A stretch of 64,000 bases of DNA from assembly GCF_002210425.1 (NCBI RefSeq), contig NZ_MWQK01000003.1, positions 1 through 64,000 of the forward strand, given 5' to 3'. Positions 1 through 64,000 of the stretch are shown here, one piece after another. Numbering within the stretch: position 1 is the first letter of the stretch; each line of letters starts with the position of its first letter. The DNA comes from Fibrobacter sp. UWB2. Its GTDB lineage: Bacteria; Fibrobacterota; Fibrobacteria; Fibrobacterales; Fibrobacteraceae. Below the pieces are notes generated by a model. That model was not told where the DNA came from. It was given only the letters and a program-made list of their open reading frames with translations, and made no database searches. Position numbers and translations under genes: made by a program.

Positions 1-413
1 CGAACGGTATAGGAATTAATTATTCCAGAAAGGTCGATGTCGTATTTCTTTTCAACGTTGTTGATGTCGATAAGGGAAAAACGCAAATGGTCATCTGATT
101 CCAAAGGCACATTATATTCTTTTGCAGAAAGAACTTTTTTTGAAGTTTCTGTTGTTACAAAATCCAGTTCATAATCAGAAAAACAACGACTACTTAAAGA
201 ATCCCTATAATAGCCAGCATCAAAAAAAAGTTTTAAACCGCATTTTTCTTCATACTGACATTTCAGCGTTAATTCAAAATAATATTTATTTGCATGATTT
301 TTTGTCACCCCTTTACACAGGGAACCCTCACCAGGATTACCTCCAGTTGCAGGCATATCACACGCCACAAAACACAAGACTATCGATACAAGCAACAGCC
401 ATAATTTTTTCAT
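1..413 (-). CDS. Small lipoprotein, paralogue 1 (3' part beyond window start)
   Basis: This minus-strand gene starts at the ATG at 411-413 and runs off the left edge of the window. It begins MKKLWLLLVSIVLCFVAC, a short lipoprotein signal with the likely lipidated Cys at residue 18, followed by DMPATGGNPGEG. It is a tandem copy of the next gene: the first 30 residues and the segment LIDINNVEKKYDIDLSGI are nearly identical, while the middle is unrelated in sequence. AGG lies about 8 nt before the ATG (GTTGAGGTAGCTT-ATG). The ATG sits 3 nt after the stop of the open stretch 417-533. I recognise no functional domain; the Cys-rich middle and lipobox suggest an envelope-anchored protein. Confidence 0.75.
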   Translation of the reverse strand, partial: MKKLWLLLVSIVLCFVACDMPATGGNPGEGSLCKGVTKNHANKYYFELTLKCQYEEKCGLKLFFDAGYYRDSLSSRCFSDYELDFVTTETSKKVLSAKEYNVPLESDDHLRFSLIDINNVEKKYDIDLSGIINSYTV

Positions 414-416
414 AAG

Positions 417-533
417 CTACCTCAACAAAAGTATAGGAAGTGCAGGGAGATAGGTTCCTTTATAAGGGTTCTTTACAAGCGTCCCATCCAGATTTTCATA
501 CACATACGATGTTCTAGACACCGTTGCAGATGA
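417..533 (-). pseudogene. In-frame C-terminal extension behind the TAA of the 534-1187 lipoprotein
   Basis: After the TAA stop of the neighbouring lipoprotein at 534-536, the same frame stays open for 38 more codons and ends with TAG at 417-419. The end reads GTYLPALPILLLR. The same ending TYLPALPILLLR is found in the remnant at 1191-1277, in each case 3 nt before the ATG of a lipoprotein gene. The simplest reading is that the ancestral lipoprotein had this C-terminus and that copy 2 was shortened by a nonsense change or by recombination. It could instead be a leftover of another gene. Confidence 0.5.
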
Positions 534-1187
534 TTACTTTTTCCAGTATATCTCAGCATGAATGTTTAAGTCATCCATTCCCGAAGGACCTTGTTCAAAC
601 CAAGAACAGTCATAACCAAACCATGATCTAAGTGCTTCCTTAGCAGAAAAAGTAAAAAAACTTTCAGGATATACATTTCCATATATTTCTATGTTTCGAG
701 GGGTCGAAATAACTGTAATCCTACACCCCTTCATCACATTTACGTCAACAGAATCGCCACGAACGGTATAGGAATTAATTATTCCAGAAAGGTCGATGTC
801 GTATTTCTTTTCAACGTTGTTGATATCGATAAGGGATATACTTGCGCGTTTATTCGAATCAAGAACCAAATCAACACTAGTGTTTTGATTAAGCTCTGAA
901 TGAAAATAATTTTTTCTTACAATTTTTATTTCATTTTCCTGCACAAATTTATACTCAAACCCAGCAACACAACCATAATCATCAGGAACAGCTACAGGTC
1001 CAAAAGAAAATTTCACATCACAAATAGAATCAAAAGGACAGATAATCCTAATGAAATTTGTCATTATTCCATGCTCTTTCATTATATAGGAACATTCTCC
1101 CTCACCTGGATTTCCTCCGGTTGCAGGCATATCACACGCCACAAAACACAAGACTATCGATACAAGCAACATCCATAATTTTTTCAT
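534..1187 (-). CDS. Small lipoprotein, paralogue 2
   Basis: Predicted envelope lipoprotein of 217 residues. It starts MKKLWMLLVSIVLCFVAC, with a lipobox-like end and likely lipidated Cys18, followed by a Gly-rich stretch and a beta-rich body with no domain I recognise. Cys residues near 32 and 50 in the mature part may form disulfides. The start is supported by AGGTGAT just upstream of the ATG at 1185-1187. It is a tandem paralogue of the truncated gene at the window edge; the signal peptide and the DLSGIINSYTV region are shared almost without change, the middle is not. The frame continues past its TAA for 38 codons (417-533). Function unknown. Confidence 0.75.
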   Translation of the reverse strand: MKKLWMLLVSIVLCFVACDMPATGGNPGEGECSYIMKEHGIMTNFIRIICPFDSICDVKFSFGPVAVPDDYGCVAGFEYKFVQENEIKIVRKNYFHSELNQNTSVDLVLDSNKRASISLIDINNVEKKYDIDLSGIINSYTVRGDSVDVNVMKGCRITVISTPRNIEIYGNVYPESFFTFSAKEALRSWFGYDCSWFEQGPSGMDDLNIHAEIYWKK

Positions 1188-1190
1188 ATA

Positions 1191-1277
1191 TCACCTCAAC
1201 AGAAGTATGGGAAGTGCAGGGAGATAGGTTCTCGTATGGTTTTCATTTTTGCAAACACCCCATGACTTTTGAGACAT
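1191..1277 (-). pseudogene. 3' remnant of a third lipoprotein copy
   Basis: A 28-codon open stretch on the minus strand ends in TYLPALPILLLR and a TGA at 1191-1193, 3 nt before the start of the intact lipoprotein gene. The same ending and spacing occur at 417-533. An in-frame TAA lies directly upstream of its ATG, so only the tail of a former gene is left. The rest of 1278-1499 holds no gene; it contains short GC-rich inverted repeats and the terminator of the fucosidase gene. Confidence 0.45.
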
Positions 1278-1408
1278 TTACTCTTCGCAGATACAATAAT
1301 ATAACTTTTCATGATCATTCATATCATTTATTCTAGAAGATGGTGCGAATTACATGGTTTCAAAACGACATTTGTATGGATTCCCGATCTCGCGGGAATG
1401 ACGATGGG

Positions 1409-1443
1409 AAAAAGCCCCGGACTTTTGCAAGTCCAGGGCCTTT
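1409..1443 (-). terminator. Rho-independent terminator of the GH95 gene
   Basis: Read on the minus strand, GGCCCTGGACTTGC pairs with GTCCGGGGC and is followed by a run of five T. It lies about 60 nt after the stop of the GH95 gene. A second palindrome without a T-run (GTGACCCCGC...GCGGGGTGAC, near 1474-1495) sits between stop and terminator. Confidence 0.8.
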
Positions 1444-1499
1444 GTGAGTGAGGAGGAAAGTGTGTAAGGTGACCCCGCAACAAGTGCGGGGTGACAAGT

Positions 1500-4499
1500 T
1501 TAATGGACAGTGAGTTTCATGGTCTTTTGCATGGAGCCGCTCTTGACGATGGCAAAGTACATGCCGGGTGCGAGAGAAGCGTTCTTGCCAAACTCGGCGA
1601 GGCCTTCGCCGTGGCCGCGCTGCGAGCCAATGAACTTGCCGTTCACACCAACAAGATGGACAACGTAATCATTTGCAGGGGCATTCACCATCAGCGCAAC
1701 GGATGCGTGAGAGTACGGCACGCGACTTACGGAGAGCGAAGCGTTACGCATTTGGGCCTGCGGGAGTGCCGTCGGATCAGACTTCAAATTATACCAGTCT
1801 ACGTTGCCAAGGTAAGTGTCTTCGCCAGTGTACGTGAACGTGAGCTTTTGCTTGCCCGCCGGGAGCGTAATCTTCGTAGAAGATTCATACCAGTCGTTCC
1901 ATCCCTTAGACTTTGCGGGGTCCACAGAGAGCGTTCCGAGAATCTTGCCCGTAGAATCCGTGACCGTGATGACACTTTCTTTTTCGGAGCCTGTGGCAAC
2001 GCGACCCGTCAAGACGTAGCTACCTGCAGCCGGGACATTTATGTAGTACTGCGTCCAGTCACCATCATTGATCCAGCCGATGTTCGGAGTACCAACAGAA
2101 TCTTCTTCAATTTGCACGCCGTCCATAGCCACATAGTTTTCAGCCTGAATCTTGTCCGAAATTTCGAGCGGTTCGAACGGAGCGTTCGTCACCTTGAGAT
2201 TGCCATCGAATTCATAGACCTTACCTGGAACGGTCGAAGTCGAGAATTTATTTGTACCAGACACAACATTAAGCGTGCTACCGACGAGAGATTTAATTGC
2301 AACATAGGTCAGCTTGCCGCCCTTCCATGCCATGGAATCAATTTCAAAACCGCCACGAGCGCGAATGCCCTTGACAGTTCCGTTTGCCCACTGCGACGGG
2401 AGTGCCGGAAGAAGATTAATTCTGTTGTTATGGCTCTGCATGAGCATTTCGTTCACGCCAGAGACAGCACCGAAGTTACCATCAATCTGGAACGGCGGAT
2501 GTGCATCGAACAAGTTATTGTAAGTCTTGCTCGGCGTGAGAAGCATGCGAATCATTCTGTAAGCATGATCGCCATCGTGCATACGTGCCCAGAAGTTAAT
2601 CTTCCAAGCGAGAGACCAACCGGTAGCATCATCGCCGCGCTGTTGGAGCGTAACGCCTGCGCCCTTGATCAAGTCCGGAGTTTCTTCCGGAGTAATCTGA
2701 GCACTCGGGAAAAGGCCGTACAAGTGAGAAATGTGACGGTTCTTGTTGTTCGGATCATCCCAATCTTGGAGCCATTCCGTAATTTGTCCGTACTTACCCG
2801 TCTTTGTCGGTGGGAGGCGCTTGACGGTTGCTTCCATCTTGGCACGGACATCTTCGTCAACGCCGAGAATCTTGGAAGCTTCAATCGTGTAGTTCAAAAC
2901 GTCGCGGATAATCTGGTTGTCCATCGTTGGACCAAAGCAAACGTTGTATCCACCGTGGTCATTTTCCGGGGAATCGCTCGGAGCGGTGACTAAATACTTG
3001 TTGCCCGTAGTCGGTTCTTCGACGAGGCTGTTCACGAAGAAGAGTGCGGCACCCTTCATCGTCGGGTAAACATCCTTGAGGTATTCCTTGTCGGTCGGAT
3101 TGTAGAGGAAGTGTTCCCAAAGGTGCGTGCTGAGCCAGCCAGCGCCACTCGGCCAAAGTCCCCACGCACCGTCAATCGGAGCAGAACGGTTCCAGAGGTC
3201 GGTATTGTGGTGTTCTACCCAACCTTCGTCAACGCCCCAATGCACTTTAGCAGTCTTTTCGCCCTGCGGCACCATGGACTTGATTTTGTCAATGAGCGGC
3301 CAAACGCATTCTTCGAGGTTGCCGGATTCTGCCGGCCAATAGTTCATTTCGAGGTTGATGTTCGTGGTGTACTTACTGCCCCAAATCGGGTTCGTGTCCT
3401 TGTTCCAGATGCCCTGCAAGTTGGCCGGCTGGCCACCCTTACGGGAGCTTGCGATGAGCAAGTAACGGCCATACTGGTAATGAAGTTCTACGAGAGACGG
3501 GTCGTTCGTGGAATTGAAATTCTTGACGCGGGTAGAGGTGATATCGCCTGCGCTCTTGTCCGCCGTACCGAGGTCCAGCTTGACGCGGTTGAAAATCGTC
3601 TGGTAATCCTTGAGATGTGCTGCAAGCAAATCTTCATAGGACTTCTTTGCAACCTTCGACATGATTTCGGATGCGATAGCACCCGGATCGCCACTCACAT
3701 CGTTATAAGACTTGAAGTTTGTAGCGGTCGTGAGGATAAGCGTTGCGCTGTTTGCACCTTCGACATTGATGTTGCCGTTTACGACGCTGACCTTGCCGCC
3801 ATCGGTAACAACAGTCAAGCGATTCTGAAACTTGATGGAGTTGACCGTGACATCGTAAATGAGCGTGTTGCCGCTGGAGGTCATGCGGTTATTGCGGTGC
3901 GGAGTCGTCATCGTTGCACCAAAGCTCACCGAGCCATCCTTGTCCGCAGACAAGTGAACGACAATCACGTGATCGGGATAGCTTGCGAAATATTCACGGG
4001 TATGCTTGACGCCGCCCACCGTGTAGGTAGTCTTTGCGATTGCAGTCTTGAGGTCAAGTTCACGGCGGTAATTGGAAGAACCCTTGTGCGAAGTAGAAAT
4101 CACAAGATCGCCCACCGGCTGGAAACTTGCAGGCCCCGGTCCAATCATGTACTGGCTCACGATGGATTCTGCCGTGCGATAGTCGCCACGCCACAAGGCA
4201 TCACGGGCATCTTTCAAATGGCTTGCAGCGCCCTGCTTGTTGTTATCGCCAGGGCCGCCCGACCAGACCGTACTTTCGTTAAGGCCGATGTAATCCTTTT
4301 CGACACCACCGTAGATGAGGCCACCCATGTAGCCGTTACCAATCGGGAGTGCATTCGTGAATTCGGTACCGGCATCACTATTGTACCAAAGCGTAAGCGG
4401 ATTGTCCGTTGTCGCGACAGCACTTGAAAAACCTACTGCACAAGCAATTGCTGCAGTACCAAGGATACGACTTGCAAAAGATTTCTTTGTTTTAAACAT
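1500..4499 (-). CDS. Secreted GH95 alpha-L-fucosidase with CBM6-like module and FPm-1/sorting-like tail
   Basis: Predicted alpha-1,2-L-fucosidase or alpha-L-galactosidase (GH95) removing terminal fucose or galactose from hemicellulose side chains outside the cell. The start MFKTKKSF at 4499 is preferred over an in-frame codon 12 positions upstream because AGGAAAA lies just before it and a signal peptide follows (cleavage near SAVATT). The GH95 body covers about residues 35-740. Family landmarks are the Asn pair in TTNINLEMNYW, TAPSDSPEND (general acid region) and FQIDGNFG (Asp). A CBM6-like module follows (IQAENYVAMDG ... GNVDWYNL, about 775-905), then a terminal module ending APGMYFAIVKSGSMQKTMKLTVH. 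It is the last gene of the cluster and has its own operator-promoter (4587-4650). Confidence 0.9.
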   Translation of the reverse strand: MFKTKKSFASRILGTAAIACAVGFSSAVATTDNPLTLWYNSDAGTEFTNALPIGNGYMGGLIYGGVEKDYIGLNESTVWSGGPGDNNKQGAASHLKDARDALWRGDYRTAESIVSQYMIGPGPASFQPVGDLVISTSHKGSSNYRRELDLKTAIAKTTYTVGGVKHTREYFASYPDHVIVVHLSADKDGSVSFGATMTTPHRNNRMTSSGNTLIYDVTVNSIKFQNRLTVVTDGGKVSVVNGNINVEGANSATLILTTATNFKSYNDVSGDPGAIASEIMSKVAKKSYEDLLAAHLKDYQTIFNRVKLDLGTADKSAGDITSTRVKNFNSTNDPSLVELHYQYGRYLLIASSRKGGQPANLQGIWNKDTNPIWGSKYTTNINLEMNYWPAESGNLEECVWPLIDKIKSMVPQGEKTAKVHWGVDEGWVEHHNTDLWNRSAPIDGAWGLWPSGAGWLSTHLWEHFLYNPTDKEYLKDVYPTMKGAALFFVNSLVEEPTTGNKYLVTAPSDSPENDHGGYNVCFGPTMDNQIIRDVLNYTIEASKILGVDEDVRAKMEATVKRLPPTKTGKYGQITEWLQDWDDPNNKNRHISHLYGLFPSAQITPEETPDLIKGAGVTLQQRGDDATGWSLAWKINFWARMHDGDHAYRMIRMLLTPSKTYNNLFDAHPPFQIDGNFGAVSGVNEMLMQSHNNRINLLPALPSQWANGTVKGIRARGGFEIDSMAWKGGKLTYVAIKSLVGSTLNVVSGTNKFSTSTVPGKVYEFDGNLKVTNAPFEPLEISDKIQAENYVAMDGVQIEEDSVGTPNIGWINDGDWTQYYINVPAAGSYVLTGRVATGSEKESVITVTDSTGKILGTLSVDPAKSKGWNDWYESSTKITLPAGKQKLTFTYTGEDTYLGNVDWYNLKSDPTALPQAQMRNASLSVSRVPYSHASVALMVNAPANDYVVHLVGVNGKFIGSQRGHGEGLAEFGKNASLAPGMYFAIVKSGSMQKTMKLTVH

Positions 4500-4586
4500 A
4501 GTGTTTTCCTCATAACCAAAACACACTGTTTTCATAGATCCTATCGAGTTCTACGAACTCTCCAGGATGACAGTTTTCCCTTATAA

Positions 4587-4650
4587 AAAATACCCCTCGG
4601 AGAGGGGTTTTCATATAGGTTTAGAATTCTTCTCATTGATTTTTTATCAA
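4587..4650 (-). promoter_or_regulatory. Cluster operator-promoter module, GH95 gene
   Basis: Minus strand: palindrome TTGATAAAAAATCAA (4636-4650, centre 4643) and, 51 nt downstream of the centre, the -10-like TATTTT (4592-4587). This is the most symmetrical of the thirteen copies. A GC-rich hairpin CCCCTCTCCGAGGGG ends at the -10 box. The start codon is 88 nt further on. Confidence 0.7.
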
Positions 4651-4699
4651 TAGAAAAGGGTCTCATCGACCAAAAATCTTTTTGAATGCAAAATGTACG

Positions 4700-4782
4700 T
4701 CATGCGGGCGGGGCCCCAGCTCAGAGTTGCGAAGGCCGCACGGGCCCCTCCCTGCACCCTCCCCATCCTTGGCCGACGCGTC
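4700..4782. other. GC-rich island in AT-rich intergenic DNA
   Basis: An 83-nt stretch rich in G and C, containing GGGCGGGGCCCC and CGGGCCCCTCCC, lies between the GH95 promoter and the GH2 terminator, whose surroundings are AT-rich. It has no convincing reading frame. It may be a dispersed genomic repeat; origin unknown. The remaining bases of 4500-4940 hold only the promoter and terminator listed. Confidence 0.4.
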
Positions 4783-4873
4783 CATTCTCTTGACGTTTTA
4801 TTGTCATCATTAAATTATTTAATAGCCTTTCTCGCTTACACCATCATATAAATCAACTTATCATTTTTCATAC

Positions 4874-4919
4874 AAATAAAAAAGTCATCGCGGGGCGCTG
4901 TAGGAAGCCTCGCGATGAC
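4874..4919 (-). terminator. Terminator of the GH2 gene
   Basis: On the minus strand GTCATCGCGAGGC pairs with CCGCGATGAC and is followed by TTTTTTATT, about 20-60 nt after the GH2 stop codon. Confidence 0.8.
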
Positions 4920-4940
4920 AGTTCTTCAATCGATTATTTC

Positions 4941-8459
<3,519 letters not shown>

Positions 8460-8467
8460 CTAATTCA

Positions 8468-8531
8468 AAAATACCCCCAAAAACGAAATTTTTTTCACCT
8501 CTAAAACAAGGTTCTGTGGACATTTTATCAA
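8468..8531 (-). promoter_or_regulatory. Cluster operator-promoter module, GH2 gene
   Basis: Minus strand palindrome TTGATAAAATGTCCA (8517-8531, centre 8524); TATTTT -10-like element at 8473-8468, 51 nt from the centre, preceded by GGGGG. The start codon follows 30 nt later, so the leader is short. No -35-like TTGACA is present 17 nt before the -10. Confidence 0.7.
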
Positions 8532-8608
8532 AGGTCGAACGCGCAGGAAAGTTTTTATTTATTGCGATTTGGAATGTTCTAATTCGAGATGTCAGGACTT
8601 TTTATGAC

Positions 8609-8638
8609 AAAAAAATGGCGGCCCGGAGGTCGCCATTC
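8609..8638 (-). terminator. Terminator of the GH43 gene (8660-10732)
   Basis: Minus strand AATGGCGACC...GGCCGCCATT followed by seven T, shortly after the GH43 stop codon. Confidence 0.85.
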
Positions 8639-8659
8639 TGAAATTTTACTAGTTCCGTT

Positions 8660-10732
8660 TTACTTCACGAGGACGCGGAAGGTCTTGGACTGGCCTACGC
8701 TGCGGACCATGTACACACCCGGCACAAAGCCTGCGGCGCGGATGGACTTGGCTACGCTCTGACCGTTCACTTCAACATTGCCGAGGAACTTGCCGGTCAT
8801 GCCAAAGACTGCGTAAATCTTTTCAGGAATCTGGAGTTCCACGCGAGATTTCGGGAGAGCAATCGAGCTTTCTTCGCAATCAAAGCCCATGCAGAATTTG
8901 AACCAGTCCACGTTCACGAAGTTCCCGACAATTTGCATTCTGAGTACATGTTCGCCCTTCGGGATTTCCTTGGTCTTTGCTTCAACCGTAGAATAATGAT
9001 CCCAATCTTCGCCCTTTTCGGCCTTGATGACATCGGTAATTTCCTTGTCATCAATGAAGAACTGGACGCCGACATCATCAGATGCCGTAGCCATGTTCAA
9101 ACGAACCGTGTATTCAGACGCAATCTGGTTATCGATAGTGTATTCCACCCATTCGCCATCCTCGGTGTAACCGAGAGCGAAGCCCTTAGACTTGTCCGCA
9201 GAGTCAATTTGCACGATGTCCACTTCATCTTCGCGATAGGCGCCGCCCTTGTTTTCGCGGTCGTTATCGTAGAAGGCCTTGTTGTGACCACCGACATCGT
9301 AATCTTCCGCTTCAATCTTGCCCGGGATTGCAGATGCGACTTCCTTGAACGGAGTCTGCGGAATAGCAGTCTTTTCGCTTTCCATGTACCAATAGTCGAA
9401 ATCGAAACCACCCTGCTTGACGACGAAGAACAAGTCTTCAACGCCTGCAGCATCCTTCAAGTCGAAGGTGTTTTCTTGCCAGCTAGAACTTGCCGGAATA
9501 TTCATCGTTGCAAGTGTTGCTCCAGTTTCGGACTTAGCGTGGAGTTCAATCTTACCGCCATTACCTCTCGTGCATACAATGATGCGGTCTGCGCCATCAC
9601 CCATGTCCACAGAGCGAACCTTTGTATAGAAGTTCGAGCCCATGTTGGTGAGGTAGACGTTATCGCCCTGCTTTGCCACATGCTTGATGATGGTATATCC
9701 ACCGCTCTTATCGACATTGATGCCACCGACCCAAGACTTCGTTTCGGCTTCAACGCGAGTGAATGGGTCAAGGTTCTTAATCGGCTTCTTGACGCCATCA
9801 TTCGTAGACTTGATGGTCGGAATCGAACCGTCAGCATTCCAGGTAAATTCTTCAACCGCAGTAGAACGGCTATAGCCACCGCCACTCACGTTCTTCTGGT
9901 TGTGATAGAAGAAGAAGCTACGGCCCTTGAAGTCAATGAGACCGGAGTGGTTTGTGAACGCAGTCCCGTTGCCCTGATCCATGATGACGCCGCCCCACTT
10001 CCACGGTCCCGTCGGAGAATCACTTGTCGAATATGAAATCTTTTCGGGCACGCCATGGGAAGCGTAAATCATGTAATATTTTTTGTCGCGCTTGTGAATC
10101 CACGGACCTTCAGTGTAAACGGAGTTGCCGCTCGGAGAGAATCCGCGACTCATGTCCGTCACCTTGATGTCGCCATCGAACTCAATCATGTTTTCTTTGA
10201 GCTTGGCGTAATAGAGTTTCGGGTTGCCCCAGTAGAGCCATGCCTGGCCATCGTCATCAATCCAAACGGTCGGGTCAATGTAATCCCAGTTCGGGCCTGC
10301 GAGATGCTGTCCATTGCGCGCATCCTTGAACGGTCCTTCGGGCTTGTCTGCCACGGCAACGTTGATAGCGCGGCCACCGCGAGTCGATTCTACAGTCACG
10401 TAGTAGTAATACTTGCCATTGCGACGAACAACTTGAGCAGCCCAGTCACCGTTTTTCTTGGCATTGCCACCAAAGTTTTCATTCGTGAGGATGAGTTCGC
10501 CCATATCGGTCCAGTTCACCATATCGGTGGTGCAAGAGACGCGCCAACCGTGCATGGTAAAGAAGGAACCGCCTTCGTCGTTTCCCGTGTACACGCAAAC
10601 GGTATCACCAAACACGACCGGAGCCGGGTCCGGCGAATAGTACGTCTGGATAATCGGATTTTCAGCAAGCGCATTGGACGCAAAACCAAGTCCAAACGCG
10701 AGCAAGAGTTTATTTGTAAGTTTCATAGTCAT
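8660..10732 (-). CDS. Secreted GH43 enzyme with two CBM6-like modules and tail module
   Basis: Predicted GH43 arabinofuranosidase or beta-xylosidase acting on arabinoxylan outside the cell. The signal peptide is MTMKLTNKLLLAFGLGFASNA. The five-bladed propeller (about 25-330) shows the GH43 catalytic set: Asp35 in YSPDPAPV (base), Asp in WDYIDPTVWIDDDG (pKa modulator) and Glu in VYTEGPWIHK (acid). Two CBM6-like modules follow: about 340-460 (FTRVEAETKSW ... DYWYME) and 475-605 (GKIEAEDYDVGG ... VDWFKF). The last ~70 residues are the shared tail (YAVFGMTGKFLGNVEVNG ... GVYMVRS). It starts 12 nt after the GH141-like gene with no promoter between, so the two form an operon. The ATG at 10732 and a second at 10726 are both possible. 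Confidence 0.88.
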   Translation of the reverse strand: MTMKLTNKLLLAFGLGFASNALAENPIIQTYYSPDPAPVVFGDTVCVYTGNDEGGSFFTMHGWRVSCTTDMVNWTDMGELILTNENFGGNAKKNGDWAAQVVRRNGKYYYYVTVESTRGGRAINVAVADKPEGPFKDARNGQHLAGPNWDYIDPTVWIDDDGQAWLYWGNPKLYYAKLKENMIEFDGDIKVTDMSRGFSPSGNSVYTEGPWIHKRDKKYYMIYASHGVPEKISYSTSDSPTGPWKWGGVIMDQGNGTAFTNHSGLIDFKGRSFFFYHNQKNVSGGGYSRSTAVEEFTWNADGSIPTIKSTNDGVKKPIKNLDPFTRVEAETKSWVGGINVDKSGGYTIIKHVAKQGDNVYLTNMGSNFYTKVRSVDMGDGADRIIVCTRGNGGKIELHAKSETGATLATMNIPASSSWQENTFDLKDAAGVEDLFFVVKQGGFDFDYWYMESEKTAIPQTPFKEVASAIPGKIEAEDYDVGGHNKAFYDNDRENKGGAYREDEVDIVQIDSADKSKGFALGYTEDGEWVEYTIDNQIASEYTVRLNMATASDDVGVQFFIDDKEITDVIKAEKGEDWDHYSTVEAKTKEIPKGEHVLRMQIVGNFVNVDWFKFCMGFDCEESSIALPKSRVELQIPEKIYAVFGMTGKFLGNVEVNGQSVAKSIRAAGFVPGVYMVRSVGQSKTFRVLVK

Positions 10733-10744
10733 CCCACTCCAAAA

Positions 10745-13342
10745 TTATTTTACCTGAATCATTTTGCCAAATGCCTTGTTCACGCTCTGGACAAAGTAGA
10801 CACCAGACTTGAAGTTCTTTGCATGCATAGCCTGCATTACAGAGCTCGTTGTCGGCATGCCCATCACGCGGATGACGCCCATGTGCTGGCCACGGATATC
10901 AAACACGTTCAGCGTAGAGCTGCGGGAGATATCCATGTTCAAACCGTAACGGACGCTCGGCTTGATGGAGATGATTTCATCTGCGGACTTACCGAACTTG
11001 ATCCAGTCAATGTTCAGGTAAGCGCCCGTGATGGCCACGCGAAGCACATGTTCACCAGCTTCAAGAGCGGTCGTCTTGCCTTCAACCGTGCCATAAGTAT
11101 TCCAGTCTTCGCCCTTCGGGGCAACAATCGTATCGCTAATCGCCTTGCCATCCATGAAGAGCTGGAAGCTAGAGCCTTCGAGACCAGAAGCCACGTTTGC
11201 AAGGAACACGTATTCACCAGCTGTGACATTCACGGTGTATTCCATCCATTCACCAGCCTGCGTGTAACCCACAGCATAGCCCTTAGTCTTGTCGGTAGAA
11301 TCAATCTGAGTGATGTCCACGCCATCTTCGCGGTAGGCGCCGCCTTCGTTCACAAAGTCCTTGTCGTTGAAGGAAACGCTCTGGCCACCTTCATCGTAGT
11401 TTTCCATTTCGATGGTGCCCGGGATTGTCATGTTTTCGACAAACGGAGCCTGCGGAACCACATTGGAGAAGTCCGGAAGCGGGATGGTGTTGATGCGGTC
11501 ACCGATGTTTTTGAATTCGCCCTGAAGGCCCGCAGCTTCGGCAACAGAAGCGATGTAGCCACCGTTGTTCTTTTCGGTAAACTGACCCGGAGCGTTACGG
11601 CCAACGCCGCTCGGAGCGTTCTTGTAAGAGTTGTTTTCGACAGCAAAGCCACTAGAGCCTTCGTCAAGATAAATCGGCAAAATCCAGTAATCCGACCACT
11701 TGGACTGGGACATATCATGGATGTAGTTTTCCTTGATTTCGCTACCCGTGCCCTGGTTGCTCAATGTATAAATCGGACCGGAGTCGCAAAGCAAACGGGC
11801 AATGTGGTGGATGTTGTTCTTATTAATTTTGTTGTTCGTCATGGCTGTTTCGCTCTTGGTCCAGCCATAACCCACAGAGATACCGGAATAGTTTGTATAG
11901 GACACTTCGTTATTTTCGATGACGACATAACGCGGATACCCGGCGGCAATGCCCACAGCGCCCTGATGTTCATTCGTCACGTTTGTCACGAGGTTGTAAC
12001 GGATTGTATCGCGGGTACTGATTTCGTCCTTGTCCTTCGGATTGTACGGGATGTGAATTTCGGTCGTGGAGTCTTGAGAGAACTTGCCGAGCATAATGCC
12101 GCAGCCGCCGATTTCATAGAATACGTTGCCTTCAATCACGTCATCATTTGTACCAGAGACAAAGTCAAGACCAGTTGCAGCCATCTGCGTGAACGTGCAA
12201 TTCTTGATTTTGAAATGGTGCGCATTTTCGACGCGGAAACCAGCATCCGGACGCCAGAGGAGGAACTTATTGCTGCCGAGGCGGCCATTTTCCGGGAGCA
12301 CGTCAATGTTGAACATACTTGCCTGCAAATCCAGGAAGCCTTCTTCGCTCGGACGCAAGAAATTGGAGTTTGCAAAGGTTATGCCTTCAAAAGACATGTA
12401 ACCAACTTTGTTCTTAGTATCCTTACCGAGGATGCTGAAGAGCGTATTGACGCGCGGAACGACAACATTTGCGGTCGCCATGTTTTCGCCTGCGCGGGCC
12501 TTGTAATAAAGCGTACCAGTCGATTCGTCCAAGTACCATTCGCCCGGCTGATCGATAAATTCGTAAGCATTTTCAAGGTAGTAAACTTGCTGCTTCGGCG
12601 GATTGCTCATGAAAGCCGTGCCAAGCATCGGGTATTTGCGCTTAAAGAGCTTTGTTCTTTCAGGGTCGCGCGGTTCAAGCTTTGTGACATTGCCGTTCTT
12701 TGTAGCCGATTCAAGGCGCAAAATGCTTTCGGCCCAGGCAATCATCAAGTGGATTTCAACTTTGTTCAAATTCTTCCAGTTGGCTTCGCCAATATCGCTG
12801 TTGTTGACGAGGAAGGCGCTGCCGGCAGAGTCCACTTTGTTCAAGCGGAAGAAGTTATGGTCGCCGTTATCGAGCAAATTCGGCATACGCGCGCGAATTG
12901 CCTTTTTGCCGTTCACGTACATCTGGCGGAAACGGGCATCGACACCTTCGACCTTCCAGATGTTGTTCTTTTCATCGTGAATCGTCCAGCCAGACATCGG
13001 GATACCGCCCGTAATAAGCGGAGTTTCGTTCGGATAGGCTTTATAGCGGACGTAGAAACCATCCTTACCGCCATCAGCCTCAGTAAAATTGACCGTAGAC
13101 GAAAGCTGGTAGGTACCGCCACGGAGAATGACCGAAATATCGCCCGTCATGGTGCCGTTGATGGCGCGCACAGCCTTTTGTGCCTGCGTAATGGTCTTGA
13201 ACGGGGCCTCTTCGGTACCCTTGTTGGAATCGCTACCATTGGGAGCGACATAGAATGTAGCCTGATCAGCGGCTGTAGCAACAGTTGCACCAAGGAAGAG
13301 TGCCGAGACTGCGATAAAATGGCCAATTTTTTGGAAGCTCAT
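10745..13342 (-). CDS. Secreted right-handed beta-helix enzyme, GH141-like, with CBM6-like module and tail
   Basis: Predicted extracellular carbohydrate-active beta-helix protein. After a signal peptide (MSFQKIGHFIAVSALFLGATVATA) comes FYVAPNGSDSNKGTEEAPFKT, the typical N-terminus of pectate-lyase-fold glycosidases, then FRQMYVNGKKAIRARMPN, which I associate with GH141 (fucosidase or xylanase), and beta-helix repeats to about residue 600. A CBM6-like module (GTIEMENYDEGG ... LNIDWIKFG, about 635-765) and the shared tail (LNVFDIRGQHMGVI ... SGVYFVQS) follow. The start at 13342 has GAGGTTAGGT before it. It is the first gene of a two-gene operon with the GH43 at 8660. The GH141 assignment is from memory of the family's N-terminus; GH120 or a lyase family is possible. 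Confidence 0.65.
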   Translation of the reverse strand: MSFQKIGHFIAVSALFLGATVATAADQATFYVAPNGSDSNKGTEEAPFKTITQAQKAVRAINGTMTGDISVILRGGTYQLSSTVNFTEADGGKDGFYVRYKAYPNETPLITGGIPMSGWTIHDEKNNIWKVEGVDARFRQMYVNGKKAIRARMPNLLDNGDHNFFRLNKVDSAGSAFLVNNSDIGEANWKNLNKVEIHLMIAWAESILRLESATKNGNVTKLEPRDPERTKLFKRKYPMLGTAFMSNPPKQQVYYLENAYEFIDQPGEWYLDESTGTLYYKARAGENMATANVVVPRVNTLFSILGKDTKNKVGYMSFEGITFANSNFLRPSEEGFLDLQASMFNIDVLPENGRLGSNKFLLWRPDAGFRVENAHHFKIKNCTFTQMAATGLDFVSGTNDDVIEGNVFYEIGGCGIMLGKFSQDSTTEIHIPYNPKDKDEISTRDTIRYNLVTNVTNEHQGAVGIAAGYPRYVVIENNEVSYTNYSGISVGYGWTKSETAMTNNKINKNNIHHIARLLCDSGPIYTLSNQGTGSEIKENYIHDMSQSKWSDYWILPIYLDEGSSGFAVENNSYKNAPSGVGRNAPGQFTEKNNGGYIASVAEAAGLQGEFKNIGDRINTIPLPDFSNVVPQAPFVENMTIPGTIEMENYDEGGQSVSFNDKDFVNEGGAYREDGVDITQIDSTDKTKGYAVGYTQAGEWMEYTVNVTAGEYVFLANVASGLEGSSFQLFMDGKAISDTIVAPKGEDWNTYGTVEGKTTALEAGEHVLRVAITGAYLNIDWIKFGKSADEIISIKPSVRYGLNMDISRSSTLNVFDIRGQHMGVIRVMGMPTTSSVMQAMHAKNFKSGVYFVQSVNKAFGKMIQVK

Positions 13343-13392
13343 ACCTAACCTCACTTTTTAAACCAAACATATTACGCCCTAACAACACTCTA

Positions 13393-13456
13393 AAATTATT
13401 CTCGAAAAGCTTATTTTTTTATGGTTTTGAGGAAGATATTGTGGACTGTTTATCCA
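13393..13456 (-). promoter_or_regulatory. Cluster operator-promoter module, GH141-like/GH43 operon
   Basis: Minus strand palindrome TGGATAAACAGTCCA (13442-13456, centre 13449), with the -10-like TAATTT at 13398-13393, 51 nt from the centre. The start codon is about 50 nt further downstream. Confidence 0.65.
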
Positions 13457-13481
13457 TAGCTGTTCCTATTCGGAATTACAC

Positions 13482-13511
13482 AAAATGCCTCGCGGAAGCG
13501 CGAGGCATTTT
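13482..13511 (-). terminator. Terminator of the GH27 gene
   Basis: AAAATGCCTCGCG...GCGAGGCATTTT, a near-perfect palindrome about 25 nt after the GH27 stop codon, with T-runs on both strands. Confidence 0.8.
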
Positions 13512-13534
13512 GAATGTGTTTGTGAGGAGAAATT

Positions 13535-15430
13535 TTACTTAGCGACTTTCACACGCTGGATTTGGCTACCCTTGACAGAGCGCACCATGTACGTGCCACG
13601 TGCATACCCAGCGTTCTTGAGCGCCTGCGGCATGCTAGCGCCATTCAAGTCCACGCGGCCGAGGTGCTTACCCGTTGCGCTGAACACGTTGTAGGAATTT
13701 TCGGATTCAAACGACGTGAGACGAACCTTTGCAAGCCCCACCGTTCCATCGGTAAACTCAATCCAGTCAATGTCCATCCAGTCGCCGGTTACAGTAAAGC
13801 GGAGAATGTGTTCGCCTTCGGTCAGGCTCACCTTCGCTTCAACCGTGTTGTAGTCATCGTAATTATCTTCGCCTTCGCTTGCAGCAGGTACCGCAATTTC
13901 TTCGGTAATGTCCTTTCCATCCATGGAGAGCTTGAAGCTCGAGGTGCTATTAGCAGAAGCCACAGAAGCGCTCATTGTGTAAGTACCCGTCTTGGCAACG
14001 TTCACGGTGTATTCAAGCCATTCGCCTGCCTGGTTGTAGCCAACAATGACACCGGTAGCCTTCTTGTAAAGGTCCACGCCAGTACCCGGGCGGTAATCGG
14101 AATCGCCGTGATTTTCTGTATCGCTTTCGTTGTAAGTGGTGTTGCCCTGACCCACGCCGTTCACATCGAAATCTTCCACTTCGATCTTACCCGGAATGTC
14201 AAGAGGCTTGCCCTTGAACGGTTCGCGCGGAACTGGCTTTAAAACCAAGCGGAGCAGTGCAGAACCATGAGCCGGGAGTTCAATAGAAACACTAGAGACC
14301 GGTCCCAAATCCTTCTTTTTCCAGGCATCGCGGACTTCTACTTCGCCTTCTACGCCAATGTCTTTAAAGTTGCATTCGACGGTCTGGGTAGAATTGTTGT
14401 TATTGAGAAGCGCCACGGCGATATCGCCATTTTTCAAAGGCTTGGTCCAAACCTGCTTGCCATTCTTGTCAGAAATGCGGTGGCCCTGAACGCCCAAGGA
14501 GTCCTGGTTAATGGCAATCATGTCCTTGTTCAGGTAGAGTTCCTTAGTCTCGTTGCTCATGTTGCGCACATCGGAACTGATCATGATGGGAGCAGCCATG
14601 ATGGACCACATCGTCATCTGGGAGCGCTGTTCCTCGTAAGAGAGGCCTCTGTTACCTACTTCGAGCATGTCCGGGTCATTCCAGTGACCGGGCTTTGCAA
14701 TCTGCCAATACTTGTTGTTCGCATCGATAATTTCGTAGACGCCGCGGTACCACGAAGTCGAAATCCATTCGGGACCAATGTCGAAAGTGGTGCGCCAGAG
14801 GTTAGCAATTTTCGGCATCCAGTCCTTGTATTCCCACATGCAAATGCTGAACACGATGTCGCGTCCGGAATTGCGGAGAGCGTTGGACATTGCAGTGTAA
14901 TCTTTTTCCTGCGTTCTCGGATCCGAGTCGCAGTTATCGTACTTCCAGTAGTCAACGCCCCATTCAGCGAGTTTCTTGGCATCCTGTTCTTCGTGGCCAT
15001 TGGAACCACTTTCGCTTTGCCAGTTGCTATTGTAATGGTGGCAGGTGCGTTTGCCACGGTCGCCGTAAAGGCCGAACTTCAGGCCCTTCTTATGCACGTA
15101 ATCAGCGATGGCCTTCATGCCACTGGGGAAAGTCTTCGGGTTGTTCTGGAGGTTGCCCTGGGCATCGCGCTTGGTGTCCATCCAGTTATCGTCCAGATTA
15201 AGGAACACATAGCCCGCGTCTCTCAAACCGGATTCGACCATCGCGTCGGCAATTTCCTGAATCTGCTTTTCGTTGATGTTTTCGTGGAACACGTTCCAGC
15301 TGTTCCAACCCAGCGGCGGCGTAAGCACCAAAGTGTCAGCACTAGCAAAAGCCTGCGATGCCAATCCCGCCAAAGTCAAAGTTGCTAACACTCCAAGCTT
15401 GCAACCATTTTTCTTGTTCAAACCAAACAT
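13535..15430 (-). CDS. Secreted GH27 alpha-galactosidase with CBM6-like module and tail
   Basis: Predicted alpha-galactosidase removing alpha-1,6-galactose from galactomannan or galactoglucomannan outside the cell. Start MFGLNKKNGCKLG at 15430 is favoured by AGGAGTGCTT directly upstream; the signal peptide ends near QAFASA. The GH27 barrel (about 33-330) opens with LTPPLGWNSWN. The nucleophile should be Asp165 in YWKYDNCD and the acid/base Asp217 in WRTTFDIG; GHWNDPDMLEVGN is the family hallmark. A C-terminal beta domain (to about 415), a CBM6-like module (GKIEVEDFDVNGVG ... MDIDWIEF, about 430-560) and the shared tail (YNVFSATGKHLGRVDLNG ... GTYMVRS) follow. It has its own operator-promoter and terminator. 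Confidence 0.93.
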   Translation of the reverse strand: MFGLNKKNGCKLGVLATLTLAGLASQAFASADTLVLTPPLGWNSWNVFHENINEKQIQEIADAMVESGLRDAGYVFLNLDDNWMDTKRDAQGNLQNNPKTFPSGMKAIADYVHKKGLKFGLYGDRGKRTCHHYNSNWQSESGSNGHEEQDAKKLAEWGVDYWKYDNCDSDPRTQEKDYTAMSNALRNSGRDIVFSICMWEYKDWMPKIANLWRTTFDIGPEWISTSWYRGVYEIIDANNKYWQIAKPGHWNDPDMLEVGNRGLSYEEQRSQMTMWSIMAAPIMISSDVRNMSNETKELYLNKDMIAINQDSLGVQGHRISDKNGKQVWTKPLKNGDIAVALLNNNNSTQTVECNFKDIGVEGEVEVRDAWKKKDLGPVSSVSIELPAHGSALLRLVLKPVPREPFKGKPLDIPGKIEVEDFDVNGVGQGNTTYNESDTENHGDSDYRPGTGVDLYKKATGVIVGYNQAGEWLEYTVNVAKTGTYTMSASVASANSTSSFKLSMDGKDITEEIAVPAASEGEDNYDDYNTVEAKVSLTEGEHILRFTVTGDWMDIDWIEFTDGTVGLAKVRLTSFESENSYNVFSATGKHLGRVDLNGASMPQALKNAGYARGTYMVRSVKGSQIQRVKVAK

Positions 15431-15470
15431 AAGCACTCCTATATCCTAAGTATTAATCATCCCCAAACTA

Positions 15471-15534
15471 AAAATACCCCCTAAAAAACAAAAAAATTAA
15501 AGGAATTACACATGTTCCTTTGACATTTTATCCA
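15471..15534 (-). promoter_or_regulatory. Cluster operator-promoter module, GH27 gene
   Basis: Minus strand palindrome TGGATAAAATGTCAA (15520-15534, centre 15527) and TATTTT at 15476-15471, 51 nt from the centre, preceded by TTTTAGGGGG exactly as at the GH2 promoter. AAGGAA...TTCCTTT plus a T-run lies between operator and -10. Confidence 0.7.
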
Positions 15535-15604
15535 CGATGGATAATTAGTTATTATTTATTAGTCAAGAGTCATTGGTTTTTAGTGGATAGTTATTGAGAG
15601 ATGT

Positions 15605-15641
15605 AAAAAAAGAGCGTCCCCGAAGCCAGGGAGCGCTCTTG
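15605..15641 (-). terminator. Terminator of the CE1 gene (15657-17153)
   Basis: Minus strand AAGAGCGCTCCC...GGGGACGCTCTT followed by T7, 16 nt after the stop codon. Confidence 0.85.
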
Positions 15642-15656
15642 GTGAGAGAGAGTTTT

Positions 15657-17153
15657 TTAACGGTCAACGGGCATCATGAACGAGCGTGTTTTGCAGCGCA
15701 AGATGTAGACGCCCTTGCCAAAGCCAGCATTTTTCATCGTTTTTTGCATGTTCGGCACGTCGTTTTCGATGATTTCGACAAATCCGAGACGCTTGCCCGC
15801 AAGGTTATAGACACCGAACTTGCCGCTTGCCGTTTGGAGGCGGAGAGATGGCGCAAGTGCAATTGTTCCCGGGTCCGGTTCCGCAATTTTCTTGAGCGTG
15901 ACATTATCAAGCGTGAGCGTGCCTGTCGAGGCGCCCGCATTGAAGCTCAAGCGGGAATCCTTGTCGGTGGCGGCGGTCATCTGGAACTGGAAAGAATACT
16001 TCTTGGATTCCTTGCCGATTTCAAAATTCTTCTTTTCGGTGAGGTAGCTTGCCCACGGATCCGTGTGCTGTTCCACGTTTACTTCGAGCGTGCGGGAGGC
16101 GCCAGCGCTAGCTTCGAAGCTCACTTCGTACCACTGTCCTTTTTCAAGATGCAAGTCGTGCTGGATGAGCTGCACCTGGTAATTTTCCGTGCCGATGGCA
16201 GAAATGTCAAGCTGATACTTGCCATTTTTCACGTCACCTGTAGCAGCAGCGCTACCGTGAGTCTGCAAAGTCCAGGCCACGTCGGTCGAATCGAAGCCGC
16301 CGTTGAAAATGCTGTCGCGGTCGGTCGGCACCTGAATTGGCGGCGGAAGCGAAGAGCCGTCCAGCGAATAATTCTTGACAAAATTCCAGATTTCAACGCT
16401 CGTGTTGACACTGACCGCCTCGTCCATGGAATACCAGTGGCCCTTGCCTGCAATGGTGAGCAAGCGGACTTCGACGTTATCCTTGCAGCCGCTCCAGACT
16501 TCAAGAGAGGCGGCAGAGCCCGGCTTGCTTGATGGATACGGCTTTGTGACCTTGGAACTTGAAGAGCATTTTTGCGCAGAGACCCAGCCCTTGAGGGTAT
16601 TCACGGTGCTGTTGTAATTCACCACGTCATCGGAAGTGCCGTGCGTATGCATAATCGGCATCGCGCGCTTGGGAGAGTTCACGCCACCGCCACCAGAAAC
16701 CGGGGCAATGGCTGCAATCATATCGCCCATCTTGTTTGCCGCATGGTAGCTCATCATGCCACCCATCGAGAATCCCGAAACATACACGCGATTTTTGTCA
16801 ATGCCGTACTTGTTGTACATTTCGTTGATAATCGCCTTGAGGAAATTGATGTCCTTGTCGCCACCGATGTCCCAGGCCTTGTTTTGACCATTCGGGAACA
16901 CGACCACAAATCGTGCAGTATCGGCAATCGGCTCCCACTTGGCAGCGTTCTGCTGATACGGGGCATCCTGATTCATGCCGTGCATCTGGATGATGAGCGG
17001 GCGATTTTTTTCGATGTTTCTCGGCGCATACACGTTCATGGTACGGTTCGTGCCGTTCACATTAATGTTGTCTGCAAATGAAAAGGTCGCGAAGCCAGCC
17101 AAGGCGGCAACCGTCAAGGCGCAGTGCGCCTTCTTAAAAATTTTACCAAACAT
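15657..17153 (-). CDS. Secreted CE1-type esterase (feruloyl/acetyl) with CBM4/9-like module and tail
   Basis: Predicted carbohydrate esterase of the PHB-depolymerase/feruloyl-esterase type (CE1), hydrolysing feruloyl or acetyl esters on xylan. Start MFGKIFKKAHC at 17153 is chosen over an in-frame codon 24 positions upstream because AAGGAG lies 8 nt before it and a signal peptide follows (cleaved near FSFADN). The alpha/beta-hydrolase (about 28-290) shows Ser129 in GFSMGG, Asp175/176 in HGTSDDVV and His239 in GKGHWYS, the catalytic triad. A CBM4/9-like jelly roll follows (IFNGGFDSTDVAWTL ... LTLDNVTLKKI, about 308-445), and the shared tail ends GVYILRCKTRSFMMPVDR. Unlike its neighbours it lacks CBM6. 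Confidence 0.85.
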   Translation of the reverse strand: MFGKIFKKAHCALTVAALAGFATFSFADNINVNGTNRTMNVYAPRNIEKNRPLIIQMHGMNQDAPYQQNAAKWEPIADTARFVVVFPNGQNKAWDIGGDKDINFLKAIINEMYNKYGIDKNRVYVSGFSMGGMMSYHAANKMGDMIAAIAPVSGGGGVNSPKRAMPIMHTHGTSDDVVNYNSTVNTLKGWVSAQKCSSSSKVTKPYPSSKPGSAASLEVWSGCKDNVEVRLLTIAGKGHWYSMDEAVSVNTSVEIWNFVKNYSLDGSSLPPPIQVPTDRDSIFNGGFDSTDVAWTLQTHGSAAATGDVKNGKYQLDISAIGTENYQVQLIQHDLHLEKGQWYEVSFEASAGASRTLEVNVEQHTDPWASYLTEKKNFEIGKESKKYSFQFQMTAATDKDSRLSFNAGASTGTLTLDNVTLKKIAEPDPGTIALAPSLRLQTASGKFGVYNLAGKRLGFVEIIENDVPNMQKTMKNAGFGKGVYILRCKTRSFMMPVDR

Positions 17154-17196
17154 ACCTCTTACTCCTTGAGGTTTATTTCCCATTTTACCTATGAAG

Positions 17197-17263
17197 AAAA
17201 TACCTTTTGGATTGGCGATTATCACTTAGCGGTAAACATTTTCCATTGCGGTTTTGACAATGG
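17197..17263 (-). promoter_or_regulatory. Cluster operator-promoter module, CE1 gene
   Basis: Minus strand: CCATTG-TCAAAACCG-CAATGG, perfect outer arms (17243-17263, centre 17253), with TATTTT at 17202-17197, 51 nt from the centre. Its inner bases differ from the consensus but the outer CCATTG/CAATGG arms match the extended flanks of other copies. Confidence 0.6.
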
Positions 17264-17280
17264 GTTGAGGGGATAAAATG

Positions 17281-17470
17281 TGTAATAGGGGTGTTTTAAG
17301 AACAACCAAAAACGGCTTGGATATACCCGCAGGAAAGCAAGCTTTCAGAATGTGATTCAGCCCTTTGGTTGTTCTGGGAAGTGTGATAGGGAGTGTTTGC
17401 AGAACAACCAAAAACGGCTAGAAAATGGATGCACATAAGCTGCGCTTCTGGCATCCGCTTTCTAGCCTTG
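17281..17470 (-). repeat. Two tandem hairpin repeats downstream of a GH43 gene
   Basis: On the minus strand two related units each end in AGCCGTTTTTGGTTGTTCT (about 17420-17400 and 17319-17300). The first is preceded by a long hairpin (GGCTAGAAA...TTTCTAGCC, about 17417-17466) that with its GTTTTT tail can terminate the GH43 mRNA. The second starts with AGAACAACCAAA, the complement of its own end, giving a second stem. The remaining bases of 17154-17505 hold the CE1 promoter; no gene is seen. Confidence 0.6.
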
Positions 17471-17505
17471 GGGGTGTTTGAGGAACTATGAATTAATATG
17501 AAGAA

Positions 17506-19842
17506 TTACTTTGTTACGGAGAGGCGGAGGGTGTTGCCGGTGGTGAGAGACTTGACGACGTACACGCCGCTTTCCTTCACGAGGCTGTTCACCTTGCTAC
17601 GCACATCGAAGTTGTTGGATGCATCAACGCGACCGATGAACTTACCGTTCAAGCCATAGACGCCATAAGTCTGCACGCCCTGCACATTATAGCGAACGCC
17701 CTTTGTGATGCCAATCGTCTCTTCCGGATCCTTAGCATCCGCACCCTTCACGAACGTAAAGTAGTCGATATCAAGCCAAGAGCCAACAACCGTGAAGCGG
17801 AGTACATGTTCGCCTTCCGGGAGTTTTACGTTTGCTTTTACCTTGTTATAATCGTCATAATTTTCTTCGCCAGAACTTGCCGCCGGCACAGAGAGTTCTT
17901 CAGTAATGTCCTTGCCATCCAAGGAGAGCTTGAAGCTCGAAGTGGAACCCGCAGCAGCAACAGCCGCAAACATGGTGTAATCTCCCGCTTCCTTCACATT
18001 CACGGTGTATTCGAGCCAGTCGCCTTCACTGTTGTAGCCCACAATGACGCCAGTTGCCTTCTTGTAAAGGTCTACGCCAGTTCCCTTGCGGTAGTCGCTA
18101 TCGCCGTGGTTCTCGGAATCGCCATCATAGTAAGAGGAACCATCCTTGCCCTTGCCCGGCACGTCAAAGTTTTCAGCTTCAATCTTGCCCGGGATTGCAT
18201 TTGCAGGGCAGTTTTCGCCAGCGGCACAGAACGGAGTCTGCGGAACAGGTTCAGAACCAGCGCCATCAAGATAAATTTCATCGTTCACATCGGTACCGAC
18301 CTTGAACCAGTCGAAGTCTGCATAGCCGCCCGCCTGCTTGGTCGCAAAGTTGAAGAGGCCCCAGCGCACGCCCACGAACATGTGGAGGTCATAATTGAGC
18401 TTCACATCGTTGCCAATCTTTTTCCAAGAGCTACCATCGGTGCTGTAATAGAAATATGCAGTACCACGGTCAATCGGCAAGTCAAAATCGATTCGCAGAT
18501 AAACCTTGGAGTCCGAAAGATTTTCACTTGTTACAAGTCTTTCGCCATCCTTGTTTCCGCTATACATCACAACCTTGTAGTTACCGCCATCTTTAGCAAG
18601 CGCGACAAAGCCCTTGTCATCCTGCAAAGCAACGAGACCCGCAATATCGCCATCCTTCATGCCCTTGCCGTCAACAAGCGTACGGCCAGAACTCTTAGGG
18701 CCAAAGGAACGCTGTGTCAAAGTGTTCTTTGCATTCACGACACGGCTATCCGTGCGGCCCGTGGTAATGCGGAAAAATCCCGGATTTGCAGACAAGCTCC
18801 AGTTTTTGTTATCGGGGTTATGGTTGAACTGCCATTCGAGAGCAAGTTCGCCAGATTCAAAATCGTCACTCGTGACCATGCCGTAGCCCGGGAGCGGAGA
18901 TTCCGGCAAGTCAATTGTCGAAGGAGCCTTGGAGCCGCTCGTAGGCACGGGCCAACCGTCTTTCCATTCCATCGGCACCAGGTGCGACATACGGCCAACC
19001 GGGCCGGAATCGCGGAACAAAAGCGCATACCACTTGCCATCGGGAGTATCGAAAATGCCACCCTGCGCAACACCGTTATCTGAGAGGAAAACTCTTCCTG
19101 TATATCCGCTCAAGAGGTTCTTAGAACGGTAAACCACTTCGGTACGGCAGGAACCGCTCGGCCAAGAAATCGTGAACAGGTAGTATTCACCGTTCACCTT
19201 TTCCATGTGCGAGCCTTCCTGCTGCACGATATAGCCGCTCTTACCAGTAGCCTGATTGACGCTCACGCCGCCGAGCTTACCGCTACGGCCACCAGCCTTC
19301 ACGCCGCTAGCATCGTCGTTCAACTGCACGTAGCTAATCTGGTCACCACTGCCGTAGAACACCCACACGGTGCCATCGTCATCAAAGAACAAAGAAGGGT
19401 CATGGTAGAACGGGAGCTGCACTTCGGACCACTGGCCACTTTCCACATCGGCGGTCTTGTACAAATGAGTTTTGCCCGTCGTGTAAGACGGAGTCAGCAC
19501 GTAGAAAAATCCCTTGTGGTAGCGGATGCTCGATGCCCAAGAGCCCTTACCGTAGGCATCCCTGCCGCCATTCAAATTCTGCTGGTCATTGTTGGCAAGC
19601 GTCTGGTAGGCATAACCCACAGTGCGCCACTGCGCCAAATCCGTGCTTTTGAAAACCGGCACGCCAGGCGCAAAATGCATGGTCGTCGTGACCATGTAAT
19701 AAGCATCGTCAACACGGACAATGGAAGGGTCCGGGCTATCGACATACATGATCGGGTTATTGACCTTAACGGCTGCACTATTCACTACAGCAAAAGCAGC
19801 CAAAACCACAGCCGACTTCGCCATCTTACTAAACAATCCCAT
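17506..19842 (-). CDS. Secreted GH43 beta-xylosidase/arabinofuranosidase with beta-sandwich, CBM6-like and tail modules
   Basis: Predicted exo-acting GH43 enzyme (beta-xylosidase or alpha-arabinofuranosidase). Start MGLFSKMAKSAVVL at 19842 has GGAG 5-9 nt upstream; a signal peptide follows. The propeller (about 26-330) carries Asp38 in VDSPDPSIV, Asp in YHDPSLFFDDDG and Glu in QQEGSHMEK. Next is the concanavalin-like beta-sandwich usual for XynB-type GH43 proteins (VTSDDFESGELALEWQF ... ADFDWFKVG, about 335-535), a CBM6-like module (GKIEAENFDVPGKG ... LDIDYFTFV, about 560-690) and the tail (YGVYGLNGKFIGRVDAS ... GVYVVKS). It is divergent from the plus-strand esterase at 20176 and has its own operator-promoter. 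Confidence 0.9.
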   Translation of the reverse strand: MGLFSKMAKSAVVLAAFAVVNSAAVKVNNPIMYVDSPDPSIVRVDDAYYMVTTTMHFAPGVPVFKSTDLAQWRTVGYAYQTLANNDQQNLNGGRDAYGKGSWASSIRYHKGFFYVLTPSYTTGKTHLYKTADVESGQWSEVQLPFYHDPSLFFDDDGTVWVFYGSGDQISYVQLNDDASGVKAGGRSGKLGGVSVNQATGKSGYIVQQEGSHMEKVNGEYYLFTISWPSGSCRTEVVYRSKNLLSGYTGRVFLSDNGVAQGGIFDTPDGKWYALLFRDSGPVGRMSHLVPMEWKDGWPVPTSGSKAPSTIDLPESPLPGYGMVTSDDFESGELALEWQFNHNPDNKNWSLSANPGFFRITTGRTDSRVVNAKNTLTQRSFGPKSSGRTLVDGKGMKDGDIAGLVALQDDKGFVALAKDGGNYKVVMYSGNKDGERLVTSENLSDSKVYLRIDFDLPIDRGTAYFYYSTDGSSWKKIGNDVKLNYDLHMFVGVRWGLFNFATKQAGGYADFDWFKVGTDVNDEIYLDGAGSEPVPQTPFCAAGENCPANAIPGKIEAENFDVPGKGKDGSSYYDGDSENHGDSDYRKGTGVDLYKKATGVIVGYNSEGDWLEYTVNVKEAGDYTMFAAVAAAGSTSSFKLSLDGKDITEELSVPAASSGEENYDDYNKVKANVKLPEGEHVLRFTVVGSWLDIDYFTFVKGADAKDPEETIGITKGVRYNVQGVQTYGVYGLNGKFIGRVDASNNFDVRSKVNSLVKESGVYVVKSLTTGNTLRLSVTK

Positions 19843-19886
19843 AATCACTCCTTTTCCAACCAAGGCTAGATAAGATTAACAATCAT

Positions 19887-19950
19887 AATTTATCCCATTT
19901 ACATGGTTTTAACCCGCAATCGCACGCCCTTTTTATGGATTTTTTATCAA
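19887..19950 (-). promoter_or_regulatory. Cluster operator-promoter module, GH43 gene (17506-19842)
   Basis: Minus strand palindrome TTGATAAAAAATCCA (19936-19950, centre 19943) with TAAATT at 19892-19887, 51 nt from the centre. Confidence 0.65.
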
Positions 19951-20175
19951 TAACACCCCATTACGGCCCCGAAAACGTGTCGAAAACCGCGCCTCTTTTG
20001 TAAAAATTCCTTTTCGCAATTTTCACAACGCTTTATAATTTTTCACAACACCAATTCGCAACACCCGAGGAACATCCATCTATATTTTGGATAGGTCTAG
20101 CGAAGATTGTGGGGATTTGGTTGGACCGGGTGGATGAATAGAGTTTGGAATGTTTAACTATAAAAAGGAGTCGCT
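19951..20175. other. Intergenic region upstream of the plus-strand esterase
   Basis: No gene is seen here. On the plus strand TATAAT occurs at 20034-20039 and TAGAGT at 20139-20144; either could be part of the esterase promoter, but neither has a convincing -35 partner. The cluster palindrome is absent on the plus strand. A small inverted repeat, ATCCA...TGGAT, lies at 20074-20092. Confidence 0.4.
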
Positions 20176-21660
20176 ATGACCATGTTTAAATCCATGGCAT
20201 TCGCAGGAACAGTAGCAGCACTCAGCTCACTGTCTTTCGCTTGGAGCATCAATGGTGTCGTGTCCTCAAAAGCAGGGCAGCCGCTTGCAGGTGTAAAAAT
20301 CAATTCTTTCAACTACGCAAACGTCGAAACCACTTCGGGAGCCGACGGTAGTTTCAGCCTCGCCTACGACGAAATGGGCTTGAAGGTCATCAAGGCCGCA
20401 AGACCGACCGTCCAGTTCAACTACAACGTCATTACCATTTCGGGCCTCAACGCCCAGACGCTTACTGTTTCCGTCATGGACGCTCTCGGCAAGGTCGCCT
20501 TCTCCAAGACGCAGCACAATGTTAGCGGCTCCATCAGCCTCGACTTGAACAAGACTACCGCCAAGGGCGCAAAGTACCTCCGCGTCAACGCCGACGGCAA
20601 TCGCGACACTTACCAGATTGGCAAGACGGTCACCCTCATGAAGGATGGCGACCCGCTGCCGACCCTCATGTTCGCCAAGGAAGGCTACAACAACTATACT
20701 TACACGATGAAGAGCTTCACCGAAGCAGGTATCGCCATCGTGATGGAACCTGCAACACAGCAGCCGTCCAGCTCCAGCAAGAAGGCCGAATCGAGCTCTT
20801 CTGCAAAGCCGGCATCTTCTAGCTCCGTCGCTGTTTCTTCTAGCAGCGCCAAGGTCGAAGACGTCATCAGCTGCACTGGCAAGACTTACCAGTCTGGCGA
20901 CCACAAGATGTCCGTGAACGTCGACGGCAAGAACCGTACGTTCATCATGCACGTGCCGAGTGCCTACAAGGGCGACAAGCCGGTACCTCTCGTTGTTGAC
21001 TACCACCCGATCGGCGGTAGCGGCCAGGGCCAGCTCAGCGGTACCACTTACAAGTCTCAGACTGACCCGGAAGGCGTCATCTCCCTCTACCCAGATGGCA
21101 CTGGTGGAAAGTCCATGATGGGTGCTGGCTGGAACGTGGGTCCGTGCTGCTCTAACGATGACGACGTCAAGTTCTCTCGTGAAATGATCAAGGCCGTTGA
21201 AGAAAAGGTCTGCATCGATACCAAGCGCGTTTACGCAACCGGTTTCTCGATGGGTGGCGGTATGAGTAACCATGTGGCATGCTTCATGTCCGACATTTAC
21301 GCAGCAGTTGCTCCGGCAGCTATGGACTTGAACAAGACCAACAGCGCAAAGTGCAACCCGGAACGTCCGATTTCCATCATCATGTTCCGCGGCACAAACG
21401 ATAACGTCTGCCGTTACCAGGGTGGCGATAGCGGATTCAACGACGGTTTGAACTTCTTGGGTGCCGAAGGCAACTTCAATTTCTGGAAAGAAAAGAATGG
21501 CTGCACAGGCTCTCCGTCCAAGAACTCCAACGGCTGTAACGAATACTCCAACTGCAAGGACGGCACGAAGGTTGTGCTCTGCACCAAGCAGGGTGGTGGT
21601 CATGAACAGGGCGATGGCAAGGTCGGTTGGCCGTTCCTGAAGTCCTTCACGTTGCCGTAA
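20176..21660 (+). CDS. Secreted CE1-type esterase with N-terminal beta domains and Ser-rich linker
   Basis: Predicted extracellular esterase (PHB-depolymerase/feruloyl-esterase fold). The ATG at 20176 has AAGGAG 5 nt upstream and a signal peptide ending near LSFAWS. Residues 23-75 form a carboxypeptidase-regulatory-like beta domain (INGVVSSKAGQPLAGVKI). A second beta segment (NVITISGLNAQTLTVSVMDA, about 84-150) looks like a displaced sorting-type module. A Ser-rich linker (about 198-226) leads to the hydrolase (232-494) with Ser358 in TGFSMGGG, Asp409 in RGTNDNVC and His476 in GGGHEQGD; several Cys suggest disulfides. It is the only enzyme on the plus strand, lacks CBM6 and the C-terminal tail, and lacks the shared operator, so it may not belong to the regulon. 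Confidence 0.85.
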   Translation: MTMFKSMAFAGTVAALSSLSFAWSINGVVSSKAGQPLAGVKINSFNYANVETTSGADGSFSLAYDEMGLKVIKAARPTVQFNYNVITISGLNAQTLTVSVMDALGKVAFSKTQHNVSGSISLDLNKTTAKGAKYLRVNADGNRDTYQIGKTVTLMKDGDPLPTLMFAKEGYNNYTYTMKSFTEAGIAIVMEPATQQPSSSSKKAESSSSAKPASSSSVAVSSSSAKVEDVISCTGKTYQSGDHKMSVNVDGKNRTFIMHVPSAYKGDKPVPLVVDYHPIGGSGQGQLSGTTYKSQTDPEGVISLYPDGTGGKSMMGAGWNVGPCCSNDDDVKFSREMIKAVEEKVCIDTKRVYATGFSMGGGMSNHVACFMSDIYAAVAPAAMDLNKTNSAKCNPERPISIIMFRGTNDNVCRYQGGDSGFNDGLNFLGAEGNFNFWKEKNGCTGSPSKNSNGCNEYSNCKDGTKVVLCTKQGGGHEQGDGKVGWPFLKSFTLP

Positions 21661-21696
21661 TGAATTTGATTTCATAATTCATCCTATATACACCAT

Positions 21697-21728
21697 AATC
21701 GCTCCGGGCAACCGGGGCGATTCTTTTA
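21697..21728 (+). terminator. Terminator of the plus-strand esterase
   Basis: AATCGCTCCGG-GCAA-CCGGGGCGATT followed by CTTTT, 37 nt after the stop codon. Confidence 0.85.
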
Positions 21729-21980
21729 TCTTGTATAGTTGTCAACTACTGAAATTTTGAAAAACACCCCAAAACCAGCTTTTCCACATTCAAAACTACA
21801 GACAACGTTTAAATATTACGTGAAAGCCACGTATTTTCAAACCTTTTTCACGTAAATTTCACCATTTTCTAAAAATTTCATTTTTTTTCACACACCAACA
21901 GGCATTCAAACCACCGATTACTTTTTATAAATGCGGACCATTGCGCATTCTTGATAACGCGCCGCGATCTCCGACTCCAT
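21729..21980. other. AT-rich intergenic stretch, no gene seen
   Basis: Between two convergent terminators lies about 250 nt of AT-rich DNA with scattered TTTCAC runs. I find no reading frame with a ribosome site and no stable hairpin. Confidence 0.5.
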
Positions 21981-21982
21981 AC

Positions 21983-22012
21983 GAAAAGAGCCCCGGCGGT
22001 TGCCGAGGCCCT
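21983..22012 (-). terminator. Terminator of the CE6/small-ORF unit
   Basis: Minus strand GGGCCTCGGC-AAC-CGCCGGGGCTC followed by TTTTC. It lies about 50 nt after the stop of the 27-codon ORF at 22063-22146, so that ORF is inside the transcript. Confidence 0.75.
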
Positions 22013-22062
22013 ATAGGAGTCACACTAATTTTTCCCGTGTATTATTCTCTCATTTTATTTTA

Positions 22063-22146
22063 TTAGCCGTACATGATGCCAAGAGCAACAGCGACGACAA
22101 AGAAGAAAGCGATTTGCTTTACAACTACCAACTCGTTTTTATTCAT
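22063..22146 (-). CDS. Putative 27-residue membrane peptide coupled to the CE6 gene
   Basis: A short frame, too small for ordinary gene finders, starts at an ATG (22144-22146) that overlaps the last codons and stop of the CE6 esterase gene in another frame. It reads MNKNELVVVKQIAFFFVV and continues AVALGIMYG. Lys and Glu at the front followed by about 18 hydrophobic residues give a single membrane helix. GGTGGTGA lies 6-13 nt before the ATG, inside the esterase's last codons, so translational coupling is possible. A terminator follows about 50 nt later. No known family; function unknown. Confidence 0.45.
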   Translation of the reverse strand: MNKNELVVVKQIAFFFVVAVALGIMYG

Positions 22147-23797
22147 GTATCACCACCTTTTTTGTTAGAGATTTTTCCCCGTTCTTGCGGACAAAGAACA
22201 CACCCTTTGCCTGCTTGCGGAGCTTTGCGTTTTCCCTCACTAGATTCATCGCTTCGTTCATTCCCTTTGCGGTAAACGAACTCAGCTTAATACCCTGCAT
22301 GTCGAACACGCTATAGTAGCCTTCGGCTTCAGTTGCGCTAAAGCGGAGATTCTTGATTCCGATAGGCGGCTGAGCGCTGATTTCCTTGAATTCGATATAG
22401 TCAATATCAATCCAGTCGTTTGCAATTTCAATCTTCAGTTCGTGTTCGCCAGCCTTCAGGGAAACCTTGCCACCATCGACGATAGAGAACGTGTCAAAGC
22501 CCTTGCCTTCGTTCACCATTTCATCGCCAATGCGCTTGTCATCCATGTAGAGCACAATGCTACCGGTTCCATTGTCGCCAGCGACGTTAGCTACAATTCC
22601 GTAATCGCCATCGGCCTTGACATTTACGGTGTACTTGAGCCATTCGCCCTTCTGGCAGTGACCGACGACAATGCCCATGTTCGGCTGGTAAATATCGACA
22701 TCGTTCTTGCGGAGCTTACCGCCTTCGTTGCCCTTGCTCAAATCGTAATAGGCCTTGTCGGCGCCGCCCTTGTTGTAGTTTTCAGCTTCGACCTTGCCAG
22801 GGATTTCAATCGGGTCCGTGTACGGGCCATATTCCTCGGGCGGTTCATCCGGAACCGTAGACTGGCTCGGGTCCACAAGGTTTACCGGCGGAGCATCCGG
22901 ATCAATCGTCTTGTCGATAAGCTTGAGCATTTCGGAGCAGTAGCGCTTGCCTAGTTCAATCACGCCCGCACGGCCAAAGTGGTACGGATCCTTGCCGTTA
23001 CCCTGCAAGCCCTTGGAAGAGGCAAGTCCGAACTTCTTGAAATTTTGCTTGAGCTGGGCAATGCCGCCGTTTTTGCTAGAGCAGCAGTTCTGGCCTTCCT
23101 GGAGGAGTTCGCCCGCCACAAACGGCACTTCGTTTTCGTCCAAGCCAAGCGCATCAATCACGTCCTTGTAGGTCTTGTAAACGGTCTTGCGCCAGTTGGC
23201 ATCGGTACCGTCACTTTCGCCCTGGTGGAAGATGAAGCCCTTGATGACGCCCACTTCCTTTGCCTTCTTGGCAAGTTCCAGAATGCGTCCCGGAGGGTTG
23301 TTGTCGTAATCCTTGGGCCAGCCCCAGTTCATGATGTCCTTGCCATCGCCCCTGAAATAAGCTTCGTACTGATCCTTGTCGAAGGCGCGGATGCTCACAG
23401 CACCGATGGCAACCGGGATAATGCCCACGGTCACGCCCGGCAAGGAATCGGCCATAGCGCGGCCAAAGTAGTCCGCCGGGGAGAGGTTTTCGAACGGATG
23501 GAACATCGGAGGAATTGCCGGGTACCATTCGCCCGTCTTGATAGACTGATTCGTCTTGCCGCTGCGTTGGCTTGCATTTGCATTGTGCGAAGCAAGCATG
23601 ATAAAGTTCTTGGGCGGATTTGCCTGGTCCTCGGACGGTACGATATCGCCGTTGCCCGCCATGTTGGACTGCCCGTAAGCAATGTAAATATGGAAGTTCG
23701 GGTTCGGAGCCGCATTCGCCCCAACCGCAAACATAGAAAGCCCAGCAGCAACACCTGCATAGGCCAGGATTTTTTTCAATTCTCTTTCCACGCTCAT
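22139..23797 (-). CDS. Secreted CE6 acetyl (xylan) esterase with CBM6-like module and tail
   Basis: Predicted SGNH-fold esterase of the sialate O-acetylesterase/CE6 type, removing acetyl groups from xylan outside the cell. The signal peptide is MSVERELKKILAYAGVAAGLSMFAVGANA. The catalytic Ser44 lies in IAYGQSNMAGN (block I), FHQGESDGT is the Gln/Glu block, and DPYHFGRAG supplies the catalytic His (about residue 275). A CBM6-like module follows (GKVEAENYNKGG ... IDIDYIEF, about 340-465), then the shared tail (YSVFDMQGIKLSSFTAKG ... GVFFVRKNGEKS). It is a paralogue of the next gene. Operator-promoter 23831-23895 precedes it, and a 27-codon ORF overlaps its 3' end. Confidence 0.9.
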   Translation of the reverse strand: MSVERELKKILAYAGVAAGLSMFAVGANAAPNPNFHIYIAYGQSNMAGNGDIVPSEDQANPPKNFIMLASHNANASQRSGKTNQSIKTGEWYPAIPPMFHPFENLSPADYFGRAMADSLPGVTVGIIPVAIGAVSIRAFDKDQYEAYFRGDGKDIMNWGWPKDYDNNPPGRILELAKKAKEVGVIKGFIFHQGESDGTDANWRKTVYKTYKDVIDALGLDENEVPFVAGELLQEGQNCCSSKNGGIAQLKQNFKKFGLASSKGLQGNGKDPYHFGRAGVIELGKRYCSEMLKLIDKTIDPDAPPVNLVDPSQSTVPDEPPEEYGPYTDPIEIPGKVEAENYNKGGADKAYYDLSKGNEGGKLRKNDVDIYQPNMGIVVGHCQKGEWLKYTVNVKADGDYGIVANVAGDNGTGSIVLYMDDKRIGDEMVNEGKGFDTFSIVDGGKVSLKAGEHELKIEIANDWIDIDYIEFKEISAQPPIGIKNLRFSATEAEGYYSVFDMQGIKLSSFTAKGMNEAMNLVRENAKLRKQAKGVFFVRKNGEKSLTKKVVIHE

Positions 23798-23830
23798 TTT
23801 TATATCCCTTAATCCAAAATTTCTATAAAG

Positions 23831-23895
23831 AATCTACCCTAAAAAAGCCGTTTTGTAGCACAGCAGGGCTCCATATAATATGGACGTTTTGTCAA
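23831..23895 (-). promoter_or_regulatory. Cluster operator-promoter module, CE6 gene (22139-23797)
   Basis: Minus strand palindrome TTGACAAAACGTCCA (23881-23895, centre 23888) with TAGATT at 23836-23831. The spacing is 52 nt, one more than in all other copies. Confidence 0.65.
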
Positions 23896-23930
23896 TGAAT
23901 TGCGAAATTCGCTCAAAAAACGCATTTTGT

Positions 23931-23962
23931 AAAAAAAAGAGTCCTAGCATCCGCCAGGACCC
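23931..23962 (-). terminator. Terminator of the CE6 gene (23979-25598)
   Basis: Minus strand GTCCTGGCGGATGCTAGGAC followed by TCTTTTTTTT, 17 nt after the stop. Confidence 0.8.
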
Positions 23963-23978
23963 TTCATGGAGTCTAGAA

Positions 23979-25598
23979 TTATTCGAAAACGACAACCTTC
24001 TTGCTCATGAGTTTGGCGCCATTTTTGCGGATGAAGAACACTCCCTGAGCCTGCTTGCGGAGCTTGGCATCCGTCTTGACGAGGTTCATCGCGTCGGCCA
24101 TTCCCTTCGCGGTAAACGTCCCGAGCTTTTGGCCCTGCATGCTGTACACGCTAAAGTTGCTTTCGGCTTCAGTCATGTCAAAACGGACCTTTGCAATCGC
24201 GCTCGGCGGGTCTTCCTTCTTGGGCTCGCTGAACTGGATCCAGTCGATATTCACGTAGTTGGCGGTGATTTCGAGCTTGAGCACGTGCTTACCGGCCTTC
24301 AAGGTGACCTTTTCCTTCACGGAAATCGTCTTGTACGTGTCCCAGGAATTGTCGGCAGTCTGCGGCACGGAAACATCATCCGTTATGGCTTTTTCGTCGA
24401 TGTAAAGCTTGAACGCAGAGGTGGAATTACCGGCAGCGACACTTGCATCGATATTGTATTCGCCATCAGCCTTCACGTCTACCGTGTATTCAAGCCATTC
24501 GCCAGTCTGCGTGTAACCAAGAGCAACGCCATCGCCCGCCTTGTACAAGTCTACGCCCGTATCCTTGCGGTAATCGCTATCACCGTGGTTTTCGGAATCT
24601 TCGTCACTGTAAGAGGCGTTACTCGTACCGTCTTCGTTCTTGCCGATACCCGGCTTGTCAAAATCTTCGACTTCGACCTTGCCCGGAATAGCAATCGGAG
24701 CACCCTTGAACGGTTCCTGCGGGACAGGGTCAACAGGCGCCACGTTGATGAGCTTGAGCATTTGCTGGGCATAACGCTCACCCATGCCGCGGTAGCCTTC
24801 TACGGTAAAGTGGAGGCCGTCCCCCTTAGAGCCGTAACCCTTGGAACTTGCGACACCAAAGTTTGCAATGTACTTGGAAAGCCCACGCACACGACTGCTA
24901 AAGCCAGCACACGAACCGCCATCCACCATTTCGCCCGCGACAAACGGAGTTTCTTCGGCATTCAGGCCAAGCTGCTTGAGCATGTATTCGTAAGTCTTCT
25001 TGACAATCTGCTCCCAGTTGCTCATGCCGCCATCGGTTTCGCCCTGGTGGAAGATGATCCCCTTGATGACGCCCTTTTCCTGAGCCTTCTTGGCGACTTC
25101 AATAATGCGGCCCATGGCATTGCCATCGTCACCGTAAGCCTTGGCTCCGTTCTTCAGCCAGCTTTCCGCAGAATTGAGGTAATTCTTGTAATCGTCCGGG
25201 TCAAACAAGCGGATACTCGTACCGCCCTGAGCCACCGGAATAATGCCAATCGTCACGTTCGGCAAGGAATCTGCCATGTGGCGGCCAAACCAGTCAGCGA
25301 CAGAAAGGCCTTCACCGCACTTGAACATTGGCGGCACTGCCGGGTACATTTCACCGACCGTAGGGCGGCCAAGACTCGGGCAAGACGTTGTTGCAAACAT
25401 TTTCACGCGAGGATGTTCCTTCTTATCGACATCCGTAAAGTTCCTCGCGTTACCTTCCATGTTCGATTGCCCGTAAGCAATGTAAATATGGAAGTTCGGG
25501 TCCGGAGCCGCATTTGCACCCGTTACCGCAAACATAGAGAGGCCTGCAGCAACACCTGCAATGCCCATCAGCTTTTTGAAGCTCATTTCCACACTCAT
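23979..25598 (-). CDS. Secreted CE6 acetyl (xylan) esterase, second copy, with CBM6-like module and tail
   Basis: Paralogue of the neighbouring CE6 gene with the same order: signal peptide (MSVEMSFKKLMGIAGVAAGL..., cleaved near TGANA), SGNH esterase with Ser45 in IAYGQSNMEGN, FHQGETDGG, and His in GDGLHFTVEG; CBM6-like module (GKVEVEDFDKPGIG ... VNIDWIQF, about 305-440); and tail (FSVYSMQGQKLGTFTAKG ... GVFFIRKNGAKL). It is predicted to deacetylate xylan. It has no copy of the cluster operator: only 74 nt separate it from the GH30 gene, and these contain a terminator-like hairpin. It is therefore probably transcribed by read-through from the GH30 promoter, at a lower level. Confidence 0.9.
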   Translation of the reverse strand: MSVEMSFKKLMGIAGVAAGLSMFAVTGANAAPDPNFHIYIAYGQSNMEGNARNFTDVDKKEHPRVKMFATTSCPSLGRPTVGEMYPAVPPMFKCGEGLSVADWFGRHMADSLPNVTIGIIPVAQGGTSIRLFDPDDYKNYLNSAESWLKNGAKAYGDDGNAMGRIIEVAKKAQEKGVIKGIIFHQGETDGGMSNWEQIVKKTYEYMLKQLGLNAEETPFVAGEMVDGGSCAGFSSRVRGLSKYIANFGVASSKGYGSKGDGLHFTVEGYRGMGERYAQQMLKLINVAPVDPVPQEPFKGAPIAIPGKVEVEDFDKPGIGKNEDGTSNASYSDEDSENHGDSDYRKDTGVDLYKAGDGVALGYTQTGEWLEYTVDVKADGEYNIDASVAAGNSTSAFKLYIDEKAITDDVSVPQTADNSWDTYKTISVKEKVTLKAGKHVLKLEITANYVNIDWIQFSEPKKEDPPSAIAKVRFDMTEAESNFSVYSMQGQKLGTFTAKGMADAMNLVKTDAKLRKQAQGVFFIRKNGAKLMSKKVVVFE

Positions 25599-25624
25599 AT
25601 CTATCTCCCTTTTAACAAACTCTT

Positions 25625-25660
25625 AAAAAAACAGGAGCCAATTGCTCGGCTCCCGTTTTT
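25625..25660 (-). terminator. Terminator-like hairpin between GH30 and CE6 genes
   Basis: Minus strand ACGGGAGCCGAGC...GGCTCCTGT followed by T7. Because the CE6 gene downstream has no visible promoter, partial read-through is likely. Confidence 0.8.
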
Positions 25661-25672
25661 AGGAATATGAAA

Positions 25673-27745
25673 TTATTTTGCCACAGAAATGCGGTAGGAT
25701 TTGCCCCCCAGCGACTTCACAAAGTAAATGCCATTCTGACGCACCACGCTCTTGGTCATGCGCTGGACATCGGCCTTGGTCGTAGCAAGGAACTTGCCCA
25801 CGAGCACGCCGTTCACGTCGAAGACACTGTAATTTTCGGCTTCGGTCGGCAAGCGGAAATTAGCACCGCGCAAACCAATCGTCTTATCGTCCGGATCGGC
25901 AGCATCCTTGCCCTTTGCAAAGTTGAAGTAGTCGATATCGAACCAGGAACCCGTCACCGTCATGCGGAGAATATGTTCGCCAGCCGGGAGCGTTACGTTG
26001 GCCTTGACCTTCACAAAGTCATCGAAGCTCGTTCCCGAAAGTGCGACATTTTCTACAAGAGTTTTTCCATCCAAGGAGAGCGAGAAACCAGACGTCGAAT
26101 TACTCGTAGCGACAGAAGCAAACATTGTGTAATCACCAGCTTCCTTCACGTTCACGGAGTATTCGAGCCATTCGCCTTCTTCGTTATAGCCGACCACATA
26201 GCCAGTAGCCTTCTTGTAAATATCGACACCCGTGCCTTCGCGGTAGTTCGTTTCGCCACGGTCTTCGGAATCGTTTTCGCTATAAGACTTGTTGCCCTTG
26301 CCCGTACCCGGAACGTCAAAGTTTTCGGCTTCGATTTTGCCCGGGATTTCAGCGACCTTACCACCAAACGGTTCGCGAGGTACAGGATCTGCCGGAGTGC
26401 CACTGCCCACGAGTGTCACAATGCAGTCCTTGTTGCTTGAATTGCCGGCATCCATGGTAATCGTCACGGAGCCATTCTTGACTTCGACTTCGCCTTCGTA
26501 CTTTGCATTTTTCGCTTCGCTAGTGGTGTACACATGGAAAGTTTCCACATCGGCACCCTTCACATTGACGGTCACAGTCTTGCTATTCTTGTAGTCGCGG
26601 TTCACGAGCACCACGATAACGCTATCGCCATCTTTGCTCTTGTATGCACTTGCAAAGACTTCCTTTTCGGGGTTTGCCGTAGCGCCCACGCGGACAGCAC
26701 CCGGGCGGACAAAGCGCGCAAACTGGCTCATCACGTAGCCGCGCTTAGAAATCTTGCCGATTTCGTTCTGCGGAATCTGGAGTTTGTTTCCAAAATCCTT
26801 TTCCATGATGAGGCCGTAGCAACGACGGATGTACCACCAGGTGTACTGATTGAAATTGCCCACGACCATGGCGCGGTGGATTTCGTAAGCCACGTCCATG
26901 GCGTTCACGGTATCGCGCTTGTTGGCGTTCGCCTGGTCACCCGTATTCGTAATCGTGCGCCAGTAGTTACCGCTTCCCTGGCTTTCGGTATAGTGTTCCG
27001 TCATCCAGCGTTCGACTTTTTTCTGGTCAGCAAGGCTGTACTGGAAGAAGTTGTCCCCAGTCCTTCGGTCACTCGCGTAAAAATGCGCGCCGAGAATGTC
27101 CCAGTTCTTGAGGGCATTGGCATCGTTCAAGACCTTGTTGTAGAGGTTCTTGTCATAACGGAAGGATTCCGTCGAAATCACCTTCGCGCCATTCTTGCGC
27201 ATCTTGTCGGCATAGCCCTTGGTGAAGTTGTAGATTTCGTCGGCACTCCAGCAGGCCCATTCACCGCACCAGTCCGGTTCGTTACTGATGGAGATGGCGT
27301 ACAGGGGAACGCCCTGATTCTTCATGTAATCGTTGAAGTTGTTCAGGTGGTCCACGTACTTCTGGTAATTCGAAGAAGCCATGTGCTGGTTCGCCCCTGC
27401 GTACGGCGATGTCCACGGAGTCGCGTAAAGGATAAAGTCATCGCCGGCGTACTTTTTGGCATACTTTGCGGCCTGAACTTCCTTGTTGAAGTCATTGGAA
27501 TTGGCGTAAACCGGAATACGGAGCGTGTTGAGGCCAATTGTGCCATCGCCCGTACCAAAAGCGATCTTCGCATCGGCTTCGGAAAGGCCACCACCGCCCT
27601 GCCACTGGTTATGCACCATGCCACCAAACCCGCGAATCACCTGGTGTTCTTCCGTTACGTCGACATTGACCGTCGAGGCAAAAGCAGGTATAGCAAAAAC
27701 CAAACCGTAAGCGGCAGCCTTCAAGACTTCACCCATGCGCTTCAT
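25673..27745 (-). CDS. Secreted GH30 (subfamily 8) glucuronoxylanase with CBM6-like module and tail
   Basis: Predicted endo-xylanase cutting the xylan backbone next to glucuronic acid branches. Start MKRMGEVLKAAAYG at 27745 is preceded by GGAG 7 nt upstream; the signal peptide ends near PAFAST. The GH30 barrel shows acid/base Glu156 in SISNEPDW and nucleophile Glu250 in WMTEHYTE. WWYIRRCYG (303-311) contains the Arg/Tyr pair that in GH30_8 enzymes holds the glucuronic acid carboxylate, so appendage-dependent cutting is expected. The side beta domain runs to about residue 465, the CBM6-like module is about 485-615 (GKIEAENFDVPGTG ... FDIDYFNF), and the tail reads YSVFDVNGVLVGKF ... GIYFVKSLGG. 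It is the only backbone-cutting xylanase seen here. Confidence 0.92.
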   Translation of the reverse strand: MKRMGEVLKAAAYGLVFAIPAFASTVNVDVTEEHQVIRGFGGMVHNQWQGGGGLSEADAKIAFGTGDGTIGLNTLRIPVYANSNDFNKEVQAAKYAKKYAGDDFILYATPWTSPYAGANQHMASSNYQKYVDHLNNFNDYMKNQGVPLYAISISNEPDWCGEWACWSADEIYNFTKGYADKMRKNGAKVISTESFRYDKNLYNKVLNDANALKNWDILGAHFYASDRRTGDNFFQYSLADQKKVERWMTEHYTESQGSGNYWRTITNTGDQANANKRDTVNAMDVAYEIHRAMVVGNFNQYTWWYIRRCYGLIMEKDFGNKLQIPQNEIGKISKRGYVMSQFARFVRPGAVRVGATANPEKEVFASAYKSKDGDSVIVVLVNRDYKNSKTVTVNVKGADVETFHVYTTSEAKNAKYEGEVEVKNGSVTITMDAGNSSNKDCIVTLVGSGTPADPVPREPFGGKVAEIPGKIEAENFDVPGTGKGNKSYSENDSEDRGETNYREGTGVDIYKKATGYVVGYNEEGEWLEYSVNVKEAGDYTMFASVATSNSTSGFSLSLDGKTLVENVALSGTSFDDFVKVKANVTLPAGEHILRMTVTGSWFDIDYFNFAKGKDAADPDDKTIGLRGANFRLPTEAENYSVFDVNGVLVGKFLATTKADVQRMTKSVVRQNGIYFVKSLGGKSYRISVAK

Positions 27746-27789
27746 AGTAAATCTCCTAAAAAAGTAATCCCATATTTTTTCGTAATTTA

Positions 27790-27853
27790 AATTTATACCC
27801 ATCGCGCAATCATTTTACACCCCCAGAATAATTTTCCATTGTCAATTTGGTAA
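27790..27853 (-). promoter_or_regulatory. Cluster operator-promoter module, GH30 gene
   Basis: Minus strand site TTACCAAATTGACAA (27839-27853, centre 27846) within CATTACC...CAATGG, and TAAATT at 27795-27790, 51 nt from the centre. It is a divergent copy, closest to the orphan site at 28231-28245. Confidence 0.55.
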
Positions 27854-27909
27854 TGCGTAGGCCGAGCGTCGCAACCGTAAATACAACAAATGCGTAGGCC
27901 GAGCGTCGC
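27853..27909. repeat. Two exact 20-bp direct repeats
   Basis: ATGCGTAGGCCGAGCGTCGC occurs at 27853-27872 and again at 27890-27909. A degenerate third copy (TTGCGTAAGGCGAGTGATGC) follows about 13 nt later. The first copy touches the GH30 operator. This is not a CRISPR array: there are only two exact copies with a 17-nt gap. Confidence 0.8.
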
Positions 27910-27979
27910 GGATGCACACAGTTGCGTAAGGCGAGTGATGCAGGATTGCTCGCAAGCCTATATCCGAGCCTAGCAACTG

Positions 27980-28174
27980 GCATTTGCACATAGTGCAAAT
28001 GCAAACACCTCGGAACATTCGTCCCGAGGTGTAATGACGCCATTCAGCGCCATTAGGGTGTGTGGTTTAGGAGGATCGTTTGGGCTTCAGGCGCCCTACA
28101 AGGCCGTAAACAATAGCCTATCGCAAACTCAAAAACATCTCAAATTTTTCGCCTGCAAAACGGCAAGGCTTTCC
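27980..28174 (-). ncRNA. Candidate small RNA or decayed leader behind the orphan promoter
   Basis: A promoter module of the cluster type (28182-28245) points into a region with no reading frame having a ribosome site. A transcript starting near 28174 would end in two strong hairpins: ACACCTCGG...CCGAGGTGT (28005-28032) and a perfect 10-bp stem GCATTTGCAC-ATA-GTGCAAATGC (27980-28002). Neither has a long T-run. It could be a regulatory RNA, the leader of the GH30 mRNA, or the scar of a deleted enzyme gene. Confidence 0.35.
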
Positions 28175-28181
28175 AATATGG

Positions 28182-28245
28182 AATTTAGAATCTCCAGACG
28201 CCCAAAAGGCATTTTTCCAAATATTTATCATTGACATTTTGGTAA
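28182..28245 (-). promoter_or_regulatory. Orphan cluster operator-promoter module with no gene behind it
   Basis: Minus strand site TTACCAAAATGTCAA (28231-28245, centre 28238) with TAAATT at 28187-28182, 51 nt from the centre. The nearest start codon downstream (GH30) is more than 430 nt away and has its own copy of the module. Confidence 0.55.
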
Positions 28246-28255
28246 TGGGGCAGCG

Positions 28256-28297
28256 ACAAAAAAACACCCCAGAGCTTTTGCCTTCGGGGTGCTTTTC
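28256..28297 (-). terminator. Terminator of GH43 gene (28326-30518)
   Basis: Minus strand GCACCCC...GGGGTG followed by T7, about 30-70 nt after the stop codon. Confidence 0.8.
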
Positions 28298-28325
28298 GTT
28301 ATTTGGTTTCGGAATTATATGAATT

Positions 28326-30518
28326 TTATCTTGCGACAGAGGTCATGAAGGTCTTGTGGCCGTCAACGCTCTTAAGCATGTAAACGCCCTTGTTGAAACC
28401 AGCACTCTGGAGAGCTTCGGCGGCCTTCTTTCCGGCGAGTTCCACCGTGCCGAGCAGCTTGCCGCTCACGCTATACACGCGGTAGGTGCTCGGAGCATTT
28501 GCCTGGAACTTCACAGTCGGCTTGAGACCAACCTTTTCCACATCGCCAAGGGAGAACCAGTCTACGTTCACATTGTCGCCCGTAATCACGAGACGAATCA
28601 CGTGCGTGCCCTTGGTAAGTTTCGCCTTGCCTCCGTCAAATTCCTTATAGACGCTCCAGTCTTCACCGGTCTGCGGAACCGTAATGGTATCGCCAATTGC
28701 CTTGCCATCGGCCAAGAAGCAGAAGCTTGCGCTTTCCATGCCAGTAGAAGCCGAGGCCTTAATCGCATAATCACCGTCTTCCGGGACTTCGACCGTGTAT
28801 TCGAGCCATTCGCCAGAAGCGGTATAGCCAATCGCCATGCCCGTACCGCCTTCGACAATGTCAACGCCCTGGTCTTCGCGGAACTTGGCATCGCCCTGGT
28901 TTGCCTTTTCGTTATCGCTGTAAGAATCCACATCGCCACCGCGGCCAACGCCCGGGATGTCATAATGTTCAGCTTCAATCTTTGCCGGAAGCGTCACAGC
29001 CTTTTCGCCATACGGTTTCTGCGGTTCCGGCGGAGTTGTGCCGCTACCTTCAAAGCCCCAAGCCTTAATTGCCATGGTGGAGTCCTGAGAGCCCTTGAAC
29101 ACGAGGAAAATTTCATCTACGATGCCCTTGAGGCCGGTCACTTCGCAGGAATTTTCTGCAAAAGTGTTCTTGTTGCCGGTATTCTTGAGCGTACAAGAGC
29201 CAGCGAGCGTACCTGTAGCAGAGCCCGAATGAATTTCAATCTTGTTGCCATCAGCAGCGCTTGCCGCCTGAACCACAAAGCCCGTTGCCGCCGTACCAAA
29301 GTCCACGCCACTCACGCGAATCCAGGATTCCTTCGTGGAAAGCGGGAGCAAGAGGTGTTCTGCGACCTTGCCCGGAGTCCAGTTCGAACGGCTGCGGATG
29401 CCTTTCTGCTTAGAACTCGTGAGTGCCGGATACCAGTCATACGGATCGAAGTTTTCAATCTGTTTCGGGCCTTCCTTCGTGAAGGTCAGTTCCTTCATGG
29501 TACCGTCACCGTTGTAGAAAAACTCGTCAACACTCACGCTGCGGTGGAATGCCGGCACCGGATTCGCCTTACCGTCATCGGCAGGAATCTTTTCCAAGCC
29601 GTCGTAACCGTTGGCAATGCGGCGGTCATGATAAGCGACATACCAGTGGCCCTTGAATTCGGCAATGCCGTGGTGGTTATTGTTGTTGGCGTTGATGTTC
29701 TGGCCGCCAATGTTCGGGTTACCCATGAAAATGCCCTTGTATTCATAAGGACCCATGGGGTTCTTGGACATGCCGTATGCAATGCGCAAATCCGCCGTAC
29801 TGTAAGAGAGATAGTAATTACCCTTATACTTGTGGATGTAAGAGGCTTCCATCGCCTTCGGACCACCAATCTTCAGGTGAGTCTTGGTGCTCACATCGAA
29901 GCCCTTCATGTCCTTGTTGAGCTTGTAGATGTTGAAAATGTCGTTATTGTTGTTATTTGCCGGGCGGCTATCGCTGCTACCGCCACCAAAGGTGAAGTAG
30001 CCTGTACCGTCGTCATCGAAGAAAATTGCCGGGTCAAAGCACCAACCAATACCGTCGCAGTCCGAAATACCGCCACCCCAGTTGTTGATGAGCTTCTTGT
30101 TGCCAGAGACCGGGTTTGTCCACGGACCTGCAATACTATCGGCACCGATGAGGCCAACGCCGCCGCCACCGCCATCCGGGAACACAATGTAGAGTCTGTG
30201 GTCATTCGGGTTCACCGCAATACCAGAAGCCCAGATATCACCAATGCCATCGACCTTGCGGGCATCATAAATGATACCGAAGTCGGTCCAGTTCTTCATA
30301 TCCTTCGTGCGGAAACCGTAAAGGGCCTTGATATTATAGCCATTGGCATTCGATGCAGCAGGGTCATCCGAGTCGGTTATGACATAGAAATAAGTATCAT
30401 CGGCAGCGGCACCCGGGTCCGCCAAGTAATGGTAAGCCGAAATCGGGTTATCGGCAAGTGCGCCAACACCAAAACCGGCGAGCAAGCCTGCCATCGTTAA
30501 ACGTTTCAGTAATCTCAT
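28326..30518 (-). CDS. Secreted GH43 arabinofuranosidase-type enzyme, copy 1 of 3 (GH43-CBM6-CBM6-tail)
   Basis: Predicted arabinoxylan arabinofuranohydrolase, similar in layout to the F. succinogenes enzyme Axh1 as I remember it (GH43, X domain, CBM6, FPm-1). The signal peptide is MRLLKRLTMAGLLAGFGVGALA. Catalytic residues by family pattern: Asp35 in YLADPGA, Asp162 in WCFDPAIFFDDDG, Glu224 in AMEASYIHK. A CBM6-like X module lies about 375-495 (AEHLLLPLSTKESW ... IKAWGFEG) and a typical CBM6-like module about 510-640 (AKIEAEHYDIPGVG ... VNVDWFSLG). The tail is YRVYSVSGKLLGTVELAG ... GVYMLKS. AAGGAG precedes the ATG. Its 5' leader resembles those of the next two GH43 genes. Confidence 0.9.
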   Translation of the reverse strand: MRLLKRLTMAGLLAGFGVGALADNPISAYHYLADPGAAADDTYFYVITDSDDPAASNANGYNIKALYGFRTKDMKNWTDFGIIYDARKVDGIGDIWASGIAVNPNDHRLYIVFPDGGGGGVGLIGADSIAGPWTNPVSGNKKLINNWGGGISDCDGIGWCFDPAIFFDDDGTGYFTFGGGSSDSRPANNNNNDIFNIYKLNKDMKGFDVSTKTHLKIGGPKAMEASYIHKYKGNYYLSYSTADLRIAYGMSKNPMGPYEYKGIFMGNPNIGGQNINANNNNHHGIAEFKGHWYVAYHDRRIANGYDGLEKIPADDGKANPVPAFHRSVSVDEFFYNGDGTMKELTFTKEGPKQIENFDPYDWYPALTSSKQKGIRSRSNWTPGKVAEHLLLPLSTKESWIRVSGVDFGTAATGFVVQAASAADGNKIEIHSGSATGTLAGSCTLKNTGNKNTFAENSCEVTGLKGIVDEIFLVFKGSQDSTMAIKAWGFEGSGTTPPEPQKPYGEKAVTLPAKIEAEHYDIPGVGRGGDVDSYSDNEKANQGDAKFREDQGVDIVEGGTGMAIGYTASGEWLEYTVEVPEDGDYAIKASASTGMESASFCFLADGKAIGDTITVPQTGEDWSVYKEFDGGKAKLTKGTHVIRLVITGDNVNVDWFSLGDVEKVGLKPTVKFQANAPSTYRVYSVSGKLLGTVELAGKKAAEALQSAGFNKGVYMLKSVDGHKTFMTSVAR

Positions 30519-30567
30519 TGTTCACTCCTTGGGATCGACCAAACACACCGCCATCCCGTTTTTTATA

Positions 30568-30631
30568 AAACTACCCTCAGAAACGCCAAAAGACCCACGA
30601 AAAATCGTAGGTCTCATGGACAAAAAGTCAA
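30568..30631 (-). promoter_or_regulatory. Cluster operator-promoter module, GH43 copy 1
   Basis: Minus strand palindrome TTGACTTTTTGTCCA (30617-30631, centre 30624) with TAGTTT at 30573-30568, 51 nt from the centre. Between them is a terminator-like hairpin GACCTACGA...TCGTGGGTC + TTTT (30613-30588). Confidence 0.7.
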
Positions 30632-30632
30632 T

Positions 30633-30661
30633 AAAAGGAGATGCCCGATCAAGTCGGGCAT
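30633..30661 (-). terminator. Terminator-like palindrome after GH43 copy 2
   Basis: Minus strand ATGCCCGACTTGATCGGGCAT followed by CTCCTTTT. The same element, ATGTCATGCCCG...CGGGCATCTCCTTTT, is found at 41731-41765, so it is a dispersed repeat used as a terminator. Confidence 0.65.
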
Positions 30662-30690
30662 GACATTAAAGCCTGTCGGGCATGACATCC

Positions 30691-32913
30691 TTAGCGAGTG
30701 GTGCGAACTTTTGCCACCGCGCCGTTGTAACGGTTACGGATGATGCAAACGCCCTGCACGTTCTTGGACTGCGGATTTTCGCGCCAGAGCTTCTTGGCTT
30801 CGTGGATATTGCGGGCCGTGAAGCTAGAAACCTTCTTGCCGGTCAAGTCGAACACGTCGAAGTTTGCGACTGCATCTGCACCAAGCACCCTGAAGCCCTT
30901 GATACCAATCGTTTCGTCGTCCGGATCCTTAGCGTCCTTCCCTTTAGCAAACGTCATATAGTCGATATCGAACCAGTCGCCCGTAACAGTGAAGCGCAGG
31001 ACATGTTCACCGGCCGTGAGCTTCACATTGGCCTTGACCTTCACAAAGTCATCCCAGCTGTCGCCGGAAACCGGGACTTCAGCGATAGACTTGTCGTCAA
31101 TGGAAAGCGTAAAGCTAGCAGTGGAATTGTCCGTTGCCACAGAAGCAAACATCGTGTAGTCGCCATCTTCCTTGACGTTCACGGTATATTCAAGCCATTC
31201 GCCGGACTGGTTGTAGCCCACGACATAGCCTGTAGCCTTCTTGTAGATATCGACGCCAGTGTCTTCGCGGTAGCTCTTGCCACCATTTTCGATGCCATGG
31301 TCTTCGGAATCGTTTTCGCTGTAGGACTTGATTTCACTACCGCGGCCAGAACCCGGAATGTCGAAGTCTTCCATTTCAATCTTGCCCGGAATTTCCCAAG
31401 CCTTGCCGCTAAACGGCTTCTGCGGTTCCGGAGGAGTCGTGCCACTGCCTTCGAAGCCCCATGCCTTGACAGCCATGGTCGAATCCTGATTACCCTTGAA
31501 CACGAGGAACAGCTGCTTTACGACGCCCGAGAGGCCTTCGACATCGCACTTGTTTTCGGCATAGGTGTTCTTGTTGCCGGTATTCTTGATGGTGCAAGTA
31601 CCCGCAAGCGTACCCGTTGCAGAACCCGAGCGGATTTCGACCTTGTTACCATCAGCCGTGCTTGCGGCTTCAACGGTAAAGCCCGTTGCGCCAGCGCCAA
31701 AGTCCACGCCCGACACGCGGAGCCAAGCTTCCTTGCTCGAAAGCGGGAGCATCACATGGTCAGCGGCCTTGCCCTGCACAAAGTTAGAGCGGCTGCGGAT
31801 GCCCTTCTGCTTGGAGCTCGTGAGTGCCGGATACCAATCGTACGGGTCAAAGTTTTCAATCTGTGCCGGACCTTCATCCGTCACCTTCACCGTCTGAATG
31901 GTGCCGTCAGCATTGTAGAACATTTCGTCTACAGAAACGCTACGGTGGTAACCTTCGTTCGGTTTTGCCTTGCCATCATCTGCCGGGATAATTTCCAAGC
32001 CGTTGTGACCCTTCGCGATACGGCGGTCATGATAGACAACGTAAGAATGTCCCTTGAATTCGGCAATACCATGATGGTTGTTGTTGCCATTGATGCTACG
32101 GCCGTTCATGCTCGGGTCGCCAAGAATCGTACCCTTCCAGGTGTACGGGCCCATAACGTTGTTCGAGATACCGTAGTCAATCGTCGGAGCGCCCTGCTGC
32201 CAGCCAGTACTGTAAGAGAAGTAGTAAGTACCCTTGTGCTTGTGGATGTAAGAAGCTTCGAGCATCTTGCGGGTCGGCAAGTTGTTCACCTTCACATGGG
32301 AACCGTTGCCCACCGGGGCGTTCTTGGCATCGTTCAACTTGACAATGTCGAAGTTATCAGTGTTTGGACGGCTAGTGCTTTCGCCGCCGCCCCATGTCAC
32401 GTAGGTGGTTCCGTCGTCATCGATAAAGATACCCGGGTCAAAGCACCAGGAAACGCCATCGCAACCGATGATACCGCGACCACCGACAAGCTTATCCTTG
32501 CCCTGGCCCACGGCGTTTGTCCAAGGGCCTTCAATTGCAGGCGCCTTGATGTAGCCAATGCCGCCGCCACCGCCATCCGGGAACACGATGTAGAATGTAC
32601 CGTTGTGGACTGCAATACCAGAAGCCCAAATGTCGTTAATGCCACTTACCTTGCGGGCATCGTAAATAATGCCGTAGTCGGTCCAGTTCTGCATATCCCT
32701 ACTGCGGAATGCATAGAGGGCGTAAATCTTGTAACCGTTAGAATTGTACGGAGCCGGGTCATCGGAGTCCGTGATGATGTAGAAGTAATCATCGTCAGCA
32801 GCAGCACCCGGGTCAGCCAGGTAATGGTAAGTAGAAATTGGGTTATCGGCAAGCGCGCTTACTCCAAAGCCCGCCAAGAGTCCAAACATCGTTACTTTCT
32901 TAAGTAGTTTCAT
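30691..32913 (-). CDS. Secreted GH43 arabinofuranosidase-type enzyme, copy 2 of 3
   Basis: Close paralogue of the genes on both sides; predicted to remove arabinose from arabinoxylan. Signal peptide MKLLKKVTMFGLLAGFGVSALA; GH43 residues Asp35 in YLADPGA, Asp in WCFDPGIFIDDDG, Glu in KMLEASYIHKHKG. An X/CBM6-like module (DHVMLPLSSKEAW ... VKAWGFEG), a CBM6-like module (GKIEMEDFDIPGSG ... FDIDYMTF) and a C-terminal module (FDVFDLTGKKVSSFTARN) follow. The extreme C-terminus, GVCIIRNRYNGAVAKVRTTR, differs from the usual GVYFVRS type but is shared with copy 3, so copies 2 and 3 are the closest pair. AAGGAG lies before the ATG. Confidence 0.9.
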   Translation of the reverse strand: MKLLKKVTMFGLLAGFGVSALADNPISTYHYLADPGAAADDDYFYIITDSDDPAPYNSNGYKIYALYAFRSRDMQNWTDYGIIYDARKVSGINDIWASGIAVHNGTFYIVFPDGGGGGIGYIKAPAIEGPWTNAVGQGKDKLVGGRGIIGCDGVSWCFDPGIFIDDDGTTYVTWGGGESTSRPNTDNFDIVKLNDAKNAPVGNGSHVKVNNLPTRKMLEASYIHKHKGTYYFSYSTGWQQGAPTIDYGISNNVMGPYTWKGTILGDPSMNGRSINGNNNHHGIAEFKGHSYVVYHDRRIAKGHNGLEIIPADDGKAKPNEGYHRSVSVDEMFYNADGTIQTVKVTDEGPAQIENFDPYDWYPALTSSKQKGIRSRSNFVQGKAADHVMLPLSSKEAWLRVSGVDFGAGATGFTVEAASTADGNKVEIRSGSATGTLAGTCTIKNTGNKNTYAENKCDVEGLSGVVKQLFLVFKGNQDSTMAVKAWGFEGSGTTPPEPQKPFSGKAWEIPGKIEMEDFDIPGSGRGSEIKSYSENDSEDHGIENGGKSYREDTGVDIYKKATGYVVGYNQSGEWLEYTVNVKEDGDYTMFASVATDNSTASFTLSIDDKSIAEVPVSGDSWDDFVKVKANVKLTAGEHVLRFTVTGDWFDIDYMTFAKGKDAKDPDDETIGIKGFRVLGADAVANFDVFDLTGKKVSSFTARNIHEAKKLWRENPQSKNVQGVCIIRNRYNGAVAKVRTTR

Positions 32914-32958
32914 AACACTCCTTAGGATCGACCATACACCGTCAATCCATCCAATCTA

Positions 32959-33022
32959 AAAGTATGTCCAAAATCACAAAAAAGAACGCGGCGGTCCGCA
33001 AGCATCATGGACAAAACGTCAA
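32959..33022 (-). promoter_or_regulatory. Cluster operator-promoter module, GH43 copy 2
   Basis: Minus strand palindrome TTGACGTTTTGTCCA (33008-33022, centre 33015) with TACTTT at 32964-32959, 51 nt from the centre. A small hairpin (GCGGACCGCCGC + T-rich) lies between. Confidence 0.7.
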
Positions 33023-33044
33023 CGAGTCCGTAAAAATTTGGATG

Positions 33045-33077
33045 CAAAAAAGGCCCCTCTTGCGAGAAGCCCTTTTA
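33045..33077 (-). terminator. Terminator of GH43 copy 3
   Basis: Minus strand AAAAGGGCTTCTCGCAAGAGGGGCCTTTTTT, about 25 nt after the stop. Confidence 0.8.
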
Positions 33078-33102
33078 TACGGATGTGTGTTTCTTGGAGA
33101 TT

Positions 33103-35334
33103 CTAGCGGGTCGTGCGGACCTTAGCCATCATGCCGGTACCACGGTTGCGGATGATGCACACGCCCTGCACATTAACCTGGGCGCCACCACGCAGCATGT
33201 TCTTCGCTTCGTCCATGCTATGGGCCGTGAAGCTAGAGACCTTCTTACCGGTCAAGTCGAACACGTCGTAAGTCGCAGCGGCAATCGCATTCATGCGAAT
33301 CTTCTGGCGGATAGCCACTTCGCTACCTTCATCCGGGTCCTTGGCATCCTTGCCCTTAGCAAACTGGATATAGTCAATATCCATCCAGTCGCCAATCACG
33401 GTAAAGCGGAGGATATGCTTGCCAGCCGGGAGCTTCACATTCGCCTTCACCTTGCTATAGTCGTCATAGTTTTCTTCGCCATCGTTCTTCGGGACAGAAA
33501 TCGATTCCGTAATATCGTCACCATCGATGGAGAGCTTGAAGCTGGAGGTCGCATTGGCAGAAGCCACAGCCGCAAACATCGTGTAGTCGCCTTCAGCAGC
33601 CACATCCACAGTGTATTCCAGCCATTCATCCGTTTGGTTGTAACCGACGACATAGCCCGTAGCCTTCTTGTAGATATCTACGCCAGTGCCTTCGCGGTAG
33701 CTCTTGCCACCATTGCTTTCGGCACCGTGGTCATCAGAATCGTTATCAGCGTAAGAATCGTTGCCTGCGCCGTAGCCCGGTTCATCGAAGTTTTCCATTT
33801 CAATCTTGCCCGGGATTGCCCAAGCCTTGCCGCCAAACGGAGTCTGCGGTTCAGGTTCGCGCTTCGTGCCCTGGAATTCCCATTCGAGAACGCCCATGGT
33901 CGAGTCCTTGCCATTGTTCTTGAACACGAAGAACACCTGGTCAACAACGCCGGTGAGGCCCTTCATTGCGCAATCGTTATCCACGAAGGTCTTGTTATTA
34001 GCGGTCTTAGCAAGTTCGCAAGTACCGGCCAACGTGCCGCTCGCGCTACCCGTATGGATTTCAATCTTGTTGCCTTCGCCCACGTTAGCGGCCTTGATGC
34101 GGAGGTTTTCAGCACCCTTACCGAAGTCCACGCCAGAAACACGAATCCAAGATTCGCTACGGCTCGTAAGCGGCAAGAGCACATGCACAACGGGCTTGCC
34201 CTGAGTCCAGTCCGTACGGCTACGGATGTTCATCTGCTTGGAACTCGTCGTTGCCTTGTAGGTCTTGTACGGGTCAAAGTTCTTGATCTGCTTTGGTCCT
34301 TCACGTGTGAAGGTGAGCTTGTTCATCTTGTCGCCATTCCACGTGAGTTCGTCGATAGACACGCTTCTGTGGTTTTCGTAGTTCGGGTTTTCGGAACGCA
34401 CGCCCTGCTGCGTCGTTGCGGCCGGGTGGTTGTCAGAAGTCACCAAGCGACGGTCGTGGTAAACGGCATACCACTTGTCCTTGAACGGAGCAAAGCCCTG
34501 GTGGTTGTTGCCGCCTTCGCCATGAGCGTCCGGCACAGAGCCGATGCCCGGAATAACCGTACCCACAAAGGTATACGGGCCCCAAATATTGTTAGACATA
34601 CCATAGTCAATCACCTGGCTACGGTTGTTGAAGCTCAAGTAATAAGTGCTACCCTTCTTGTGCAGGTAAGGAGCTTCAAAAGAGTTCGGCAAAGAGACCT
34701 TCTTCAATGAGTTCTTGTCGAAAGTAATCTTGCCATTGCTTTCGGTAAAACTGATAATGTCAAAGTTGTTGCCGTAGGGGCGCTGGCCGCTTTCGCCACC
34801 ACCGAAAATCACGTAACCCTTACCGTCGTCATCGATCAAGATGCCCGGGTCAAAGCAATGCGCAATGCCATCGCAACCTCCGATAAGACTTCCGCCACCA
34901 GCAATTCTGTTGACACCATGGGTTTCCTTGACGGGGTCGGTATAAGGCCCGTCGATAGCCGGGGCGGTAATCATACCCACGCCGCTTGCACCATCGGGGT
35001 AAACGATATAGACCTTACCATTCTTGACTGCGATGCCCGATGCCCAAGTATTGTTCGGATAGTTCCCGAATTCACGCCTGGAGCGGAAAATCATGCCGTG
35101 ATCAGTCCAGTTCTTCATGTCTTCAGACGTGAAGGCGTAAAGGCCGACAATATCGTAGTTCCAGTTCGTCTGGTTGTTATAGTCATCCACATCGGTCAAG
35201 ATGTAGAAGGTATCACCGTCAGAGGCGCAAGAAGGGTCCGCCAGATAGTGATAGCTAGAAATAGGGTTGTCAGCAAGCGCGCTTACACCAAAGCCAGCAA
35301 TTAAGCCCAGTGCAGCCAAACGTTTCATGTTCAT
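33103..35334 (-). CDS. Secreted GH43 arabinofuranosidase-type enzyme, copy 3 of 3
   Basis: First structural gene of the cluster in transcription order. Start MNMKRLAALGLIAGFG at 35334 is chosen because GAAGGAG lies 5-11 nt upstream and a signal peptide follows; an in-frame extension of 32 codons lies in the promoter. GH43 residues: Asp34 in YLADPSC, Asp in HCFDPGILIDDDG, Glu in FEAPYLHKKG. X/CBM6-like module (VVHVLLPLTSRSESW ... VLEWEFQG), CBM6-like module (GKIEMENFDEPGYG ... MDIDYIQF) and C-terminal module (YDVFDLTGKKVSSFTAHS ... GVCIIRNRGTG) follow. Predicted arabinoxylan debranching outside the cell. Divergence from copies 1 and 2 around the catalytic Glu suggests a different fine specificity. 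Confidence 0.9.
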   Translation of the reverse strand: MNMKRLAALGLIAGFGVSALADNPISSYHYLADPSCASDGDTFYILTDVDDYNNQTNWNYDIVGLYAFTSEDMKNWTDHGMIFRSRREFGNYPNNTWASGIAVKNGKVYIVYPDGASGVGMITAPAIDGPYTDPVKETHGVNRIAGGGSLIGGCDGIAHCFDPGILIDDDGKGYVIFGGGESGQRPYGNNFDIISFTESNGKITFDKNSLKKVSLPNSFEAPYLHKKGSTYYLSFNNRSQVIDYGMSNNIWGPYTFVGTVIPGIGSVPDAHGEGGNNHQGFAPFKDKWYAVYHDRRLVTSDNHPAATTQQGVRSENPNYENHRSVSIDELTWNGDKMNKLTFTREGPKQIKNFDPYKTYKATTSSKQMNIRSRTDWTQGKPVVHVLLPLTSRSESWIRVSGVDFGKGAENLRIKAANVGEGNKIEIHTGSASGTLAGTCELAKTANNKTFVDNDCAMKGLTGVVDQVFFVFKNNGKDSTMGVLEWEFQGTKREPEPQTPFGGKAWAIPGKIEMENFDEPGYGAGNDSYADNDSDDHGAESNGGKSYREGTGVDIYKKATGYVVGYNQTDEWLEYTVDVAAEGDYTMFAAVASANATSSFKLSIDGDDITESISVPKNDGEENYDDYSKVKANVKLPAGKHILRFTVIGDWMDIDYIQFAKGKDAKDPDEGSEVAIRQKIRMNAIAAATYDVFDLTGKKVSSFTAHSMDEAKNMLRGGAQVNVQGVCIIRNRGTGMMAKVRTTR

Positions 35335-35380
35335 ACACACTCCTTCGGACCAGCCATACACCGCCAATCCATCCATTATT

Positions 35381-35444
35381 AATCTACCTCCAAACAACAA
35401 AAAAAGACCTGCAAAGCGATGCAGGTCCATTGATAAAATGTCAA
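35381..35444 (-). promoter_or_regulatory. Cluster operator-promoter module, GH43 copy 3
   Basis: Minus strand palindrome TTGACATTTTATCAA, extended to ATTGAC...ATCAATGG (35430-35444, centre 35437), with TAGATT at 35386-35381, 51 nt from the centre. The terminator of the upstream lipoprotein gene lies between operator and -10. Confidence 0.7.
35399..35427 (-). terminator. Terminator of the regulator-lipoprotein operon
   Basis: Minus strand ACCTGCATCGCTTTGCAGGT followed by CTTTTTTT. It sits inside the promoter module of the next gene, after the operator. Confidence 0.8.
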
Positions 35445-35456
35445 TAGTGGATAAAT

Positions 35457-36677
35457 CTACTCTTCTTTCCGGACAACGCTCTTCTTCACAACCGGGGCGT
35501 ACGGGTCAAAGATACCGTAGCCAAAGACTTCGATATCGTCCACCCAGACTTCCGTATCCATAGCGCCGAAGATGCCAATCTTTGTGACACTGTCCTTCAC
35601 CGCTTCCCAACCGTAGTTACCGCCATTGCTGTCAGCCGTATCCAGTTCCGCCGGAATCACGGTAAACTGCGTCCAGACCGTATCCGCCTCGAAATGGCGC
35701 CAAGACTTGATATTATCGGAACTCGTCACGGAATCGTCATTCACGAACCTGTCAAACGAGAACGAAATTCTCGACGGAGTCGAGACGCGGACCCAGAAGC
35801 GGATAGAATCCAAATCGCTCATGTTGACATAGCCACCCAGTTCACGACCGATAAGAGCCCAGTCCCACTGAGCCGCAGAATCGCGTTTGCAGATAAAGTG
35901 TGCCGCCTTGCCTTCGCGACCAAGACCTGCCGATTCAATATTAAAGGTGACCTCCGCGTTGAGCGATGCCGCAGTTTCCCAAACGCCAGCGCCATTTTCA
36001 AAGTCATCGAATACAAAGTACGTCTTGACGTAAGCGGAGTCGCCGAGGTAAAGGGCGCCTTCACTGGAGTCAGAGCCAACGTCAGCTTCAATTCGGCCAT
36101 ATTCCGTAACCGAGTCAGCGCCAGCTTCGTTCACGAATGCGACAATCTCGACATTGCCGTTCGGGAGCGATTCAAATTCAAAGTAGCCCGTGGAATCCAT
36201 CGAGACCTGGTAGTCCAAGCCCTGCACAGAGACCGTAGCGGAACTGCGCACCAGTTGCGGAAGACCGACTCGACCGGAGACCTTGGTCGGTTCCGAAACT
36301 TCGACTGTCAAAGGAGTCGTCGTATCCGATTCGACGTAGGCAATCTTTTCAAAGCCCTTCAAGTTCAGGGAATCGCTACGTGCTTCAATCACGTAAGAGC
36401 CCGACGGAACGCTAGACAGGACAACGCGTCCCTGTTCGTCGGTTTCAAAGTGCAACTGGTACAGGGAGTCCGATCCGAGTTCGGATGCACCGGACAAGTA
36501 AGATTCAGGGCGGACAATAACGTCCATACGTGCAGCAGGCGTGCCATCGGCCAATTGAACAAGCACCGCGATGGAATTCTCAGTTTCCATCGACGATCCT
36601 GCGGTACGACCGCTATCGCAGGCGACATTGAACAGAGCCAACGTCGCCAACCCATATGTCCACGCCCGTTTAATCAT
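35457..36677 (-). CDS. Lipoprotein with beta domains and CBM11-like C-terminus, partner of the regulator
   Basis: Predicted envelope lipoprotein of 406 residues. The N-terminus MIKRAWTYGLATLALFNVAC gives a lipid-attached Cys20. A carboxypeptidase-regulatory/SpaA-like beta domain (IAVLVQLADGTPAARMDVIV, about 35-135), a second beta domain (KVSGRVGLPQLVRSSATV, about 134-215) and a jelly roll resembling CBM11/CIA30 modules (FVFDDFENGAGVWETAAS ... EVWVDDIEVFGYG, about 222-395) follow. No catalytic residues are seen. Its ATG overlaps the stop of the regulator gene by 4 nt (ATGA), so the two are translationally coupled. I infer that it senses or binds a sugar at the envelope and works with the regulator; a structural role in glycan binding is the alternative. 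Confidence 0.75.
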   Translation of the reverse strand: MIKRAWTYGLATLALFNVACDSGRTAGSSMETENSIAVLVQLADGTPAARMDVIVRPESYLSGASELGSDSLYQLHFETDEQGRVVLSSVPSGSYVIEARSDSLNLKGFEKIAYVESDTTTPLTVEVSEPTKVSGRVGLPQLVRSSATVSVQGLDYQVSMDSTGYFEFESLPNGNVEIVAFVNEAGADSVTEYGRIEADVGSDSSEGALYLGDSAYVKTYFVFDDFENGAGVWETAASLNAEVTFNIESAGLGREGKAAHFICKRDSAAQWDWALIGRELGGYVNMSDLDSIRFWVRVSTPSRISFSFDRFVNDDSVTSSDNIKSWRHFEADTVWTQFTVIPAELDTADSNGGNYGWEAVKDSVTKIGIFGAMDTEVWVDDIEVFGYGIFDPYAPVVKKSVVRKEE

Positions 36678-37540
36678 TTTTTATCTCCTGCACCTTCCCC
36701 TACTATTATAGTATTTTCCGACGCCCCTCCTTTACGGGCAACCGGGTAAAATGCCATAGAAAGCTGCATAACACGATCAGGATTCTTGGCTCCGTCCACT
36801 CTTTTTTGGACCAGACGGCGGAATTCCCTCAACATGTCGCCCAAATCCTCGAAGCAGGACTGGTCTACAGAAAGGGTCAGTGTAGAAATGTTACGTTCAT
36901 TGACGGGGACGTTTTCGAGCGCATCGCTCGCAAGGCTCAGCACCTGGCGCTGGAAATTGCGCACGGCCTTGGCCTTTTCGGGGCCCCCTACTGTCAAATG
37001 GGCTTCGGTGAGTGCGAGCTTGCCCGATGCAAGCTTCTTCACGAGACCGACGCTCTTCAAAGTTTCAATGGCTTCGAGAGCCTGTTCCTCAGTGATCGGC
37101 GGGCAGATGTCTTTGGCAATCTGCTTGACGTTTACAACGCCACCGTTCAATTCCAGGTAGGCGCGTACCGCAGGAATCCACCAGTTTTCGAGGAGTTTAA
37201 GTTCAGCAGCCTGCAAAGAATGGCGTTCCACGTCGCGGAGCGAGAGTGCCTTCGCCATGAGTTCTTCGCGCTTAGTCTTATCCTTGCTGACAGCAGCAGA
37301 ATAAAGGAGGTCGAAGTATTCGGCCTCGCGACCACTCAGCGCAAGGATTTCCTTTGCCGCAGGTAATGCATGAGCAGGCAAGTGCTGCTTCTTTTGCAAT
37401 ACGCGATAGAGATAGCTGGAGTCTAGCCCGAGCTTATCACCCATCATGCGGTAGCTGTAGAAGGGCATCTCGACCTTGCGCCTGTCGTAGAATTCCTTCA
37501 AGAAGTCGCGGTAATCCGCTATGTCAGAAAAAGTAACCAT
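36674..37540 (-). CDS. TIGR02147-family putative transcriptional regulator
   Basis: Protein of 288 residues of the TIGR02147/DUF4423 type, a family I know mainly from Fibrobacter. The N-terminal part (MVTFSDIADYRDFLKEFYDRRK, then YSYRMMGDKLGLDSSYLYRVLQKKQHLP, about 27-55) looks like a helix-turn-helix of the Cro/XRE kind. The rest is helical, with a winged-helix-like piece about 125-185 (ITEEQALEAIETLKSVGLVKKL). No signal peptide, so it is cytosolic. ATG at 37540 is used; the start has no strong ribosome site. The gene lies at the head of the cluster, overlaps the lipoprotein gene by 4 nt and carries the cluster operator in its own promoter. Candidate regulator of the regulon, by inference only. 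Confidence 0.7.
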   Translation of the reverse strand: MVTFSDIADYRDFLKEFYDRRKVEMPFYSYRMMGDKLGLDSSYLYRVLQKKQHLPAHALPAAKEILALSGREAEYFDLLYSAAVSKDKTKREELMAKALSLRDVERHSLQAAELKLLENWWIPAVRAYLELNGGVVNVKQIAKDICPPITEEQALEAIETLKSVGLVKKLASGKLALTEAHLTVGGPEKAKAVRNFQRQVLSLASDALENVPVNERNISTLTLSVDQSCFEDLGDMLREFRRLVQKRVDGAKNPDRVMQLSMAFYPVARKGGASENTIIVGEGAGDKK

Positions 37541-37548
37541 CAATATCT

Positions 37549-37612
37549 AAAATATTTAAAACTTACCGCTGGGAACCTACAATGTAAACATTTGGTATGG
37601 ATATTTTGTCAA
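37549..37612 (-). promoter_or_regulatory. Cluster operator-promoter module, regulator gene
   Basis: Minus strand palindrome TTGACAAAATATCCA (37598-37612, centre 37605) with TATTTT at 37554-37549, 51 nt from the centre. The ATG is only 9 nt after the -10 element, so the mRNA would be nearly leaderless, which fits the missing ribosome site. Confidence 0.7.
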
Positions 37613-37649
37613 CGGGTAGGTCATTGGTCATTAGTTATTAGTCAATAGT

Positions 37650-37676
37650 AAAAAAGTCCGCCGAGGCGGACTTTTC
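37650..37676 (-). terminator. Terminator of the FKBP gene
   Basis: Minus strand AAAAGTCCGCCTCGGCGGACTTTTTT, 5-30 nt after the stop codon. It closes off the cluster from the gene upstream. Confidence 0.85.
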
Positions 37677-37680
37677 AAAC

Positions 37681-38871
37681 TTATTCTTCCCCGAGGTATT
37701 CCACCGCGAAGATGAGCGTTGCGCCACCCGGAATCGGGCCTGCGCCGCGGCTACCGTAGCCAAGGCCAGGCGGCACCACGAGGATTCTCTTTTCGCCCGG
37801 GAGCATGCCCTGCACGCCGAGCTCCCAGCCGCGGATCACGTTACCCGCGCCAAGTTCAAATGCAAACGGCTGTCCGCGGTCGCGGGAGCTGTCGAACTTG
37901 TAGCCGTTCACCATCCAGCCCGTGTAATGCACGATTGCGCGGTGGCCAGAACGAGCCGGTTCGCCTTCGCCCTGCTTCACGACAGCATAGCGGAGTCCTT
38001 CAGGACCGTTTTCGTACTTGAGGAGCGTTGTGTCCGGGAAGAAGTCCATGTGCTTTGCCAGTTCCGGATCCACATCGCTAGAGACCATCTCGACGCGGAA
38101 CACGAGCGTGGAGTTCGGCGGAATCATCGAGAATGCCGTAGCGCCATAGCCCATCGCCGGAGACACGCGCAACCAACGGACGCCACCTTCGCGCATTCCT
38201 TCAAGGCCCGTTTCCCAACCCTTGATCATCTTGCCTGCACCCATAATCGATTCGAGCGGCTTGCCCAGATCCTTGGAGCTACCGAACTTGCGGCCAGAGA
38301 GGAGCCAGCCCGTGTAATGCACCTTAATGACGTTGCCTGCAGCGTTCAGCTTGCCAGAGCCCGCCTTTTCGTCGTAGACCTTGAGCCCGCGGCCCATGTC
38401 ACGCCATTTTAATTTATCTACATCAGCAGGGAATTTGTCTGCTTCGAGCGGCTTTTCGGCATGGACAAGTTCAACAACGAACATCAAGTCGCTATTAGGC
38501 GGAATGCCTTCGAGAGAGTTGTCGCCATAAGCCATCACGGACGGCACCGAGAGCTTGCGGATTTCGCCAATCTTCATGCCCACAAGGCCCTTGTCCCAGC
38601 CTTCAATCACCTGGCCCACGCCCACAGTGAATTCGAGCGGCTGTTCACTGTAATAAGAGTTTGCAAAATAGGGAGCTTCAACAGTCGTATCCGTAGCGGC
38701 CTTGTTCACCGTAGCGCTATCGACAGCCAGGTAACCTTTATAATGGACCTTAATCAACTGACCTGCACGAATGGCATCCCCGGCGCCCTCCTTGAGCGTT
38801 TCGACCTTAAACGGGACAGCCCAGGCAGTACAACAAGCAAGCAACACTATAAAAAACTTTAATTTTGACAT
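37681..38871 (-). CDS. Exported peptidyl-prolyl isomerase with three FKBP domains
   Basis: Predicted extracytoplasmic folding catalyst of 396 residues. A signal sequence (MSKLKFFIVLLACCTAWAV, possibly a lipoprotein signal with LLAC) is followed by three tandem FKBP-type domains: about 20-136 (IKVHYKGYLAV ... GVGQVIEGWDKGL), 148-257 (IKVHYTGWLLSGRKF ... GKMIKGWETGLEGM) and 282-395 (IVHYTGWMVNGYKFDSS ... NVIRGWELGVQGM). Each has the VIxGW core of the active site. Most bacterial FKBPs have one domain, so the triple layout is unusual. AGGAG precedes the ATG. It is a single gene with its own terminator; the helper role for the large secreted enzymes downstream is only an inference from position. 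Confidence 0.9.
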   Translation of the reverse strand: MSKLKFFIVLLACCTAWAVPFKVETLKEGAGDAIRAGQLIKVHYKGYLAVDSATVNKAATDTTVEAPYFANSYYSEQPLEFTVGVGQVIEGWDKGLVGMKIGEIRKLSVPSVMAYGDNSLEGIPPNSDLMFVVELVHAEKPLEADKFPADVDKLKWRDMGRGLKVYDEKAGSGKLNAAGNVIKVHYTGWLLSGRKFGSSKDLGKPLESIMGAGKMIKGWETGLEGMREGGVRWLRVSPAMGYGATAFSMIPPNSTLVFRVEMVSSDVDPELAKHMDFFPDTTLLKYENGPEGLRYAVVKQGEGEPARSGHRAIVHYTGWMVNGYKFDSSRDRGQPFAFELGAGNVIRGWELGVQGMLPGEKRILVVPPGLGYGSRGAGPIPGGATLIFAVEYLGEE

Positions 38872-38943
38872 AATATCTCCTGCCTTATAAAATAGAAAAT
38901 GCTAGTTTTTGAGAGTAAGGATTTATCGTAAACGGATTTAAAT

Positions 38944-39507
38944 ATGCTATCAATCATCATCGTCATTGCGATTGTGCTATTGTCCATCGTCCTCGCCGGG
39001 ATTGGAATTTATGTGGGCACGCACAATACCGACGAAAAAGAAACGACAAAACCCATTATCGACGTATCGGGGCAATACGCCGCCATCGGCCGCCCCGCCC
39101 GCGAGACGCTCACCGCCGTGAAGCCCTCCGAAGCATCCATCAGGGCTTGGCTTGAGACCCAGAATTTGACTCCAGAACAAAGGTTGGCCTACATCGAGCA
39201 GTGGAACCAGACGCTGGAAGAAACAATCAAGACAATTGACGAAGGGGACAAGCAAGGGGTCGCGACTTACAGAATCGTGATTGGTCCCAAGGGCAAGAAT
39301 TATTGTAAATTCGTGAGTGAGGAAAATTTCATCACCCGCGAACAGATTCGCAATCATGCGGAAATTTTACCACCTTATGTTTTGGGCTGCGACTGTAAGC
39401 TTTTACCGAAGCAACCCTGGGAAAACCCGAGCAAATCCGGATGGAAGGCAGTGATCCCGACACACGGAAACACTTACAACGTCCCGGATTGGAGGCAACT
39501 TGCGTAA
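38944..39507 (+). CDS. Membrane-anchored protein of unknown function
   Basis: Protein of 187 residues with one N-terminal membrane helix (MLSIIIVIAIVLLSIVLAGIGIYV) and a soluble part with no family I recognise. A helical segment (about 65-100) precedes a Cys-containing part (about 115-165) with GCDCKLLPKQPWENP. Four Cys-class residues near 121 and 153-155 could bind metal or form disulfides. Its last codons overlap the TTG start of the PorV-like gene by 8 nt and provide its GGAGG ribosome site, so the two are coupled. A link with the PorV-like protein in envelope transport is possible. The 72-nt gap before it holds the divergent promoters. Confidence 0.7.
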   Translation: MLSIIIVIAIVLLSIVLAGIGIYVGTHNTDEKETTKPIIDVSGQYAAIGRPARETLTAVKPSEASIRAWLETQNLTPEQRLAYIEQWNQTLEETIKTIDEGDKQGVATYRIVIGPKGKNYCKFVSEENFITREQIRNHAEILPPYVLGCDCKLLPKQPWENPSKSGWKAVIPTHGNTYNVPDWRQLA

Positions 39508-41665
39508 GTCATTATTATCTGCTATTCTTTTGGCACCTGCCATGGCGCTCGCCACAGGTTCGGCCATTATCACCCTCCAGATGCCCGTTGGCGCACGCCA
39601 GCTAGGTATGGGCGAAGTCGGTGCCGCACTTGCCGATGACGCAACCGCGATGTACTACAACCCGGCAGGCCTCGCTTTCGGACCGCTCGCCGACGAATGG
39701 CGCAGCTCCTACAGTGCAGACGCCAAAAAGACGCCGTTCTTCACGCACATGGCATCCCGCTCCAAGAACGGGTTCTTCGACAAGAGCGAACTCTGGGCAG
39801 GTACCACGCAGGGCATTCTCAAGTACGACGGCGAACAGTGGGTCAACTACTATTCCGTCACCTTGCAAGGCACCGCCAAGATTAAGGACGCAGTCCGCAC
39901 CTACGTCGGTACGGAACGCGGCCTCGACGAATACACCCGAGTCGTGAAGGCTTTCAACGATGTGAAGAACGCCGACGACGAATCGCACGTGGTCGAAGTC
40001 AAGATGCCCTGGGACCTCGTCGTCAAGGACACCATCTCGGCCATCCTCTACGAAAGCCTCACCGAAAAGCTCTGGGTCGGTACCCCGAAGGGTCTCTACC
40101 GCTTTGACGGCAAGGGCTGGAAGTCCTTTGAAACGGAACTCGGCGAACGCCGCGTGACCGCACTTGCAAAACAAGGCGCCTCCCTCTGGATCGGTACGGA
40201 CAACGGCCTCTTTGTCTACCGCAACGGCGCCTTCGAACAGAAGGGCAAGGTTCTCCCGAGCCAAAAGATTAACGCACTCGTCTGGTCCGAAAACCGCAAG
40301 GAACTTTACGTGGCAGTCGACGGTGCAGGTGTCGCACGCCTCACGCCGAAAAAGAGCGCCAACGACAAAGACCGCTGGAGCCTGTTCAACCAGGAAGACG
40401 GCATCATGGACTTGAACCCGACCGCACTTGCAGTCGATAGCTCGGGCCACGTCTGGGCAACGCACAAGGGCGGCCTCTCGCACTTCACACTCCGCAAGTG
40501 GGAACAGGTGCAGTTTGCGAACAATACCGTGAACGACGTTTCCGTGGACCGCAAGGGCGCCATCTGGATTGCAACCGACCTCGGCGTCTGGCGCCACATG
40601 CCGGACTACGCAACCGCTAGCGGACGTAAGGCCGAACTCGAACGCAGTTCCAAGGAAGACCCGACTGTAACCAAGCGCGATGACGAATGGACGCACTACC
40701 ACCAGGGCAATGGCCTTTCGACCAACAAGGTCTGGGCTGTGCTCCCGGAAGGTAACGATGTGTGGTTCAGCACCGCGAACGGCATGGAGCAGTACAAGGA
40801 CGCCGACTACCAGCTCGTCGCCTTCTATGAAAAGCTTTTGCCGGTTTTGAACATTCCGGACCTTTACCACCTCTATGGCGGCATGACCATTCCGCTGAAC
40901 GACTGGGGAACGCTCGGCGTTTCCGTGAACTTCGTCTCGTTCGGTTCGACCGTCGCTTCTGGCGACCTCGATGCCGATGACCTCGTGGCCTACAACAGTT
41001 CCGAAATCGTCGGTGGCGTGAGCTACGGTACAAGATTCCCGAACGACTGGGGCCTCGGCCTTTCCATCAAGTTCTTCTACTCCGACCTGAGCTCCGGCGC
41101 TGCCGCAGGCGAAGAAGAAGCCACCACGTTCGGTTACGCATTCGATATCGGCGTGTTGAAGAAGAACCTCTTTATCCCGAAGCTCAACTTTGCCTTGGTC
41201 CTTGCCAACATCGGCCCGAGCGTGTACTACGTGGACAAGACCATCGAAGACCCGATTCCGCTTACTTGGCGCCTCGGACTTTCTTACGAAATTCTTAGCA
41301 TGGCCGATTACAAGTGGACAGTCGCTTTTGACTACAACCGCGAAGTCGTGATTGACGATGACAAGGGCGACCCGGAACCGTTCTACATCGCCTGCTGGAA
41401 AGACCTCTTTGACCCAGATGACGATACGAATTCATTCCTCCAGGGCGTGTTCAACTTCGGTACGGAATTCATTTATTCCAACACGATTGCGCTCCGTTTA
41501 GGTTATCTGTACGATCGTATGGGCAAGCGTAATGAAGTCGACTTCGGCGTAGGCGTGATGCTTTCTGACGTGCTGCAGTTCGACTGGGCAACCATCAAGA
41601 ACGTGGGCCGTGCAGACGGCGTACGCGATGGCCAGATGCGCTTCGGTTTGCTGTTTAAGTTCTAA
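39500..41665 (+). CDS. PorV/PorQ-like outer membrane barrel with an inserted beta-propeller
   Basis: Protein of 721 residues. After the signal peptide (MRKSLLSAILLAPAMALAT) comes GARQLGMGEVGAALADDATAMYYNPAGLAF (broken here only by length: Gly31-Phe60), the hallmark of PorV/PorQ/UPF0164 barrels, which in Bacteroidota shuttle or attach type IX secretion cargo. The barrel is then interrupted (about 85-440) by a domain of two-component-regulator-propeller repeats (LWVGTPKGLYRFDGKGW, LWIGTDNGLFVYRNGAF, IWIATDLGVWRHMP, VWFSTANGMEQY). The barrel resumes at about 460 (YHLYGGMTIPLNDWGTLGVS) and ends in FGLLFKF, a typical terminal beta-strand. The TTG start is supported by GGAGG 4 nt upstream. Likely in the outer membrane; a role in export of the tail-bearing enzymes is inferred. 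Confidence 0.8.
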   Translation: MRKSLLSAILLAPAMALATGSAIITLQMPVGARQLGMGEVGAALADDATAMYYNPAGLAFGPLADEWRSSYSADAKKTPFFTHMASRSKNGFFDKSELWAGTTQGILKYDGEQWVNYYSVTLQGTAKIKDAVRTYVGTERGLDEYTRVVKAFNDVKNADDESHVVEVKMPWDLVVKDTISAILYESLTEKLWVGTPKGLYRFDGKGWKSFETELGERRVTALAKQGASLWIGTDNGLFVYRNGAFEQKGKVLPSQKINALVWSENRKELYVAVDGAGVARLTPKKSANDKDRWSLFNQEDGIMDLNPTALAVDSSGHVWATHKGGLSHFTLRKWEQVQFANNTVNDVSVDRKGAIWIATDLGVWRHMPDYATASGRKAELERSSKEDPTVTKRDDEWTHYHQGNGLSTNKVWAVLPEGNDVWFSTANGMEQYKDADYQLVAFYEKLLPVLNIPDLYHLYGGMTIPLNDWGTLGVSVNFVSFGSTVASGDLDADDLVAYNSSEIVGGVSYGTRFPNDWGLGLSIKFFYSDLSSGAAAGEEEATTFGYAFDIGVLKKNLFIPKLNFALVLANIGPSVYYVDKTIEDPIPLTWRLGLSYEILSMADYKWTVAFDYNREVVIDDDKGDPEPFYIACWKDLFDPDDDTNSFLQGVFNFGTEFIYSNTIALRLGYLYDRMGKRNEVDFGVGVMLSDVLQFDWATIKNVGRADGVRDGQMRFGLLFKF

Positions 41666-41698
41666 AAACTTGGCGGCGTCGCCGCGTTACAACGAACG

Positions 41699-41765
41699 AA
41701 AAAAGTCAGGTGATGAGCCTGACTTTTTAATGTCATGCCCGCCTCCGAGCGGGCATCTCCTTTTT
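41699..41765. terminator. Bidirectional terminator plus CCCG-type palindrome
   Basis: AAAAGTCAGG-TGATGAG-CCTGACTTTTT (41701-41728) has T-runs on both strands and separates the convergent PorV-like and rsmG genes. It is followed by ATGTCATGCCCGCCTCCGAGCGGGCATCTCCTTTT (41731-41765 region), the same dispersed palindrome as at 30633-30661. Confidence 0.8.
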
Positions 41766-41791
41766 AAGCAAAAGCGGAAATATTTCGCACT

Positions 41792-42559
41792 CTACTCTTC
41801 GCGTTCGAGAATAATCAGTGCGCGGTCCTGGGTGCTGTTCGGGATGGTATAGAAATGCTTCCCGACAAACTTGTAGCCAAAATCTTCAGGATAGAACGTC
41901 TTGAGTTCATCGGCTACGGCAGGGCCCTTCATGAAGTACACGCGGCCGCCGACCTTCAAAGAATTTGCGATACGCGGGAGCGTCTTTTCCATGAGTTCAA
42001 AAGCACGGCTAATCACGCCATCGACCGGGATGGTCATGCTGCGGCTCGTGACCTTATGACCAAACACGTCAATTCCCTTGAGGCCCATCTTTTCGATGAC
42101 CATGTTGAGGAAGTTGATGCGGTTCGGGCGCGGTTCGCAAAGCGTAAGGCGAATCGACGGGTTCACAATCTTGAGCGGGATTCCCGGGAAACCGGCACCG
42201 CTACCAACGTCAATCATGCGGGCGGGCCACTTAGGCACGTAAGCATTGATGAGCGTGCAGTCGGCATAATGGCGTTCCACCATCGTCTCGAAAGCGTTGA
42301 GGCGGGTCAAATCCTGGTCATCGTTATTGGCACGGAGCAACTGGTGGAATTCCCAAATCTGCTTGAGCGTTGGCTCCTGAAGTTCCACACCGTAGTAGTG
42401 CAACAGCTTGTCGAGCCCTGCAAGAGAGGGCGTCACGCGCTTGCCGTTAAAAAGCGGGAACTCCGTACGCGGAGCCTTCATGTGAGGGATAAAATCCTTG
42501 CCAAGCGCACTCGCGCCACTGCGAGGTTTGGAATTCTTTGACCAAGATGAATTTGCCAT
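41792..42559 (-). CDS. rsmG: 16S rRNA (guanine-527-N7) methyltransferase RsmG
   Basis: Methylates G527 of 16S rRNA with S-adenosylmethionine (RsmG, formerly GidB). The protein has about 255 residues, slightly longer than usual because of an N-terminal extension of about 35 residues rich in Ser and Lys. SAM-binding motif I is MIDVGSGAGFPGIPLKI (about 116-132); ISRAFE and VYFMKGP are the conserved family motifs further on. HYADC (about 95) matches the family's N-terminal helix. Start MANSSWSK at 42559 is the first ATG; a TTG two codons upstream is possible. Single gene, convergent with the PorV-like gene; housekeeping. Confidence 0.9.
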   Translation of the reverse strand: MANSSWSKNSKPRSGASALGKDFIPHMKAPRTEFPLFNGKRVTPSLAGLDKLLHYYGVELQEPTLKQIWEFHQLLRANNDDQDLTRLNAFETMVERHYADCTLINAYVPKWPARMIDVGSGAGFPGIPLKIVNPSIRLTLCEPRPNRINFLNMVIEKMGLKGIDVFGHKVTSRSMTIPVDGVISRAFELMEKTLPRIANSLKVGGRVYFMKGPAVADELKTFYPEDFGYKFVGKHFYTIPNSTQDRALIILEREE

Positions 42560-42640
42560 GTCCAAAAGTTAGAAAAGTTTTTCAATAAAAAAACGGGCCA
42601 AAGCCTCCGTTCAAGCGTGTATATATAATGGAGGTTCCCA

Positions 42641-43984
42641 TTGCAAAAATTACTCATCATTTTCGCCCTTTCACTTTTTTCGATTGCCACCGAATTAGCC
42701 CACGCACAACCGCCTTTTGACGCCGCGCAAGTTTTCGAATGGTGGGACGACGGCATTATCACCGCCGAGGAGGCCGACGAAATATTCTCGCGGCTCGAAG
42801 AAGAAAACTACGACGAAGCTTGCCTGCTTGCCGAAGTTTACGCCCAGGAGCCCTGCATAAAGCCCACGCAAACCAAGTCTGCCATTCTAACGGGAAGCGT
42901 GCAGAAAGTGCCTACTATAGTTCCACACGGCAACGTTTCGTGGAAAGGCCAGTACGACTCCGAAGGGCATTTGAAAAAGCACCGCGAAGAGCTACAGCTC
43001 CAATTCTACTACTTCAAGTTGCGACTCGGATCGCAAGAGCTGTTGTCTTACCGCCGCGATAACTTCGAAGCGTATTTTGGACAAGTTTCTACACTGGAGT
43101 TCCACAGCCACATTCCGCTAGACACCTTATGGGGTGCCGCACTCCTCTACCCCATCGGCAAATTCCGGCTTGGCGCATTCCTGGATACGAGCAAGACGTT
43201 CAACGCCCACGTCACCTTCAAGCCGAACCGCGAAAACGAAATCGGAGCCACGTTCTGGAAATTTTCGGACGCAGGCGCCATCAACGTACAAGCCCGCACA
43301 ACGCTCGGACAAATCTCCGCATGGTACCAGTTCGGCCAAGACCGACCGCTCGTCAAAATCCAGCTCCAGAGCGAAAAGAAACACCTCTCGTGGAAAACCA
43401 CCGCCTACATCCACGGCGACAGCCTCCCGCTAGGGCTCAACTTGAGCAAGGGCATCGCCGAAAACCGGCTCTGGGCATCGCAAACCGTAAACGCCAAATG
43501 GCCCGAAGCGCTAAACACGGCCCTATCTGCCAAAGTCAGAGTCTTAAGTCCTATCGCCTCCGATTCCGTCAGCGCCCGATTCAAGATGACACTCGCCTCG
43601 GGCCCCGCCCGTTTGCGCCCAAGTTTAAGCGTAACCTGCATCGAGGCTAGCAACAACTGCAACACAACCGAATGGAATGGGACCGTAGAATCCGCCTGGG
43701 AACCGTTTTCTTTCAAAGCAGGCACGGACTTGCGCTACGACCGCACCAACAGCGCCAAGCCCCCAAAAATCGAGCTCGGGGCAAGCTATCGCAGCAGCCA
43801 CGCGCTCGCTAAATTGAGCGTCGCGTTCCCCAAAACAAATCCGTCAAAAGGCATTTCCGTCCAAAACGAGGTCAAGCTCGACAACGACTGGCTCAACTGC
43901 AACTTCGTGTTCACGTTCAAGAAGACAAAGTCCCAATCCTTTAAGCCAAACTTTGCCCACATCCTCACAACACTCAAATTTTGA
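42641..43984 (+). CDS. Exported protein, probable outer membrane beta-barrel, unknown function
   Basis: Protein of 447 residues with a signal peptide (MQKLLIIFALSLFSIATELAHAQ). The mature N-terminus is a short acidic helical segment (FEWWDDGIITAEEADEIFSRLEEENYDEA, residues about 34-62; helix-hairpin-like), then a long part made of alternating, amphipathic stretches such as ELQLQFYYFKLRLGS and FRLGAFLDTSKTFNAHV, as in outer membrane barrels, ending in HILTTLKF. No enzymatic motif is seen. The start is TTG at 42641 with GGAGG 6 nt upstream; no in-frame ATG fits as well. TATAAT at 42624-42629 may be a promoter element. It stands alone, with a terminator behind it. Confidence 0.7.
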   Translation: MQKLLIIFALSLFSIATELAHAQPPFDAAQVFEWWDDGIITAEEADEIFSRLEEENYDEACLLAEVYAQEPCIKPTQTKSAILTGSVQKVPTIVPHGNVSWKGQYDSEGHLKKHREELQLQFYYFKLRLGSQELLSYRRDNFEAYFGQVSTLEFHSHIPLDTLWGAALLYPIGKFRLGAFLDTSKTFNAHVTFKPNRENEIGATFWKFSDAGAINVQARTTLGQISAWYQFGQDRPLVKIQLQSEKKHLSWKTTAYIHGDSLPLGLNLSKGIAENRLWASQTVNAKWPEALNTALSAKVRVLSPIASDSVSARFKMTLASGPARLRPSLSVTCIEASNNCNTTEWNGTVESAWEPFSFKAGTDLRYDRTNSAKPPKIELGASYRSSHALAKLSVAFPKTNPSKGISVQNEVKLDNDWLNCNFVFTFKKTKSQSFKPNFAHILTTLKF

Positions 43985-44107
43985 GACATTTTACCCCAAT
44001 ACCCCCCTTGTATACAAGCGTGGACACAATTGTAACCACAAATTTTTGGAATATTCTAATCTATTCCCTTTAAGAAATCTATTATTAATAATACCCAAAC
44101 ACTCTCA

Positions 44108-44152
44108 GACTCCTTTAGGTTACCTCCTTTGCCTGAAGGAGTCCTTTTTTTT
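44108..44152 (+). terminator. Terminator after the 42641-43984 gene
   Basis: GACTCCTTTAGG...CCTGAAGGAGTC followed by CTTTTTTTT, about 125 nt after the stop codon and just before the next gene. Confidence 0.8.
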
Positions 44153-44163
44153 ATCTTAGGGAT

Positions 44164-44550
44164 ATGTTCTACATTACCGCAATTATCGGATCTATCGTCT
44201 TTTTGCCCTCCATCGCACTGAACATCGCCCTTGCACTCGGGGCGCCACTTGGCATGTACGCCATGAACGGCCGACACAAGGTCGTGCCGCAGGAGGTCCG
44301 CAAGGCATTTGTATTGCCGATTATCATGCAATTTGTGGCACTTTTCACGATTTTGAGTGCCGGGCACGTGCTCCCGGAGACGATTCCGTTCGGGATTGTG
44401 CGCATTCTCGCCTTTTTCTACGCTGTTTACCTGACGTTCTACACGGCAACAGTATTCTTTAGCTTGAGCGCCCAGGAACGCCATGTGATGGGACCGCTCG
44501 CCATTGCCTCGACCATCTGCTTCTGGATTGTTGCGGTGGGGACTATTTAG
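44164..44550 (+). CDS. Small integral membrane protein
   Basis: Protein of 128 residues with four predicted membrane helices: about 4-30 (IIGSIVFLPSIALNIALALGAP), 48-68 (FVLPIIMQFVALFTILSA), 76-100 (IVRILAFFYAVYLTFYTATVFF) and 108-127 (MGPLAIASTICFWIVAVG). A short basic loop (NGRHKVVPQEVRK) lies between the first two. No family recognised. AGGG lies 4-7 nt before the ATG. It precedes queH by 32 nt on the same strand and may be co-transcribed with it, but the sequence gives no functional link. Confidence 0.75.
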   Translation: MFYITAIIGSIVFLPSIALNIALALGAPLGMYAMNGRHKVVPQEVRKAFVLPIIMQFVALFTILSAGHVLPETIPFGIVRILAFFYAVYLTFYTATVFFSLSAQERHVMGPLAIASTICFWIVAVGTI

Positions 44551-44582
44551 ACGAGAGACGAGAGACGAAAGGCGATAGAGAC

Positions 44583-45242
44583 ATGGAAACGGCTGCACCA
44601 AAACACAATTACCAGGTCGATTTGGACCGCATCATCCGCAGGCTTGAGCGCACGGGTGAAGTGCCGACGCTCTTGTTGCACGCGTGTTGTGCGCCGTGCA
44701 GTAGCTACACGATTGAATACCTTTCGCAGTACTTCAAGATTACGCTTTTCTATTACAATCCGAACATTGCCCCTGCCGAAGAATACCAGCATCGCGTGAA
44801 CGAAATCAAGCGTTTCGTTGCCGAATTTAAGACAAAGTACCCAGTTACACTCGTCGAGGGCGAATACGACCCGAAAAAGTTTTACGATGTCGCCCGGGGT
44901 CTCGAAAAAGAACCCGAAGGGGGCAAGCGTTGCCGCAAATGCTTTGAGCTCCGCCTTGCCGAATCGGCGAGACTCGCCAAAGAACTGAACTGCGACTACT
45001 TCACGACAACGCTCACGATTAGCCCGATGAAGGATGCCCAGGTGCTCAACGAGGTGGTGCAGGAACAGTGCGACATCTACGGCATCAAGCGCCTTCCGAG
45101 CGATTTCAAGAAGAAGGGTGGCTACAAGCGCTCCATCCAGCTCTCGCACGAATACAACCTCTACCGCCAGAATTTCTGCGGGTGCGTCTACTCCATGCGC
45201 GAAGCGGAGGAACGCGAAGCGAAAAAAGAGCGTGACATTTAG
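44583..45242 (+). CDS. queH: Epoxyqueuosine reductase QueH
   Basis: Predicted non-cobalamin epoxyqueuosine reductase (QueH, DUF208), last step of queuosine synthesis in tRNA. Length 219 residues, normal for the family. Conserved Cys groups: LLHACCAPCSS (Cys35, 36, 39), KRCRKCFELRL (about 118-128) and NFCGCVYS near the C-terminus; these bind the iron centres. YYNPNIAPAEEYQHR and TTTLTISPMKD are the other family signatures. The upstream ribosome site is weak (AGAG). Housekeeping gene; cytosolic. Confidence 0.93.
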   Translation: METAAPKHNYQVDLDRIIRRLERTGEVPTLLLHACCAPCSSYTIEYLSQYFKITLFYYNPNIAPAEEYQHRVNEIKRFVAEFKTKYPVTLVEGEYDPKKFYDVARGLEKEPEGGKRCRKCFELRLAESARLAKELNCDYFTTTLTISPMKDAQVLNEVVQEQCDIYGIKRLPSDFKKKGGYKRSIQLSHEYNLYRQNFCGCVYSMREAEEREAKKERDI

Positions 45243-45268
45243 AGCGTTATTATATATACTTTTATAGA

Positions 45269-46300
45269 ATGCACAGGATATGGATATACGCAATGGCCGT
45301 CTTGGGGGGAATCGTCACTGCCTGTAGTGACGGTATTACCGAAGCGCACGAAGAAAATCCATCTGGCAAAATTGAAATCATATTGGTCAACAAGTCATCC
45401 TCTAGCGAAGCTTCGTCAAGTTCTTTTTTCCGAACCAACAAGACCGATATTTTCTTCTCTAACAAAATCGAAATCAAGAGTTCATCATCTAGCGAGCCTT
45501 CGTCATCGAGCAAAGTAGAACCCTCGAGCAGCTCAAAACCTGCGCCCAAATCATCCAGTTCGCAACCAAAGTCCTCAAGCTCGGAGCCGCCCGCCAGTTC
45601 GAGCAGTGAAGAAAGTTCCAGTTCCGAGACGCCAAAGTCCAGCGCAGCGCTCCGCTTTTACGATTGCACCGAGCACGACTGCGTCACCATGGACTACCTG
45701 AATCCAGACATTTCTTATGGCGAATTTTTAGACAAGCGCGATGACCAGGTTTACCGAACCCTCGTCATCAGTAACCATGTGTGGACTGCGCAAAACATGA
45801 ACTATGAAATCGAGAGCGAAGAGAACGACGAAATAAACAGCTGGTGCTACGACAACGAACCTGAAAACTGCAAAAAATTTGGTAGGCTCTACACTTGGGA
45901 AGCGGCAAAAAAAGTTTGTCCTGAAGGTTGGCATTTACCCACCGAAGATGAATGGCAGGAACTCATCGCAGAGCACTCTTGCGATATTGTGAGAAAAGAC
46001 GGAAATCCACCCGTATATCGTTGCGCAGGGACAACACTGAAAGCAATTGACAGCTGGGGAAACGGCCTCGAAAACACAAACGAATACGGATTTTCTATTG
46101 TTGCCGCAGGGATAGTAAACTCAGGGAAATTCATGAACCAGGGGATAACGGGCTACCTGTGGACCGCAACAGCACCATATGAATCTGAATCACTCGCAAC
46201 CCTAGTCATATTTGAATATAACGAAGATTACACAAGATTCGTATTGACAAAACCAAACTCCGGGCTATCCGTCCGTTGCGTCAAAGGGGCCGCCGAGTAA
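45269..46300 (+). CDS. FISUMP-domain lipoprotein with Ser-rich linker
   Basis: Predicted surface lipoprotein of 343 residues. MHRIWIYAMAVLGGIVTAC is a lipoprotein signal (VTAC, Cys19). Residues about 40-130 are low-complexity Ser/Pro/Glu linker with repeated SSSS and KSSSS, typical of Fibrobacter envelope proteins. The C-terminal part (about 155-340) is the Fibrobacter succinogenes major paralogous domain (TIGR02145): VWTAQNMNYE, GRLYTWEAAKKVCPEGWHLPT, EWQEL, GYLWTATAPYES, LSVRCVK, with Cys in conserved places. The role of the family is unknown; it resembles lectin-like or formylglycine-type folds. It stands 26 nt after queH but has an unrelated function. Confidence 0.88.
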   Translation: MHRIWIYAMAVLGGIVTACSDGITEAHEENPSGKIEIILVNKSSSSEASSSSFFRTNKTDIFFSNKIEIKSSSSSEPSSSSKVEPSSSSKPAPKSSSSQPKSSSSEPPASSSSEESSSSETPKSSAALRFYDCTEHDCVTMDYLNPDISYGEFLDKRDDQVYRTLVISNHVWTAQNMNYEIESEENDEINSWCYDNEPENCKKFGRLYTWEAAKKVCPEGWHLPTEDEWQELIAEHSCDIVRKDGNPPVYRCAGTTLKAIDSWGNGLENTNEYGFSIVAAGIVNSGKFMNQGITGYLWTATAPYESESLATLVIFEYNEDYTRFVLTKPNSGLSVRCVKGAAE

Positions 46301-46376
46301 GACGAAAATAAATTTCGCCGGCACTTGCGTTTTCTATCTTTAGGTTTATAAACTTTTTAACCCCATAAGTTCCATT

Positions 46377-48668
46377 ATGTACGATCCTCGATTTTTACCC
46401 ATTTGCAAAGAAGACCTGGACGAACTCGGTTGGGATTACGTTGACGTGATTATCATCAGCGCCGACGCTTACGTGGACCACCCCTGCTTTGGGCATGCGG
46501 TTGTCGGGCGACTTTTGGAACATGAGGGTTTGCGCGTAGCGATTTTGCCGCAGCCGAACTGGCGCGATGACTTGCGCGATTTTAAGAAGCTTGGCACTCC
46601 GAGACTTTTCTTTGCGATTTCGAGCGGCATGGATTCCATGGTGAACCACTACACCGCCGCAAAGCGCCTCCGCAGTGACGACGCCTTTACGCCGGGGAAC
46701 AAAGCCGGATTCCGCCCAGATTACGCGACATACACATACGCAAAAATTTTGAAGAAGCTCTACCCCGACGTGCCACTGCTCATTGGCGGCCTCGAATCGA
46801 GCTTGCGCCGCGTGACGCATTACGACTACTGGAGCAACAAACTCAAGCCGAGCATTCTGTTCGATACGCAGGCCGACATTCTCGTTTACGGCATGGGCGA
46901 AAAGCCGCTGAAAGAAATCGTTCGCTTGCTCAAAAAAGGCGTTCCGTTCTCGAGCCTGAATTCCGTTCCGCAAACCGCCTACTTGGCGCCCAAGAGAAGC
47001 GTTCCGAAGAACAGCAAGTGGGAAGACTTGCGACTCTACAGCTACGAAGAATGTCTAGAAAGCAAGAGGAACCAAATCGAGAACTGCCGCCGGGTGGATA
47101 TCGAATGCAACAAGTGGTTCCAGCACCGCATTCTGCAAGATGTCGCCGAACAGACCGTGGTAATCAACCCCGCGTACCCGCCGATGGAATACGGCGAACT
47201 CGACGAAAGCTTTGAATACCCCTACGCCCGCGAGCCGCACCCGCGCTACAAAAAACGCGGCAACATTCCGGCGTTCGACATGATCAAGTTCAGCATCAAC
47301 ACGCACCGTGGCTGTTTTGGCGGTTGCAGTTTCTGCGCCATCAACGCACACCAGGGCAAGTTCATCGCAAGCCGTAGCCGCGAAAGCATTCTGCGCGAAG
47401 TCGACATCGTCACCAACATGGAAGGCTTTGCCGGAACGATTACAGACCTCGGCGGCCCCAGCGCGAACATGTACAACATGCGTGGCCGCGACCCGAGCCG
47501 TTGCCAAAAGTGCGCCCGTGCAAGCTGCCTCACGCCCAAGATTTGCGACAACATGGACACGCATCACGCCGAAATCTTGAGCCTTTATCGCGAAGTGCGC
47601 AACCACCCGAAAGTGAAACACTTATTCATCGGAAGTGGCGTCCGTTACGATATGCTCTTGCAGGAGACGGATGACGAAGAACTCCGCAAGGACCACGAAG
47701 AATACGCCCGCGAGCTCATCGACTACCATGTAAGCGGCCGTTTGAAGGTCGCTCCGGAACACACAAGCGATGCCGTTTTGAAATTGATGCGCAAGCCGAG
47801 CTTTACGCTGTTTCACAAGTTCAAGGAATTCTTTGACGACGAATGCAAACGCATCGGCAAAAAGCAGCAGTTGATTCCGTACTTTATCAGTAGCCATCCG
47901 GGATGCACCGAGGCTGACATGGCTGAACTCGCACTCGAAACAAAGCAATTGGGTTTCCAGTTGGAACAAGTGCAAGACTTTACACCAACGCCGATGACCA
48001 TTGCGACCGAGATGTTCTACGCCGAAATGACGCCGGACGGAAAGCCGCTCTTTGTCGCGAAAACGCCCGAAGAAAAAGCAAACCAGAAGCAGTTCTTCTT
48101 CTGGTACATTCCGGCAAACCGCCCGCACTTGCGAGAAGTCTTGGAACGCCTCAAGATGGGTAAGGTCAGCCGCTTGCTGCTGAGCCGCACGGCAATGGCC
48201 GAGGGCAAGGAATACTTCCCGAGCAAGGAACGCGAAGAAAACGAAGACTTCCGCAATCGCGAAATGCAAAAGCGCGACGAACGCACGAATGCGTTGCGCC
48301 CCAAAAAAGAGAAGGTCAAGAATCGCTGGCGAGACGACGGGTACGAAAGTCGAGGATTTAACGAAGGCCGCGAGAATCGTGGGGAGTCGCAAAGGGAACC
48401 GCGCGAATCCCAGTTCCGCGAAGAGCGCTTTAGTGAAAGTCGCGGGAACCGTTTCGGCGAGAATCGCCGCGACTTCCATCGAGATGAACGTCGCGACTTT
48501 GACCGCCGAGGCAATGTATTTGATGAACGTCGCGGGAACCAACAGAATGCGCCGTTCCGCGAACACCGCAATATCGAAGACAAGAACCGCTTCAACAGCG
48601 GCGAGATAAACCTCGCCAGCCGCCGTTCACACGGTAAAGGCTTCAAGAAGCCATCGTTTAAGAAGTAG
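46377..48668 (+). CDS. YgiQ-family radical SAM protein with Arg-rich tail
   Basis: Protein of 763 residues of the YgiQ (UPF0313) radical SAM family. N-terminal part LPICKEDLDELGWDYVDVIIIS and VPLLIGGLESSLRR are family signatures. The radical SAM cluster motif is RGCFGGCSFCAINAH (Cys-x3-Cys-x2-Cys, about residues 312-322), which binds 4Fe-4S and S-adenosylmethionine. FISSHPGCTEADM and FTPTPMT match the C-terminal half. The reaction is not known for the family. The last ~130 residues are a disordered, very Arg/Asn/Glu-rich extension (NRGESQREPRES, NRRDFHRDERRD, RRGNQQN) resembling RGG-type RNA-binding tails, which suggests an RNA or ribosome target. Confidence 0.88.
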   Translation: MYDPRFLPICKEDLDELGWDYVDVIIISADAYVDHPCFGHAVVGRLLEHEGLRVAILPQPNWRDDLRDFKKLGTPRLFFAISSGMDSMVNHYTAAKRLRSDDAFTPGNKAGFRPDYATYTYAKILKKLYPDVPLLIGGLESSLRRVTHYDYWSNKLKPSILFDTQADILVYGMGEKPLKEIVRLLKKGVPFSSLNSVPQTAYLAPKRSVPKNSKWEDLRLYSYEECLESKRNQIENCRRVDIECNKWFQHRILQDVAEQTVVINPAYPPMEYGELDESFEYPYAREPHPRYKKRGNIPAFDMIKFSINTHRGCFGGCSFCAINAHQGKFIASRSRESILREVDIVTNMEGFAGTITDLGGPSANMYNMRGRDPSRCQKCARASCLTPKICDNMDTHHAEILSLYREVRNHPKVKHLFIGSGVRYDMLLQETDDEELRKDHEEYARELIDYHVSGRLKVAPEHTSDAVLKLMRKPSFTLFHKFKEFFDDECKRIGKKQQLIPYFISSHPGCTEADMAELALETKQLGFQLEQVQDFTPTPMTIATEMFYAEMTPDGKPLFVAKTPEEKANQKQFFFWYIPANRPHLREVLERLKMGKVSRLLLSRTAMAEGKEYFPSKEREENEDFRNREMQKRDERTNALRPKKEKVKNRWRDDGYESRGFNEGRENRGESQREPRESQFREERFSESRGNRFGENRRDFHRDERRDFDRRGNVFDERRGNQQNAPFREHRNIEDKNRFNSGEINLASRRSHGKGFKKPSFKK

Positions 48669-48670
48669 TT

Positions 48671-49513
48671 TTAGGAGTGCGCAAGCACACTCCACCACTC
48701 CCCCTTGGTGCGTTCGACGGAGACTTTAAAGCCGGCTTCTTCGAACCACTTGAGGATGTAATCCTTTTCGACTTCGAGCTGACCGCTGATGATCAGTTCG
48801 CCGCCTTCGGTGAGCAAGTCTTCGATGTCGTCGCGAAGCGGCCAAAGTTCACTGCGAATCATGTTGCAGAGAATCACGTCGAACTTCGTTCCATCCTTAA
48901 ACGCATCCAAGAAACCGAGCACGCAGTCGCTTTCGCCAAAACCATTACGTTCAAAATTTTCCGCAATGCAAGGAATCGTAAGCGGGTCGATTTCCGTACC
49001 CACCGCGAGGCTTGCGCCCTTACGACGAGCAAACATCGCCAAGATGCCCGTACCCGTTCCAATGTCGAGAACAGTCTTGCCCTTGAAATCAACGTTTTCC
49101 ATAAGCGCAGCACAGCTACTCGTCGTTTCGTGCTCGCCCGTTCCAAATGCAGTCTTTGCCTCAAGCTCCAAGACAACCGCTTCAGGATCTTCCGGCGTGA
49201 ATTCCACCCAAGGTGGACGCACCCAAAGGTGCTCGCTCACAGCCACCGGCTGCGCACGGTCACGCCACCACTTGTCCCAATCCTTTGCAGGCTCTTCGGT
49301 GACCTTGAAATTGTACTGCGGAAATTCCGCCACGATGCGGTCGCGTTCCGCCTTGTCGCCCGTGTAAAAACAGAACTCCGTGTGGCCAGCGGTCACCGGG
49401 TCGAGTTCTTCGAGCGTCGCAACACCCGCCTCGAAAAGCAGGTAGCTTGCAATTTCATATTCTTCATCGGGGCAATTGCCCTCAGCCTTGTACCAAGTTT
49501 CAATTTTCTGCAT
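48671..49513 (-). CDS. prmA: Ribosomal protein L11 methyltransferase PrmA
   Basis: Predicted SAM-dependent trimethyltransferase of ribosomal protein L11. Length 280 residues, as expected. The N-terminal domain (about 1-95) is a small alpha/beta fold (EGNCPDEEYEIASYLLFEAGV, WDKWWRDRAQP). The methyltransferase domain has FGTGEHETTSSC (about 122-133) and motif I TVLDIGTGTGILAMFA. ILCNMIRSELWPL holds the N in the place of the NxxxxxL family motif. It is convergent with the YgiQ gene with only 2 nt between the stops. Housekeeping. Confidence 0.92.
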   Translation of the reverse strand: MQKIETWYKAEGNCPDEEYEIASYLLFEAGVATLEELDPVTAGHTEFCFYTGDKAERDRIVAEFPQYNFKVTEEPAKDWDKWWRDRAQPVAVSEHLWVRPPWVEFTPEDPEAVVLELEAKTAFGTGEHETTSSCAALMENVDFKGKTVLDIGTGTGILAMFARRKGASLAVGTEIDPLTIPCIAENFERNGFGESDCVLGFLDAFKDGTKFDVILCNMIRSELWPLRDDIEDLLTEGGELIISGQLEVEKDYILKWFEEAGFKVSVERTKGEWWSVLAHS

Positions 49514-49597
49514 AGTTTAAATTTATCAAATTCAACGGAGCATTGAAACGCGCGCGCCAAATAACGCCGGAAAAAGAAATATATTTGAGAAAAGACC

Positions 49598-50629
49598 ATG
49601 CTTTACATCCACCAATTCCCAGACTGGACGCGATTCCGCTTCGATTCTCCCAAGGTGCTCCAAGCGCTTGGGCAGACACGCCTTGAAGAAGGCAAGCTCA
49701 TCGGAATCATGCAAATCTGCGGACTCAAGGACATCGAAGCAAAACTCCTCGCCGAAGACATCGTCGCCAACTACGCCATCGACGGCTACACGCTTGACAC
49801 GACAAGCACACTCGCCGAAGTGGAGCTCAAAAGCAAAGGTTCGCAAAACTACATCAAGAACTATCTAGGCGCCATCCAGAACGCCTCGCAGCCACTCACC
49901 GAAGAACGCCTTTTCAACTGGCATTCCGCAATGGGTCAGAACAAAGTCTTAAAGTTTCGCGAAGTTCCGAGCGAAGTGCAAACAACCATTGACGAGAAGC
50001 AACTCCATTTTGCAGGTCCGAACCCGGAACGCCTCCAAAGCGAAATGGAAAATTTTTTATCGTGGTTTGAAAGCGCAAATATAGACGGGGTGATTAAAGC
50101 AGCAATTGCACATTTTTGGTTCATCACGATTCGCCCCTTCGCCGACGCAAACGGCAGACTCGCCCGTGCCATCACAGCCATGCAACTCGCCCGCACCGAG
50201 AACACGACTCATTGCCAATACGCGCTGAACAAACAAATTAACATTCACAAAGGCGAATACTTAAAGATCCTCGCACGCACACAAGCCGCAAGCGGTGACC
50301 TCACCGAATGGATTTTATGGTTCCTGCAAATGATGCGAGACGCCATCAAAGATAGCGAACAACTTTTCGCCTCTGCAATCAGCCACATCCAGTTCCGCAA
50401 CGCCCACGCCAACGATACGTTCAGCGCCCGCGAACAACAGCTCATCGACGAAATCATGGAAGGCCGCCTCGCGCAACCATTCACCGCCAAAGAAGCCGCC
50501 GCCCTCTTCAACGCAAGCCACGACACCGCCCTCCGCGAAATCCAGAGCCTCATGGACAAAGGAATCCTCGAGACAAACAAAAAAGGCGGCCGCAGCATGC
50601 GATACCGCCTTGTCGACAATCATCCCTGA
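49598..50629 (+). CDS. Fic-family protein (DUF4172 type) with degenerate catalytic motif
   Basis: Protein of 343 residues: N-terminal DUF4172 part (YIHQFPDWTRFRFD), Fic domain (about 85-240) and C-terminal winged helix (about 262-340, AAALFNASHDTALREIQSLMDKGI). Fic enzymes transfer AMP with the motif HPFxDGNGR. Here it reads RPFADANGR (179-187): the catalytic His is Arg179 and a Gly is Ala184. The N-terminal inhibitory motif, usually S-x-x-x-E-G, is also altered to ANYAIDG (57-63). The fold and wHTH are intact and the frame is undamaged, so it may act as a non-AMPylating binding protein or regulator. It sits at the boundary of the defence region; the ATG follows AGAAAAG. Confidence 0.85.
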   Translation: MLYIHQFPDWTRFRFDSPKVLQALGQTRLEEGKLIGIMQICGLKDIEAKLLAEDIVANYAIDGYTLDTTSTLAEVELKSKGSQNYIKNYLGAIQNASQPLTEERLFNWHSAMGQNKVLKFREVPSEVQTTIDEKQLHFAGPNPERLQSEMENFLSWFESANIDGVIKAAIAHFWFITIRPFADANGRLARAITAMQLARTENTTHCQYALNKQINIHKGEYLKILARTQAASGDLTEWILWFLQMMRDAIKDSEQLFASAISHIQFRNAHANDTFSAREQQLIDEIMEGRLAQPFTAKEAAALFNASHDTALREIQSLMDKGILETNKKGGRSMRYRLVDNHP

Positions 50630-50785
50630 TAAACAGCGACGCCCTTTGCCGTGAGTAATAAGTTTCATGATGTTTAGATTATTAGAATAAAACTTATCAT
50701 GCGTTCGCAGTTTACTTGTCGGCAGCTTGTCGGGTACTTGTCGGGTCAGCAAGATTCGGCTGAAGATTACTGGCGGAGCTGAGTT

Positions 50786-52207
50786 TCATCCTATCACTTC
50801 CCAATGACCGCCTTTATCGGGACCTATACGCTTCACAACGCCTTTTGCCTGTAACCTTGCAACGTTCTTTTCTATAGCTCTCGTTGTCAGCCGTAGAGAT
50901 TCAGCCATCATTGGTATAGTAATTTCAGGGTTTTCTTTCATCATCTCAATAATTTTCACCGAACTTTTCACCGAACCTTTCACCGAACTTTTTACCGAAC
51001 CTTCAGGATTATCAGAGTCTGCACCTTCATTCAACTCAAACGGAGTCACATTAATCCTGTTGAATGGAATCGTCACCACAATAAAATTCTTCTCTATCTT
51101 GATTGATTCCCGGCCATATGCCTCGACAATCTTCGGCACACCACGTCCCGACCGTTCGCTTAACCGCAGCTGCAAGAAAATTGAAGCTAGGATTTCATTG
51201 ACAGGAATGCTCACGCCCTTGTAAAAGCCCTCCAAATCCTGCTCAAGACCAAGACCGCCATGCGAAAGAATCTCAATGCGGTCCGTAAAAACACTAATCA
51301 TGGGCGCGTTCATTCCCAGCCACTTATTATGAATAAACGCGTTCAAGATTGCTTCGTGAAAAGCCTCATAATCAAAAAGAGGAACATCCTTCCGCTCGGA
51401 AATACGTCCCCGTTCATCCGCCTGGATGATATTGATTGCATCGCCGTATTCCAGAATTTTATCCATCGCATACAGAATACAGGAATTTCCGTATTCCTTT
51501 ACCGAGAAAAGCGTATCAGCCTTGCTCTTGCCACTAAAAACGGAAACACGAATCGGGATGTCGTTTGCATCCGAAAGCAGCAACGCCATAATGTTGTAGC
51601 GCCCGTCAGCAGTCAAGAGCCTGAGCGACTTCTTGAAAGTTTCCTTTCGAAGTGCAACGCCCTTCGCCCCATAATACATAAACAGTTTTTCAAAAGTCAG
51701 TTCCTGCGCATAATCAGGAGCCGCCATACCGACAATCGTCGGAATGCCGTTAGACAAAATGTTCAAAAGACGAATCTCCCATTCAGGGAACTTCGAAAGT
51801 TTTTCCTTGCTTGAACCGATTCGGATAAAAGCTTGTGACAGGAACTTCGTTGGGACGGATTTCGCTGCAGGGACAGACAACAGAACAAGACGTTTGCCGT
51901 CAATCTGAACATTTTCAACATCAAAAGCAACGCTCGGCTTTAAATTTCTCGCGAGATAATGCTTGTAAGGCTCATGATTAACGTCCTTGTCAAAATTTAC
52001 AGTCGTGCCAATGATTTCGTGCGTTGAGTTATGGATTCCCCACACGATATAACCAAATTCGCGGCCACACAATGCAGCCCCATTCGAAATCGCCGAAATG
52101 TACTCGCCGATTTCATCCTTTGAAAACCAGCTTTCCTTAAAGTCCAACCACTCGTATTCATGCGGAAGGGCTATCAAGCTCTTTATAAGGTTCTCTGATT
52201 TTGTCAT
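50786..52207 (-). CDS. AlbA_2/Schlafen-like ATP-binding HTH protein
   Basis: Protein of about 473 residues of the AlbA_2 (Schlafen-like divergent AAA) + RecG-like HATPase type, common in defence and mobile regions. LIALPHEYEWLDFKES is the AlbA_2 start (about 5-25), GREFGYIVWGIHN the Gly-rich strand, and FDYEAFHEAILNAFIHN the HATPase-like part (about 280-300). A C-terminal winged helix (about 415-470, ITIPMMAESLRLTTRAIEKNV) follows a repetitive linker GSVKSSVKGSVKSSVK. Start MTKSENL at 52207 has AGGAGG 5 nt upstream. It lies 17 nt after the dinD-like gene with the same leader GCAGGAGGCCCTATG, so both form one operon. Likely a nucleic-acid-sensing regulator or effector. Confidence 0.8.
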   Translation of the reverse strand: MTKSENLIKSLIALPHEYEWLDFKESWFSKDEIGEYISAISNGAALCGREFGYIVWGIHNSTHEIIGTTVNFDKDVNHEPYKHYLARNLKPSVAFDVENVQIDGKRLVLLSVPAAKSVPTKFLSQAFIRIGSSKEKLSKFPEWEIRLLNILSNGIPTIVGMAAPDYAQELTFEKLFMYYGAKGVALRKETFKKSLRLLTADGRYNIMALLLSDANDIPIRVSVFSGKSKADTLFSVKEYGNSCILYAMDKILEYGDAINIIQADERGRISERKDVPLFDYEAFHEAILNAFIHNKWLGMNAPMISVFTDRIEILSHGGLGLEQDLEGFYKGVSIPVNEILASIFLQLRLSERSGRGVPKIVEAYGRESIKIEKNFIVVTIPFNRINVTPFELNEGADSDNPEGSVKSSVKGSVKSSVKIIEMMKENPEITIPMMAESLRLTTRAIEKNVARLQAKGVVKRIGPDKGGHWEVIG

Positions 52208-52224
52208 AGGGCCTCCTGCGTTTT

Positions 52225-53064
52225 TCATTTCTTCGCAACGGCTTTCTTGCGCTCCTGTTTCAACTTTTGGGCACTGATTTTGGGCGTGGGGAGGTTTTCT
52301 GGCATTGTTCCGCCAAGTTCCGCAATCGTTTGGCGAACCTTCTTGCCTACGGCATAATGGGTTTCGTTTGCCCGTTCCTTCCCCTTGATGTTTTCACGAC
52401 GGAGTTTGTCATCTGTCTGGGTGATGCGGAACAGGTTCGCAGCAAGTTCGGTGGCCCCCATGTGGTCCAAGATCTGTTCGTTTTTCTTGAGCCCCTTGCG
52501 CTTGTGAATATCCTTCATTCCCAACCCGTTGTAAAGTCCCTGGTAGCCACGATTTTGGAACACGGCGTAATCCACAGGCGTTTCAACACCGGCCGCCTTT
52601 GCAGAACTGGCAAGGAATTTGTTGCGAATGGTCACTTCGTCACGAATCGCCAGGCGTTTTTCGTCTTCCGAAAGCTGTGCCGCAGAGTCCGAAATTTCCT
52701 TCTGCCGGGTTTTAACAGCAAAATATGTTTGACCCAGGGCAATCACTTCTTTGCGGGGGTCTCCGTTCATCACAATCAGGTAACAAGCGTAACGCGAAAG
52801 CTTGATATCGGTGATTTCACGCTGGGCACCTTTAGCGAGGATTATCATTTTGCCGACGTCGGCAAAATGATCCTCAACATCCAACCCGCTGGCCTCACAG
52901 GCGGTTTTTGCACGGACAATCGATTCTTGAAAACGGCGCCACTGGGCATATTCAAGAGCCGTTTGCAGCTCCCTTGCATACCAGAATTCAGTTCCATTTT
53001 CGTCGGTGTGCTTGATATTCTCGAAAGTCTGCTGAGAATAAGTGACAATTTCTTTTTTAGCCAT
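52225..53064 (-). CDS. dinD: DinD-like protein (BRO-N/DNA-damage-inducible type)
   Basis: Protein of 279 residues similar to DinD, the SOS-induced protein that interacts with RecA filaments. EFWYARELQTALEYAQWRRFQ and DIKLSRYACYLIVMNGDPRKE are the BRO-N-like conserved parts; YQGLYNGLGMKDIHKRKGLKKNEQ is the DinD core (split around residue 170). The C-terminus is Lys-rich. Start MAKKEIVTY at 53064 has AGGAGG 5 nt upstream; an in-frame extension of 26 codons upstream has no ribosome site. It is followed by the AlbA_2 gene after 17 nt. A perfect 28-bp palindrome lies in the coding part for HFADVGKM (52844-52871). Such gene pairs are common near type I restriction systems. Confidence 0.85.
   Translation of the reverse strand: MAKKEIVTYSQQTFENIKHTDENGTEFWYARELQTALEYAQWRRFQESIVRAKTACEASGLDVEDHFADVGKMIILAKGAQREITDIKLSRYACYLIVMNGDPRKEVIALGQTYFAVKTRQKEISDSAAQLSEDEKRLAIRDEVTIRNKFLASSAKAAGVETPVDYAVFQNRGYQGLYNGLGMKDIHKRKGLKKNEQILDHMGATELAANLFRITQTDDKLRRENIKGKERANETHYAVGKKVRQTIAELGGTMPENLPTPKISAQKLKQERKKAVAKK
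52844..52871. repeat. Perfect 28-bp palindrome inside the dinD-like gene
   Basis: Arms ATCATTTTGCCGAC and GTCGGCAAAATGAT meet without a spacer, in the reading frame as DHFADVGKMI. The palindrome has no mismatch. It could extrude as a cruciform, fold as an mRNA hairpin, or bind a dimeric protein. Confidence 0.9.
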
Positions 53065-53129
53065 AGGGCCTCCTGTGTTTATTGTTTTTACTAGGAACGC
53101 CCTTGCAATACGGCAAAGCCAAATAAAGC

Positions 53130-53165
53130 AAAAGCGCATCATTCCTTTCTACGGAATGACGCGCA
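53130..53165 (-). terminator. Terminator-like hairpin after the SIR2-like gene
   Basis: Minus strand GCGCGTCATTCC-GTAGAAA-GGAATGATGCGC followed by TTTTG, about 85 nt downstream of the SIR2-like stop and upstream of the dinD start. It separates the two transcription units. Confidence 0.7.
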
Positions 53166-53250
53166 TGAGTGTAATGCACCTAATATCGCAAAAGTTGGCA
53201 AGAGGGGCAAGAAAATTTTACATCTGGTTTTACTTTTGATTTGCACTTTA

Positions 53251-54414
53251 TCACGGAAGCGTATAATAATCAAGAATCAGGTCAACCGCACTTGCATCTT
53301 TGAGGATTCGATTTTCGTAGCGTATTCGCTTGCTTCTTATTTGTTCCTTCGCTATTTTTTCTTTCTGTTTATATTCCTGTTGATACTGAAAATCCGTCAT
53401 AAAAGGAGCGCGACGAATTACGATCTCGAGCATTGGCTCGGGTTCGTTTCTTTTTTCAAAATCCTTGAGATCCAAATACGTCGAAATCCTTAGACGGTTC
53501 TGAGGTGACAAGCCCATGGCCGTTGCATAGACTTTTGCTTCCCGAATGATTATGGCACCACGATCAATTCCTATAGATTCAAGATTATCCGGAATATAAG
53601 AGAAGCCCATGAAATAGACTCTCTGCGCATTTTTCAGGAATCCTTGATACATTCCTATTTCAGATTCACCGCGATTCGAACGTTTTTCCCAGACCGTCGC
53701 CATCCTCTTGGCAATTTCTTGATACTTGCCATTTTCTACAGCACCAAAGGGAATTTCCTCAAGAGAGCCGATAAAGCCATTGACATGGTGTATTTGCATT
53801 TCTTTTATGAAAGCATGAGCATCAGCATCTGCATATTGCTTGTCCGATGTCAGATACAAGAAGATGCAATACTCTAGAACGCGGTCATAATTAAAGGTAA
53901 GGAACACCGTTTGTTTCAGGATTTCGTCCCAGTTGGATTGCTGGTCTATCCGAGAAAGCAAATGCTGAATCCAGTCAATATTGCCAAGCCGTGACGCTTG
54001 TTCCGCCTTCAAGATCTCGTAAGCTATCAGACGTTTTCCAAAATCAGCTTCGTTTGATTTTTCCTGACTGAGGCGGTTCTTTAGAAACTCATCCGTCGAA
54101 ACCATCATTGAATGACGAATACTTTGAGAAAAAGGAAGAACAATCCCATCCATCAATTGATTGTAGAAGTTTTCATGTTCAGTGTACGGTAAGACCCACG
54201 CATAATCTTTTCCGTATTGTCTTTTATTATCTGTACTTGAATAACCAAAATGCTCTTGATATAAATCAACTAGGAAAATATCAATTGAGTCGTTAGGGTC
54301 TCTAGGAAATTTTCTGCCGTAGTCGAAATTCTTCAACTTCTGCATCAGCATAGTGCCCGTAGGGAATCCATACAGGACACTGCAACCGGCACCTATGACA
54401 AAAACATCAGACAT
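53251..54414 (-). CDS. SIR2-like protein, putative NAD-degrading defence effector
   Basis: Protein of 387 residues with the pattern of SIR2-like (sirtuin-fold) anti-phage effectors: FVIGAGCSVLYGFPTG (5-20, the GAGxS NAD-binding loop), FLTFNYDRVLEY (171-182, TFNYD motif), HHVNG (209-213, catalytic His region) and YFMGFSYIPDN (267-277). In known systems such proteins cleave NAD+ on infection and stop growth. No signal peptide; a charged helical C-terminus (YQQEYKQKEKIAKEQI) follows. It lies 131 nt behind the HNH-NACHT gene on the same strand, after hsdR-hsdM-hsdS. The role as effector of a two-gene system with the NACHT protein is inferred. DNA here is AT-rich compared with the hemicellulase cluster. 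Confidence 0.75.
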   Translation of the reverse strand: MSDVFVIGAGCSVLYGFPTGTMLMQKLKNFDYGRKFPRDPNDSIDIFLVDLYQEHFGYSSTDNKRQYGKDYAWVLPYTEHENFYNQLMDGIVLPFSQSIRHSMMVSTDEFLKNRLSQEKSNEADFGKRLIAYEILKAEQASRLGNIDWIQHLLSRIDQQSNWDEILKQTVFLTFNYDRVLEYCIFLYLTSDKQYADADAHAFIKEMQIHHVNGFIGSLEEIPFGAVENGKYQEIAKRMATVWEKRSNRGESEIGMYQGFLKNAQRVYFMGFSYIPDNLESIGIDRGAIIIREAKVYATAMGLSPQNRLRISTYLDLKDFEKRNEPEPMLEIVIRRAPFMTDFQYQQEYKQKEKIAKEQIRSKRIRYENRILKDASAVDLILDYYTLP

Positions 54415-54545
54415 TAATCTTTACCTTGTTTCCTTTTGGGCTTTACTGTTCAGCAATATTGGTCATAGGTTTATTTTGGAGGGAAATGCCTTCCTCTCGC
54501 TCGCCCTACGTTGCTTGCAACCCATTCCTAACATTCATCATCTTT

Positions 54546-57500
54546 TCAACCAAAATACTCTTCAATTCTTTGGAACGGACTTTTAATTTCCCCATCTCTA
54601 AAGCACAAAGCCCATGATATAATCAAATCAATGGATCCCACTATATACGCTATAGGTTCTATTTTATCCCATCCAAATACAGGAATACAGATAATTAAAG
54701 CAACAACAGAAAGTATCATACAGGAAGTATAAAATCTCTTAATGTACAGACTAGGAATCGAACGAATCCAGCACTTTGTACTTTGATTATAATTTCCGTC
54801 TAAGGGATTATCATACAATTTCTGTTCAATTTCATCTAAAATATCTTGCAAGCCTTCCCAATGGTCTCCACTTTCCTTCCGTAATTCAATAATCCGCCCG
54901 ATTCTCTTTTTTAGTACTTCATATCGTTTTACAGTAGTATTTTCTTTAATTACACAAAGAACCCAGTTGCCGAGAATCCTGCGTCTTTCAGTTGACATTT
55001 CAATTGAGTACTCATACAAACTGATAAATTTTTCAAAAAGTTTATCATCAAGTATTTCAATTTTATACAAAGAATGGCTCAAATAAGATTCAACTTTTGC
55101 ACCACTTATATATTCATCTATTACACAACGAATAGCACACTCATCTCCTAAGTTTCTTAAGAGTTCTTGCTTTCGGGGACCTTCCAAGGTGCTTATTTTT
55201 TTTACAACATTCTTTTTTTGTTCAACCGATGCGTTTTCACAAAAATAATCAATCAAAGCATTATTCAATTCCAAAGACGATTCCTCTGATTTCATTACGA
55301 ATTCTTCAAAAGGAACAAATGAGGCAATTTCGTCAGCTTTATTTAGTTTGATTGATCGCCAGAAGTGAGCTAAAGCATACTGAACCTCACGATTGTCAGT
55401 CTTCTCAGCTATCTCTGTTTTTGTTTGCTTTATAATAAAATCAACAGTATTTTCATTTTCAACTTCCGAAAGGAAATAAATTATCCCAGACCTAATGGAA
55501 TCATATGCCACTTTTTCAAAGCACTTTATTGATACTCCAATCAATTCGGTCTTCGTAACACCACATTGTATTTCAAGCCATTCAAAAATCGATTTAAAAG
55601 TGAATACTCCCGGTTTAAGCTCATGTAAATCATGGTAAATATCCACACATATCACGAAATCTGTTACTTTATTTTTATCAAACCAATCCGGAATTTTCGA
55701 ATCATAGAGCAAGGCTGCGTAATAAAGAAAAGGTTCCATCCAATTATTGCGATTTTGCACATCAAAAAAAGCCCCTGCAGACTGTTTGACAATTCCGGTT
55801 ACTTCATTCCGCATTGATTCTTTTATTCGCTCAACAATATCACTATTGTCAGACAGGAACTGTTTTGCATCCTCAGTCTTTTTATCAAAGAGACAATAAA
55901 TGTAAATATAGCGCCAAAAGATAGATTCAGACACAAAACACGCGTCTACTTCCTTATTTACAGCATCCTGATCAATCAAGTTTTCTTTTAAAAACTTTTT
56001 TCGTTTTATAAATTTAATCGCAAATTCAGAGAAAACATCTCTTATATATTTTTCTTCATAGGGCCACTTAATATTATGTTCAATAGTTTCCAGCGTCATC
56101 CCATGCAAAACATCCCAGGCACTACGATAATTACCACAGGAAATCATTTGCTCCACATACTTTAATATTCGACCGATTTCCTTCAGCAATTCATTCTTAT
56201 CACAAATTATTCCGATTTCTTTAGCAAGCATTTCTTGCTTATCGTGTTCAAATTTTTCTATTGCAGCTATTCGTTGTGTTCTTTCTTCAACAAATACAGG
56301 ATCCACAGTAGGAACATTTTCGACACAATAAGTCTTTAAAAGATGTTTTTCTTTTTGATAAGCAATATTTCTAACAATGAGTTTATGATTTCTGATGCAG
56401 ATGCTTTTTATTTGTTCCAAAACCTCTTTAGAATATTCGACATTTCCATTATCCAACAATTCTATAATCACGGAACAATGATGCCAGGAGTTTTCTCCAG
56501 CGACAAATTGTTTATCTTCTAGGATTTTACGGAGCAGGGCTATTTTAGCATTTGCATTCAACTCGCCACAAAAAACATTCATCTTATCCTGGAACATGAA
56601 ATGTCCCTCATCAAGGTATCGTTTTACAAAGCGATACAAATCACAGGAACAAGCGACATCAAACTTTTCAGCATTCTTATTTAAAAGAATCCACAAGCCA
56701 TCAATAACATCATCTCGTTCTGTACTCCGGACTTTATATATGTTATCTTCTATGGGGGATTCATTGAATATGGCCAAAATTTCTTTGCACGCTAAATTAA
56801 GTCCCTTCAAACAGTTGCTAAAATCAACAACATCTTGATTAACATGAATTGGGTGGCCCTCATAATCATCATCAATGCTAGAAGGTACAAATCCAGCAGA
56901 GCCATTGTCGAATTGAGTATTTAAGATTTTTACAGCTAGTTCTTTCAGTAGATTTAACACTACCGGGTTCTTATGGAATAGATTAAAAATCACTAATTTT
57001 ACTTCGAAATCTAATTCATCTCCAATAGTATAGAAGTCTTTAGGCGTTTGAGGCAAAATTGCTACAAGAAATGCAAGCCAATCACTTTTAGAAAAGCAAT
57101 CAGCCCATCCATATTCCAAATACCAATACAAAACAATTTCAAAGGAAAGTAATCCGTCCAATTCCTTCGCTAAGGGATTATTCAAAAAGAATTTAATTAC
57201 AGGTATTGACAGCTGTTTTAAAATCAATTGCTGTTCTGCATTCCAAATTTTTCGGTTGTGTAAGCCAAGCAAAATAATTGAATTTGCAAAAACAACTAAA
57301 TTTTTCTTCTGAGGATTCTTTAGAAAAGTATCAACTTGTTTTCTATGATATTCAATCGCATCTGATTTAAATTCATCTGGAAGCAATTCGATTAGACTAT
57401 CGGATAGCGAACCTATATTTACAAGAATATTATGGCTAGAACGAAAACGGAGATAATAAATGAGCGATTTGTTATTGTTGTATTCCTCAAGAATCTTCTT

Positions 57501-59054
57501 ATAAAAGTCAAAACGATCTTTAGCAGGAAAAGTCACGTAATCTGTCAAAAGAACATATGCACTTGATTGCTTAGATAATTGATTAACGATTTTTTTATAA
57601 AGAGAGCTCTTGTTATTCAAGATATTTAGCAACATCGAAATCACAACAATCTCTTGAACTTTCGCCTTACCATTGGAAAGAAACAGTTTGCTTCTAATAA
57701 CAGAAAAATTTTGGACGGAAAAATAAAGCGCTAAAAAATATTCGTAATAAATATTAGAAACAAAAGATAACTTACCTTCGTGTTCTTCAATGATGGACGA
57801 CTTTAGGAAACATTCCGAGATATCGTCATTATTAAAACTTTCGAGAACATTCTTTTCAGAAAAATGACGAACACCTTTTAAATTCAACTGATAGCAGAAA
57901 TCGGCTAAACAACTCTTCAGATTTTTAAAATCAATTTTTGATGATGAAGTTTGTCTCCCTGAGAGACCTTCTGCATAGTCTTTCCTTTTTTTATCGTCCT
58001 TTAGCTTACTTTCAATAATTGTTTCCACGAACAGCTTTAGGTTCTTAATTTCTTTATATTCATCCTGTAATGCACGACTTTTATAAAACGGAATGAATAC
58101 TAAAGAGAAAAGAGGCGTGTCTAAATATCGAAAGTATAGTTTGCGATCATTCTCATCTTTTAAATTTATTTCAAAGGTCAGCCTTAATTCTTCGCAGAAG
58201 GAATCCTTGACAAATTCAAGGTCAAAAGACGCATCTCTTCCGGCAATCACAAATCTTACATTCGGATGAGAATTTTTTATAATCCCTATCTTTTTCTTAA
58301 CCTTAACAGCATTGCATTCGGATAATTCATCAAAGCCGTCAAGAAAGACAATTGTATTGTCAACATCTAATGGAATGATTAAATCGTCCTGAAAATTTTT
58401 TAATTCAAAATAAATAGGATATGGGCAAAACTGATACTTTTTATGTTTATTCTTATCTGAAAAAATATTAATCAAGGAATTATAGGCATATTTCATTTCC
58501 GTTGACTTGCCTATGCCAGCAACACCCTTCACAATCAAATTTTTAAAACGTTTCCAATCAAGTTGTTCAATTTGCGCGAGTATATAATTCGACAAGACAT
58601 GCTTTGAAAGAAAATTTTCTTTTTTCCCGTTAATCAGCTTAACATCAAAGAAGGAGTCTTCTTCTATGTCAATATCTTGTTGTGGGCAACATTCAAGCCT
58701 TTTGAGATACGCATTTTGCATTGTCACAAAAGGGTCTTGGAAACGACTTTCATGCGTCTGTTTCCATTCGCGAAGCAAACCTACAGGATATTTTTTAGGA
58801 TTCTCATCAATGATTTTATTACAATCTCCACAAAGTAGAATCAAGTTTGCATAATCTCGACGCTCATCGTCAGTCATAGAAGCATCATAACGAGGCCCAT
58901 TTGGACTAGCAGCACATATATGGGCTATTTCCCCAAGCTGCGTTCCATCTTTAATCAATTCTCTTTGGCAATCTGGATTTGCACACTTATTACCAGACAA
59001 AGCATATAACTTTTTAATTGTATTTAGAGTAATATTACGTGCTTGATTTGCCAT
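54546..59054 (-). CDS. Giant HNH-NACHT NTPase, putative NLR-type defence protein
   Basis: Protein of 1502 residues. N-terminal HNH-like domain (about 8-105): Cys24/Cys29, His45 in GEIAHI, GPRYD, Asn70 in NLILLC, then CGDCNKIID where the usual last His is Asn79. A NACHT/STAND NTPase follows: Walker A GVAGIGKST (177-185), Walker B IVFLDGFDEL (235-244), sensor-like VRFVIAGRD (266-274). The next ~1100 residues are helical with no clear repeats, as in large sensor domains. Two membrane helices are at the end (about 1445-1490). Bacterial NACHT proteins are known anti-phage sensors. The gene starts 16 nt after hsdS and is strongly AT-rich, suggesting transfer. The ribosome site is weak (AAGAGAA). 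Confidence 0.8.
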   Translation of the reverse strand: MANQARNITLNTIKKLYALSGNKCANPDCQRELIKDGTQLGEIAHICAASPNGPRYDASMTDDERRDYANLILLCGDCNKIIDENPKKYPVGLLREWKQTHESRFQDPFVTMQNAYLKRLECCPQQDIDIEEDSFFDVKLINGKKENFLSKHVLSNYILAQIEQLDWKRFKNLIVKGVAGIGKSTEMKYAYNSLINIFSDKNKHKKYQFCPYPIYFELKNFQDDLIIPLDVDNTIVFLDGFDELSECNAVKVKKKIGIIKNSHPNVRFVIAGRDASFDLEFVKDSFCEELRLTFEINLKDENDRKLYFRYLDTPLFSLVFIPFYKSRALQDEYKEIKNLKLFVETIIESKLKDDKKRKDYAEGLSGRQTSSSKIDFKNLKSCLADFCYQLNLKGVRHFSEKNVLESFNNDDISECFLKSSIIEEHEGKLSFVSNIYYEYFLALYFSVQNFSVIRSKLFLSNGKAKVQEIVVISMLLNILNNKSSLYKKIVNQLSKQSSAYVLLTDYVTFPAKDRFDFYKKILEEYNNNKSLIYYLRFRSSHNILVNIGSLSDSLIELLPDEFKSDAIEYHRKQVDTFLKNPQKKNLVVFANSIILLGLHNRKIWNAEQQLILKQLSIPVIKFFLNNPLAKELDGLLSFEIVLYWYLEYGWADCFSKSDWLAFLVAILPQTPKDFYTIGDELDFEVKLVIFNLFHKNPVVLNLLKELAVKILNTQFDNGSAGFVPSSIDDDYEGHPIHVNQDVVDFSNCLKGLNLACKEILAIFNESPIEDNIYKVRSTERDDVIDGLWILLNKNAEKFDVACSCDLYRFVKRYLDEGHFMFQDKMNVFCGELNANAKIALLRKILEDKQFVAGENSWHHCSVIIELLDNGNVEYSKEVLEQIKSICIRNHKLIVRNIAYQKEKHLLKTYCVENVPTVDPVFVEERTQRIAAIEKFEHDKQEMLAKEIGIICDKNELLKEIGRILKYVEQMISCGNYRSAWDVLHGMTLETIEHNIKWPYEEKYIRDVFSEFAIKFIKRKKFLKENLIDQDAVNKEVDACFVSESIFWRYIYIYCLFDKKTEDAKQFLSDNSDIVERIKESMRNEVTGIVKQSAGAFFDVQNRNNWMEPFLYYAALLYDSKIPDWFDKNKVTDFVICVDIYHDLHELKPGVFTFKSIFEWLEIQCGVTKTELIGVSIKCFEKVAYDSIRSGIIYFLSEVENENTVDFIIKQTKTEIAEKTDNREVQYALAHFWRSIKLNKADEIASFVPFEEFVMKSEESSLELNNALIDYFCENASVEQKKNVVKKISTLEGPRKQELLRNLGDECAIRCVIDEYISGAKVESYLSHSLYKIEILDDKLFEKFISLYEYSIEMSTERRRILGNWVLCVIKENTTVKRYEVLKKRIGRIIELRKESGDHWEGLQDILDEIEQKLYDNPLDGNYNQSTKCWIRSIPSLYIKRFYTSCMILSVVALIICIPVFGWDKIEPIAYIVGSIDLIISWALCFRDGEIKSPFQRIEEYFG

Positions 59055-59070
59055 GAAGATTCTCTTATTA

Positions 59071-60312
59071 TTATACCTCGATTTGGCCGGTCATGAGGAG
59101 CGGGAGGAGGGTGTTGCGTTGGGTGGTTAAGGCTTCGATTTGTTTTGTGTTTACTAATTGTTTTTCAAACAATGGTTTAATTGAAGAATTGAACGCGTCT
59201 AATGTTTTTTTGTCAGGAACAATAACCGGAAAAGAAGTCAAACTTCCCCTAGAAACTTCTTTAAATGTTGTTCCCGAACCAAGTTGTTCAATTTTTTTCA
59301 TATTTGTCAACAAATAGTAATACAAATATTCTGTATAATCATCTGATTTTGGAACAAATGTTTTGAAACCTTGATTAGTACACAATTCGCATTTCGCAAT
59401 TGAGACTAAACCGATGGGAGCTCTGCTTGACATTAAAATTGAATTAACAGGAACGAGAGTCGTACTGCAAGAATCATATCCTTTTTGTGATATAGTTCTT
59501 TCACCAAAATAAACGAATTTACTTTTTTGATCGGACAAATCTTTAGGTGTAATCCACACAATACCACCATCAAAATTACCTTCTTCCGCAGTTGACGGAG
59601 TTGCTCCATTTACAACCTCCGCCAACTCACTCATATTTTTCACTTCCCAATTTGTGGGGATGTTGCGGTTGAGGGTTTTGTTGTAAGTGGTTTGGTGGCC
59701 GGCGCATTGGAGGAAGGTGTAGTCGTAGATTGTTTTGGCGGTTTGTTCCAGCACGCGATTCTGGGCACGGAGATTTTCAATGCGTTTGTCAAGAGTAGAA
59801 AGCATGTCTCCTATTTTCTTTTGAACATTCAAACTAGGCAACATGATTGGCATATCTTCCATCGTCGATACTGCAAGAGTGAATCGCATTCCACTTCCGG
59901 TTGCATTCAGCTCAAAATACTTTTTAATGTAATCGGAACTCACAAATGCGTTCAAATACTTGCCGTAAACAATTTTCTCATTTGGCTTTGCCAAAGCACA
60001 ATGGTAGCCAAGAACAACATCATCAAAATCATCGGCGATGTAAGTCGAAATGCCTATATCATCACGAGTTTCGCTATCTTTAGTAAACGCAACAAAGCCC
60101 TTCTTTAAAGAAAGTTTATTTACGTTGTTATCACTTGCGGATGCGACCATAAACGAATCATAATCCGACTGTTTAATTGCCCAATTGTGGTAAACATCGG
60201 TAAAATTACAAAGCCTTACAATCTTTTCGCCCGGCTTTGTTTTCTTGTCAACACTACTGATTACAATTTCAGCAATATCTGCCAATCGATATTTCTTCAT
60301 TTCCACAGTCAT
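59071..60312 (-). CDS. hsdS: Type I restriction system specificity subunit HsdS
   Basis: Target-recognition subunit of a type I restriction-modification system, 413 residues. Two recognition domains: about 1-165 (MKKYRLADIAEIVISSVDKKT ... GMRFTLAVSTMEDMPIMLP) and about 215-390 (WEVKNMSELAEVVNGATPST ... SRGSLTSFPVIVP). They are separated and followed by coiled-coil spacers (VQKKIGDMLSTLDKRIENLR, and EKQLVNTKQIEALTTQRNTLLPLL). The repeated layout is normal for HsdS. It begins 28 nt after hsdM. Both domains are intact, so the system may be functional. Confidence 0.92.
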   Translation of the reverse strand: MTVEMKKYRLADIAEIVISSVDKKTKPGEKIVRLCNFTDVYHNWAIKQSDYDSFMVASASDNNVNKLSLKKGFVAFTKDSETRDDIGISTYIADDFDDVVLGYHCALAKPNEKIVYGKYLNAFVSSDYIKKYFELNATGSGMRFTLAVSTMEDMPIMLPSLNVQKKIGDMLSTLDKRIENLRAQNRVLEQTAKTIYDYTFLQCAGHQTTYNKTLNRNIPTNWEVKNMSELAEVVNGATPSTAEEGNFDGGIVWITPKDLSDQKSKFVYFGERTISQKGYDSCSTTLVPVNSILMSSRAPIGLVSIAKCELCTNQGFKTFVPKSDDYTEYLYYYLLTNMKKIEQLGSGTTFKEVSRGSLTSFPVIVPDKKTLDAFNSSIKPLFEKQLVNTKQIEALTTQRNTLLPLLMTGQIEV

Positions 60313-60340
60313 ACAATTTCTCTTTCGACTAGCGCGGGTC

Positions 60341-61993
60341 TTAAATCTTCATTCCCTTAAGGTTCTTGAGAATCTGATTGTCAAGTTCTACGCCCTGGGC
60401 AGAAAGTGTTTCCAGTTCCTTGGCAAAGCCCTTTATCTTGGCCTTGAATTCTTCGGGGGTAATCTCTACGTATTCCACCTTGATATCAAAGTATTGGCCT
60501 GCGCTCAGGCTGTAGCCCTTTTCCCTGATATCCTTGTATGTCACGGCAACAGAGAAATCTTCCACCGTCTTCTTTTTGCGGAAGGTGGTTACAATTTTCT
60601 CGATTTCTTCGGTGCGTAAGCGACGCTTCTGGTTGTTGCCCTCCTTGTATTCTTCACCAAGTTTGCTGGCGTCAATCAAAATCACCTTGTCGGAATCTTT
60701 CTTGGGCGATTTGTCGAAGAACAGCACAGAAACGTTGGTTCCGGTGTTCGCAAACACGTTACTCGGCATGCTGACCACGCCACTAACGATATGCTTGTCG
60801 GTAATGTATTCCAGAATTTTCTTTTCAACACCGGACTTGCTGGTAATAAAGCCCGTAGGGATAACGATTGCCCCCTTGCCTTCGGCCTTTATGGAATTAA
60901 TCACGTGCTGGATAAAGCAGGTGTAAATGGCCATCTTGGGTTTGTTGGGGTCAACCTTCTTTACCTTGTTGGGGATACCGGCCCAAAAGCGGACACTGTC
61001 TGCCGCCAGGGTGTCGGAATACTCAGGGAAATCAAGCTTAAACGGAGGATTGCTTACCACAAAGTCAAACTTCTTGAGGCTTCCATCCTTTTCTACATGG
61101 GCGGGTTCCAAAAGGGTATTCCCCTGCACCACATTAGGCAAACTTCCCACCAGATTGTTCAAAATTAAATTCAGTCGCAGCATTTCGCTGGACTTGTCCG
61201 AAATATCCTGGCTGTAAATGGAGCAGCGGTCCTCGCCCACCTGGTGCGCAAGCGCCATAAGGAGCGTGCCGGTACCAGCACTGGGGTCGTAACAGGTTGC
61301 GCCCTTGTATTCGGTTTCGGGATCCACCAAAAGCTGAGCCATCACCTGGGCAATTGCTCGGGGAGTAAAGTATTCCGCATACTTACCGCCACCGGCATTG
61401 TTGTAATCCTTAATCAGGTATTCAAAAATGCCGCTGAAAAAGTCATACTTTTCGTTAAAAACTTCTTCAAAGTTAAATTCCGCGATGTTCTTTACCAACG
61501 CCTTGGCAAAATCATCGCGCTTACCAATGTCAGTGACATAGGGCGTAACGGCAGCAAAGATATTCACCTTCGCCTTTCCCGAAGTCACCACCGAAAACTG
61601 GTCCTGGTTATAGGTCGCGATATCAACCAAAGTGGAATCTAGCAACGCCGAAAAATCGCCATGAGTCGAAGCATTGTATAAATGGCTCAAGGTCTGATGC
61701 GGCTTAATTAAGGGAACGCCACCGCCCATGTAAGAGAACAAATCCTCGACTTCTTCGTCGGTAAAGGAATCGTATTCAACATCCCACTTTTCAGCTTTGC
61801 TCAAGCGCTTTTTGTAAGGAGTCTTTTGGTTCTTGGCTTCAAAGGCAAACTTGTCGTTAAAGAACTTGTAAAGGAAAATCTCTGTGATTATCTTGTATTC
61901 GTTGCCGCCATTTGCAAGGCCATACGCACCCGTCGTACTTTTAAGGGAATCAATAAGGGCTATGGTTTTGGCTTTGAGATCTTCGGTGTTCAT
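60341..61993 (-). CDS. hsdM: Type I restriction system methyltransferase subunit HsdM
   Basis: DNA adenine methyltransferase subunit, 550 residues, full length. N-terminal helical domain (about 1-160), then the methyltransferase with motif I CYDPSAGTGTLLMAL (about 236-250) and motif IV SNPPFKLDF (about 313-321), the N-P-P-F signature of adenine methylases. GVVSMPSNVFANTGTNVSVLFF is the conserved later block. The C-terminal helical part joins HsdS. Its ATG directly follows the hsdR stop codon (61994), so hsdR, hsdM and hsdS form one operon. Confidence 0.95.
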   Translation of the reverse strand: MNTEDLKAKTIALIDSLKSTTGAYGLANGGNEYKIITEIFLYKFFNDKFAFEAKNQKTPYKKRLSKAEKWDVEYDSFTDEEVEDLFSYMGGGVPLIKPHQTLSHLYNASTHGDFSALLDSTLVDIATYNQDQFSVVTSGKAKVNIFAAVTPYVTDIGKRDDFAKALVKNIAEFNFEEVFNEKYDFFSGIFEYLIKDYNNAGGGKYAEYFTPRAIAQVMAQLLVDPETEYKGATCYDPSAGTGTLLMALAHQVGEDRCSIYSQDISDKSSEMLRLNLILNNLVGSLPNVVQGNTLLEPAHVEKDGSLKKFDFVVSNPPFKLDFPEYSDTLAADSVRFWAGIPNKVKKVDPNKPKMAIYTCFIQHVINSIKAEGKGAIVIPTGFITSKSGVEKKILEYITDKHIVSGVVSMPSNVFANTGTNVSVLFFDKSPKKDSDKVILIDASKLGEEYKEGNNQKRRLRTEEIEKIVTTFRKKKTVEDFSVAVTYKDIREKGYSLSAGQYFDIKVEYVEITPEEFKAKIKGFAKELETLSAQGVELDNQILKNLKGMKI

Positions 61994-64000
61994 TTACACT
62001 CCATAACTATTATACTGATTGATGTATTCATTAGAGATCAGGTTGCTAATGAATTTGCGGTCATCAAGACTCGCGGTCAAATCAAGGTCCATGAACTTGT
62101 GGCTTACGCAACCCAAAATGTCCTTACGGAGTTTGTCCTCGTTTTCCACAATTCCCGGATTCTTTTCAAACAGGTCGTCGGCAGAGTCCTTGATTTCAAT
62201 AAGGCTTTTCTGAATTTCGAATTCTTCCTTAGAAAGCAAGGGTCTTTCTTTCTTATCGCTTTGGGCACGCACTTCATTTGCTTCTACAATTCGCTTATGA
62301 ATGCGGACAAATTTCTCATCGTCCTTGTAATGGGACTTTAGCGCGCGATTCTTGCGATTGATTTCCTTGATTTTAGACATTACGTCTTTCAGGTAGAAAA
62401 TGCTGCCTTCGGCTTCAGTTTTGTCTTTAGGAATATAGCCGTGTTCCCTGAAATACTTTCTGAATTCTTCAATAAGGTTGACAAACTTGTCTTCTTTCTT
62501 ATCGAAGTTGGCATCAAATTCGGCACGGACCTTTTCGGCTTCTTCCCTAAGGCTATTAATGATAATCTTGAGTTCTTCTGAAATGCCCTTGCGGAATTCA
62601 AAATCCAGACTATCAAGAATCGTATTGATTATGCCCGACACATCTTCGCTATGGTCGTTGCCTTCCTTGAAGTTAATGGCCGCAATGCGGCGTTCTACTT
62701 CACGCAACAAAACGGGAATGCCGCCGGGCAGCATGTTCTTATACTTGTCCTGCAGTTCAACGTTCCCGCTAGAACGGATTCTGTTGCCCAGGCCCTTTGC
62801 ATCTTCAAGAATTTTACGAAGGTGGTACAGAGGTTCCTTGTCTTCAATTCCATCAATGACTTCGCGGAATTCCTCGTAATTCTCGGTAGGGAAATTCCAC
62901 AAGAAATCTGTCAGTTCCTTAATCTGCTGCTTGACTTCTTCGGGATTTTCAATAATCACCTGGCCCGGGTCAGCGGAAAGTTCCAAGCCAGAATCTTCCG
63001 TAGTCTTGTTTAGTTCCCGCAGGTAACGGTCATTGGTGGCATCAAAGTTTTCCTTGATGTCAACAAAGTCCACCACGTAGCCGTATTTGAAATCTTTATA
63101 TGGACGATTGACACGAGTCAGCGCCTGCAACAAATCGTGACCATCGAGTTTGCGACCAAGATACAACTTTTTCAAACGGTTTGCGTCAAAACCCGTAAGC
63201 AACATTTTATTGACAATCAAAAAGTCCGTCGTCATGTTCTTCTTGTAGTCAACAATGTATTCCTTGCGTTCCTTCTTGTCTCCTTCATCATGGAGAATCA
63301 GGGACGCCTTCAACGGTTTTTCAAAGAAAGAAGCGTTGTAATGCATCAGTTTTTCTGCCGCCATGTTTGCGACTTCTTCTTTCTTTTTCTCAATGACACT
63401 TAATGCAAAATTGTAGCGTTCGTTCCACAACTCAAAAAGTTTGCGGGCCTGGTCGTTAGTTTTGCAAACAATCATCGCACCAATAGACTTGTCGTCACAT
63501 TCAACGCGGAAAGAGGTAAAATCATCAATGATATAATCCAGCAAGGCGTTCAAATACTTAGGATGCTCAATGATTTTATCCTTATCGATATCGCTCTTTT
63601 TGACTTGAATCTGGTTTGCCGAATTGTTTTCAAGTTCATCAAGAATCCCCTGCAAAGTTTCTTTGTAGTGGGTTTCAATGGGTTCACGCATCAACTTAAG
63701 CGTGTAACCGTCCGCAATTGACTTGTCGTAATAGTAGGTGTGAATGTAATCGCCAAACACGCGCCAGGATTCACGTTCTTCACGAAGCAGCGGAGTGCCC
63801 GTAAGGGCGAGCTTTATTGCATGTTTGTCGGCACTCAAAAGGTTTGCAAGGAACGCTCCTTCGGGATTGTAGCCTCGGTGAGCCTCGTCAATAAAGAATA
63901 TTCGTTGCAGGTTTGTGTTGTAGCCCGCAGAAATATCTACCGGGGCCTTGTCTTCGGCAAATTTCTGGATATTCACCACGGTGATTTCCAGCCTACCGTC
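61994..64000 (-). CDS. hsdR: Type I restriction system endonuclease/translocase subunit HsdR (5' part beyond window)
   Basis: C-terminal 668 residues of HsdR; the frame is open to the right edge, so the start, the nuclease domain and helicase motif I lie outside. The DEAH box FIDEAHRGY (motif II) and LALTGTPLL (motif III) are near the start of the visible part. MIVCKTNDQARKLFEL, FLIVNKMLLTGFD and LQALTRVNRPYK are motifs IV-VI of the second RecA-like domain. A long helical C-terminus (about 400-668) follows, which joins HsdM. It moves DNA with ATP and cuts unmodified DNA far from the site. Confidence 0.95.
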   Translation of the reverse strand, partial: DGRLEITVVNIQKFAEDKAPVDISAGYNTNLQRIFFIDEAHRGYNPEGAFLANLLSADKHAIKLALTGTPLLREERESWRVFGDYIHTYYYDKSIADGYTLKLMREPIETHYKETLQGILDELENNSANQIQVKKSDIDKDKIIEHPKYLNALLDYIIDDFTSFRVECDDKSIGAMIVCKTNDQARKLFELWNERYNFALSVIEKKKEEVANMAAEKLMHYNASFFEKPLKASLILHDEGDKKERKEYIVDYKKNMTTDFLIVNKMLLTGFDANRLKKLYLGRKLDGHDLLQALTRVNRPYKDFKYGYVVDFVDIKENFDATNDRYLRELNKTTEDSGLELSADPGQVIIENPEEVKQQIKELTDFLWNFPTENYEEFREVIDGIEDKEPLYHLRKILEDAKGLGNRIRSSGNVELQDKYKNMLPGGIPVLLREVERRIAAINFKEGNDHSEDVSGIINTILDSLDFEFRKGISEELKIIINSLREEAEKVRAEFDANFDKKEDKFVNLIEEFRKYFREHGYIPKDKTEAEGSIFYLKDVMSKIKEINRKNRALKSHYKDDEKFVRIHKRIVEANEVRAQSDKKERPLLSKEEFEIQKSLIEIKDSADDLFEKNPGIVENEDKLRKDILGCVSHKFMDLDLTASLDDRKFISNLISNEYINQYNSYGV

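Follow-up and report, generated by a model that had tools for sequence, protein, structure and literature searches.

A TIGR02147-family regulator and its partner lipoprotein at a Fibrobacter hemicellulase cluster: a conserved palindrome and a predicted regulon

Fibrobacter species are among the major agents of cellulose degradation in the rumen. The window analysed here, a whole stretch of 64 kb, is a piece of a 3.53-Mb Fibrobacter genome, in which gene calls were the open reading frames (ORFs) taken around each locus. On the minus strand of the window a regulator gene, here R32, and a lipoprotein gene form a pair that heads a cluster, with a 34-kb run of secreted CAZyme genes downstream. The main features are as follows.

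36674..37540, minus strand: TIGR02147/DUF4423 regulator R32 (NCBIfam, Pfam, AlphaFold, VIA-align, orthologues)
35457..36677, minus strand: partner lipoprotein, 406 aa (ORF, lipobox, AlphaFold)
36567..36602, minus strand: post-cysteine motif of the lipoprotein, AGSSMETENSIA, residues 26–37 (orthologue alignment, genome profile search)
35514..36032, minus strand: CBM11-like jelly-roll domain of the lipoprotein, residues ~216–388 (Foldseek 1.9e-8, VIA-align Z 17.4)
1500..35339, minus strand: hemicellulase cluster in the regulon model (Pfam scans)

From the end nearest the pair, the cluster consists of three GH43 genes, a GH30-like gene, two SASA/CE6 esterase genes, an unknown gene and another GH43 gene, followed by an esterase gene with CBM4_9 and then GH27, GH141, GH43, GH2 and GH95 genes; most of the encoded proteins carry CBM6 (Pfam scans). 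It seems, from its families and their order, to be the counterpart of a known cluster of F. succinogenes S85, FSU_2262-2274 and onward (PMC3079729, PMC6851124), the control of which was ascribed, as a suggestion, to two metal-dependent response regulators reported inside that cluster (PMC3079729). The S85 genome paper names the regulation of cellulase genes in Fibrobacter as an unanswered question, and reports that hemicellulose products are neither transported nor used by F. succinogenes (PMC3079729).

The regulator frame is open from a TTG at 37543 (36674-37543, minus strand), with the ATG at 37540 as the likely start. The protein is a clear member of TIGR02147 (Fsuc_second), scoring 187.8 bits over its full length (NCBIfam; cut-off 50), and of DUF4423, with 94 bits (Pfam; cut-off 30). 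Its AlphaFold model, which has a mean pLDDT of 69.6 and a poorly modelled C-terminal third, begins with an XRE/HigA-like helix-turn-helix (HTH) domain (residues ~2–90; pLDDT about 90 for residues 10–60), after which a winged helix is predicted (residues ~103–187). In VIA-align the HTH matched HigA-operator complexes with a Z of about 8, and the winged helix also reached about 8; such a value is weak alone but agrees with the TIGR02147 family model. Pfam HTH_31 fell below its cut-off, and Foldseek with the whole regulator gave no significant whole-protein match. Exactly one R32 orthologue, 84–99% identical, was found in each of 36 other genomes of the genus.

The lipoprotein start overlaps the regulator stop in the sequence ATGA (36674-36677). 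A signal peptide, the lipobox FNVAC-D and a cysteine (Cys20) that follows the hydrophobic stretch and is invariant in 29 orthologues mark the product as a predicted lipoprotein, and no transmembrane segment is apparent inside its sequence. Pfam gives a match to CarboxypepD_reg, and the AlphaFold model shows a jelly roll along with two beta domains of TTR-like type. Among solved structures the jelly roll comes closest to CBM11, a fold known for binding mixed-linkage glucan, with 155 residues of 1v0a aligned at Z 17.4 (VIA-align). CBM_11 is not among the Pfam matches up to E 1, so that the domain is predicted to be CBM11-like by fold and not by sequence. It resembles CBM11 of C. thermocellum Lic26A-Cel5E (PDB 1v0a, 6r3m) as a jelly roll (Z 17, about 155 residues) but differs in having about 16% identity and no Pfam CBM_11 match. 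A preliminary description made from the sequence had placed the pair at the head of the cluster, with genes overlapping by 4 nt, an HTH-like N terminus and no signal peptide in the regulator, and two beta domains and a CBM11-like jelly roll in the lipoprotein; all of these points were borne out, the regulator also lacking a signal peptide here and its N terminus having a HigA-like fold.

The element that links the pair to the cluster is a 15-bp palindrome, TKGAY-N5-RTCMA, referred to here as the operator. The form TTGACNWWWWRTCMATR, with one mismatch allowed, has 12 matches in the window against 0.24 expected, and the relaxed palindrome TKGAYNWWWNRTCMA has nine occurrences within 4.6–37.6 kb, with 17 in all other parts of the 3.5-Mb genome. 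Each of the nine exact palindromes of the window lies 5' of a gene on the minus strand that belongs to the cluster or to the pair. No enrichment was seen for bare TTGAC-N5-GTCAA when two mismatches were allowed, so both the A/T spacer and the choice of C or T in the half-site are important. The sites are listed below; each combines a palindrome with a -10-like box.

37598..37612, minus strand: operator in the regulator promoter, TTGACAAAATATCCA; -10-like box TATTTT at 37549-37554
35430..35444, minus strand: operator before a GH43-CBM6 gene (start ~35339), TTGACATTTTATCAA; -10-like box at 35381-35386
33008..33022, minus strand: operator before the GH43-CBM6 gene 30691-32913
30617..30631, minus strand: operator before the GH43-CBM6 gene 28326-30518
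23881..23895, minus strand: operator before the SASA/CE6-CBM6 esterase gene 22139-23797; -10-like box at 59
19936..19950, minus strand: operator before the GH43-CBM6 gene 17506-19863
15520..15534, minus strand: operator before the GH27-CBM6 gene 13535-15436
13442..13456, minus strand: one-mismatch operator TGGATAAACAGTCCA before the GH141-CBM6 gene 10745-13354; -10-like box at 58
8517..8531, minus strand: operator before the GH2 beta-galactosidase gene 4941-8438
4636..4650, minus strand: operator before the GH95-CBM6 gene 1500-4535

Several genes of the cluster lack an individual operator. A site at 28231 before the GH30-like gene has two mismatches and is not claimed; the stretch upstream of that gene contains no site within two mismatches in promoter orientation. 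Across species, the palindrome is the sole conserved block in the regulator promoters of 30 orthologues, and it is exact in 45 of 48 promoters of a second set of regulator loci, which shares species with the first and so is not independent of it. Sites are 35 times denser on the cluster side of the regulator (83 per 447 kb) than on the other side (2 per 377 kb). The preliminary description had the same operator in the regulator promoter and considered autoregulation likely: the site is there, conserved across species, and its presence in that promoter and in most cluster promoters means that comparative genomics lends good support to autoregulation as well as to control of the cluster. Some species have, immediately upstream of the operator in front of the regulator gene, a CRP-like palindrome, TGTGAC-N4-GTCAC (L074-L084, L138-L144, L147 and L180), which may place the pair under catabolite control.

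The operator keeps a fixed distance from a -10-like box. At eight of the nine exact window sites a TA..TT box occurs 58 nt after the first operator base, and at the ninth it is at 59, the background being 0.9% per position; among 71 non-redundant target promoters, 50 have the box at 57–59. Regulator promoters have it at 58–59 or at 76–78, distances that differ by about two helical turns. Between the operator and the -10-like box there is no visible -35 consensus; some other promoters of the TIGR02147 family have normal -35 boxes. That TTGAC might be a plain -35 box was rejected, as many species have TGGAY there yet keep the palindrome, and as the distance to the -10-like box is 58 nt. The operator is thus found at a fixed helical phase upstream of the inferred core promoter, the arrangement of class I activation (9/9 in the window; 50/71 targets). 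In bacterial activators of that class, CRP is centred at -61.5, and the Fibrobacter operator, with a centre that would lie near -63 from the inferred transcription start and a second distance some two turns further, is similar; R32 differs from CRP in coming from an unrelated protein family, and its start sites are inferred.

A fixed operator-to-minus-10 distance, with the operator upstream of the inferred core promoter, points to an activator rather than a repressor. HigA/XRE-type HTH proteins, whose fold the regulator matches, are usually repressors, and autoregulated pairs are often repressed, so R32 could be imagined as repressing the cluster and its own operon through the palindrome. We regard this as quite improbable: the operator lies upstream of the inferred core promoter and not over it, one fixed distance recurs in unrelated genes (58, with 77 in many regulator promoters), and there is no -35 consensus.

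The composite motif (operator, 43 nt, TANNTT) was matched 343 times in 31 of 31 Fibrobacter genomes, as the sum of the listed counts, and its reversed control twice; 20 genomes of other genera, families and classes had no match. Beyond the window, the genes marked by the composite motif encode two GH10-CBM6 xylanases, two PETase-like lipoproteins and one secreted CarboxypepD_reg protein; at two more sites, which lie before a GH5 gene and a second CarboxypepD_reg protein, the box is at 57. Relaxed sites elsewhere in the genome that lack a -10-like box at 57–59 were taken as chance. The predicted regulon includes GH43, GH95, GH2, GH27, GH141, CE6 and GH10 genes and the pair itself.

Comparison with paralogues bears on which protein binds the palindrome. 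R31 is 47% identical to R32, shares part of its recognition-helix region (LGLDSS..Y....QKK), and has the same palindrome nearby in 14 of 14 loci, in some of which it precedes an operon of a glucuronoyl esterase and a SASA esterase. By footprinting, R28 orthologues conserve a different sequence with a clear dyad, GTGGACAAAAATGTC[AC]AC, and R34 orthologues a loose ATTG-N9-CAAT dyad. Among the paralogue groups checked, R32 and R31 are the only ones with the same palindrome nearby, and since the R28 and R34 footprints differ from it, different pairs appear to have their own operators (three groups checked). It is not claimed that every pair has its own palindrome: a scan of the 34 paralogue promoters of this genome alone gave p<0.05 in only eight, and terminators contaminate the scan. 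The genome contains a single exact copy of the R28 site, next to a GH26 gene; the R28 pair (L033, C3:129-131 kb) is divergent from this GH26-CBM35 gene, with the conserved operator in their common intergenic region, and may control the mannanase. At the R31-side palindrome in F. succinogenes-type genomes, a -10-like box is followed by a conserved non-coding stretch of ~150 nt that is closed by a long stem, shows some compensatory changes and includes a T-tract (C2:117202-117353, plus strand, in this genome; L035:6203-6354, L168, L169-L173, L175, L176, L179), which is a candidate small RNA under the same operator; in an Rfam scan no family reached threshold.

These comparisons make R32 the putative binder of the palindrome. 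The palindrome could instead be the operator of another regulator, for example the response regulators suggested for the S85 cluster (PMC3079729), with the TIGR02147 gene merely one of its targets, and position and co-occurrence cannot prove binding. This is unlikely, given that nothing else in the TIGR02147 promoter is conserved as a block, that the palindrome accompanies the close paralogue R31 at all 14 loci, that the promoters of R28 and R34 conserve other dyads, and that the site and the R32 orthologue are both confined to the genus.

The pairing of regulator and lipoprotein extends far beyond this locus. Besides one fragment, the genome carries 34 TIGR02147 genes of full length, and for 33 of the 34 the next gene encodes a lipoprotein that starts -20 to +18 nt from the regulator stop. 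R17 is the only one without a partner directly downstream, where the genes are on the other strand; a lipoprotein bearing the post-cysteine motif is found in the adjoining divergent operon (L036, C7:60-64 kb). A partner is present beside all 62 R32- and R31-group loci from public Fibrobacter genomes, and, counted by eye, at about 25 of 29 readable loci (of 30, in six genomes) from elsewhere in the phylum, in other families and classes, where the 4-nt overlap is again the usual arrangement; Fibrobacterota sampled outside the genus have 4 to 53 TIGR02147 copies per genome. The preliminary description had taken the pair as a candidate system of this locus. It holds as a conserved unit, but as something special to the locus it gives way to a phylum-wide rule. 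Of the checks proposed there, whether pairs recur next to CAZyme genes is answered by such recurrence, whereas the palindrome does not go with pairs in general: most others are without it, and the two that were footprinted have different conserved dyads.

In several cases (L047, L050, L051, L054, L032, L045, L036, L049) the operon continues beyond the pair, with a gene for a second lipoprotein, a GH5 enzyme, a large secreted protein with GLUG repeats or a barrel protein of the outer membrane. Four tandem pairs, R09-R12 (L046, C5:145-165 kb), have similar promoters with an apparent -35 TTGAC and -10 TATATTT. One contig edge (C1:786625-786870) carries a TIGR02147 fragment, truncated and with a stop codon in frame, together with the beginning of its partner lipoprotein, the rest of which seems to lie at the start of contig C4 (C4:5-127).

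The outer domains of the 33 partners vary (Pfam: CarboxypepD_reg in 12, Fib_succ_major in nine, LamG in two, pectate lyase in one and CBM4_9 in one; TIGR02145 in nine). What they have in common is a segment after the lipidated cysteine, roughly C-x(3-9)-AG-x3-E-T-x-N-x-I-A. Its profile finds 24 places in the genome, 20 of them known partners; of the other four, two belong by position to the truncated pair, one is the R17-linked lipoprotein, and one is weak and unpaired (E 0.1). The motif AG-x3-ETxN therefore occurs almost only in TIGR02147-linked lipoproteins of this genome. In the window lipoprotein its ETEN is invariant in 29 of 29 orthologues, and the motif, predicted to be unstructured (AlphaFold), has a mean conservation of 0.88 against 0.54–0.61 for the folded domains; outside ETEN, identity falls to 34–48% in most orthologues.

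Enterococcal PrgX-type pheromone receptors sense lipoprotein signal peptides, and the obligate pairing, the invariant ETEN segment and a weak Foldseek similarity of the regulator to PrgX (E 0.1) could suggest that R32 likewise senses a peptide from its partner, either the signal peptide or the ETEN tether. This seems very improbable, as conservation of the signal peptide (0.56) is no higher than that of the lipoprotein body (0.54–0.61), and what follows the HTH in the model is predicted to be a winged helix rather than TPR repeats; PrgX was absent from the top VIA-align rows, which is not counted as exclusion.

A more serious possibility, though a somewhat doubtful one, is that R32 is a stand-alone one-component activator responding to a cytosolic signal through its C-terminal domain, with the lipoprotein as a co-expressed surface effector. 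No step across the envelope would then be needed, and other pairs do have an enzyme as partner (pectate lyase) or a second lipoprotein, GH5 or outer-membrane protein in the operon; for many partners (Fib_succ_major, pectate lyase, LamG) a role as surface effector is as plausible as a role in sensing. It leaves unexplained why a partner stands beside essentially every TIGR02147 gene and why the motif is near-exclusive to these partners, and it sits poorly with the report that hemicellulose products do not enter the cell (PMC3079729). Because those products are reportedly not transported or used, envelope sensing is favoured and a cytosolic sugar sensor is less likely; taken with the obligate pairing and the pair-specific motif, this suggests the lipoprotein as input.

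The reading we favour, and hold to be moderately probable, is that the pair is one of about 34 modules, in which R32 activates its own operon and a hemicellulose regulon with the lipoprotein as input. The pairing, operator conservation, spacing, regulon content, co-occurrence with the regulator and confinement to the genus are read from the genome sequences, and from these we infer that R32 binds the palindrome and activates. Cytosolic R32 would bind TKGAY-N5-RTCMA as a dimer and, centred roughly 63 bp upstream of the inferred start, recruit RNA polymerase to promoters with a -10 box but nothing recognisable as a -35 box. It would thus activate its own two-gene operon, the GH43/GH95/GH2/GH27/GH141/CE6 cluster, the two GH10 xylanases and a few more genes. 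With less confidence, the translationally coupled CBM11-like lipoprotein may be the dedicated input component, or sensor, of R32, binding beta-glucan or hemicellulose at the cell surface and influencing the regulator through its conserved ETEN segment. As the lipoprotein has no transmembrane part, there is no visible signal route; the signal would probably cross the membrane by a common transmembrane or proteolytic step that is not encoded at the locus, and a common transducer or RsgI-like proteolysis (PMC12203970) is conceivable.

Among known systems, the Sigma-I/RsgI pairs of C. thermocellum (PMC4711584, PMC12203970) are similar in that there are several paralogous regulator-sensor pairs per genome, with carbohydrate-binding modules of the sensor outside the cell and CAZyme genes under their control. 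RsgI, however, is a single transmembrane anti-sigma factor that acts on a sigma factor and is subject to regulated proteolysis (PMC4711584, PMC12203970), whereas in the Fibrobacter pair a DNA-binding protein of HTH type is combined with a lipoprotein that lacks a transmembrane segment. Neither a sigma factor nor an RsgI N-terminal domain was found in Pfam and NCBIfam scans of the two proteins, which places the pair outside Sigma-I/RsgI. Polysaccharide loci of Bacteroidota have hybrid two-component and SusR-type regulators beside the CAZyme cluster; the Fibrobacter locus also has a local regulator beside its cluster, but no histidine kinase, membrane-spanning sensor or SusC/D pair was seen there.

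TIGR02147 (Fsuc_second)/DUF4423 is a named paralogue group without a function. In the open-access literature we found no functional paper on it, only one table entry for Bdellovibrio, and no description of a partner gene, operator or regulon for the family. The present analysis would provide a first functional hypothesis, in which its members are tied to a lipoprotein partner as a possible sensor. The regulon part of this proposal has strong comparative evidence, and the signalling part is a hypothesis. Tentatively, the pairs may represent an undescribed envelope-to-DNA class, with dozens of cis-encoded pairs in which a lipoprotein with the pair-specific ETxN tether would read an extracellular polymer and a TIGR02147 activator would respond; the pairs themselves encode no membrane-spanning protein, and one common transducer or processing of the lipoprotein would carry the signal across the membrane. 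With a named regulator, operator, promoter architecture and regulon, the question of how Fibrobacter controls its fibre-degrading enzymes becomes directly testable.
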